A stretch of 45,769 bases of DNA, taken from positions 1 through 45,769 of the forward strand of contig JADGBW010000012.1 in the NCBI GenBank assembly GCA_015231305.1, written 5' to 3'. This DNA comes from Magnetococcales bacterium. Its GTDB lineage: Bacteria > Pseudomonadota > Magnetococcia > Magnetococcales > JADFYX01. This document shows, in pieces, positions 1 through 45,769 of this stretch (position 1 is its first letter; every line of letters begins with the position of its first letter). The notes below the pieces were generated by a model. The model was not told the origin of the DNA. It saw only the letters and a list, made by a program, of their open reading frames with translations, and made no database searches. Made by a program: the position numbers and the translations under genes.

Positions 1-122
1 CGTAAGATATTGGTTTATCTGGTGTATTTGGGGAAATCGCAGTCACCTTGTTGGTAATAAGATTTGTCCTAAATATGCCAGGTTAATCAATGACTTGCGT
101 AAGGTGCGTGGCGACAACTGCC
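1..122 (+). repeat. Hairpin/MITE-like intergenic element, copy 1 (truncated by window edge)
   Basis: Closely matches the reverse complement of 23784-23928 (CGTAAGATATTGGTTTATCTGGTGTATTTGGGGAAATCGCAGTCACCTTGTTGGT... through GGTGCGTGGCGACAACTGCC); the two halves are imperfectly self-complementary. Confidence 0.75.
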
Positions 123-147
123 GGATCTAAGTTAAACCTAATAAATT

Positions 148-290
148 GCAATTGTCACCACCCGTCGGCGCAAGATATTGATTAACCAAGCATATCAATG
201 GAAACTATGACCACCAACAAGGTGACTACAATTTGCAATGATACACCTGATAAAATAATATTTTATGCCATACATGCACTGCAAAATACC
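148..290 (-). repeat. Hairpin/MITE-like element, diverged copy 2, inverted relative to copy 1
   Basis: Recognisable but decayed alignment to 23784-23928: ATTGTCACCACCC..GGCGCAAGATATTGATTAACC...ACCACCAACAAGGTGACTAC...ATACACCTGATAAAATAATATTTTATGCCATACATGCA. Confidence 0.5.
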
Positions 291-345
291 TAATTTCGTT
301 TAAAACGTGTAGAAGAGCAAACTGTAGAAGGGATATTTAAAAGCA

Positions 346-1254
346 GTGTTAAATATAAGACACTATAGAGAAAAAACTGCAAAACAATTTTTTCTTTTGG
401 CTCTAATGTGGCTATTTTTGTTACCTACACAGGCTAATGCGCAAAAAGCTACAATGGAGTGGCTAATATTTGATTTTGCCCCTATTTATATTGTCGCAGG
501 CCAAGGCAAAAATAGTGGGTTTGTTGATGGTATGGAAAATTATGTTAAGGAACGCTTACCGCAATACCGTCACAAACGAACCATTAGCAATATAAAACGC
601 CTTCTAGCAATTTTAAAAAACAGACGCCAAGCTTGTGCTTCAGGATTACTCTGGTCGCCAGAACAGGCAGAATATATTGAGTATGCCATCCCCTCTATGT
701 TTGTTTTCCCGGCCCACTTTGTTATAAAGTCTGAGAGGCTTAAATCATTTAAACCTTTAATGAATAAAGCAGGAGAGCTCTCCTTAAAAAAAATGCTTAA
801 GGAGTCTAAACTTGTTTTAGGCTATGCCAAACAGAGGTATTACTCCACTGCATTAGCACCTATTATTAAAAAATATGCAAATGAAAACAATAGCTTTGCC
901 TCTCATCGCCAAGCAGTAACTAAACCTCTTTTAAATATGCTCTATAAAGGCCGTTTTGATTATACAATCGCCTTCTTAGAGGAGGTATCGTACTTAAGCG
1001 AGGAGTTAAACATACCTTCAGGTAGCTTTATAACCGTACCCATTGCTGAGTCTAACGATACACAGTTTAGCCTATTTGGATGCCCAAAAAGTGAATGGGG
1101 CCGTAAAAAAATTAGTGAGATAAACGCAATAATAAAAGATGCTCGTTATAATCCGGCATTCTACAACCATTATTTAAAGTGGTTAGATGAGCAATCTCGA
1201 AACAGATATAAAAAATTAATTGAAAAAGGCTTTGAAAACCACCCACTACGATAA
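346..1254 (+). CDS. Periplasmic substrate-binding-like protein (SBP_bac_3 / TIGR02285-like)
   Basis: GTG start; N-terminal signal peptide (FFLLALMWLFLLPTQANA); MEWLIFDFAPIYIVAGQGKNSGFVDGM pattern typical of the family. Confidence 0.65.
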   Translation: MLNIRHYREKTAKQFFLLALMWLFLLPTQANAQKATMEWLIFDFAPIYIVAGQGKNSGFVDGMENYVKERLPQYRHKRTISNIKRLLAILKNRRQACASGLLWSPEQAEYIEYAIPSMFVFPAHFVIKSERLKSFKPLMNKAGELSLKKMLKESKLVLGYAKQRYYSTALAPIIKKYANENNSFASHRQAVTKPLLNMLYKGRFDYTIAFLEEVSYLSEELNIPSGSFITVPIAESNDTQFSLFGCPKSEWGRKKISEINAIIKDARYNPAFYNHYLKWLDEQSRNRYKKLIEKGFENHPLR

Positions 1255-1291
1255 TTTGTTTAAGTTTGAAATCTTTATGTATAAATGTCTA

Positions 1292-3478
1292 CTATCTGCT
1301 TTCACACCATTTTTTCCATAGTTTTATATATACTTTTTCAACCTCTTCCACGTATAGCTGAGAATTTCCAAGGACTGAATTATCAAAACGACTACGTAGC
1401 TCTCTGCGTAAGGTTTTTAGCATCGCTATGTCATTGGCAAACTTAACTGCCAGATCCGTATAATCTGCTTCAGATTTTGCCCGCCACTCGTCTAGCCCTA
1501 ATACATGTAAAAGAGATGCTCCTGTTGGACCCACGGATACATTTTCACAGCTTAAAAGTGGTACACCCATACGTAATGATTCCAGAGTTGTTGTACCACC
1601 ATTATGAGGGAAAGGGTCTAACATTATATCTATTTGAGAGTGTGCTTTTAAGTGGTCTTGACGTGATGTAGTGCCTATTAAAATAAGACGTTCAGAAGCT
1701 ATTCCCAGTTTTAAAAAGGTTGCCTTAATAATTTCTACAGCTTCTTTATTATCTAATTCTCTTGTTTTTAAAAACAGTTTTGCAGTTGGTATTTTATGTA
1801 ATATATCAGACCATAATTTATAAACATCGTTGTTGTATTTTAAAATGCGATTAAAACCACCAAACGTTATATATCCATTTTTACAGACTGGTGGTGGTGA
1901 TACCTCAGGTAATAAAGTGTCTGAGTGTAGGTGAATAAAACACGTAAGGTCAATAACCTCTTCACAATATTTATGCCTTAATGACAGGGGTAAAAATATG
2001 GGGTCAGCAATAAGATAGTCCATAGCAACCATACCAGTGCCTTTAGGATACCCCCATGCTGAAATTTGTATTGGAGCTGGCTTTCTGGCAAACACTAACA
2101 ATCTGTTGCCAACAGTATGCCCTGATAGATCAATTAAAATATCAATTTTATCTTTGTTTATCTGCTCAACCAAAGTTAAGTCATCCATTGCAACAGTTGA
2201 AACCCACTTTGTTGATTTTTCTTTAAACTTAAACGTGAGATCATCTTCTACCCTGTTTCCGGCATAACAATAAACCTGGAACTTATCAATATTATAACTA
2301 AGCAACATAGGCCCAAAAATATGGGCTGCTGAATGTTTCTTAAAATCAGCACCTACATAACCAATGCGTAGTTTTTTTATTGGGTCTGGTGGGTTGCTAT
2401 GTGTAGGCCAACACGCTTGCAAGGGTTTAGCATGTATTTCGGCCCATTTTTTTCGTTCTAAATGTGATAAATCTATTTTTACATCTGATATCATGTCGAT
2501 ACAAAAAATAAGACTATCATGTGTGTTTACAAAATCGGGCCTTATTGATAGTGCTTTTTTATATTGTGCTATGGCTTCTTTTATCTTTCCCAAGCTTTGC
2601 AATAAATCACCATAACCGCTATAAGCTTTTGCAAAATTTGGGTTAATTGCTATTGCTTTTTGGTAACATTCTTCTGCTTTATCAAGCTTATCTTGTTTAT
2701 AATATGCATTGCCCAAATTAAAATAAGCATCTGCATTATCTGGATTTAATGCTATTGATTTTTTATAACATTTAATAGCATCGTCTAACTTTCCCAGTTC
2801 TTTTAATGAATACCCAAGGTTATTACAGATATTTGCAGAATTAGGCTGAAGATTAAGAGCTTTTTTATAAATGCTAACAGCATCTTTTAAAGCTCCTTTT
2901 TTATGATGGGCAGCAGCAATATAGTTATAAGCTTCTATATATTCTGGGTTGATAGTTATAACGTTTTTAAAACTAATAATAGCTTCATCTAATTTATTTT
3001 GGGTAAAGAGAGTTATACCAAGATTATATTGGGCTATTTCACTATTAGGCTTAATTTTTATTGCTTTGTGGAAAGTAGCTACCGCCTTATCTAATTTTCC
3101 TTGTTCTTTTAAGGTTAGCCCTAAAACATTATGTGCTTCATAATAAGTTGGCTTCAGTGATATTGCTTTTGTTAAAGCTTTTAAAGCATCTTCTTGTCGC
3201 CCTAATTTGTGTAGTGAAATACCAATATTATAGTATAACCAAGCTTGAGAGTTATCTATTTGTTCGGCACGTAAAAAAAGGTCTACTGCTAAATCGTGAA
3301 GATCTTTATTTTGTGCAATAACACCTAGTAAATTTATAGCATTTAAATGATTAGGAGCAATTTTAATAATAGCGGTACACAGTTTATCAGCCTCTGTAAA
3401 ACGCAAGGCACTGAAATGGTCTAAAGCTTGGGCGTACGCTTCGTCAATTGTTAGATTTGCTGGATTATTTTCATTCAT
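1292..3478 (-). CDS. TPR protein with C-terminal SPINDLY/O-GlcNAc-transferase (GT41-like) domain
   Basis: About ten TPR units (e.g. AYFNLGNAYYKQDKLDKAEECYQKAIAINPN) followed by LRIGYVGADFKKHSAAHIFGPML...QISAWGYPKGTGMVAMDYLIADP...LDPFPHNGGTTTLESLRMGVPLLS. Confidence 0.88.
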   Translation of the reverse strand: MNENNPANLTIDEAYAQALDHFSALRFTEADKLCTAIIKIAPNHLNAINLLGVIAQNKDLHDLAVDLFLRAEQIDNSQAWLYYNIGISLHKLGRQEDALKALTKAISLKPTYYEAHNVLGLTLKEQGKLDKAVATFHKAIKIKPNSEIAQYNLGITLFTQNKLDEAIISFKNVITINPEYIEAYNYIAAAHHKKGALKDAVSIYKKALNLQPNSANICNNLGYSLKELGKLDDAIKCYKKSIALNPDNADAYFNLGNAYYKQDKLDKAEECYQKAIAINPNFAKAYSGYGDLLQSLGKIKEAIAQYKKALSIRPDFVNTHDSLIFCIDMISDVKIDLSHLERKKWAEIHAKPLQACWPTHSNPPDPIKKLRIGYVGADFKKHSAAHIFGPMLLSYNIDKFQVYCYAGNRVEDDLTFKFKEKSTKWVSTVAMDDLTLVEQINKDKIDILIDLSGHTVGNRLLVFARKPAPIQISAWGYPKGTGMVAMDYLIADPIFLPLSLRHKYCEEVIDLTCFIHLHSDTLLPEVSPPPVCKNGYITFGGFNRILKYNNDVYKLWSDILHKIPTAKLFLKTRELDNKEAVEIIKATFLKLGIASERLILIGTTSRQDHLKAHSQIDIMLDPFPHNGGTTTLESLRMGVPLLSCENVSVGPTGASLLHVLGLDEWRAKSEADYTDLAVKFANDIAMLKTLRRELRSRFDNSVLGNSQLYVEEVEKVYIKLWKKWCESR

Positions 3479-3632
3479 TTTTTAATTAACCAATGAATCT
3501 TATCCCCATTTTGTAAGTAAAAAGCCGTAAAATTTAGGGAACAATTTTCACTATTAGGCAAATTTTGCTTTCATTAAGTTAGCAAAATTGGTTTTTAATA
3601 AACAAATAATCTATATTAAACTCTCATTAATT

Positions 3633-3652
3633 CTAACTTATCGGTAAGTTAG
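3633..3652. other. Perfect 8-bp stem / TCGG-loop palindrome (CTAACTTA-TCGG-TAAGTTAG)
   Basis: Directly readable inverted repeat immediately upstream of the sigma-54-like element. Confidence 0.5.
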
Positions 3653-3657
3653 GGTCG

Positions 3658-3674
3658 TTGGCACGAAACACGCA
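3658..3674 (+). promoter_or_regulatory. Candidate sigma-54 (RpoN) -24/-12 promoter
   Basis: TTGGCACGAAACACGCA: GG-N10-GC spacing and TTGGCACG match the -24/-12 consensus (TTGGCACG-N4-TTGCW) except TT to AC before the -12 GC. Confidence 0.45.
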
Positions 3675-3737
3675 GTTAGTGAAAGTAAGAAAGCATGAAC
3701 ATAATGTTGAATACTTTTTTATTATTAGGAAAAAAAA

Positions 3738-3866
3738 ATGCGTGTATTAATAAAGATAGACGACAAACCTCTGTTTGCACAACGCAAAGTAATTAACCAT
3801 ACAACAAGAAAAGCAGTGCTGTTTCTGTTTGTTATATGGGTGGGTTTTTTTCTATTAGGAATATAG
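3738..3866 (+). CDS. Putative 42-aa single-TM membrane microprotein
   Basis: ATG...TAG ORF encoding MRVLIKIDDKPLFAQRKVINHTTRKAVLFLFVIWVGFFLLGI, with upstream TTAGGAAAA; basic N-terminus then a hydrophobic helix. Not in the supplied track, presumably because of length. Confidence 0.4.
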   Translation: MRVLIKIDDKPLFAQRKVINHTTRKAVLFLFVIWVGFFLLGI

Positions 3867-3907
3867 AGGTTTGAGTTAAAAAAATATTAAGAGTGAAATT
3901 ATTTATG

Positions 3908-5407
3908 CTAGCTCGCCAAGTTAATGTTCATACTATCAGCCATTTTATGCACAAGCTCTAAAGCCTCTTCAAACTCGTACTGGCTGACCATCTCTTGCAC
4001 CTGCTTGACAACATCTTCCATATCGGTTCCTGAAACCTCAGAAAACAGTCTTGAAGCTAGGTTTTTTGAGTCAGGGTCATCATCAGAGAGCAAGGCTACA
4101 AGCTCCACAATAATTGGCTCTACCACTTTTACGTCCACCTGCCCCTTTTCATCTTCTGTCTCTTCTTGGGTCAAACTAGCAGGCTCAGCAACCATCTCTT
4201 GCATATCTTTAACTGAAGGCAGGTTGCCATCTTGATCTACCTTAAAAGGCACTTTTACCCTATATAGCCTATAGTTGTCTTTAAACTTAGCAGACATTTT
4301 ATCTACATCTGCTTGATTTAAAACAGTATCTTTAGAAATTACTCCACTATCTCCAGGCAGTTCAATATCTTCATCAAGCAACATTCCTGGAGTTAATTTT
4401 TTTTGCGACAAAGCGCAAGAAATCCACTCCATCTTACCCACAACTTCTCTTAATGCTTGCACTAGCATAGAGTCATGCTGTGCATCTTTTTCTATTTTAT
4501 TAAGAGCAACAGAAGAGCTATCACCCAAAAGCTTATGGTCAAAGTCTATTATTAGACGCAGTAACTGCATGCCAATGGTGTATGTATCTCTTTCTGTGAC
4601 TTTATCGGGGTAATCACCTTTTTTAGGTAGTGGGGCTAGTTGGTTTTCAATGATTGCTGAAACAGTCTCAAGCCGAGGAACCTGAGCCAGTGCACGACCA
4701 CCTATTTCTGCTTGATTTTTAAAAAGGTTTAAAAATTTAATAGAGACCCCCTGACCAGTAGAGTATCTGTTCATCTCTTCTGCTGACAGGGCCACTAGAC
4801 CAATTTGCGAAAGTGTAGCTGCCAAATTTAGCTGCCATTTATCTTCAACTATTTCAAGCTCATCAACCATGCCCTCCATAAAAGCTCTTAGGCGTGAAGC
4901 GCGGAAATATGCCGAAGGGTTGGCCCATGATAGAAGGCTGGAAATTACATACATTGACCCAACAAGGGTTTGATCCAACATTTCGAGATTTTCATCCAGC
5001 AATCTTTTTGCCTCTTGTTGGGCATCAGCAAGATCAAGCTGAGTTTGCACACGAACTTTAACAATTTCAGGGTTTATGGGTTTAGCTATATAATCAGCAG
5101 CTCCTATTGCAAACCCCTCTTTTTCGTCCCCTGTACCTGTTTTAGCAGTTACAAATATTATGGGTATCTCTTTGGTGTTATCATCGGCCTTAAGAGTTCG
5201 ACAAACTTCAAAACCGTCCATGTCCGGCATCATTACATCTAATAAAATAAGGTCTGGCCTCTGTTTGGACCTAGCAATTTTTAAGGCTCGCTCTCCATTT
5301 AAGGCCACTTTAATTTTATAGTTTTCACGCAGAATACCGCTTAACACATCGAGGTTTTCTGGTGCATCATCCACTAGTAAGATGAGTTTTTTTTCTGGCA
5401 GGCCCAT
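3908..5407 (-). CDS. Response regulator: REC + degenerate HD-GYP-like domain + C-terminal helical module
   Basis: REC motifs (LVDDAPEN, LLDVMMPDMDG, VTAK, KPI). The HD-GYP-like middle lacks HD (AATLSQIGLVAL) and HHE (IIENQLAPLPKKGDYP). Confidence 0.7.
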   Translation of the reverse strand: MGLPEKKLILLVDDAPENLDVLSGILRENYKIKVALNGERALKIARSKQRPDLILLDVMMPDMDGFEVCRTLKADDNTKEIPIIFVTAKTGTGDEKEGFAIGAADYIAKPINPEIVKVRVQTQLDLADAQQEAKRLLDENLEMLDQTLVGSMYVISSLLSWANPSAYFRASRLRAFMEGMVDELEIVEDKWQLNLAATLSQIGLVALSAEEMNRYSTGQGVSIKFLNLFKNQAEIGGRALAQVPRLETVSAIIENQLAPLPKKGDYPDKVTERDTYTIGMQLLRLIIDFDHKLLGDSSSVALNKIEKDAQHDSMLVQALREVVGKMEWISCALSQKKLTPGMLLDEDIELPGDSGVISKDTVLNQADVDKMSAKFKDNYRLYRVKVPFKVDQDGNLPSVKDMQEMVAEPASLTQEETEDEKGQVDVKVVEPIIVELVALLSDDDPDSKNLASRLFSEVSGTDMEDVVKQVQEMVSQYEFEEALELVHKMADSMNINLAS

Positions 5408-5514
5408 TTAAACACCCTGTATAGGTAAAATAAAAAGCTAAAGTTAGGTAACTATACTTTCACACTATGCTAACCGCAAAGATATTAATAATTGATCATA
5501 AAACAGCACCATAG

Positions 5515-8500
5515 TCAATAATTTGCATTGCTGTCTAACTCCTTATCTAACAGTTTTAGACACTGCAACGCCTCGTCAAAATCGTAACCATCTATGGCTT
5601 TCTCTATTCTGCGTAAAGTTACTTCAAAACTGCTTCCTGCTAATTTTTCTCTAATTATTTCTACAACTTCAGTGGCATCAACATCATCATCTTCTAAAAA
5701 CTCACGTAAACGCTCTATTTCAGGTTTTATTGTTGCAATATCAACTTTTATGGATTTAGCAGCAACTGGCACATCATCTTTATCCAGTGTATCTATTGCT
5801 GTGATGACTTTATCCAGATTTTCTTTAACAACTGGCAACAATTTTTTAATCAGTTCGTCTCTCTCCTGGATAGCCTTCTCTAGAGATGCTGCAACTGTTT
5901 GTAAATCTACTGCACCAATGTTACCAGCAACCCCTTTAAGAGTATGTGCTAAACGCTCTGATAACTCATTGTCACCACTGTCTATTGCAGACTCTATTTG
6001 CTCTGTTACTCCCTCTTGGTTATCACGGAATTTTTTAAGCAATTTGCGATAAGATTTTACATTTCCCCCAATACGGGCCAGCCCAACTTCAACATTTATT
6101 CCTGCAAGCATTGGTATTTGATCAACATTGCTGGATTTTTCAGGAGTTGTTGGTATTTTTACAGCAACAGGGTTAGCTGGTTTAATCCATTTAGCCATGG
6201 TGTTAAACATATCATACACGTTAATAGGCTTGCCGATATGGTCATTCATGCCAGCATCTGTGGCTTTTTCTAAGTCGCCAGACATCACATTGGCAGTCAT
6301 GGCTATTATTGGTAGATCTTTAAATTTATCTTGTTTACGTATTTCACGACAAGCAGAATAACCATCCATTACAGGCATCTGCACATCCATTAACACCCCA
6401 TCAAACTGCTCACCAGAATTTATAATATCAAGGGCAAGTTGCCCATTTAAGGCAGTTTTGGCGGTAATTCCACCATTTGCAAGCAGCTCTAAGGCTAGTT
6501 CCTGATTAATTTCATTATCTTCAACTAACAATATATAGGCTCCTCCTAAAGTTTGAATGGCTGCTACATTCTCCTTTGTGCCTCTGTCTATACCGTCATT
6601 ACGCACAATACCCCGGCCTAAAACTTCACCTATTGCATCTAACAGTGATGACGGTGTAACCGGTTTTGCCAAGATAGACTTAAGAACAACCCCGCTTTTT
6701 ACAGCAGACTTCATAGCATCCTCACGGCTAAAAGCCGTAACCATAATTACGGCTGGTGGCGCAATTTGAGTCTGCTTTTGTAGTTGCTGCATGCAGGTTA
6801 TACCGTCCATTTCTGGCATCTGCCAATCCATAAGCACAACATCAAAGGCTATTTCTTTAGCATTGGCTTCTGCAATCTCTTTTAGTGCCGAAATACCATC
6901 ATTAACCACAACCACTTCCATACCAAAGCTCAACGCCATGGTAGCAAGAATTTCACTTGCCGATGTGTTATCGTCAACAACCAAAACTCTAAGCCCACTA
7001 AGCTCTTCTCTATTTACGACCATTCTTGGTTTTGGCTTGTCCTGAACACCCAGTCGGGCGGTAAAGTTAAATGTGCTGCCAACACCTGCTTTGCTATCAA
7101 TCCAAATTTCACCATCCATCATCTCGGTTAACCGCTTTGAGATGGTAAGACCAAGGCCAGTACCGCCATATTTACGAGAGGTTGAACTATCGGCTTGGGA
7201 GAACGATTTAAAAAGCTTGCCCTGCTGTTCAGTTGTCATACCAATACCGGTATCACTTACAGCAAAGTGGATAAGTGCTGCTCCATCGAACTCCTCTTTT
7301 ACCTTTATGGTAACAATAATTTCACCACTATGGGTAAACTTAACTGCATTATTGCCAAGGTTAACTAAAATTTGACCAAGGCGTAGGGGGTCACCAATTA
7401 GGGCTGTGGGTAGGTCAGGGTCTGTAGCAAAGAGAAACTCAAGACCTTTCTCTTCTGCTTTTAGGCCAACTAGGTTTGAGAGATTATCTAAAACATCTTC
7501 TATGCGAAAATCCACCACCTCCATATCCAGCTTGCCAGCCTCTATTTTAGAAAAGTCTAGGATATCATTGATAATACCCAATAAGGCTTCAGCGGAACGG
7601 TTTACTTTACCAATATAGTTACGCTGTTTTTTGTCTAGCTGGGTTTGTAGAGCCAAATAAGACATACCGATAATGGCGTTCATGGGTGTTCTTATTTCGT
7701 GGGACATGTTGGCTAAAAAGTCAGATTTTGCTACAGATGCCTCTTCAGCCTTTAACTTCTCTTCATCCAGGTCTTCCATCATATTAAGCATTGCCAACTG
7801 TGCATCATCTAATTCGGCAAGCTGATTGCGCATACTATCTTCTAGCTCTTTTTGTTTGGTTAAATCTAAAATTGCACCCACCAAAGTTGGCAGTTCTTCT
7901 CCATCCGCAAATTTTACAATGCCCTGTTCATGGACAAAACGAATTTCACCTTTGTTATCAAACAGCCGATAGTCAACTGTATAACTTGTACACTTTACTA
8001 CAGCATTGCTAATAGTCTCTTTTACCAACGAAGTATCTTCAGGGTGGATTAAGCTAAAAAATGTTCTTACTTGGTTGTTGATAAAATCAGAAGGGGCATA
8101 TCCACTTAAAGCTTCAATTTCATCACTTATAAAAATCATGGTCCAATCACTATCAAAGTGACATTCATATATAGTGGCTGGTACGGTCTCAACCAAATTT
8201 CTAAAATGTTCTTCTCTTGCAACAACCTGTGCCTCAACATGTTTTCGTTGGGTTATGTCACTCACAGAACCACTGGTACGCAACGCCCTACCCTTGTTAT
8301 CTCGCAGTGATTTAGCCCGTGATTGAAACCAACGATACTCCCCCTGCTTTGTTTTCATGCGGTATTCAATGTCATATACCACATCTTTATCCAGGTGCTC
8401 TTTAAAAGCTTGTACAGCCCTATTTTTGTCATCAGGATGCAGAAGAGATTTCCACCTGCCCTTTTCATGTACCAACTCTCCCTCTTGATAACCTAACATT

Positions 8501-9384
8501 TCAGAAAAACGTGGGGAGAACCAATTTGTCTGCTTTAGGCAATCATACTCCCAAAAACCATCACCCGAGCCAGCCACAGCTAGCGCAAAACGTTCTTGAT
8601 TCTCTTCAGATTTTTTAGCTAGGATACTAAATGGGTCAGTCAGCAGATTTTTAACAATCGCCTGATAAATCATCCAAAAAGAGAGAAATTTAAAAAGATG
8701 ACCAACTACAAAAGGCAAGCCATGAAAATCTGTATAAAAAGTAAAACACAGCTCAGCTCCTATGGTTAGCAACATGGAGAAAATCATGTAATATAAAACT
8801 TTAGGAGCCAGCCACTCTCTATATTTTATATAGAGAAATATAGAAACAACAAGTATGGCTATAACCGTGTATTCAACACCTATTTTAAATGCCGTCAACC
8901 CTCCTGCATCAAGCATTACGGGCTGGGTTAGCTCAAAAGATGCCCATACCGTAACAGCGGTTACAACCGCGCCACCATAAAGCATTTTTTGTACATTAAG
9001 CTTACGCTTTAAAAACAGAAGCGCAGTTAAAATTAAAAGTGCCTGAAAAAAACGTGCGTAAATCCATAAATGGAGTGTTATCTCTGCATTGGTTATTTCA
9101 AAAAATGGGATACCTTTTACCGTAAAGGTATGAAATGTATCCAGTACAGCAATCCAAAAATATCCGATACCCAGGTATACTAAAAAATCGTTTTTGGCAA
9201 AATTTCTGGTATTCAATGCAATTACCAACATTAAAATACCCACCACAACAGAGAAAAGCTCCGCTAAAGTGTGAAAAAACAACACTCCATTTAGCCAGCG
9301 AATTATCCCCAAACTTACCACCAACAAAACTGGGAATAACAGACCCAGCATATTGATATCTCTATTTTTTAAATAATCATTCAT
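5515..9384 (-). CDS. Hybrid sensor histidine kinase: MASE3-like membrane domain, PAS, PAS, HisKA, HATPase, REC, REC, Hpt
   Basis: N-terminal multi-TM region (FHTLAELFSVVVGILMLVIALN...DTFHTFTVKG); [42 protein letters not shown] and VLMDVQMPVMDG; AHTLKGVAGNIGA. Confidence 0.9.
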   Translation of the reverse strand: MNDYLKNRDINMLGLLFPVLLVVSLGIIRWLNGVLFFHTLAELFSVVVGILMLVIALNTRNFAKNDFLVYLGIGYFWIAVLDTFHTFTVKGIPFFEITNAEITLHLWIYARFFQALLILTALLFLKRKLNVQKMLYGGAVVTAVTVWASFELTQPVMLDAGGLTAFKIGVEYTVIAILVVSIFLYIKYREWLAPKVLYYMIFSMLLTIGAELCFTFYTDFHGLPFVVGHLFKFLSFWMIYQAIVKNLLTDPFSILAKKSEENQERFALAVAGSGDGFWEYDCLKQTNWFSPRFSEMLGYQEGELVHEKGRWKSLLHPDDKNRAVQAFKEHLDKDVVYDIEYRMKTKQGEYRWFQSRAKSLRDNKGRALRTSGSVSDITQRKHVEAQVVAREEHFRNLVETVPATIYECHFDSDWTMIFISDEIEALSGYAPSDFINNQVRTFFSLIHPEDTSLVKETISNAVVKCTSYTVDYRLFDNKGEIRFVHEQGIVKFADGEELPTLVGAILDLTKQKELEDSMRNQLAELDDAQLAMLNMMEDLDEEKLKAEEASVAKSDFLANMSHEIRTPMNAIIGMSYLALQTQLDKKQRNYIGKVNRSAEALLGIINDILDFSKIEAGKLDMEVVDFRIEDVLDNLSNLVGLKAEEKGLEFLFATDPDLPTALIGDPLRLGQILVNLGNNAVKFTHSGEIIVTIKVKEEFDGAALIHFAVSDTGIGMTTEQQGKLFKSFSQADSSTSRKYGGTGLGLTISKRLTEMMDGEIWIDSKAGVGSTFNFTARLGVQDKPKPRMVVNREELSGLRVLVVDDNTSASEILATMALSFGMEVVVVNDGISALKEIAEANAKEIAFDVVLMDWQMPEMDGITCMQQLQKQTQIAPPAVIMVTAFSREDAMKSAVKSGVVLKSILAKPVTPSSLLDAIGEVLGRGIVRNDGIDRGTKENVAAIQTLGGAYILLVEDNEINQELALELLANGGITAKTALNGQLALDIINSGEQFDGVLMDVQMPVMDGYSACREIRKQDKFKDLPIIAMTANVMSGDLEKATDAGMNDHIGKPINVYDMFNTMAKWIKPANPVAVKIPTTPEKSSNVDQIPMLAGINVEVGLARIGGNVKSYRKLLKKFRDNQEGVTEQIESAIDSGDNELSERLAHTLKGVAGNIGAVDLQTVAASLEKAIQERDELIKKLLPVVKENLDKVITAIDTLDKDDVPVAAKSIKVDIATIKPEIERLREFLEDDDVDATEVVEIIREKLAGSSFEVTLRRIEKAIDGYDFDEALQCLKLLDKELDSNANY

Positions 9385-9415
9385 GAAATAACCACTTTGA
9401 AGCTATAAGAGTAAG

Positions 9416-11122
9416 TCACTCTTTATTATCCACAACAATTTTGTACCTATTTTTTTTGCCCTGTTGTTGCAGATATTGATTTACCTCTTTTTTTAGCTCT
9501 ATCATTTGCAACTCTCGTCCTATGGCTAGTTTTCTAAAGCGTGCTAGATCTTCATATTTTTCCTGTAGCTCATCTTCTGCCTGTTTTCTTGCACTAAAAT
9601 CTGCGGCATAGGTTGCAACCCCCATCGCCTCACCAGTATCACTGCGCAATAGAGATAGAGTTAACAAAACTTGAATTTTATTACCATTTTTAGTCAACAA
9701 ACTGCTTTCAACACCCCTAATTTCTTTGCCTACAAGGCATGAAGCTAATAGCTTATCTGCTTGTTCGTGACGACTTACTGGAAGCAAAGCTTTAATAGTC
9801 TGCCCTAATAGCTCCTCTTTTTTCCAGCCAAATACCCGTTCTGCCTCACGGTTTATGTTGGTTATTTTGCCGTTTAAATCCTCAATTATCATGGGGTCGG
9901 AAGCATCACGGAATACTTTTGACATCTGCGCTAAAGCGGCTTCTGCCTCTTTTATGCCTGTAATATCGGTACTCATGGAGATGTATTGATAAGGTTTTTT
10001 TGTCTTATCATCGATAAAAGGCACAATGGTGGACCTTAACCACAATGGTTTACCCTCTTTGGTGGAGTTTTTAATCTCACCCTGCCAAATTTCACCTTTA
10101 GAGATAGCCTGCCATAAATTATTATAAAATTCGATAGAGTGGTGTTGAGATTTTATCATTCTGTGGTTATTACCAAGTAGCTCATCTCTACTGTAACCTA
10201 TGGATTCTACAAATTTATCATTCAAATAGGTTATATTACCCTCAACATCTGCAATACTTACTATAGCGTGATGATCAAGTGCGATTTTTTGAAATTTTAA
10301 TATATTGTTAGCACTACGTAATTGTTCATTTATACGCTCTATCTGGTGGGAAAACTGGCTATAAACCACAAGCAGTACCACACCTACTATAAGACCAGTA
10401 ACACCTGTAATGGTAATTGCCATGTTAGTGGGGTCAAAACCCGAAACAGCAGTGCTTGTCACGTCCCCTTTCAGAAAATAGGCAGCACTCATTGCAGTAT
10501 AGTGCATACCAGATACAGCCGAACCCATAACCACAGCCGAAATTAGCAGGGCGTATTGTTCAATACCGGGTAGTAGTTTGATAATTCCATAGCGTACCCA
10601 TAGGGAAAGCACCGCCAAAACAACAGCTACAACTATAGATAGCAAAAACAGTTTTAAATCGTAACGCAAAAAAGCATCCATCTGCATAGCTGCCATGCCC
10701 GAATAGTGCATCACCCCTATGCCACCACCAAACAGAACACCACCAAATAGCAGTGTGCGCCAACTATCACTTTGTTTACTAATTAAATGTAGGCTAAATA
10801 TCCCAGCAAAAACGCCAGGCAACATGGATAAAGCAGTGATATAAGGGTTGTAGGTAATGCCACAAGGAACACTAAAGCCCAGCATACCAATAAAGTGCAT
10901 AGACCAAACACCCATACCCAAGGTTGCTCCACCCAAGGTAACCAAAAAAAAGCGTCTTTTTTCATTGTCAACACGACCAGCAAGCTGCACAACCAACAAA
11001 GCGGTATAAGAGACAATAACCGCAATGACAATAGAAAGCGCCACAAGCCCCACATTGTGACTGCCTATATACAACTGGCTAGTAGCTGGAATTTGCGTAA
11101 TAAAAGCTAGAGGATTAGCCAT
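9416..11122 (-). CDS. MHYT-PAS-PAS sensor protein without recognisable output domain
   Basis: Motifs MHFIGML, MHYSGMA and MHYTAMS in a multi-TM N-terminus; two PAS domains (ALDHHAIVSIADVEGNITYLND; VFRDASDPMIIEDLNGKITNINREAERVFGW); C-terminal coiled-coil-like tail; no HisKA/GGDEF/EAL. Confidence 0.85.
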   Translation of the reverse strand: MANPLAFITQIPATSQLYIGSHNVGLVALSIVIAVIVSYTALLVVQLAGRVDNEKRRFFLVTLGGATLGMGVWSMHFIGMLGFSVPCGITYNPYITALSMLPGVFAGIFSLHLISKQSDSWRTLLFGGVLFGGGIGVMHYSGMAAMQMDAFLRYDLKLFLLSIVVAVVLAVLSLWVRYGIIKLLPGIEQYALLISAVVMGSAVSGMHYTAMSAAYFLKGDVTSTAVSGFDPTNMAITITGVTGLIVGVVLLVVYSQFSHQIERINEQLRSANNILKFQKIALDHHAIVSIADVEGNITYLNDKFVESIGYSRDELLGNNHRMIKSQHHSIEFYNNLWQAISKGEIWQGEIKNSTKEGKPLWLRSTIVPFIDDKTKKPYQYISMSTDITGIKEAEAALAQMSKVFRDASDPMIIEDLNGKITNINREAERVFGWKKEELLGQTIKALLPVSRHEQADKLLASCLVGKEIRGVESSLLTKNGNKIQVLLTLSLLRSDTGEAMGVATYAADFSARKQAEDELQEKYEDLARFRKLAIGRELQMIELKKEVNQYLQQQGKKNRYKIVVDNKE

Positions 11123-11220
11123 AAGGGTTAGTGCTCCACTACAATTTTACAAAATTTCACAGATAGACAAACCCCAACTAATTTATAAAAAACAAAGCAG
11201 ATGATAAGTAACAATTAAAC

Positions 11221-11589
11221 CTAAGTACAGCTTAAAATAAGTGCTTTTAAAGCAACAGGGTCTACTGGTTTTGTAATGGTTCCTACTGCTCCAAACTCTT
11301 TCTCTTTAGTTTTATCGGCATCTTTACCTGTTACAAATATAATCGGAATTTTTGCAGTTGCTGGCTCCACCTTTAAACGGCGACAAACCTCATAGCCGTC
11401 CATACCCGGCATCAATACATCTAATAAAATAAGGTCTGGACAATTTTTTGCTGCAACCTTCAAGGCTTTTTCCCCATTGAGTGCCACCTTTAGGCGATAT
11501 TCAGCCTTTAAAAGTCCACTTAACAGGTCAATATTTTCCGGTGCATCATCTACAATTAAAATAGTTTTTTTATCTTTTGCAACATTCAT
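11221..11589 (-). CDS. Single-domain response regulator (REC only)
   Basis: ILIVDDAPENIDLL, DLILLDVLMPGMDGYEVCRRLK, FVTGKD, TKPVDP. Confidence 0.88.
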   Translation of the reverse strand: MNVAKDKKTILIVDDAPENIDLLSGLLKAEYRLKVALNGEKALKVAAKNCPDLILLDVLMPGMDGYEVCRRLKVEPATAKIPIIFVTGKDADKTKEKEFGAVGTITKPVDPVALKALILSCT

Positions 11590-11604
11590 ATATTAGCCAT
11601 TTTA

Positions 11605-14600
11605 CTAAGTGTTAAAATTATTAGATAAATTTTCAAGGTGCTCAATAGCCCCATCAAAATCATAACCTCCAACTGCTTTTTCTATTTTGTTCAAGCTGGA
11701 TGAATAAGGGCTGTTTGCCAGTTGTTCACTAAGCCTTTCTACCACCTCTATTGCTTCTGCATCATCATCTTCTAGTAGTTCACGCAAACGCTCTATATCT
11801 ACTTTTACCTTGGCTATATCAATGGGTTTATCATTATCGCTAGTGTTTGTATTGTTATTAGCAAGTGTAGCAATGGATGTTTGTACTATATCAAGATTTT
11901 GGGCTACCTCTGGCAATATTTTTCTTGCAGAGTCAATATCACCTTCTTTAATTGCTGACTCTAAAATAGTTGCAACCTTTTGCAGCTCTTGGGCCCCAAT
12001 ATTACCAGCTACACCTTTTAAAGTGTGAGCCAACCGCTCTGCTAACTCATGGTCACTATCATCAATAGCCATGGCTACCTGATCTGGCACTCCATTCTGA
12101 TTTTCACTAAATTTGTTCAGCAATTTTTTGTAGGATCTACTATTACCCCCTATACGGTCTAACCCAACCTCTACATTTATGCCGGGTAGTGGAGGCAATA
12201 TATCATCTTTTGCCGTATTTTTATTGGTAGTTGTGGCTACAGCAGCAACTGGGTTTGCTGGTGTAATCCACTTTGTCATGGTGTTGAACATCTCATACAC
12301 ATTTATTGGTTTACCAATGTGACCGTTCATACCTGCTTTTTCAGCTTTTTCTAAATCAGAAGACATCACATTTGCCGTCATGGCTATTATTGGTAAATCT
12401 TTAAATTTTTCTTGTTCTCTTATTTTACTAGCAGCAGTATAGCCATCCATAATTGGCATTTGTACATCCATTAACACACCATCAAAAACTTCACCTGAAT
12501 TTAGTATATCTAATGCTATTTGCCCATTTCCGGCTGTTTTGGCACTAATTCCACCATTTGCTAATAGCTCTAAGGCCAGTTCTTGATTTATTTCATTATC
12601 TTCTACAAGTAATAGGTGCGCCCCCCTCAAAGCTTGCATAGCCACAGTATTTTCTTGAGAATGTCGTGCTACGCCATCTTCACGAACAACCCCCCTACCC
12701 AACACTTCACCAATTGCATCAAGAAGTGAAGAAGGAGTAACAGGTTTGGATAGTATAGAGTTAATAACTACCCCCTTTTGTTCTGCTACCTGCATGGCTT
12801 CATCTCGCCCATATGCTGTAACCATTATAACAGCAGGGGGAGCTTCATCGGCCTCTGTTTGTAGTTGCTCCATACAAGACACCCCATCCATACCGGGCAT
12901 TTTCCAGTCCATAAGCACAATATCAAAAGCAATTTGTTTTGCTTTAGCGTTAGCAACCTCTTTTAAAGCAGCATTTCCATCATTAACAACAACTACCTCC
13001 ATGCCAAAGCTCACAGCCATGGTAGAGAGAATTTCACGAGCGGATGCATTGTCATCTACCACCAGCACCTTTAAGCCTGATAACTCCTCTCTCTTTACTA
13101 TCATTCTTGGTTTTGGGTTAGCTTGAATACCCAAACGGGCGGTAAACTGGAAACTACTGCCAACCCCAGGTTCACTTTCAACCCAAATATCACCTTGCAT
13201 CATCTGGGTTAAACGTTTGGAGATAGTCAAACCAAGACCAGTACCACCATATTTACGTGATGTAGAGCTATCTGCCTGACTGAATGATTTAAACAGCTTG
13301 CCACGCTGCTCGGTTGTCATGCCTATGCCTGTATCACGCATATTAAAATGCAACAGTGCGGTTTTATCTCCTATTTCTTTAATTTTAGTTTCAAGTACAA
13401 TTTCACCTTTTTCTGTAAACTTAACCGCATTGTTGCCTAAATTAACCAAAATTTGCCCTAGTCTTAATGGGTCACCAACTAGAGCTGTGGGAATATCAGG
13501 TGCAGTATCAAAAAGCAGTTCTACCCCTTTATCTTCAGCTTTTAAGCCCACAAGGTTAGCAAGATTATCCAGCACATCTTCTAAATGAAAATCCACCGCC
13601 TCCATATCTAGCTTGCCTGCTTCAATTTTAGAGAAGTCTAGAATATCGTTGATAATACCCAACAGTGCCTCAGCAGAACGGTTGACTTTTTCAATATAGT
13701 TGCGCTGTTTGTTGGTCAACTCAGTTTGCAGTGCTAAATATGACATACCAATAATGGCATTCATGGGGGTGCGAATTTCATGGCTCATGTTAGCTAAAAA
13801 GTCTGACTTGGCTTTGTTAGCCTCTTCAGCAATGGTGCGAGCCTTTGCCAGATCTTTTTCTGCTGCTTTTTGCATGCTTATGTCATACATCCAGCCAAGG
13901 TTTGCTGCTTCACCCTGATAAACAGTGTGCATAAAAGTTGCTAGCACTTCTCTTATTTCACCATCAGGGCCATTAATTGCCATCTCCACATCCCTGGCAA
14001 CTCCATCACGCTTCATAATATCAAATGCTGCATCTCGCTGTTCTAGCTTGGCATAAATAGGGTCTACAGGATCACCAACATTAATAGAGGAAATCTCCTT
14101 TATGCGTTGATTGCCAAAAACTAAATCTCTTTTAGAGTTAACTATACCAACAGCTATAGGTGCAGATGCCAACATCTCTTGCAGTCGCTGCTCCCCTTCC
14201 CTAAAACGTTCTTCACTCTCTTTTAACAACTGCTCTGCCGCTTTTTGTTCTGTTATATCTTGGTAAACCCCATACATATATTTAACCTTGCCATCTTCAT
14301 CTCGAACTAACTTTCCTGCTGCATGTAGCCATATAATTTTGCCATCAACAGGACGTTTGTAAGCATATATGGAGTCATATTTCTTATATTTTCCATCAAT
14401 TGCCCCTTGGTAACGCTCTGCTGTCTCTTCTGATGCTGCAACGTTGGCTTCTACAAGTCGTGAAAACCACTCATCTTGCAGGTGATAACGCCCATCTTCC
14501 CGCAGCTCTTCTCCTAACATCCTAGCTGCCCGTTCCGATTGATAATAAAAATCTGGCTCACTGTAATCTACATGCCAATATCCGCTATTGGTTAGCTCTA

Positions 14601-17600
14601 GGGCAATATCACTTAAGAAATTATTGCGCTTGATCTCCTCCTCCATAGCTTTACGTTCTGTTATATTTTCAAAGGCAATTGCTGCTCCACCTCCTGCCTC
14701 TATCTTAATGGGTGCTGCACTAACACTTATCCAAACCAAATCGCCTTGGGGACGATAAACACCCATTTCAACATTAAAAATCATACCTTCACCAGCAATT
14801 ACCCTTGATGCCGGATACTCCTCAACTGGCATATCTGTGCCATCTGGTCTAATAATGCGCCAATTTCCTTCTCGCAGACCTCGCATTTTATGTTCATCTT
14901 TACTAACACCTAAAACATCCTCTGTAATTGAGTTTGCTTCGAGAATTTCTCCCTCTTTGCTGAACATAACCACACCAATAGGCAGTGCCTCAAAAAGAGC
15001 GTTAAGTTTCTCTTGAGAACGCCTTATTTTATCCTCACTCTCTCTTTTAGCCTCTTCAGCTTTAACCCGCTCGGTTAAATCATGTAATACCACCATGAGA
15101 GCAGTCCGACCTTCTAAATCAATAGTATTGAGATTTACCTCTACTGGTAATTCATCTCCATTTTTCTTCTTATGCATCCAGTCAAAACGTGTCCAACCTT
15201 TCGCAAAAGCTTCCTCTACATGTTCAGTTGAGCGTTTTTTAGACTCTCGTCCATCAGGTTGAAACTCGGGTGATATTTCTAATGGGCTGCATTGCAGTAG
15301 GTCTTCTTTGTTAGCAAACCCAAGTAGGTTAACAGCAGCTTTATTGCAAGCAACAAAGTTACCATCATCATATATCAGGTTAGGGTCCACAGAGGCTTCA
15401 AACAGTACTTGAAAACGCTCCATACTCGCCTTTAAATCTGCTTCAGCATCTTTTGCTTTGGTTACATCAGCTGTCATGGCAACAAAGTGGGTTACCTCAC
15501 CATCTTCATTGCTAACAGGGGCAATAGAAATTGAACCCCAATAGTGAGTTCCATCTTTACGGCGATTAAGAATTTCGCTCTGCCACACACCACCTTGTAA
15601 AATACTATCCCACATCTCTCTATACTGCTCTTTTGTGGTCTCTCCACTTTGTAATATGCTTGGGTTGCGACCAATTGCCTCTTGGCTACTGTAGCCAGTT
15701 ATTGTTGTAAATGTTGGGTTTACGTACTCTATAACCCCTTTTATATTGGTTATAACAACACATAGGGGGCTTTGCTCAACTGACTGCACAAGTTTACGCA
15801 ACTCTTTGGTGCGCTCATCAACCAACAGTGTTAGATATTCTTTGGTTTTATCCCCCAGCCAAATACCCATGCTGGTGGAAAATAGAGAAAGAATAACCGT
15901 TAAACCAAGTGCACCAAGAACTAAATTTCGTACAATATAATAGTTTTGTAGTGCTACATCTTTATCAACTTCTGTCGCCAGCCCTATACCAAGATGTGGA
16001 GAGTACCGCCAAACACCAAAAACTTTCACACCGCGATAATCACGGTAGCCTTCAATGTTAATTCCGTTATGTTTTGCTGTTACTTCTGCTGCCATTAAAG
16101 TTAAAGGCCATGACTCTTGTTTGTTAGCTGGCACAAATCCCGTTAGTAAATTTCCACCAGGGTCGGCAACTCTAAAGCCAAAACTATCTGTATTAAATAG
16201 TCTGTTTATATCATCTTCAAAACGTGATTCTGTAATAAAATGCCCGCTGTTATCTACTGCATAGGTCTCGCCAGTATTCATTAAACGGCCTGAACGTGTA
16301 ATGCGATTAATAGCTGTATTTGGAGAAAAACGAACGGTTAATACACCTATGATTTTATTGTTATTTTTACGGATAGGTGTTGCTATAAACATTGTCGTGG
16401 CTTTTTTATCTATGTTGCCGTTAATATCCTTAAGTGGCACATCAGAAATTGAAGGTGGAATAAACACAGTTTCACCAGCAAAAGCCCGTTTTAGTAGCTC
16501 TGGGTACTGAGTAGCAATAAGATTTTTTATACCAAGGTTGCTGTCTCGCATAGAACCAACACTGGTATAATTTGGATCTATAATAAAAAATCCTTTTGCT
16601 CTCATTCTGGCTAGGCGTGGGTTTATAAGTTCACGAATTTGGGCAAGGTTGGTATTTTTTTTAAGGTCATCTCTATTTGTAGATGACTGCAAAAGACGAC
16701 TGGCTAAGGTTATTAACTCTGGGTTGTTTGCAATATCAATTACATAATCTTCATGGCCTTCCAACCATGTTTCTAATGATTGCAGAACCGCTTTATTAAT
16801 AACCGTAAGCTCATCACCCACACCAGTTCGTATGTCAGTATTTATTCGCTTAAGAGACAACAGTGCCAAAGCAATTACCGCTGTTAAAAAAAGCACCATT
16901 GCTGCTACTCCCACCCGTCTTATTTTGGGGGAGTTAAATAGCTCTGCTCCTCGTTGAGCTGGCAGACGACTTAAAAGGCGAGGAATAACAAGGACAAAGG
17001 CAACAAGCACCGCAGCTAAAGCAATCCAAGCTAACATCAATCCATAATTAAGTTCACTCTTTAAAACAGGTAGAGAGTCCTCTTTTACTACTAACTCATC
17101 TTCAGCATAAATTGGGTCTACCAAACCAAACCATTTATTATAGATCTTGTCATATTGACCAGTTGACTTGACCATACTAAGACCCTGGTTTAAATGTACT
17201 AAAAGCTCAGAATTGCCTTCTTGAACCGCAAAACCAACCCCCCGTTCTGATATTTTTATTGGTGGGCCAGTAATTTCAATGTTGTCTAGGGCCAAATCTT
17301 TGATTAACAACAGGCTAGAAAGCCTAGTACCAAAAAGTGCATCCCCCTGTCCTTCTGAAAGCTTTTTAAGTGCTTCAGATAGAGATTTTGTTAAAATTAG
17401 GTTATGGGTAAAACCACGTTTTGTAAGATATTCGTGAGTAGCATCTCCCTTCATGACAATAACATCACGGTCTCGCAGTGCATCTAGTGATTTAATGCTT
17501 TTTTCACCCTTACGAATAAAAATGGCTGAATATGCTGCTGTATGGGAGGTTGAAAAATCGAATACCTTATCTCGTTCAGCAGAATAAGCAACTAGGGGTA

Positions 17601-20064
17601 AAGCATCAATTTCACCTTTTTCTAGTGCTGTTCTTACCTCATCCCAAGGGCCAACTTGAAATTGCGCCTTTATGCCCATGGTTTTTGCTACAGCCTTGAA
17701 AAGATCCACACTAAAGCCATCAGCCTTACCATCTTTATCCACCGTAGCAAAAGGTGGGTAATCTAGCTCACTACCCACTTTGATAACCTGCAGTTTTTTT
17801 AACTTCTCATTTTTAGAAACTGAACTATCACCAATGGATTTAATGCCTAGCCAACGACGCAATAAGGTGCGTTTTTCTTCAACTGTTACGCTAGACAACC
17901 CTTTTTCAATAATATTTAGCAAAGGCTTAGATATATCTTTACGAACACCAATCCTTACTTTAAAAATATCATTGCCTTCAAGACCCGAACGGGCAGCAAC
18001 CTTAAGACCTAAAAGGCTGTTCTTCTCAAGTGTGTAGTTAACTACTGCATGGCTGCCTATAAAACCATCCGCTCTACCAAAGGCAACCTCCTCCAACCCT
18101 TCTAAAAAGCTATTCACCAAAACTATTTCAATATTTGGATATTTAGTTTTGACAGAATCTTCAAAATAATAGCCTTTGACTATAGCTAGTTTTTTTCCTT
18201 TCATGTCATCTATACTGCCAATATCATTACGTTTTTGCTGAGTAATAATAACAATTGGATTGGTTATATAGTGTGTTGAAAAATCGGAAAATTTTCGCCG
18301 TTCAGGTTGATCAAATATTGCTGGTAATACATCAATTTTTCCAGCTTTGTATTGCTCTAAAAGCTGCGACCAACTCAAACCTTTTATAAATTCAATATTT
18401 AACCCGGTTTTCTCTCCTATAAGACGTATAAGATCTATTGAGAAACCTTGGGGTTTGCCATCTTCAATAAAGTCAAAAGGGGGCCAATCAGTTTCGTTGC
18501 CAACCTTTATCACAGGATTTGCCTCAATCCAGGCCATCTCCTCCATTGTTAATTGCAGTTGCATTTGTAAAAGGTGTGCATTGGACCCAAAAACTCTGTG
18601 TTTTGAGTTTTTAACCCAGTTACTTTCCAGCTGTATTTTTTCTTGCTGGTTAAATAAAGCCAATCCATCATTAACTTTTTTGAGCAAAGCTTTATTATTT
18701 TTAATGACGGCTCCATATACTGCATTAGAAAAATATGGTTTTGCTAACGCACTTATTTTTCCACTCCAGCCTAAATCATCTAATAGAGCTTCCATGGTTA
18801 AATCTTCACCAATGGCTGCATCTACCTCACCAGTCTTAAGGGCTTCAAGTACAGTGGCCCAACTAGGATAAGTTTTTAAATTAAGGTCAGGAACTCTGTC
18901 GCGAAGTTCACGGGCTTGATAACTCCCCTTTAAAACCCCAACTAAGCGTTCTCCAAACTGTGAAGGATCTTTAGGCAACTTGATACCAACCCGATGATAA
19001 AAACTGGAATTTATTTTATAAATGGGGCTGGAAAATTCTAAATATTTTTGTCGCTCTTTATTAAAAAATAGACCAGAATGGATATCCGCCTCACCTTGCT
19101 CCATGGCACTGAGAGTTCCTTCCCAGTTGCTCATGCGAAAACGTACTTCATTACCGGTTTTTTTTGCCCAAGCCTGCCAAAAGTCAACCATAAGCCCAGC
19201 TGGCTTGCCAAATGAAGTCATTTTGGTGAGGGGGGGATAATCACGATCCATCGCGATTATAAGTGCTTTGCCTTCTCCTCTTGAGGTCCACTTGCGTTTT
19301 ATCTCAAGTCGTTCAGCATCTAAAATAAGATCAAAACCACTGTTAATATTTTTTAAAAGGGGTTGGTTGCCTTTTGTTACAGCTACAAACCAATCGTTGG
19401 CATATAGCAATTGCGATGGTTTGATGTTATATTTATTAATTAAGTTTGCTTTTTGTAAGTGGTATATACCAGTTGGGGTATCAGCAGCAAAGGCCCTTAG
19501 TTTACCAGATTTTAAGGCATCAATAATATCATCATAACTTGAAAATGGTACAATTGCTTCAGAGGGTAGGATCTCCTTTAGAAACCCTTCAACAAAATCA
19601 CCTCGTAAAACACCAACTCTATAAGATGCCATCTCCGAAAGGTCAGAGATTGGTGGTAAGGCTTTATGAAGAAAAATGTGGGTATTGGTACGACTAAGTG
19701 CTTGACCATAATCTAAAAACTCATCTCGTTTTGCACTGAAAAACAGACCAGCATGAGCATCTACTTTGCCACTGCCTACTACTTTTAAAGACTCTGCCCA
19801 ACTATATGGTTTAAATGTTATGGCTTGATCACTCATTTTGGAAAAATGCTTCCAAAAATCAATAATCAAACCATCAGGGTTACCCTGCTCATTTTGAAAC
19901 TGAAAAGGGACACAATCTATGCAAAAGGCAACTGAGATTGGGGATTTACTATCAGTTTTAGGGCTGATATGTGGTTGTTGAGCAAACAGTTGAGAACTAA
20001 TAAATAAACCAACCCAGGCTAACAGAATATTGAACAAGAAAATTTTCTTGTATTTACAAATCAT
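11605..20064 (-). CDS. Giant (2819 aa) hybrid sensor kinase: signal peptide, 4x SBP_bac_3, TM, TM, dCache-like, TM, 5x PAS, HisKA, HATPase, REC, REC, Hpt
   Basis: Four repeats with SBP_bac_3 features (e.g. VGNETDWPPFDFIEDGKPQGFSIDLIRLIGEKTG; VGSELDYPPFATVDKDGKADGFSVDLFKAVAKTMG); PAS blocks; [17 protein letters not shown]; two REC; AHTLKGVAGNIGA. Confidence 0.92.
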   Translation of the reverse strand: MICKYKKIFLFNILLAWVGLFISSQLFAQQPHISPKTDSKSPISVAFCIDCVPFQFQNEQGNPDGLIIDFWKHFSKMSDQAITFKPYSWAESLKVVGSGKVDAHAGLFFSAKRDEFLDYGQALSRTNTHIFLHKALPPISDLSEMASYRVGVLRGDFVEGFLKEILPSEAIVPFSSYDDIIDALKSGKLRAFAADTPTGIYHLQKANLINKYNIKPSQLLYANDWFVAVTKGNQPLLKNINSGFDLILDAERLEIKRKWTSRGEGKALIIAMDRDYPPLTKMTSFGKPAGLMVDFWQAWAKKTGNEVRFRMSNWEGTLSAMEQGEADIHSGLFFNKERQKYLEFSSPIYKINSSFYHRVGIKLPKDPSQFGERLVGVLKGSYQARELRDRVPDLNLKTYPSWATVLEALKTGEVDAAIGEDLTMEALLDDLGWSGKISALAKPYFSNAVYGAVIKNNKALLKKVNDGLALFNQQEKIQLESNWVKNSKHRVFGSNAHLLQMQLQLTMEEMAWIEANPVIKVGNETDWPPFDFIEDGKPQGFSIDLIRLIGEKTGLNIEFIKGLSWSQLLEQYKAGKIDVLPAIFDQPERRKFSDFSTHYITNPIVIITQQKRNDIGSIDDMKGKKLAIVKGYYFEDSVKTKYPNIEIVLVNSFLEGLEEVAFGRADGFIGSHAVVNYTLEKNSLLGLKVAARSGLEGNDIFKVRIGVRKDISKPLLNIIEKGLSSVTVEEKRTLLRRWLGIKSIGDSSVSKNEKLKKLQVIKVGSELDYPPFATVDKDGKADGFSVDLFKAVAKTMGIKAQFQVGPWDEVRTALEKGEIDALPLVAYSAERDKVFDFSTSHTAAYSAIFIRKGEKSIKSLDALRDRDVIVMKGDATHEYLTKRGFTHNLILTKSLSEALKKLSEGQGDALFGTRLSSLLLIKDLALDNIEITGPPIKISERGVGFAVQEGNSELLVHLNQGLSMVKSTGQYDKIYNKWFGLVDPIYAEDELVVKEDSLPVLKSELNYGLMLAWIALAAVLVAFVLVIPRLLSRLPAQRGAELFNSPKIRRVGVAAMVLFLTAVIALALLSLKRINTDIRTGVGDELTVINKAVLQSLETWLEGHEDYVIDIANNPELITLASRLLQSSTNRDDLKKNTNLAQIRELINPRLARMRAKGFFIIDPNYTSVGSMRDSNLGIKNLIATQYPELLKRAFAGETVFIPPSISDVPLKDINGNIDKKATTMFIATPIRKNNNKIIGVLTVRFSPNTAINRITRSGRLMNTGETYAVDNSGHFITESRFEDDINRLFNTDSFGFRVADPGGNLLTGFVPANKQESWPLTLMAAEVTAKHNGINIEGYRDYRGVKVFGVWRYSPHLGIGLATEVDKDVALQNYYIVRNLVLGALGLTVILSLFSTSMGIWLGDKTKEYLTLLVDERTKELRKLVQSVEQSPLCVVITNIKGVIEYVNPTFTTITGYSSQEAIGRNPSILQSGETTKEQYREMWDSILQGGVWQSEILNRRKDGTHYWGSISIAPVSNEDGEVTHFVAMTADVTKAKDAEADLKASMERFQVLFEASVDPNLIYDDGNFVACNKAAVNLLGFANKEDLLQCSPLEISPEFQPDGRESKKRSTEHVEEAFAKGWTRFDWMHKKKNGDELPVEVNLNTIDLEGRTALMVVLHDLTERVKAEEAKRESEDKIRRSQEKLNALFEALPIGVVMFSKEGEILEANSITEDVLGVSKDEHKMRGLREGNWRIIRPDGTDMPVEEYPASRVIAGEGMIFNVEMGVYRPQGDLVWISVSAAPIKIEAGGGAAIAFENITERKAMEEEIKRNNFLSDIALELTNSGYWHVDYSEPDFYYQSERAARMLGEELREDGRYHLQDEWFSRLVEANVAASEETAERYQGAIDGKYKKYDSIYAYKRPVDGKIIWLHAAGKLVRDEDGKVKYMYGVYQDITEQKAAEQLLKESEERFREGEQRLQEMLASAPIAVGIVNSKRDLVFGNQRIKEISSINVGDPVDPIYAKLEQRDAAFDIMKRDGVARDVEMAINGPDGEIREVLATFMHTVYQGEAANLGWMYDISMQKAAEKDLAKARTIAEEANKAKSDFLANMSHEIRTPMNAIIGMSYLALQTELTNKQRNYIEKVNRSAEALLGIINDILDFSKIEAGKLDMEAVDFHLEDVLDNLANLVGLKAEDKGVELLFDTAPDIPTALVGDPLRLGQILVNLGNNAVKFTEKGEIVLETKIKEIGDKTALLHFNMRDTGIGMTTEQRGKLFKSFSQADSSTSRKYGGTGLGLTISKRLTQMMQGDIWVESEPGVGSSFQFTARLGIQANPKPRMIVKREELSGLKVLVVDDNASAREILSTMAVSFGMEVVVVNDGNAALKEVANAKAKQIAFDIVLMDWKMPGMDGVSCMEQLQTEADEAPPAVIMVTAYGRDEAMQVAEQKGVVINSILSKPVTPSSLLDAIGEVLGRGVVREDGVARHSQENTVAMQALRGAHLLLVEDNEINQELALELLANGGISAKTAGNGQIALDILNSGEVFDGVLMDVQMPIMDGYTAASKIREQEKFKDLPIIAMTANVMSSDLEKAEKAGMNGHIGKPINVYEMFNTMTKWITPANPVAAVATTTNKNTAKDDILPPLPGINVEVGLDRIGGNSRSYKKLLNKFSENQNGVPDQVAMAIDDSDHELAERLAHTLKGVAGNIGAQELQKVATILESAIKEGDIDSARKILPEVAQNLDIVQTSIATLANNNTNTSDNDKPIDIAKVKVDIERLRELLEDDDAEAIEVVERLSEQLANSPYSSSLNKIEKAVGGYDFDGAIEHLENLSNNFNT

Positions 20065-20409
20065 TTATACTAATCCCTGACCATATAATAAGTGTTTATT
20101 CGCAATATTCTATAGATTAATTAGTGTAAATGTCAGCAAATAATTTATTTAGTATAATTTTTGTATACCAGAAGATTTTTATTTATTAAGCACCCAGTTT
20201 TAATCTGTACAACCAAAATAGATAAAGTTTGATGAATAAGAGCGCAAAAATAATTAAATCAATACCATCTTGAAATTTTCTTTATAGTATAATCTATTGA
20301 TTTATCTGGTATGATGAGTAAAAATAACTGTGTTTTATAAGGCACACTTATAAAACTACTTTGTTTAGCTTGATAGCTAACTCTTTTTTTATTGAAAAAC
20401 TTATAAGCC

Positions 20410-20853
20410 ATGCAACCTGAAATCACTCTAGAAGCCCTTGTAAAATTTATCAAAAAAATACAAGGCTTTGAGATTTTGTCTCATGGGGAAATTAAACAGC
20501 ACATCGCTCCAATTATAAGCATATCCATGTATGCCCCAGGACAGCTTATTTTAAAACAAGGCGATGAGGGTAAATCTGTTTTTTTTCTCTATAGCGGACA
20601 TGCGCGAGCTAATGTTCATGTAAACTCTGAAACAACCCTGCATAATGACATGAAAGAGGGTGGCATTTTTGGTGAGCTGGCACTTGTAACAAACGAAAAA
20701 AGAAGTGCCGATGTAGTAGCAGTTTCAGATGTTTGCTGTCTATCCATAGATATTGAAACTTTCCAGAAAGTAATGTTAAACAATTGGAAAATTACAAAAG
20801 CCATTGCTATACTTATAGGCAACAGAAGAGTAAAACAGCTTCCTGGTTATTAA
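20410..20853 (+). CDS. Single-domain cyclic-nucleotide-binding protein
   Basis: LILKQGDEGKSVFFLYSGHARA...GGIFGELALVTNEKRSADVVAVSDVCCLSID; phosphate-binding cassette FGELAL...KRSA. Confidence 0.85.
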   Translation: MQPEITLEALVKFIKKIQGFEILSHGEIKQHIAPIISISMYAPGQLILKQGDEGKSVFFLYSGHARANVHVNSETTLHNDMKEGGIFGELALVTNEKRSADVVAVSDVCCLSIDIETFQKVMLNNWKITKAIAILIGNRRVKQLPGY

Positions 20854-20950
20854 TTAAAAACTGTTTTTAAAAATTTTAAAATCTCAATTTTTAAATGTTG
20901 CGACCCCTTCCTTATCTATCAGATTATATTGAAATTTCTAAAAAAACAGA

Positions 20951-23497
20951 TTATTTATAACCTACCTCCAACTTTTTATATAAACGATGGGCTACACCCA
21001 TTGGCGCTGCTTGTTTTCTCTCTATCGACTGAACATCACGTATTGTAGTAGCCTTAAAAGGTTTAACAGTTAAAGGTGGGGTTGCTTCTCCACGTGTCTG
21101 GTTATTAGCTGCATTTTCTGGTTTTTTATTTTCCAGTATCACACTCTTTTTTGGAGTTACAGCAACACTTTCTTTATCTCCTGATGGACCTTTTGCCCCC
21201 ATGGGACCTTGTTTTCCTGAAAATCCAATTATACCTCTCTCACCCCTAGGGCCAGTATCTCCTTTTGGTCCACGCTCACCTTGTTTTCCTTGCTTTCCTT
21301 CCACCCCAATTGGGCCAATTGCTCCCACCTCCCCTTTTTCTCCGACATCCCCTTTGGGGCCAGTCTTCCCTTGAGGTCCAGTATCCCCTTTTGGGCCAAT
21401 TTCTCCTTTTACTCCTTGCTCTCCTGGTGTGCCTCTGGGTCCAGGTCTACCTTTAAGACCTTGCTTTCCTCTATCCCCTGGCTCCCCTTTAACACCTTGC
21501 CTGCCTTTTGCTCCTGTATTGCCTTTTTTGCCCTGTTTTCCTTTGGCTCCAGGTTTGCCTTCAGGGCCAACTTTCCCTTGTGGTCCTGGTTCACCTTTGT
21601 CGCCTTTTTCTCCTATTTTCCCATTTTCTCCTGCTGGGCCAACCTCACCTTTATCACCTTTTTCACCTTTATCTCCCCGCTCCCCTTTTTCACCTGTATT
21701 ACCTATTTCTCCTTTAGGGCCAACTTCACCTTGTGGGCCTTGCTCTCCAACATCACCTTTAGGGCCAGACTCACCTCTATCACCTTTGGGACCAGTTAGC
21801 CCTATAGGACCAATATCTCCTTTAGGGCCAACTATACCCTGTATACCTTGCGCGCCATCTTTACCTGCCGGACCTGTTTTTCCTAATGGCCCATGATCAC
21901 CTTTATCACCTTTAATACCAGGCTCTCCCTTATCTCCTTTTTCACCAGCTGGACCTGTTTTTCCTACTGGGCCAACAGCTCCTACTGGGCCAACTTCACC
22001 TGTTTTACCCATTGGACCTGCTGGGCCAACTTCACCTGTTTTACCCATTGGACCTACTGGACCAACTTCACCTGTTTTACCCATTGGACCTGCTGGGCCA
22101 ACTTCACCTGTTTTACCCATTGGACCTACTGGACCAACTTCACCTGTTTTACCCATTGGACCTATTGGGCCAATTTCACCAACTGGACCCATTACACCAG
22201 CTGGACCTTGAGCACCAACTGGTCCAATTTCTCCTTTTTCTCCTACATCTCCTTTAGGGCCAGGCTTTCCTTCAATGCCAGGCGAACCATCTGCCCCTTT
22301 TGGGCCACGCTGACCAATATCTCCTTTTATTCCGGGAACACCTTGCTCACCCTTTTCACCGCGTTCTCCTTTTTCACCACGTTCACCCTTTTCACCGCGT
22401 TCACCCTTTTCTCCTGGCACTCCCTTTGGGCCAATTTTACCCTCTTTGCCAGTCGGACCAATAGGACCAATAGGACCAACCTGCCCAGTTATATCTATAG
22501 ATTTAATCTCTTTTTGCAGTTGAGATACCTTGTAGTCAACACGGGTGATTGGCTCATAAATATTTTTAGCAAAAAGATCGGCAATTATGGTTTCCAACAT
22601 ATCCAGAGATGGTGTCTCTTTTTGACTGTTTTTTTCACCCTGCTCAATTTCTCCTCGAAGGGTTAAAATATTTCTCATCCATCTCTTTTCATCTTTTATC
22701 TTAACTTCATGCCTAAATAAGGCTTGGCTCATACTGTTAAACTCTTCAACAGATTGATGAGGAATTCCACCTATGGGTTGTAACTGATGACCATAATCAC
22801 CTAGCTTGATCAGCGACATACCGTTTTGTAGATAATTAACCCCACTTTCAAACCAAACCCTAAACAGGTACCAAATAACAAGCATAGAGAATAAAAAGAA
22901 GAGACTACATATAGTTATGTCTTGTCTGCTGGCAGCAGTGCTAATATGATTTATTGCTGATTTTTGTACTAAAAAACTAGTAACACCATGCAGGGTTGGT
23001 TTTATCCTCTCACTTTTATTTTCTGCTTTTGCTAATTGCAACCAGATAGGGTGAAAATATTGATACACCTCTTTTTCATTATCATCTAGATTAGTAACAA
23101 ACCATACTTTAGCCTCTGAATTATTTTGAAAATATTTAAGTGCTCTGTTCTCAATGTCGTTACTATTGTCACTTTGAGGAACCATTCTATTTAAAATATA
23201 ATTAAACTGCATATCTACTGGATATTGCTCTTGATAACTATTGAAAATTTTAACCATTACTTGTTGAGTAAGAAAATAGTCCATAGTCAAGCCAGAAAAC
23301 TCACCAGAAACAGAGCTTTTTTTCTTAAATTCTTGGGCTGAAACAGTCAACAACTGGTGGATTTGAGTTGTTTTATCTTTAAGGATCTCTATACCGTCTC
23401 TTTGTGTACGGCTAGAAATAAGATACTCAAATAAGACGATATTCATCAAAAAGAGCAGAGCTATAATAGTTACAGTCCATAGCCTAGACATTATCAT
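20951..23497 (-). CDS. Receptor-like membrane protein (TM-periplasmic loop-TM-HAMP-like) with long collagen-like Gly-X-Y domain
   Basis: TM1 IIALLFLMNIVLFEYLI; about 160-aa loop; TM2 ITICSLFFLFSMLVIWYLF; HAMP-like GMSLIKLGDYGHQLQ...EEFNSMSQALFRHE; then uninterrupted (GXY)n from GQV to GDK. Confidence 0.9.
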   Translation of the reverse strand: MIMSRLWTVTIIALLFLMNIVLFEYLISSRTQRDGIEILKDKTTQIHQLLTVSAQEFKKKSSVSGEFSGLTMDYFLTQQVMVKIFNSYQEQYPVDMQFNYILNRMVPQSDNSNDIENRALKYFQNNSEAKVWFVTNLDDNEKEVYQYFHPIWLQLAKAENKSERIKPTLHGVTSFLVQKSAINHISTAASRQDITICSLFFLFSMLVIWYLFRVWFESGVNYLQNGMSLIKLGDYGHQLQPIGGIPHQSVEEFNSMSQALFRHEVKIKDEKRWMRNILTLRGEIEQGEKNSQKETPSLDMLETIIADLFAKNIYEPITRVDYKVSQLQKEIKSIDITGQVGPIGPIGPTGKEGKIGPKGVPGEKGERGEKGERGEKGERGEKGEQGVPGIKGDIGQRGPKGADGSPGIEGKPGPKGDVGEKGEIGPVGAQGPAGVMGPVGEIGPIGPMGKTGEVGPVGPMGKTGEVGPAGPMGKTGEVGPVGPMGKTGEVGPAGPMGKTGEVGPVGAVGPVGKTGPAGEKGDKGEPGIKGDKGDHGPLGKTGPAGKDGAQGIQGIVGPKGDIGPIGLTGPKGDRGESGPKGDVGEQGPQGEVGPKGEIGNTGEKGERGDKGEKGDKGEVGPAGENGKIGEKGDKGEPGPQGKVGPEGKPGAKGKQGKKGNTGAKGRQGVKGEPGDRGKQGLKGRPGPRGTPGEQGVKGEIGPKGDTGPQGKTGPKGDVGEKGEVGAIGPIGVEGKQGKQGERGPKGDTGPRGERGIIGFSGKQGPMGAKGPSGDKESVAVTPKKSVILENKKPENAANNQTRGEATPPLTVKPFKATTIRDVQSIERKQAAPMGVAHRLYKKLEVGYK
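21981..22160 (-). repeat. Five tandem 36-bp coding repeats (GPMGKTGEVGPV/A units)
   Basis: CCT(A/G)CTGG(G/A)CCAACTTCACCTGTTTTACCCATTGGA x5, starting at 21981, 22017, 22053, 22089 and 22125; units 2 and 4 are identical, units 3 and 5 are identical. Confidence 0.95.
22350..22418 (-). repeat. 18-bp tandem coding repeats (GEKGER)n
   Basis: CCCTTTTCACCGCGTTCT / CCTTTTTCACCACGTTCA / CCCTTTTCACCGCGTTCA / CCCTTTTCTCC. Confidence 0.85.
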
Positions 23498-23783
23498 ATG
23501 CTTGTTTCCTTATTATAAGCATTTGAACAATATTGCCGGGTAAAAAGAAGCTTTGCATCTAATTTAGGGAAAAATGTTCTATATTCAATAATAGTTATTA
23601 ATTTCATATTGCCTATAATATCAATGTTTTATGCTGCAATATTAACCTGGTTAAGCTACTAAAGCCTACTGACATAATTATTAAAACAGCAAAATACATT
23701 CCAGTTTAAAATTAGTAGGCACAAACATTTTTTAACGTAAGCAAACCTCCACAACTCTTGCCATGGTAGTTTAACCTTTATAC

Positions 23784-23928
23784 GGCAGTTGTCCCCACGC
23801 ACCTGACACAAGCTATTGATTCACCTGGCATATTTGAGGGAAATCTTATCACCAACAAGATGATTGCGATTTCCCCAAATACACCAAATAAACCAATATC
23901 TTACGCCATGCACGTACCGCCAACTGCC
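23784..23928 (-). repeat. Hairpin/MITE-like intergenic element, complete copy
   Basis: Begins GGCAGTTGTCCCCACGCACCTG and ends CGTACCGCCAACTGCC; roughly 65-nt arms are imperfectly complementary; homologous to 1-122 in opposite orientation. Confidence 0.75.
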
Positions 23929-24240
23929 AAATATTGGTTTAATTACGTTAAGTCAATTGTAGTAATGTATTGATTTATTTAGGATATGAACAAATGGTTA
24001 TAGTTATTTCAAGTCAGAAACAGATACTCTACAACCAACATTATGTCTTTCCCCTCAAAAGCGGGAATAACGAGGGTTTCTTATTGTGTACAGTTTTTTA
24101 AGTGAAGCCATTACAAATATGAAATTTACGAAAACTAGCTTATTTTTTTATTTTTACGATAACCCATTAATTATAAATTATCGCTTTTGAGTCAGGAACA
24201 GTATATTAACTGTTAAATATTTGAAATTATTATAAATTTA

Positions 24241-25074
24241 TCAACTACTGCTATTAATACTAAAAATTAATTTGTTAAGTGCATCTAAGGAGCTTTCAAA
24301 ACCTGGTTTTAATTCTACAACCAAAAGGTCGATAAGTTTGTTGTCTCCATTCATAGCATATTGTTGTATATCAGCAACTTGGCCAGCAAGCTTTTCTAAG
24401 CCTAGGTGAATCGCCATGCCTTTCATTCTATGGCTTACTTCAATTAACCCCTCCATATTTTTTGAAGCTGCAAATCGTTCAATTTGTTGCACCATACTTG
24501 TACCAGAACTTTTAAATGAATCTACCACATAAAAGAGTTTATCAGGAGACAACGAAGCAACCAGCTTTTGTATATATGGTTTATTTAACAACAAGTTGCC
24601 TTCGTCATCATAAACATGTTTTTCCATGCCACCTTTAACCTGTTCTAGATTATTAGAAATTTGAATTTTGCAATCAGCATAGTCATGCAAGCTATCTAAC
24701 AATAATTTTCTTTCAATTGGTTTAGTTAGGTATAGGTCGCAACCCGCGCAATAACTGGCATCTTTATCTTCTTTAAATGCCATTGCTGTGAGAACTGCGA
24801 TGGGAGTTCTTTTAATATTTCTGTCTGATTCTTCCCAGGCACGAATTTTTTTGATAGTTGTAAGGCCATCCATTTGTGGCATCATTATATCAATAAAAAC
24901 CATGTTATAATGGTTACTCTGCATTTTTTTAAAAGCATCAACACCATTGTCAGCGGTATCAACATTACAGTAACCATTTAAAAATGCTATAAATGTGAAC
25001 AGGCTAGAGGGGTCATCGTCTACTAACAAAACCTTTGGCAGAGCCTGTCTATTGCTAGTTAATTCGTTATTCAA
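24241..25074 (-). CDS. Response regulator REC + Hpt protein
   Basis: VLLVDDDPSSLFTF, MVFIDIMMPQMDGL, LTAM, LTKPIE; Hpt motif EVSHRMKGMAIHLGLEKLAGQ. Confidence 0.85.
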   Translation of the reverse strand: MNNELTSNRQALPKVLLVDDDPSSLFTFIAFLNGYCNVDTADNGVDAFKKMQSNHYNMVFIDIMMPQMDGLTTIKKIRAWEESDRNIKRTPIAVLTAMAFKEDKDASYCAGCDLYLTKPIERKLLLDSLHDYADCKIQISNNLEQVKGGMEKHVYDDEGNLLLNKPYIQKLVASLSPDKLFYVVDSFKSSGTSMVQQIERFAASKNMEGLIEVSHRMKGMAIHLGLEKLAGQVADIQQYAMNGDNKLIDLLVVELKPGFESSLDALNKLIFSINSSS

Positions 25075-25126
25075 AATTTTCTACTCCTAAAAAATGGCTA
25101 GAAAAAATTTCGTTTAACCTAATTTC

Positions 25127-25165
25127 GGCAGTTGGCTGAATGTTAGACATTAAGGGACAACTGCC
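25127..25165. repeat. 39-bp minimal hairpin sharing the termini of the MITE-like element
   Basis: GGCAGTTGGCTGAATGTTAGACATTAAGGGACAACTGCC: termini GGCAGTTG...CAACTGCC match those of the 145-bp element. Confidence 0.5.
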
Positions 25166-25618
25166 ATAATTTAGATTTAAGAATATTAGAGAGCAACCAT
25201 TTTAAGATTTCACAATAAAAATAATATATATAGCGTTTATTTACAATAATTAAATAGTATTTCACATAATATTTCTTACCTATATCACTGTTATTATACA
25301 CAATTTACAGTAATGGCATATATTTAAATATTCATATAATACAAAAAAAAGCAGCATTTCGATTTACCTTCATAGTCTGCTCATCATCCCCTACTAATTT
25401 GATATTTGCCATAAATATTATTAGAATACCTTTATAAATATACAAAGCATTTCGACATGAAATGGAGAAAATTATAACAAAAACAATAATATGACTAGTA
25501 TAATATCACAATAAAACCAACGATCTATACAACTATAAATTGTATATATTATCCACAAAAAAAATAAAGCAGCAGTCTGGCTTTAAAGGTATCGAGCTTA
25601 TAAGAGGGGCCTGATTTT

Positions 25619-28600
25619 TTGAGACACTGGCTGGACAGATTTCCTCTAGCTATTCAAGCCGTTGTTGTCGGCTTATTAGTAACTATATTAATTAGCTTTG
25701 GGATAGATCGCTTTCAATCTTCACGTTTTAGAGGTATAGCATCTTATGCTTTACATAAAGAACTTGGGCATAACCTACATGTCGCCCGAGAAAGTATGGA
25801 CAGCTATAAACAACAATTCAATAACCTCTCTCGTTTGTTAGCAGAAAATTACCGCCTTATACACTACACTAATACCAGCACCTGGCAAAAAAACAAAAAA
25901 ACTATAACAAACAAAACCCCGCCTCAATGGCTCCCCCATGTTGGTATGTGGCGCAATGTACTGCCTAGCCATTTTCTACTTTTCTCCAAAGATAAGCAGC
26001 TAAACGAAACCTACTCACCCACAGGAGAGACAATACCTAATTGGATTATACAACAACTATCTCACTACCTAGATAAAAGTAACAACCAAGCCATTACCAC
26101 GGGCACTAAAGATAAAATTTCTTTTATTACTACTTCTACTATAAACAGCGATATTGATGGCAAGCCTGTAGGATTTCTTATGCTCATAAGGGAGATAAAT
26201 GACAACCTTATGAATAAAATTTATCCTTACATTGGAGACGATGGGCAAGTTGTATTAATAATGGCACACTCTCCCACACGTGTGATTGCCGATAACCTAC
26301 CCCATGATATCGAGGAGAACCGGCTTGAAACTATTTTAAATAATTATGAGATAGTCGGTAAAGAATATGAAAATGGTAGCAGCTCTGAGGTTGCTATTAA
26401 CCTTGCTGTTGTGGCTAAAAAAAGACGCGTGCAAGAGTTTATCGATCATCTTTTAGGTGAAGAGAGACTTTCACGAATTTTAATGGCTAGTATTTTAATT
26501 GCTGCACTTTTAGGGCTGGCCCTTATTGTTGTCTTTCGAGTTCGTAAGTTAACAGCAGGTGTACACAGGGCTTCTCAAGAACATCTCGGCATTACTATTG
26601 AGAGCAATAGGTTTGGTGATGAATTATGCATACTTTCTCAAGCTATGTCGAAACTAGAAGAGAGCAATGCACGGGCTTTAAGGTCCAGGGCCATAATTAC
26701 TGAGTTAGTGCGTGCAGGAAAAAAACATAAAAGCTTAACTTCCTTAATGGAAAAGTCCTTAAGACTATTACAGACTGGAACATGGCAGATTAAAAATAGT
26801 AAGGGGGCTATTTTTCTTATAAATGCCAAGAGTAAAGAGCTAGATTTAACGGCGCAAAGCGGTCTAGAAAAAGATTTTGCCAACAAATGCAAAACATACA
26901 ATTTAGGCCATATACTCTCCTTACAAACGGTTAAAAACAGAGAAATACTTTTTATCGAAAAAAATGAAAATGATCACGAAATATATTCTGATGGTTTATT
27001 TGAACACGGCTACTACTCCATACCAATTATTTCACAAAACAGTTTATTGGGTGTTATAATACTTTTTCTTAATGAAAATATTGTAATAGATACAGAGGAA
27101 GAGGACTATCTATGGAGCATATCTCATAGTATAGCTAGCTTGTTAGAACATTTTAATACTGATCATTTATTAACTGAAGCTAAAAAATCTGCTGAGCTTG
27201 CCAACCAAGCAAAAAGTAATTTTTTGGCCAATATGAGCCACGAAATTCGCACCCCCATGAACGCTATTATTGGTATGGGGCATCTTTTATTAAAAACTGA
27301 GATATCTGATAAACAACATGATTATCTAAATAAAATTCAGGGGGCATCACGCACTTTACTTGGTATTTTGAATGATATTTTGGACTTTTCCAAAATTGAA
27401 GCAAATAAACTGCAAATGGAAAGTGTGAATTTTTCAATAAAAGATGTACTACAAAACGTCACTGACATAATTATCACCAAAACTGATGAAAAAGGAATTG
27501 AGTTAATACATAATTGCCACACTGACACTCCATTGAACCTAATTGGTGACCCACTACGTCTTGGTCAGGTACTTATTAATTTAGCTAATAATGCCGTGAA
27601 GTTTACGGATTCGGGAAAGATAATAATTTCCATTGAGCCTGCACATCTCACAGAAAAATTTGCTTGGCTTAAATTTTCAGTAAGCGATACAGGCATAGGA
27701 TTAACCCAAAAGCAAGTTGATAATCTTTTTGTTGCATTCAGCCAAGCCGATACATCTATTACCAGAAAATATGGTGGAACTGGACTTGGATTAACTATCT
27801 GTGAAAGATTAGTAGGTATGATGGGTGGCAATATTAGTGTTAAGAGCGAACATGGCAAAGGGTCGGTTTTCTCCTTCACAGCAGCTTTTGATATCCAACC
27901 CCAACACAGTGTAACAACCTTAGATAATTTAAAAAATATAGCTAAAAACGACAATACTACCACTAAATTATCTCCAAAAATTGCACAAATAGAATCTGAA
28001 TTACGAGCAACAATTGGAGGAGCAAAAGTTTTATTGGCTGACGATAGCTCTATCAATCAACTAGTTGGCAAGGAAATTTTAGAAGACCTCGGTCTAGCTG
28101 TCACAGTTGTAAATAATGGTCAAGATGCGGTTGATATGGCTAAGGAGCTACATAAAAATATTGAGATAATATTTATGGATCTGCAAATGCCAATTTTGGA
28201 TGGTTTTGAGGCAACAAAATATTTGCGCAGTGATCCTGATACAATGAACATTCCCATTGTTGCTATGACAGCTCATGCGATGATTGGAGATAAAGAGAGA
28301 TGTCTTTTAGCAGGCATGAACGACTACGTTGCTAAACCTATTGAGCTTGACCAGCTATATGCATGTCTGAAAAAATGTGTAAAACCCAGAAAAATTGACA
28401 AAACAGCCTTACCACAACCCCAAAAAAATAAAAGAGAAGATATGAACCTACCAGATGCACTTCCTGGAATAAACATAGAAAATGGTTTAGCTCGTGTTGC
28501 TGGAAATAAACGCCTATTTCACGAGTTAGTTACATCTTTTCTAAAAATTAACATTTCAGTTGTTTCAGAAATTAAAATTGCCCTTGGTGAAAATAATAGA

Positions 28601-29071
28601 GACAAGGCACTAAGGCTGGTACACTCAATTAAAGGAACCTCTGGCAGTATTGGAGCTTTTGGGTTGTCCACATCTGCAAAAGAGCTGGAGAAGAACATTA
28701 AAGAGGGAGACGACAACTCTATTTATGATGCTCTTAAGCACTTTGAGGTATCTCTGCAACCAGTATTTAATTCTGCTAAACTTCTGGAAGATAACTTTAC
28801 CATACAAAATTCTGCTATAGATCCTGAGATGGTTATAGAGTTAGACAAAGGGCAAGTTACACAACTAATTGCAACTTTAAAACAGTCTCTTTTAAACAAT
28901 GATATGCTGGCAAAAAAACAGTTGGTAAATCTTGAAAAACACCTCTATGGTCATGGCTTTAAAGAAGAGGTCGATACATTAAAAGATAATATTAAATCTC
29001 TAAATTTTAGCAGTGCTTTAAAGTCATTAACTGTTGTTGCAGATAAATTCGGCATAGAAAGAGAGCTGTAA
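25619..29071 (+). CDS. Hybrid sensor kinase: TM-periplasmic sensor-TM-HAMP, GAF-like, HisKA, HATPase, REC, Hpt
   Basis: TTG start preceded by [67 protein letters not shown]. Confidence 0.88.
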
Positions 29072-29076
29072 CCATA

Positions 29077-31848
29077 ATGGAATTTGAAAAAGATAAACTC
29101 CATTCGATCTTAATTGTGGATGATGAACCTAGCAACATTGAACAACTCAATGAAGCCCTTCAGGATGAATATCGCATTCTATTTGCCAGAAACGGTGAGG
29201 ATGCGTTAAAAATCGCAGAAACCCAATACCCAGATCTTATTCTGTTAGATATCATGATGCCCGGAATGGGCGGACATGAAGTATGCCAGCGATTAAAAGC
29301 CAACCAAACCCTATGCAATATACCAATATTTTTTGTAACTGCTATGACAGATATTGCCGAGGAAACTGCTGGCCTAGAGATGGGGGCAGATGACTATCTC
29401 TCCAAACCCATTAATCCATCTTTGGTAAAAGTACGGGTAAGAAACCGACTTAAAATTAAAAAAGCAGAAAAATTAATTATTCAGGCTTACGAATATTTAA
29501 AACACAGTGAAGCACGTACAAGAGCAATTTTAGAAAATGCATTAGATGCCATAATTACAATTGAGCAAGACGGTAAGATTCTTGAGTTCAACCCAGCAGC
29601 AGAAGAACTTTTTGGCTTTACAGCTGATAAAGTTATAAATAAAAATTTATCTACTCTAATTAATCAATATAAACTTTTAGATGCCATCATTGAAGATATT
29701 GCATCACAAGCAAAACAGAAACATAGAACCCCCAATGTAAAACGTAGGATAAAACTACCAGGTAAACGCGCCGATGGTAATATTGTAAACCTTGAGATAG
29801 GCCTAACTGCTATTTTACAAAAGGGACAACTGACATACACCTGTTTTATCAAAGATATTACCGACTACAAACAGTTATTATCTTCATTAAGAGAAACCTT
29901 GGCTGTGGCAGAATCGTCCAACCAAGCTAAAAGTGAATTTTTAGCCAACATGAGCCACGAAATACGCAGCCCTATGAATGCTATAATGGGTATGACAGAG
30001 TTGGTTTTGGCAACAGAACTTAATGAAAATCAACAAGAAAACCTAGAGATTGTGCAAAGTTCAGCTAACAATTTAATGACTCTCATAAATGATATATTAG
30101 ACTTTTCAAAAGCTGATGCCGGACAACTTTACCTTGAGAAAATTCCGTTTGATCTTCGAGGAATGTTAGAGAATAACTGCGATAACCTAGCAGTTTTAGC
30201 TCATAAAAAAGAGTTAGAACTCTATTTTGATGTAGCCGACAACATACCACCATTGGTTGGCGATCATTTACGTCTTAGCCAAATTATCACCAACCTAGTC
30301 AACAACGCCTTTAAATTTACAAACGAAGGTGAAGTTTCCATACTGGTAAAGAAAAATGACCAAGTAAAATGTCGTAAAGACCATATATGTTTACATTTTA
30401 CTATAACAGATACCGGTATTGGTATTCCTGCTGATCGTCTCACAACCATTTTCGAACAATTTACCCAGGTCGATGCCTCAACAACCCGTAAATACGGTGG
30501 TACTGGCCTTGGCCTTACGATATCCAAACGTTTGGTGGAGTTAATGGATGGTGATATTTGGGCGGAAAGCCAAGAAGGCATAGGAAGTGTTTTTCACTTC
30601 ACAGCCAAATTTGGAATTGGCTCAAGGTCGAAAACAATACCCCTTAAAAAGTCTATTAAAAGAGATATACAGCTATATCAACCTTCTCACCTTTTGGGTA
30701 TTCGCATAATTATTGCTGACAGCCATAAAACTGGAAGAACAATAATAAAAGCCATGATGAAGCGGTTTGGAGCAGAAATACAAGATGTTGCTAGTGGTTC
30801 TTCCCTGCTAAATGCTCTACGGCTGTCAAAACAAAACAACTACCCTTTTGATGTGGTTATAATAGATAATGAACTAGACTTTACCCATGAAGAAAGCTTA
30901 GAGATTTCATCTCTTTATACTAACAACATAATAATGATGCTGCCAACCAATATGAGCTATCCGCAAAATGCTCCTGGTTATCAAACTCAAGTTGACAATT
31001 CTCTTAAAAAACCTATAAAACAATACGCGCTACTTAAAAGAATTGACCTTATAATAGGGCGAATAACTAAATCTGAAACCATAAAAACAACGGCAAAAAC
31101 AGCTACTAAACTATCAATAAATTCTCTTAATATTTTACTGGTAGATGATCTCCCCACCAATCAAAAACTGGCCTATGATATTTTAACCCAAGCTGGTCAT
31201 AATGTAGTTGTGGCAAACAATGGCTATGAGGCATTACAAAATTTAGAGAGTGACCCATTTGATTTGGTACTTATGGACCTTCACATGCCAGAGATGGATG
31301 GTTATGAGGCAACTAAACGTATCCGTAACGGCGAAGAAAATGGTAAATGGGACAAAAACATCCCTATAGTCGCTGTAACTGCCCACGCTATGCAAGCAGA
31401 GACAAAAAAGTGTCTTGATGCTGGTATGAACAAATATTTAAGCAAGCCATACAGTGCATTAGATCTGCTGGGTACAATAGAGTCTTTTGCTAAAAAGCAG
31501 AATCCAAAAACTAGCAAAAAAATTCCTAAAAAAGAGTCTCCAATAATAATAAAGGTAAAAAGTGATGCTGAGACATTAAAAACTTTACAAAATAGTTTTC
31601 TTACACAAGGACCACAACACTTAAACCTACTGCATCAAGCCTTAAAAGATAAAAGGCTTGTGCAAACCTTAAAAGAGGTAGACTGGATTAGAAATGCTGC
31701 TTCTGGCATCGGTGCTAACCGGGTTAAAATTAGTGTGATACTTCTTAAAGGAGCTGTTGAGATGAAACAGTGGAGCGAATCTCTTAATATTTTTGTTAAC
31801 CTTAAGGAAGAGTTTAAAAAGGTTGTTGAGGTTTTAGAAGAGAGATAA
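29077..31848 (+). CDS. Hybrid kinase: REC, PAS, HisKA, HATPase, REC (atypical), REC, degenerate Hpt
   Basis: ILIVDDEPSN...[92 protein letters not shown]; Hpt-like tail with D in place of H (KEVDWIRNAASGIGA). Confidence 0.87.
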   Translation: MEFEKDKLHSILIVDDEPSNIEQLNEALQDEYRILFARNGEDALKIAETQYPDLILLDIMMPGMGGHEVCQRLKANQTLCNIPIFFVTAMTDIAEETAGLEMGADDYLSKPINPSLVKVRVRNRLKIKKAEKLIIQAYEYLKHSEARTRAILENALDAIITIEQDGKILEFNPAAEELFGFTADKVINKNLSTLINQYKLLDAIIEDIASQAKQKHRTPNVKRRIKLPGKRADGNIVNLEIGLTAILQKGQLTYTCFIKDITDYKQLLSSLRETLAVAESSNQAKSEFLANMSHEIRSPMNAIMGMTELVLATELNENQQENLEIVQSSANNLMTLINDILDFSKADAGQLYLEKIPFDLRGMLENNCDNLAVLAHKKELELYFDVADNIPPLVGDHLRLSQIITNLVNNAFKFTNEGEVSILVKKNDQVKCRKDHICLHFTITDTGIGIPADRLTTIFEQFTQVDASTTRKYGGTGLGLTISKRLVELMDGDIWAESQEGIGSVFHFTAKFGIGSRSKTIPLKKSIKRDIQLYQPSHLLGIRIIIADSHKTGRTIIKAMMKRFGAEIQDVASGSSLLNALRLSKQNNYPFDVVIIDNELDFTHEESLEISSLYTNNIIMMLPTNMSYPQNAPGYQTQVDNSLKKPIKQYALLKRIDLIIGRITKSETIKTTAKTATKLSINSLNILLVDDLPTNQKLAYDILTQAGHNVVVANNGYEALQNLESDPFDLVLMDLHMPEMDGYEATKRIRNGEENGKWDKNIPIVAVTAHAMQAETKKCLDAGMNKYLSKPYSALDLLGTIESFAKKQNPKTSKKIPKKESPIIIKVKSDAETLKTLQNSFLTQGPQHLNLLHQALKDKRLVQTLKEVDWIRNAASGIGANRVKISVILLKGAVEMKQWSESLNIFVNLKEEFKKVVEVLEER

Positions 31849-32002
31849 CAAATTTGCCAGGCTTGATTATAACTGTAAAAATCATGATAATAAAACAGAC
31901 TACTAATACCAATATCACTATCTATTGAAATTAGGATTAAAAAAAAGATCCTTAAAATGAGTGGTAGAAGAGACAGATAGGAACTCATAAGGAACAAATT
32001 TA

Positions 32003-32692
32003 ATGACTATTATAAAAAAGGCTATTTTGCTGGCTATTGCGGCTATATTACTCTCTGCTTGTATTAAAAAAAATACTGGCTACCCCCCTAAAATTTCTAA
32101 AATTACCCGACCCCCTATAGGTAGTGAAAACACAGCAAAAGCAGGTGAGACCATATTAACTCGGGGAAATTACCACGAAACAAAATATTTAACTTTTCCT
32201 AATAAAGTTAGCGTTAAATGGGCTTATACGCTGCTCCCCGGTAAATATAATTTAATATCAGAAGATGATGTATCCGGTTATTATGTGCCTGCAAAAGGGG
32301 TAGATGAAGGTGGAAAAATCATAAAATCTTCTGTTGCTGACTCATGGCAGAGCATACAAATTTTTAAAAATTCACCAAAGCTATGTGTTGTCACAACTTC
32401 TGACAACAAATTTTGCAAATTTGATGTAAATTATAATCAAGTAACAGTGCCAGAATTTGGGAAAAATGGTTTTAAACAGATACTTGTTTATAACGGAAAA
32501 CATGAAAATATAATAAGCATAGGCTATTTAACATTTTATAACGATAATGAACAGACAAGGTTTAACAATACAATAGACTATGATTTAGACAAGTCTGACA
32601 TTATTGAATATAGAGGGGCAAAAATTAAGGTTATTGAAGCAACACAACAATATCTAAAATATTCGGTAATTAACGAATTCAAGAAAAAATAG
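32003..32692 (+). CDS. Putative lipoprotein of unknown function
   Basis: Lipobox in LLAIAAILLSAC-IKKN near the N-terminus; no recognised domain. Confidence 0.65.
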   Translation: MTIIKKAILLAIAAILLSACIKKNTGYPPKISKITRPPIGSENTAKAGETILTRGNYHETKYLTFPNKVSVKWAYTLLPGKYNLISEDDVSGYYVPAKGVDEGGKIIKSSVADSWQSIQIFKNSPKLCVVTTSDNKFCKFDVNYNQVTVPEFGKNGFKQILVYNGKHENIISIGYLTFYNDNEQTRFNNTIDYDLDKSDIIEYRGAKIKVIEATQQYLKYSVINEFKKK

Positions 32693-32781
32693 TAAATCCT
32701 ATCAAGGCTACAATCAATAGGGTTTAAGGCATTCTATAGCTTTGATATTAAACAGGTATCGTATTTGTTAGGTGAGTTTCT

Positions 32782-34470
32782 TTACTTACCCGTATCATTT
32801 AATGGAACGATAAATGTTTTTCCCACAATGGGTACCGGTATTGTTATGGTGCTAGACTTTGGGGGCTGCCACTTTAAAAACTCATAAATTTGAATGGGTT
32901 TATCTGTTTTGAACCTATAAGTGTTGTATGAAGACACGGGAATTTCATGCAATAAGCGAAAATCGCTGCTGGTTACATATTTTCTAAGTGTATTGTGAAT
33001 GGCTATTTTCATCTTATATTGCCTATCTACAACAACATACTTAATACCATATTTTAATAGAATATTTTTAATATCTTTCGTAGACTTAGCAAGTTCAACA
33101 ACATTTCTGCTAGTAGGACTCATAGGGGCAATTGAGAGTACTTTATCACTACGAATAGTCCAAAACTTTCGTTCAGGATCACTCTTTCGCATAAAGTAGA
33201 TAAATTGCTCGTTGACGTAAGAATCTATCATTATAATTGGGTATTTTATGTTGCCGACAATATATTGTGCAGCTTGGGCCATACCTGTTGTCTGGCTTGG
33301 TGTCATAGCAAAAGATTGCACTACATTTAATGCTACCAAGGCCATAACTACACAAGATACTATAAAGGTTGGTAAAAATTGCCGTAGTTGGCTTATAAAA
33401 TAAGCTACAAAAAAACCAAATGCTGGTAGCCAGAAAACTGTATAACGTGGATTTTGGCCATTTATAAGGGTAAAAAATAGATAGGTTGCAACAAGAAGGC
33501 TAAAATAGAGAATAACATTGTACCTCTCACCTTTGCTCACCCCTTGATACAGACGATAAAAAGCTACTAAAACACCCGCAAAAGCTAAAACAGCCAAAAC
33601 CTGCGATAGCTGTTCTCCAAAAAGAGGCCTTATGTATTTAAGGATATTGCTAATTGGAGCAACAAATATAGATGAACTACCGCTATCAAAACCAATTGAT
33701 TGGGCAATATTTTTTTTACCAAATTCAATAGTTAAGAAAATTACTGGCATAATCAAAACAGCATAGCCTGCCATAGCCAGCCAAACTTCACGGCGTCTGA
33801 AAGTCTCTTTAAAGCCTAAGGATAATATAGCAGCAATAATCAGCCAAAAAGCACCCACAACAGCAGTCTGTTTGCACCATACACCCGCTGCAAGCAAAAT
33901 CACCATAAATACTAAATTACGATAGCGACCATCAGCTAAATAACGAGAAAAAGGCCAGCCCGCACTAAGAACAAAAGCCACAGCAGAAATCTCTGTCATG
34001 GCATACCAGCCCCACTGCACCAAAAAAGGAATGGAGATAGCAAGAGAGGCAGCAGCCCAAGCTAAAAAGACCCCTGACCCATGCTCTATTGTTCTAAATA
34101 TCGTTATACCAACAAAAACTGCCAGCCCCAAAAGTGCAAGGCGCATAACCCAAAAATCTTCACCAAATATTAGCATGAAAAAAGCTTGAATAGCGGGCCA
34201 TAAGGGAGGTTTATAACCTATGGAGAGAGCAGGAAATTGACCAAAATAGCGGATTGCATAATCCATAGGATTAACAAAACCACTGTTTATACTATCCCGG
34301 AGATAATCTGCAATTAAAAACCCGTCTAGCATAAGATGGCTAGCATCTGGATAAAAAATATCTGCATTAAACATATCCCTTGTATAAAGGGTGCAGATCA
34401 AGATTAAAATAAAAAATTGAGCGTAATAACGCGGCTTTATCTTAGAAATAGAAGTTAGAAGTGAGTGCAT
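32782..34470 (-). CDS. Integral membrane glycosyltransferase, GT39/ArnT-like
   Basis: Multi-TM protein with an N-terminal acidic loop (NADIFYPDASHLMLDGFLIADYLRDS...YKPPLWPAIQAFFMLIFGEDFWVMRL). Confidence 0.7.
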   Translation of the reverse strand: MHSLLTSISKIKPRYYAQFFILILICTLYTRDMFNADIFYPDASHLMLDGFLIADYLRDSINSGFVNPMDYAIRYFGQFPALSIGYKPPLWPAIQAFFMLIFGEDFWVMRLALLGLAVFVGITIFRTIEHGSGVFLAWAAASLAISIPFLVQWGWYAMTEISAVAFVLSAGWPFSRYLADGRYRNLVFMVILLAAGVWCKQTAVVGAFWLIIAAILSLGFKETFRRREVWLAMAGYAVLIMPVIFLTIEFGKKNIAQSIGFDSGSSSIFVAPISNILKYIRPLFGEQLSQVLAVLAFAGVLVAFYRLYQGVSKGERYNVILYFSLLVATYLFFTLINGQNPRYTVFWLPAFGFFVAYFISQLRQFLPTFIVSCVVMALVALNVVQSFAMTPSQTTGMAQAAQYIVGNIKYPIIMIDSYVNEQFIYFMRKSDPERKFWTIRSDKVLSIAPMSPTSRNVVELAKSTKDIKNILLKYGIKYVVVDRQYKMKIAIHNTLRKYVTSSDFRLLHEIPVSSYNTYRFKTDKPIQIYEFLKWQPPKSSTITIPVPIVGKTFIVPLNDTGK

Positions 34471-34534
34471 GGTGAGATCTTTTCTATAGTAGTTCTATGT
34501 AACCTAGAAACTATAGGTTTTTATATTTGAGCAA

Positions 34535-35296
34535 TTAGCGCAAACCAGCAAAAAAATCACCCACGGCTTTTACTCCGTGTTCTTCATGAATTTTAATGGC
34601 AGCGGTTCCCACAACAGCAATCTCAGCCAAGTTGCTTAGTTGTGCAACGTCTTGTGGTGACTTTACCCCAAAACCTACCGCTAGAGGTAAAGATGTAGCA
34701 ACCCTACAACGTTTTATAAATTGCGCTAGCTCATTGCCAAAGTCAGTATCATTGCCAGTAACACCTTTTCTGGCAACGCAATAGACAAAACCACTGGCAT
34801 TATTGCCAATCTCTTGTAAACGAACATCACTACTTGTGGGGGTCATAAGTTGAATCCAATCAAGGCTCCCTTCGCCGTGTTCTTTACACCAGCTAATGGC
34901 TTGGGTAGCCTCTTGGGGTGGTAAGTCAGGAATTATCAACCCTTTTACACCAATACTTGCAGCCTCTTTAATGAACTCTTCTACACCATAAGCCATTAAA
35001 ATATTGTAGTAGGTCATTATTAAAAAAGGAATTTTATGTTTTTTTATGGTCTGGGCTATAAACTCTAACCCATCTTTAACCTTAAAGCCGTTATCAAGGG
35101 CGTTCTGGTTGGCAAGGGCTATCATAGGTCCGTCGGCAATGGGTTCTGAGAAGGGGATTTGCAACTCCATAAGATCCACTCCTGAAGCCACCATCTCGTC
35201 TATCACCTCCTGGTTAGCCTGCATACTTGGATAACCCAACACCAAGTGAGACATAAGGAGAATTTTTTTATCTGTGTTACGTATCATCTTTTCCAT
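34535..35296 (-). CDS. trpA: Tryptophan synthase alpha chain
   Basis: LMELQIPFSEPIADGPMIALANQNAL, GLIIPDLPPQEA, GFVYCVARKGVTG, AVGFGVKSPQDV. Start set at MEKMIRNTDKK, 1 nt after the trpB stop; the listed ORF to 35401 is an in-frame extension inside trpB. Confidence 0.95.
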   Translation of the reverse strand: MEKMIRNTDKKILLMSHLVLGYPSMQANQEVIDEMVASGVDLMELQIPFSEPIADGPMIALANQNALDNGFKVKDGLEFIAQTIKKHKIPFLIMTYYNILMAYGVEEFIKEAASIGVKGLIIPDLPPQEATQAISWCKEHGEGSLDWIQLMTPTSSDVRLQEIGNNASGFVYCVARKGVTGNDTDFGNELAQFIKRCRVATSLPLAVGFGVKSPQDVAQLSNLAEIAVVGTAAIKIHEEHGVKAVGDFFAGLR

Positions 35297-35297
35297 A

Positions 35298-36530
35298 TTA
35301 AGAGGACTCCCCGGCATATTGCTTGGCTTTTTGGGCAATAAACTGCTTCCAGCCCGGATCGTCCAAAGCATCTGCCACGGTAAATATATCTTTATCTCCA
35401 CGGCCTGATAGATTTATAATTACCACTGCACCATCAGCTATATCTGCCATTTCACCAAGAGCACCTGCAACAGCATGGCTAGACTCCAGAGCAGCTATTA
35501 GACCTTCATTTTTCATTAAATATTTAAGAGCAGACACCACATCATCATCGTTTGCAGCAATAAAACGTACCCTTCCCTGTACATGTAAATCAGCTAAAAT
35601 TGGTGAAATGCCCACATAATCCAACCCTGCTGCTACAGAGTGAGTATCTAACATCTGTCCATCTTGGTCTTGCAGAAAAAATGTCTTATAACCTTGGGCA
35701 ATACCAACAGTAGCATCAGTTGAGGCAATACGTGCAGCATGTTGGGAACTCTCTACACCTTTACCACCTGCCTCCACACCAATTAGCTCAACCTCTTTAT
35801 TATCTAAAAACCCCTGAAAAACCCCCATAGCATTAGAACCACCACCCACACAGGCATAGACTCTATCTGGCAGCCGTCCCTCAAGCTTTAATATCTGTTT
35901 TCTTGCTTCTTGGCCTATTACCGATTGAAACCAAGAGACCATCTCAGGGAAAGGGTGTGCACCACAAGCTGTACCAAGCACATAGTGGGTGTTGTCCATG
36001 CTGCCAACCCAATCTCGTAATGCCTCATTAACAGCATCTTTTAGGGTTTGCGAACCAGATGTTACAGGAACAACCGTAGCCCCTAACTGCTGCATCCAAA
36101 ACACGTTGGGCCGTTGTCGTTCTACATCTACCGCCCCCATATATATAGTGCACTCAAAACCCATTCTAGCTGCCATGGTAGCAGTGGCAACTCCATGTTG
36201 TCCTGCTCCAGTTTCGGCAATCACCCGTGTTTTACCCATTCTTTTAACTAACAACCCTTGGCCCATGACATTATTGGCCTTGTGAGCACCGGTTTGGTTA
36301 AGATCTTCCCGCTTAATATAGATCTTTTTATTTAACTTTTTGGATAAGTTAGCAGCAAAAGTCAAAGGAGTAGGCCGACCAGAATAGTTCTCCATCAAGG
36401 CCAAATACTCTGCCCAAAATGACGGATCATTGCGTGCTGTTTCGTAGTGAGCAGTTAATTGCTGGAATGTCTCATGTAAAATTTCAGGAATAAATGCCCC
36501 ACCGTAAGAGCCAAAATAGCCTTTTTTCAT
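35298..36530 (-). CDS. trpB: Tryptophan synthase beta chain
   Basis: GRPTPLTFAANLSKKLNKKIYIKREDLNQTGAHKANN, AETGAGQHGVATA, CVGGGSNAMGVF, NLSGRGDKD. Confidence 0.97.
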   Translation of the reverse strand: MKKGYFGSYGGAFIPEILHETFQQLTAHYETARNDPSFWAEYLALMENYSGRPTPLTFAANLSKKLNKKIYIKREDLNQTGAHKANNVMGQGLLVKRMGKTRVIAETGAGQHGVATATMAARMGFECTIYMGAVDVERQRPNVFWMQQLGATVVPVTSGSQTLKDAVNEALRDWVGSMDNTHYVLGTACGAHPFPEMVSWFQSVIGQEARKQILKLEGRLPDRVYACVGGGSNAMGVFQGFLDNKEVELIGVEAGGKGVESSQHAARIASTDATVGIAQGYKTFFLQDQDGQMLDTHSVAAGLDYVGISPILADLHVQGRVRFIAANDDDVVSALKYLMKNEGLIAALESSHAVAGALGEMADIADGAVVIINLSGRGDKDIFTVADALDDPGWKQFIAQKAKQYAGESS

Positions 36531-36601
36531 TATCCGTCCTGTGTTGGTAAATCAATATTTTTTAATATATATGTATATGTTCCGATTATAACCTTTTAAA
36601 G

Positions 36602-37861
36602 TTGACGCATACAAGGCAAACTACCGGGATGGAAGATTTACTATTTCTTAGCCATCGTATCCCCTACCCTCCAAATAAAGGGGATAAAATCCGCTCCTAT
36701 CACCTGTTGCAATTTCTTGCAAAGAGATACCGGGTCCATTTGGGCTGCTTTATTGACGATGAAAATGATTGGCAATATGTTGAGGCCAACAAAGCTATGA
36801 TTAGTGGTGAGAGCTGTTTTATCTCTTTAAACCCATTAACAGCTAAGGTTCGCTCTTTATCAGGTTTTTTAACCAATCAAGCTCTTACAATCCCCTATTA
36901 TAAAAACCGTAAAATGGCGGGCTTTGTTAACAAACTGCTAAAAGATAAACCTATAAAAAATATTGTCGTCTACTCCGCAGCGTTAAGCCAATATGTAATT
37001 GCAGAAAATCCACAGCAAATAAGAAAAACTGTAGATTTTGTCGATGTTGATTCTGACAAATGGTGTCAATATGCTAAAGATATGGGAGGGATTAAACGCT
37101 GGGTTTTTGCCAGAGAAGGTAAAAAACTACTCACCTATGAGCGTAAACTAGCCCAAACTTTTAACACATCCCTTTTTGTTAGCAAAGCAGAGGCAGAGCT
37201 TTTTAAAACCCTTGCGCCAGAATCTTCCCAAAAAATCGATTATTGGGAAAACGGAGTAGATCAAAAATTTTTCTCTCCAGAAATAAAATTTGCAAACCCC
37301 TATCCCCAAGGCCAAATACCACTGGTTTTTACTGGAGCCATGGGTTATAGACCCAATGTAGATGCAGTTGTGTGGTTTGCTAAAGAAATTCTGCCCTTAA
37401 TCCGACAAAAAATAAAACAGTGCCATTTTTTTATAGTTGGGGGTGGTGCTAGCCAATCTGTGCTACAGCTTGACCAGATTAAAGGGGTTAGCGTGGTTGG
37501 CAGAGTTAAGGATATCCGCCCCTACATTGCCTATGCCAGAGTATCTGTTGCACCATTGCGATTAGCAAGGGGAATACAAAACAAGGTATTAGAGGCCATG
37601 GCCATGGCCAGACCCGTAGTAGCAACTCAGCAAGCTATAGAAGGAATAAACCTACCACCCGATATGGAGAGATGGATAAACAACTCTGAAACCGAATTTG
37701 CCCAAAGCGTGCTAACTCTACTAGGCAATAACCCCCAAGAAAATACACAAGATAACCAACTAGCAAAGGAGGCAGGAGAAGCTGGCTTAAACTTGGTGAG
37801 AGAAAACTACAACTGGGATAATAATCTCAAGCGAGTATTAAAAGCTTTAGATAAGGGTTGA
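36602..37861 (+). CDS. Glycosyltransferase, PEP-CTERM/XrtA-associated (TIGR03087-like)
   Basis: LLFLSHRIPYPPNKGDKIRSYHLLQFLAKRYRVHLGCFIDDENDW; GTB-type C-terminus (PYIAYARVSVAPLRLARGIQNKVLEAMAMARPVVAT). Confidence 0.82.
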   Translation: MTHTRQTTGMEDLLFLSHRIPYPPNKGDKIRSYHLLQFLAKRYRVHLGCFIDDENDWQYVEANKAMISGESCFISLNPLTAKVRSLSGFLTNQALTIPYYKNRKMAGFVNKLLKDKPIKNIVVYSAALSQYVIAENPQQIRKTVDFVDVDSDKWCQYAKDMGGIKRWVFAREGKKLLTYERKLAQTFNTSLFVSKAEAELFKTLAPESSQKIDYWENGVDQKFFSPEIKFANPYPQGQIPLVFTGAMGYRPNVDAVVWFAKEILPLIRQKIKQCHFFIVGGGASQSVLQLDQIKGVSVVGRVKDIRPYIAYARVSVAPLRLARGIQNKVLEAMAMARPVVATQQAIEGINLPPDMERWINNSETEFAQSVLTLLGNNPQENTQDNQLAKEAGEAGLNLVRENYNWDNNLKRVLKALDKG

Positions 37862-37868
37862 TCTGCTA

Positions 37869-39029
37869 ATGAAAAATAACCCCATACTTGTAGTTCATCT
37901 TGTTTATAGGCTGGATATTGGTGGCCTTGAGACGGTAGTGGTTAATTTAATAAATCACCTACCACATGAAGAGTTTCGCCATGTAGTTATTTCTCTTACC
38001 CAAAGTTCTGATTTTAAAAAGCGCATTACAGCACCAAATGTAGGCTTTTATCAGCTAAATAAAAAAGCTGGTAAAGATTTAATGGTCTGGTTAAGGCTGT
38101 TTAAACTACTGCGAAATTTAAAGCCAGATATTCTTCACACCTGTAATTTAGCAGCTTTAGAAGGGGTTATTCCGGCCCGTTTAGCAGGTGTACCAGTTGT
38201 TATACATGCTGAACATGGGCGAGATAGCTATGATATAGACGGAAGCAACAAAAAATACCTCCTATTAAGAAGGTTTTTACTGCCGTTTGCTGACCATGTA
38301 ATTGCGGTGTCTCAAGATCTTGCAAGCTGGCTAGCAGAAAAAGTAAAAATAACACCCGGTAAAATTAAGCTTATTATCAATGGAATAGAATCCACACTGC
38401 CCCCACGCAACAAAAACAGACCCTACAACCTACCCAACCCCCCAGACAATAAGTTTGCTAACTCTGATAGCTTTATTATAGGTACTGTTGGGCGACTGTG
38501 GCCTGTGAAAGACCAAAGCAATTTAATTAGAGCATTTGCCCTACTAGTAGATATATGCAAAGAAGATAGCAATAAGTTGCGCTTAGTTATAGTGGGTGAT
38601 GGGCCACAACGAGAAGAGCTTGAAAAGCTGGCGTGTGAACTAGGTATTAACGAGAAATTTTGGATAACAGGCTGGCGGAATGATGTAGGGCAGTTATTGC
38701 GAAGAATGGATCTTTTTGCCCTACCATCACAAGCAGAAGGCACACCTTTGACCATTATCGAGGCCATGGCAGCAGCTCTGCCTGTGGTAGCAACTAATGT
38801 CGGTGGAGTTGCTAATTTAGTAATTGAAGGCAAGACAGGGTTTTTAGTTCCCCCACAAAACCATCAAGATTTGGCTCAAGCTCTTTATAATTACATTAAT
38901 AACCCCAGCCTTGGCCCTAAACATGGATCAGCGGCAAGAGAGTATTACTTACAAAAATTTACTTTGGAACATATGGTGCATCAATATAAGAGTCTGTTTA
39001 GAGATAGTTTAGCTAAAAAAATCAGCTAG
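37869..39029 (+). CDS. Glycosyltransferase family 4, PEP-CTERM/XrtA-associated (TIGR03088-like)
   Basis: VVHLVYRLDIGGLETVVVNLINHLP; GTVGRLWPVKDQSNLIRAFALL; FALPSQAEGTPLTIIEAMAAALPVVATNVGG. Confidence 0.85.
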   Translation: MKNNPILVVHLVYRLDIGGLETVVVNLINHLPHEEFRHVVISLTQSSDFKKRITAPNVGFYQLNKKAGKDLMVWLRLFKLLRNLKPDILHTCNLAALEGVIPARLAGVPVVIHAEHGRDSYDIDGSNKKYLLLRRFLLPFADHVIAVSQDLASWLAEKVKITPGKIKLIINGIESTLPPRNKNRPYNLPNPPDNKFANSDSFIIGTVGRLWPVKDQSNLIRAFALLVDICKEDSNKLRLVIVGDGPQREELEKLACELGINEKFWITGWRNDVGQLLRRMDLFALPSQAEGTPLTIIEAMAAALPVVATNVGGVANLVIEGKTGFLVPPQNHQDLAQALYNYINNPSLGPKHGSAAREYYLQKFTLEHMVHQYKSLFRDSLAKKIS

Positions 39030-39128
39030 AGAGCAATTCAAGTTTTGATTTTTTCTTGTAAAGAGGTTAGTGTTAATAGGTATTTGTTAAAGAAAGAGTA
39101 ACTTAAAAAAGCTTTTGGGGAAATGTAC

Positions 39129-39659
39129 ATGGCCGATCAACACCAAGATAGTCCTAAACTACCAGAGCAAAAAGCTTCGGGTATTGGGCAATCTGAGAAG
39201 CCTAACCTAAGCCCGGAAGATCAACTTCTGGCAAGACGGCGTAAACTACTAAAAGGTTTGGTGGCTGGTGTTCCAGCTATTATTACCTTGCAAAGTGGTG
39301 CTGCTTTAGCTGGCACATCCATACCTCGTGCTTGTTTGGATACTAGCCAGGGAAAAAAACTAACAACTATGAATGTTGGGGGTCGCTGTAAAACTGCGGG
39401 TGCAGTGACAGGTAATGAAGAGTGGCATTATGCCCCACCCCAAGGCAATACATCTGTATTTGGTGTAAATAGCGGACCAGGTGGCGGTACAAAATATTGC
39501 TTACCCTACATGACAGCTAATGGAATATTAGCTACACAAAACCAACCAGCAGCTAACAGATGGGGAGCATTAGCGACAGGTGGTGGTACAGATGCTGGGC
39601 CAGTAAGTGGTACTTATTATGCTGTAAAACAATCATGTTGGACCTCTTTTTATCGTTGA
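39129..39659 (+). CDS. Putative exported Cys-containing protein with twin-Arg-like signal; candidate substrate of the adjacent PqqD/HprK-like system
   Basis: MADQHQDS...LLARRRKLLKGLVAGVPAIITLQSGAALAG: 35-40-residue polar leader, RRRKLLKG, hydrophobic stretch, AxA cleavage-like site; mature part has 4 Cys. The track start at 39123 is also possible. Confidence 0.6.
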   Translation: MADQHQDSPKLPEQKASGIGQSEKPNLSPEDQLLARRRKLLKGLVAGVPAIITLQSGAALAGTSIPRACLDTSQGKKLTTMNVGGRCKTAGAVTGNEEWHYAPPQGNTSVFGVNSGPGGGTKYCLPYMTANGILATQNQPAANRWGALATGGGTDAGPVSGTYYAVKQSCWTSFYR

Positions 39660-39692
39660 TACAATAATATTATTGCTTAAACTTCAAATACT

Positions 39693-40025
39693 GTGAATAT
39701 CTCTCAAGAAACCCAGTGGATTGTGCCCCAAAGGTGCTCTCTGCTATGGGAGCAATTCGAAAACGGATGTTTAATATTTAACCCACTATCTGGCACTACC
39801 CATCTTCTTTTTGACCCGGCTCTAGAAATTCTTAAATTATTAGAACAAAAACCCATGACCGCCCAAACAGTAATCCAAAGCCTTGACCTAGCTTTGGAGA
39901 GTAAAGCACAAAACAGTGAAGTGCTGGCTAATATCTGGAAAATTATCATTGATCTTGACCGCTTAGGGATTATTCAACCACTGTTTTTAGAAACCACAAA
40001 AAACAAGCAAACACCTACCTCATGA
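39693..40025 (+). CDS. PqqD family protein (HPr-rel-A system type)
   Basis: GTG start; NPLSGTTHLLFDPALEILKLLEQKPMTAQTVIQSL fits the PqqD winged-helix pattern; 4-nt overlap with the downstream HprK-like gene. Confidence 0.75.
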   Translation: MNISQETQWIVPQRCSLLWEQFENGCLIFNPLSGTTHLLFDPALEILKLLEQKPMTAQTVIQSLDLALESKAQNSEVLANIWKIIIDLDRLGIIQPLFLETTKNKQTPTS

Positions 40026-40957
40026 TTATTGCCGATTTAAGCAATCGTGAGTTGACACGTATCCTAAATGGTCCTGGTCTACGTTGGGGTTCTGGTCCTT
40101 TTTCAATCCACCTTAAAAATTCCATCCCAAATTTTACCGACTATTTATCTCTAATTTACGGTGGGCATCCAGTTATTGAGGAGCCTTGGGAAGATATTGC
40201 TGATTTTCATATACAACTTACAACAAACTCTAACTATCGCCGTTTTTGGAAACCACAGGTCTTTTTTCAGCTAGATGGAGTAAACCATCTTGCACCTTTT
40301 CCCAAAGATCATGCCCCACCAATGTTTGAATGGGGCTGGAACTTTTCAATTGCAGGCCGGGCCAACCATTTTTTAATACTGCACAATGCGGTTATTGCCA
40401 AAGGAGACCGGGCCATGTTGTTGCCAGGAATACCCGGCAGTGGCAAAAGTACCCTTTGTGCTGCCATGGTTTTAAGAGGTTGGCGGTTGTTGTCTGATGA
40501 GTTCGCCTTGTTACATCCTGAGAGTGGTCTTGTTTTTCCAACTGCTCGCCCTATTGCCTTAAAAAACCAATCCATAGAGATAATTCGTGAATTTTCTAAA
40601 GATGCTATCTTAGGTCCAGATTTTGCCAAAACCCGTAAAGGCACAGTGGCCCATATGCGCCCCCCTGATGATAGCATTAAAAATATGGACCAAGTTGCCA
40701 AGCCTACATGGGTAGTCTCTCCACATTATCAAGAAGGACAAAACCAAATTTTAGAACAGATACCCAAAGAGCACGCATTTTTACTTGTGGCTGCTAATGC
40801 CTTTAACTATGAAACATTAGGAGATGCTGGCTTTAAAGCAGTCGCTCGTGTTGTTAAAGAGTCTACTATTTTTAATTTTCGCTATAGCAACCTTGAAGAG
40901 GCTGTTGAAACCCTGGAAATAATGACCAATAACGATAAAAAAGGTCTAGCTCCATGA
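40022..40957 (+). CDS. HprK-related kinase A
   Basis: Walker A LLPGIPGSGKSTLCAAMVLRGWRLLSDEFALL; context with PqqD-like gene. Confidence 0.8.
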   Translation: MIIADLSNRELTRILNGPGLRWGSGPFSIHLKNSIPNFTDYLSLIYGGHPVIEEPWEDIADFHIQLTTNSNYRRFWKPQVFFQLDGVNHLAPFPKDHAPPMFEWGWNFSIAGRANHFLILHNAVIAKGDRAMLLPGIPGSGKSTLCAAMVLRGWRLLSDEFALLHPESGLVFPTARPIALKNQSIEIIREFSKDAILGPDFAKTRKGTVAHMRPPDDSIKNMDQVAKPTWVVSPHYQEGQNQILEQIPKEHAFLLVAANAFNYETLGDAGFKAVARVVKESTIFNFRYSNLEEAVETLEIMTNNDKKGLAP

Positions 40958-42648
40958 TTATTCAACCCTTAAAACAGAGAATTCTCTATCTGCCTCTGTT
41001 TTTTCACCGTCGTAAATTAACATGGTTAGCCCAAAAACTCTGTCTTTTGTTCCTACGTTTTCGCCCTATACATCCTGAGCTTATCCATCAGCTGGTACAA
41101 ATATTATCCCAAAGTGACCAAATTGGGATTGCAATTCGACTATTAAAACAATACCTACAGCAAAACCCGCAAAACCCCTATCTTCATATAAGCTTAGGTA
41201 ACGCTTATATGTCATGTCAAAGACTAGAAGATGCCGCAAAATGCTTCCGTAAGGCTTTAGCCATACAACCCAATATGATAGGAGCACTTATAAGTTTAGG
41301 TAGTGCGCTTACTCAACTAGGCAGGGTTGATGGGGCCATGAACTGCTTTTTTAAGGTTATAGAATTAAGGCCGAATTTTCCCAATAGCTACCACAGTATC
41401 GGTATACTTTTTTTAAGAGACAGCCAACCTGAGCATGCTATCCCATATTTTGAAAAAGCCTGCCAACTAAATCCTAAAATGGCATTCGCCTTTATACATA
41501 TGGGCCATGCATTAACCGAATTAGGCCGTTTTAAAGAGGCTGAGGAGTCACTACTTAAAGGGTTGGCTATTGAAGAAGGAAATGCAGGAGGTTACAGCAG
41601 CCTAAGCGAGCTAAAATCTGATGATAAAAATAGCTCTCATCTAAACAAAATGGAGATATTACTACAAAAGAATATCTTATCTGCAAACGATCAAATTCTT
41701 ATGTATTTCTCTCTGGGCAGAGGGTATATGAGACAAGGGGAGAAGGAGCGTGGCTTTAGGTTTTTATCTCAAGGTAACCAGGTCAAAAGGGCAAGTTTCC
41801 ACTACGAAATAAACCAAGATGCAGCCTTTTTTAACCGTATTGTAAATTGTTTTGATACTGCTTTATTAGAAAAGTGTAAAGGTTTTGGCTCACCTTCTAA
41901 AGTACCTATTTTTATACTTGGCATGCCACGTTCTGGAACCACTCTTGTAGAGCAAATTATTGCTAGTCACTCTCAAGTTTATGGAGCTGGTGAAGGTATG
42001 GGGCTTTGGCATTTGACCGATGAGCTGGCTCTTTTGACCAAAACCAGAGAGGGTTTTCCTGAGGGTGTTAGAGAGATAGAGCAAAATTCTTGGCATGATT
42101 TAGCCCTGGCTTATGAAGGAGGTCTTAGGGAAAAATCAGCAGATGCTCTGCATATCACTGACAAAATGCCCCATAACTTTTTAAATGTTGGTCTCATCCA
42201 TTTAATGTTTCCCAATGCTGTTATCATCCACTGTAAAAGGGAGGCTATAGATACCTGTCTTAGTATCTATATGCAAAACTTTACCGGTCACCATCCCTAC
42301 TCCTATGATCTTACAGAGCTTGGAGAGTATTATCAGCTTTATCATGGCCTTATGGGCCATTGGCAAAACGTGCTGCCCAACCGTATGCTTGAGGTGCAGT
42401 ATGAACAGATGGTGGAAAAACCAGAACAGACAGCAAAAAAAATTATTGCCACTTGTGGGCTGACTTGGGAAGATGGCTGTATGGATTTTCATAAATCTAA
42501 TCGTGCAGTCCACACCGCAAGTTTAGTTCAAGTACGTAAGCCAATTTATAAAAGCGCAGTTAGTCGCTGGAAAAAATATGAAGCACAACTAAAACCTCTC
42601 ATAGAAGCCTTGGGAACTCTGGCTCCTAGCAAAAAAGAAGAGGGTTAA
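40954..42648 (+). CDS. TPR-sulfotransferase family protein
   Basis: TPR repeats then PIFILGMPRSGTTLVEQIIASHSQVYGAGE (5'-PSB loop) and HCKREAIDTCLSIYMQNF; ATGA overlap with the preceding gene. Confidence 0.85.
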   Translation: MIIQPLKQRILYLPLFFHRRKLTWLAQKLCLLFLRFRPIHPELIHQLVQILSQSDQIGIAIRLLKQYLQQNPQNPYLHISLGNAYMSCQRLEDAAKCFRKALAIQPNMIGALISLGSALTQLGRVDGAMNCFFKVIELRPNFPNSYHSIGILFLRDSQPEHAIPYFEKACQLNPKMAFAFIHMGHALTELGRFKEAEESLLKGLAIEEGNAGGYSSLSELKSDDKNSSHLNKMEILLQKNILSANDQILMYFSLGRGYMRQGEKERGFRFLSQGNQVKRASFHYEINQDAAFFNRIVNCFDTALLEKCKGFGSPSKVPIFILGMPRSGTTLVEQIIASHSQVYGAGEGMGLWHLTDELALLTKTREGFPEGVREIEQNSWHDLALAYEGGLREKSADALHITDKMPHNFLNVGLIHLMFPNAVIIHCKREAIDTCLSIYMQNFTGHHPYSYDLTELGEYYQLYHGLMGHWQNVLPNRMLEVQYEQMVEKPEQTAKKIIATCGLTWEDGCMDFHKSNRAVHTASLVQVRKPIYKSAVSRWKKYEAQLKPLIEALGTLAPSKKEEG

Positions 42649-42657
42649 AAAATAAAA

Positions 42658-43767
42658 ATGGCAAAAAGTAAAAAAGCTGGCGATATATTTGTCGAAGTCT
42701 GGAATAAACCAGCTATATTTTCAACTCTAAATATTGATGAGCAAGATCTTTTTCTACGTATTGCCCGTAAGGCGGGTCTGCTCTCGCGTTTTTGCAACAT
42801 CCTCGATACAGCTCAACTTAGCGACTCCCTCACCCCAAAAGTGAAAAATCATCTACAAGGCGCAAGAGTTGTAGCCCAAGAGGATGCACGGATGTTGCGT
42901 TGGGAGGTTAACCGTATAAAAAGGGCTTTTGTCGGCTCAGATCTTCCTCTTATTCTCCTTAAAGGGGCCGCATATTTAATATCCGATATCCCCATGGCCC
43001 AAGGAAGGCTGGTTGCAGATGTCGATATTCTTTGTAAATTATCAGATATTGCCCAAGTTGAAGAGTTGCTTAGTAACAATGGCTGGCAAGGGGTAGAATT
43101 AGAACCTTACGATCAACGATACTATCGTGACTGGATGCATGAAATACCACCCATGCGCCATAGTGAAAGATTAACAGAGGTAGATGTCCACCATGCTATT
43201 TTGCCTAAAACTGGTAGATTAAACCCCGATTCAAAACTACTTTTACAAGATATTGTTCCAGTAAAAGAAGAGACTAATATCTATACATTATCCCCTGTAG
43301 ATATGACCCTTCACGGTGTAGTACACCTTTTTTATGATAGCGATTTTGACAAAGGTTTAAGGGGTTTAACCGACATGGATGGCCTGTTTCGCCATTTTGG
43401 TAAGCAGGATGAATATTGGCAAGCCTTGATTCCCCGCGCAAGACAACTTAATTTAGCTCGTCCGCTATATTATGCATTGCAGATGGGGGTAGAGATAGTG
43501 GCAACTCCTGTACCTAAAACAGTACAGGAAGAGATTAAAACTCATGCTCCCATACAGCCAATTGATTGGTTGATGACTATATTAATGCGACGAATGATGA
43601 TCCCCAACCATCCTGAAGAGAAAAATTTTCTCTCTTGGTTAGCTTGGTTTTTACTTTTTATTCGTTCCCACTGGCTGCGTATGCCGCCAGGACTTCTATT
43701 TAAACATTTGACCAAAAAATGGGTCAGAAAGTGGCGTTTTGATGTGCGGAATCGTCGGACTGTTTGA
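42658..43767 (+). CDS. Uncharacterised nucleotidyltransferase family protein (PF14907-like)
   Basis: LPLILLKGAAYLISDIPMAQGRLVADVDILCKLSDI...EVDVHHAIL. Confidence 0.8.
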   Translation: MAKSKKAGDIFVEVWNKPAIFSTLNIDEQDLFLRIARKAGLLSRFCNILDTAQLSDSLTPKVKNHLQGARVVAQEDARMLRWEVNRIKRAFVGSDLPLILLKGAAYLISDIPMAQGRLVADVDILCKLSDIAQVEELLSNNGWQGVELEPYDQRYYRDWMHEIPPMRHSERLTEVDVHHAILPKTGRLNPDSKLLLQDIVPVKEETNIYTLSPVDMTLHGVVHLFYDSDFDKGLRGLTDMDGLFRHFGKQDEYWQALIPRARQLNLARPLYYALQMGVEIVATPVPKTVQEEIKTHAPIQPIDWLMTILMRRMMIPNHPEEKNFLSWLAWFLLFIRSHWLRMPPGLLFKHLTKKWVRKWRFDVRNRRTV

Positions 43768-45631
43768 CATACGGGGTCAGCGTGACCCTGACCGAGCTAT
43801 ATTGGCTGATATGAACAACGCTATACGCCACCGCGGTCCGGATGGCGATGGGCTGTTTGCAAAGCCAGGGGTAGGTCTTGGTCACCGTAGACTTTCTATT
43901 ATCGATTTACCTAGTGGTGGGCAACCTCTCTTCAATGAAGAGGGTACAGTGGCGGTGGTGTTTAATGGTGAAATCTATAACTATAAAACACTCACCAGTC
44001 AGTTAGAGTCTTTAGGACACCTTTTTAGAACCGTATCTGACACTGAGGTGTTGGTCCACGCTTGGGAAGAGTGGGGTGAAGGGTGTGTTGACCGACTACG
44101 GGGTATGTTCTCTTTTGCTATATGGGACCAAAAACGCGAAGTACTTTTTTTAGCTCGTGATCATCTTGGTATTAAACCCCTACATTATGCTTACCTACCA
44201 AGTGGATGGATTATTTTTGCATCAGAACTCAAAGGTTTAGCTGCACACCCGGCACTAGATAAAACTTTAGACCCTCGTAGTATAGAGTGTTATTTTGCCT
44301 TAGGGTATGTGCCAGACCCCAGAACAATATATAAAAGTGCAAAAAAACTACCTCCAGGTCACCTTTTGACTGTTCATAGAGGAAGAGGAGAGTGTCAACC
44401 ACGGGTTTATTGGGACTTAACCTTTAACCCAAGCCAAAATATATCTATTGAAGAAGCATCAACCACTTTAATTGAACGACTCAGAGAGTCAGTCAACTCA
44501 CAAATGGTATCTGATGTTCCCATTGGCTCTTTTCTCTCAGGGGGTATCGACTCCAGCGCAGTTACAGCTCTTATGGCACAAATATCAGCAGACCCAATAA
44601 CTGCATGCACTGTATCGTTTGATGCAAAAAATTATGATGAAACCCCATTTGCTCAGGAAATGGGAGAAAAATATGGCCTTAACCATTTTATAGAAAAAGC
44701 AGACCCCAACCAGTACCACTTGATAGACCTAATAGCCCACCACCACGACGAACCATTTGCTGACAACTCTGCCCTGCCCACTTGGATAGTTTGTGAAATG
44801 GCCAGAAAAAAAGTAAAAGTTATTCTCTCAGGTGATGGTGGCGATGAATCTTTAGCAGGCTATGAGCGTTACCGCTTTTTTATGGCAGAAGAGAAAGTAA
44901 GAGCAGCCATGCCCCAATGGGTTCGCAGCTCTCTTTTTGCTCCCATGGGTTGGGCCTACCCTAAAGCAGATAACTTACCACGCGTTTTAAGAGCCAAATC
45001 AACTTTGCAATCCTTGGGGTTAGATGCTACCGCAGGTTATCTTCACGGCGTGTCCATGTCATCTGGTGATATCCGTAGCAATATGTTTTCGACCGAATTT
45101 AAAAATAAGCTCATGGGGTTTAATACTGTACAAGTTTTTCAAGACCTTGAGAAAAATGCACCACAAGATCCACTGTCACGTATTCAATATTTTGATTTTA
45201 AAACTTTTTTAGCAGCAAGAGTACTAACCAAAGTAGATAGAGCAAGTATGGCCCACGGTCTTGAAGTTAGGGTTCCACTGCTAGACCACGAACTTGTTAA
45301 CTGGATGGCAAACCTGCCCCCAGATCTTAAACTTTTTGAAGGCCAAGGCAAACATATCTTTAAAAAAGGTTTAAAAGGACTGGTTCCAGACCAAATCCTC
45401 AAACGAAAAAAACAGGGTTTCTCTATACCAGCGGCTCAATGGCTAAGGGGTCCACTAAGAAAACGACTAAGAGGATGTTTTCTAGAAAAACGCTTAAAAC
45501 AGTCTGATATTTTTGATTTGGACTACTTAGAGGTGCTAGAAGAACGTCACATGGGCGGCAACAAAAACTATAGCGGGCCACTTTGGGCAGTGTTGATGTT
45601 TGATGCCTTTTTAAAAAAAGAGATGGGTTAA
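43742..45631 (+). CDS. Asparagine synthase-like amidotransferase, XrtA/PEP-CTERM-associated (TIGR03108-like)
   Basis: MCGIVGLFDIRGQRDPDRAILADMNNAIRHRGPDGDGLF; GGIDSSAV PP-loop; LSGDGGDE. The ATG at 43742 places the catalytic Cys at position 2; the track's TTG start adds one Met. Confidence 0.92.
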   Translation: MCGIVGLFDIRGQRDPDRAILADMNNAIRHRGPDGDGLFAKPGVGLGHRRLSIIDLPSGGQPLFNEEGTVAVVFNGEIYNYKTLTSQLESLGHLFRTVSDTEVLVHAWEEWGEGCVDRLRGMFSFAIWDQKREVLFLARDHLGIKPLHYAYLPSGWIIFASELKGLAAHPALDKTLDPRSIECYFALGYVPDPRTIYKSAKKLPPGHLLTVHRGRGECQPRVYWDLTFNPSQNISIEEASTTLIERLRESVNSQMVSDVPIGSFLSGGIDSSAVTALMAQISADPITACTVSFDAKNYDETPFAQEMGEKYGLNHFIEKADPNQYHLIDLIAHHHDEPFADNSALPTWIVCEMARKKVKVILSGDGGDESLAGYERYRFFMAEEKVRAAMPQWVRSSLFAPMGWAYPKADNLPRVLRAKSTLQSLGLDATAGYLHGVSMSSGDIRSNMFSTEFKNKLMGFNTVQVFQDLEKNAPQDPLSRIQYFDFKTFLAARVLTKVDRASMAHGLEVRVPLLDHELVNWMANLPPDLKLFEGQGKHIFKKGLKGLVPDQILKRKKQGFSIPAAQWLRGPLRKRLRGCFLEKRLKQSDIFDLDYLEVLEERHMGGNKNYSGPLWAVLMFDAFLKKEMG

Positions 45632-45769
45632 ATAATGTAAATGATGTTAAACTGATTTAGTAATATATAATTTTTCCAATTAATAGCAGCACAAACAATA
45701 ACCAACCCCTTCATTAATTCCCGCGAAGGTTAAAACCTTCATATTTCTGCATTGTCACACTAGCCCGGA

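Follow-up and report, generated by a model that had tools for sequence, protein, structure and literature searches.

The collagen-like proteins of bacteria that have been studied so far are mostly surface exposed (PMC4565658). Streptococcal Scl1 and Scl2, Bacillus BclA, Legionella Lcl and Burkholderia Bucl all join a long, hydroxyproline-free Gly-X-Y tract with charge pairs to an adjoining non-collagenous domain. The fold can do without hydroxyproline, as shown by eight collagens of bacteria that assembled into stable triple helices when produced in E. coli (PMC4066190). A second relevant group is the sCache_heme (DUF3365/Tll0287) family of receptors and sensor histidine kinases (PF11845). Its members have an extracytoplasmic Cache domain in which strands 3 and 4 are separated by a heme insert with the motif CxxCH; the motif is 99% conserved across the family, and the 2026 preprint that surveys the family does not mention collagen (PMC12889525).

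Here, we describe a gene in which these two kinds of protein meet. It lies on a contig of a draft MAG (G000) from a genus of uncultured magnetotactic cocci, the Magnetococcales; this whole contig, of 45,769 nucleotides, is hereafter the window. The predicted product shares the long tract, the charge pairs and the adjoining domain with the collagens named above, but whereas those are mostly found at the cell surface, its collagen follows C-terminally on a receptor-type anchor that is predicted to point to the cytoplasm. With sCache_heme receptors and kinases, which occur in the same bacteria, it shares continuous homology from the first transmembrane (TM) helix through the sensor domain and the second TM helix to HAMP; unlike the kinases, it has neither the CxxCH heme insert nor a kinase or other output, and would carry a collagen rod instead. 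Both component parts are of known kinds, and the architecture is new relative to the open-access literature that we searched. No description of an intracellular collagen as the output of a receptor scaffold was found there, and the literature on magnetotactic bacteria and collagen-like proteins, or on collagen-like proteins and histidine kinases or HAMP, held nothing on point. We favour, with a probability of about 0.5, a structural protein: a collagen rod in the cytoplasm that is tethered to the membrane by a retired receptor.

Architecture of the predicted protein

The gene and its parts are as follows.

20951..23497, minus strand: gene for the receptor-like collagen protein, 848 aa, ATG start (open reading frame)
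23417..23473, minus strand: TM1, residues 9-27 (hydropathy 2.41; kept in homologues; aligned with TM1 of the kinases)
22919..23416, minus strand: heme-less Tll0287/sCache-like sensor domain, predicted to be extracytoplasmic, residues 28-193 (hhalign)
22994..23035, minus strand: site of the absent heme insert (CxxCH), flanked by the final two strands, residues ~155-168 (aligned with four kinases that have CxxCH; published insert position, PMC12889525)
22862..22918, minus strand: TM2, residues 194-212 (hydropathy 2.32; aligned with TM2 of the kinases)
22703..22861, minus strand: degenerate HAMP-like segment, residues 213-265 (aligned to the HAMP region of the kinases)
22487..22570, minus strand: neck, a four-heptad coiled coil, residues 310-337, abutting the first triplet (a/d pattern)
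21173..22486, minus strand: collagen-like tract, 146 Gly-X-Y triplets, residues 338-775 (Pfam Collagen 3.3e-70; KGE/KGD enrichment)
20954..21172, minus strand: C-terminal tail, 73 aa, basic, motif SI-x-RKQ-x-AP-x-GV (alignment of three tails)

A Kyte-Doolittle analysis of the 848-aa protein gave exactly two TM candidates, which leave a loop of 166 aa between them, and found no third TM helix or anchor in the 73-aa tail behind the collagen tract. A first-pass annotation of the DNA had read the same features from the letters alone (two TM helices, a loop of about 160 aa, a short tail without a further anchor), and its 438 residues of uninterrupted Gly-X-Y are borne out (146 triplets, zero interruptions; Pfam PF01391, E=3.3e-70). 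In the whole protein, Pfam recognised only Collagen and a weak Tll0287-like match, and no HisKA/HATPase, MCP signalling or cyclase domain. The HAMP-like segment proposed at first pass aligns with the TM2-HAMP region of related kinases, although Pfam is blind to HAMP in the collagen protein. Antisense open reading frames over the collagen tract (21281-22666, plus strand) were set aside as by-products of the repeat.

The receptor part is homologous to heme sensor kinases

Comparing a profile of the collagen receptors with a profile of the DUF3365/Tll0287 sensor histidine kinases of the same class, we found that residues 2-270 align without a break (hhalign, 99.6%, 8.7e-25). The Tll0287-like match of Pfam (0.0011) lies below the cut-off. 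The initial guess, a Tll0287/DUF3365-like sensor, named the right kind of domain. The profile of the related kinases in turn matches Tll0287 itself (PDB 5b82, 1.6e-13); a second, weaker match (E 0.03) is to NarQ, in its TM2-HAMP region. In three related kinases Pfam reports a Tll0287-like domain (~1e-31), HAMP in two of the three (~1e-4; about 1.5e-4) and then HisKA, with HATPase seen in the two that are long enough to include it. The HAMP-like segment and the HAMP region of the kinases have GM-x(2)-I-x(2)-G and FNSM in common. Such receptors and kinases are abundant in the class (47 of 48 genomes).

All three homologues whose sequence extends over the position of the CxxCH heme insert lack it, and the alignment is gapped there. 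Since this insert defines the sCache_heme family, the collagen receptor is a heme-less derivative or a sister of that family and, by the defining feature, not a member; we consider it likelier that heme and kinase output were lost than that heme was never gained. An AlphaFold prediction of residues 1-336 (four sequences), of low confidence with a mean pLDDT of 51.9, has a long helix followed by four strands, with the final pair of strands (144-153 and 168-178) on either side of the site of the absent heme insert. A PDB fold search with this low-confidence model gave no significant hit, the heme sensors of Geobacter (3b42 and 3b47) reaching no better than E of about 0.4-0.8.

On which side of the membrane does the collagen lie?

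The relatives are built from a TM helix, an extracytoplasmic sensor, a second TM helix, HAMP and a cytoplasmic output. Because the homology to the kinases runs unbroken through TM2 and HAMP, a cytoplasmic collagen is the most economical reading and, judged from the sequence, a tract in the cytoplasm with the sensor loop outside appears most likely. Positive-inside charges by themselves do not settle the side: the 15 residues after TM2 contain 1-2 K/R in the collagen proteins versus 2-4 in the kinases, a weak bias. This weakness near the TM helices, together with the surface exposure of most studied bacterial collagens (PMC4565658), would suit an inverted topology or an exported tract, in which case the protein would be a collagen-like stalk of the usual kind, at the surface or in the periplasm, with its anchor in the inner membrane. 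We consider such a stalk quite unlikely, as the unbroken homology is to receptors that have a cytoplasmic output behind TM2 and HAMP, and as the protein has two TM helices only and no anchor following the tract. Nor did a known surface-anchored family emerge among the homologues: the N-terminus has its relatives among the heme sensor kinases, and searches with it brought up no surface family in phages, in plasmids or in 399 genomes of the phylum. The cytoplasmic placement put forward at first pass is supported by the homology to kinases of known layout, in addition to the number of helices, whereas the accompanying idea of a signalling rod is unproven and has been weakened, as discussed below.

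Collagen tract, neck and tail

KGE/KGD pairs, remarked upon as abundant in the first reading, number 27 in the tract; 2000 shuffles of the triplets gave 12.3 on average and never more than 21. The enrichment is present in two homologues. This is only consistent with a triple helix in the 848-aa protein. A triple helix formed without hydroxylation is feasible, given the eight bacterial collagens that folded in E. coli without hydroxyproline (PMC4066190). Among the homologues the tract measures 109 to 146 triplets and is always uninterrupted. Multiplying its residues by a triple-helix rise of 0.286 nm per residue, and assuming full folding, we calculate that the rod would extend over about 125 nm in the window protein and 94 nm in the homologue of genome G001.

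The neck shows a perfect a/d pattern over four heptads in both of these proteins (0 of 300 shuffles equalled either), and the heptads keep the same register although the two proteins are only 28% identical. After the first, the a positions are occupied by I and V; Ile and Val at the a positions of a coiled coil suit a trimer. At the other end of the tract, the tail motif is common, in part, to three genomes.

Distribution and selection

Is the joining of receptor and collagen a common motif in these bacteria? The receptor part was found in four of the five genomes of the genus examined, i.e. in three of the four besides the window genome. G001 has a full-length homologue (703 aa, 109 triplets, 28% identical to the window protein), while in G003 (65% identity) and G002 (50% identity) a contig end interrupts the gene and leaves the N-terminal part. 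On another G002 contig (L098), a collagen open reading frame begins at the contig edge and ends in the same kind of tail; it probably supplies the missing part of the interrupted G002 gene. No homologue was found in G004, which is 65% complete. Outside the genus, the N-terminus matches receptors and kinases, and no collagen protein was found among the loci inspected. In the 399-genome sample of the phylum, apart from the genus and the kinases, only weak matches occur beyond the class, and a scan of genome contigs gave matches in three genus MAGs only. The search for further TM-loop-TM-HAMP-(GXY)n proteins that the first-pass annotation had called for yielded three more genomes of the genus and no close relative elsewhere. 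Matches to the TM2-HAMP region at L015, L016 and L017 (other genera) and L019 (G001) were discarded as methyl-accepting proteins or kinases without collagen.

Against the G003 homologue, the N-terminal coding region has a dN of 0.24 and a dS of 1.43, and the resulting dN/dS of about 0.17 indicates purifying selection. This value bears on the notion of a kinase gene in decay, which lost its output domain and then gained a functionless rod by expansion of a simple repeat. Locally near-identical repeats (36-bp units at 21981-22180) and a tract length that varies between species would fit such a history. However, the selection on the N-terminal part and the conserved neck and tail argue against decay, as do the retention of the gene in three further genomes of the genus, the absence of frame breaks over a long tract and the enrichment of charge pairs, and we hold decay to be highly improbable.

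Other collagens in the class

Matches to Gly-X-Y were obtained in 35 of 48 Magnetococcia genomes, and most of those inspected resemble phage tail fibres. Like these, the receptor-collagen protein has a Gly-X-Y tract, which is matched by PHROGs tail-fibre families, and one could think of a prophage tail-fibre gene. Yet the PHROGs matches are confined to the repeat; the N-terminus, without phage or plasmid match, is unrelated to that of tail fibres and homologous to receptors; the protein has no phage anchor or receptor-binding tip; and the annotated neighbours are cellular genes. In view of the missing phage-type N-terminal anchor and phage gene context we rejected this origin, which we hold to be almost impossible.

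A second, unrelated collagen family was encountered in three other genera (G009, G010 and G015), at the following loci.

L092:878-2473, plus strand: apparently soluble coiled-coil collagen protein
L091:9098-10591, minus strand: apparently soluble coiled-coil collagen protein
L094:1930-4008, minus strand: apparently soluble coiled-coil collagen protein

These proteins have no TM helix and no recognisable signal sequence; a charged N-terminus is followed by a coiled coil with the motif LENMVPxQxQxLSQRxxDLSRQP and then by a long collagen tract. Strong matches to the family were limited to three genomes of other Magnetococcia families. As in the receptor-collagen protein, the coiled coil abuts the collagen tract and the location is apparently cytoplasmic, in the same class of bacteria; in contrast to it, the family has no TM helix or sensor domain and occurs in different genomes, and its neck motif LENMVPxQxQxLSQR is missing from the receptor-collagen protein. 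The family may possibly represent a second kind of cytoplasmic bacterial collagen, and its independent occurrence makes cytoplasmic collagen in the class more plausible. Judged by eye, the G010 gene adjoins aroA, cmk and other housekeeping genes.

Neighbouring genes and the possibility of signalling

Two neighbours directly flank the gene.

20410..20853, plus strand: convergent downstream neighbour, a single-domain cyclic-nucleotide-binding protein (Pfam cNMP_binding 3.8e-20)
24241..25074, minus strand: upstream neighbour, a receiver-Hpt protein (Pfam; its G003 orthologue, 71%, likewise lies directly upstream of the collagen gene)

Two-component proteins surround the gene, as first noted when it was described as sitting among sensor kinases. 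One of them, a hybrid sensor kinase of 2819 aa (11605-20064, minus strand), shows PAS, kinase, receiver and Hpt regions in its translation and, at its N-terminus, apparently several tandem extracellular solute-binding-like repeats. G001 and G002 also encode a relative of the cyclic-nucleotide-binding protein, at a distance of ~4-4.5 kb from their collagen genes. We rejected it as a functional partner, since the adjacency recurs yet there are several paralogues per genome. In G001, a 1235-aa protein without Pfam or PHROGs match is encoded between the cNMP-hemerythrin and collagen receptor genes (L007:3598-7305, minus strand).

The sensor kinases and the receiver-Hpt gene nearby, the latter directly upstream in both G000 and G003, raise the question whether the protein is still a signalling protein, working in receptor arrays or paired with heme-sensor kinases and the receiver-Hpt neighbour, with a rod that transmits or clusters signals. 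The retention of sensor domain and HAMP-like segment under selection would agree with this. Against it, G001 and G002 yielded no receiver-Hpt orthologue, the abundance of receiver genes in these genomes makes neighbours little informative, and the protein has no kinase, MCP or cyclase domain. The signalling rod is weakened by the absence of the CxxCH insert that is 99% conserved in the sensor family, and a dimeric HAMP receptor would not match a trimeric collagen in stoichiometry either. We regard signalling as unlikely, though it deserves consideration.

A proposed tethered rod inside the cell

How could a membrane-tethered cytoplasmic rod be built? We propose that the two TM helices anchor the protein in the membrane, so that the sCache-like domain, devoid of heme, faces outward and the HAMP-like segment inward. 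In the cytoplasm, the four-heptad neck would gather three chains and start a homotrimeric triple helix, to which Lys-Gly-Glu/Asp charge pairs would lend stability. The conserved basic tail at the far end of the rod might then bind a partner, and the rod could act as a tether, spacer or scaffold, not as a kinase-type output. The architecture, the homology, the missing heme insert, the selection on the N-terminus and the conservation of neck and tail are results of the analysis, whereas the cytoplasmic side, the trimer, the rod length and the tethering are inferred from them. Of the two roles suggested at first pass, scaffold and signalling rod, the scaffold or tether is the better half. HAMP receptors are generally dimers and collagen requires three chains; this mismatch in stoichiometry between a dimer-type receptor and a trimer-type rod counts against our explanation. 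Also, no conserved partner gene was found, the receiver-Hpt gene being common to two genomes only and the cNMP proteins having paralogues.

If the predicted topology holds, a membrane receptor scaffold in a bacterium would have collagen in the cell interior as its output, and a receptor that lacks both cofactor and enzyme would have been turned to structural use. The protein would also provide a genetically encoded cytoplasmic rod of ~100 nm in bacteria that need mechanical positioning of magnetic organelles.

Proximity to magnetosome genes

In G002, the collagen gene is followed outward by a flagellin gene and then, at L008:3973-6485 (minus strand), by mamC, mamD and an Mms6/MamD-like gene, with scores of 131 bits for mamC and 254 bits for mamD (cut-off 100 each). 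The collagen gene lies 1.5 kb from mamC with only the flagellin gene between. In G000, G001 and G003, however, mamC is on contigs other than that of the collagen gene, the gene order of G002 being different, and we rejected membership of a magnetosome cluster across species on these grounds (mamC elsewhere in three of four genomes). The magnetosome link is for the same reason a lead and not a finding. That the collagen forms an intracellular cytoskeletal tether, by which magnetosomes or the motility apparatus are attached to the inner membrane, is accordingly a long shot in our estimation.

The hybrid kinase of the window at 25619-29071 has an orthologue 1.2 kb from mamC in G001 (ER1bin7), a genome with a published magnetosome gene cluster (PMC5955933). 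There (L045:1781-10144, minus strand), the genes after mamC encode a periplasmic-binding-like protein and two hybrid kinases, which are orthologues of, or similar to, those of the window at 25619-31848; in G000 (L044) and G003 (L046), mamC is preceded by another binding-like gene and another kinase. A recurrent sensor module at magnetosome genes is possible. Elsewhere in the window, we noted a protein with TPR and a glycosyltransferase of family 41 (O-GlcNAc transferase type; 1292-3478, minus strand), two PEP-CTERM/XrtA-type glycosyltransferases (TIGR03087 and TIGR03088; 36602-39029, plus strand) and, further on from these, an asparagine synthase-type gene (43739-45631).
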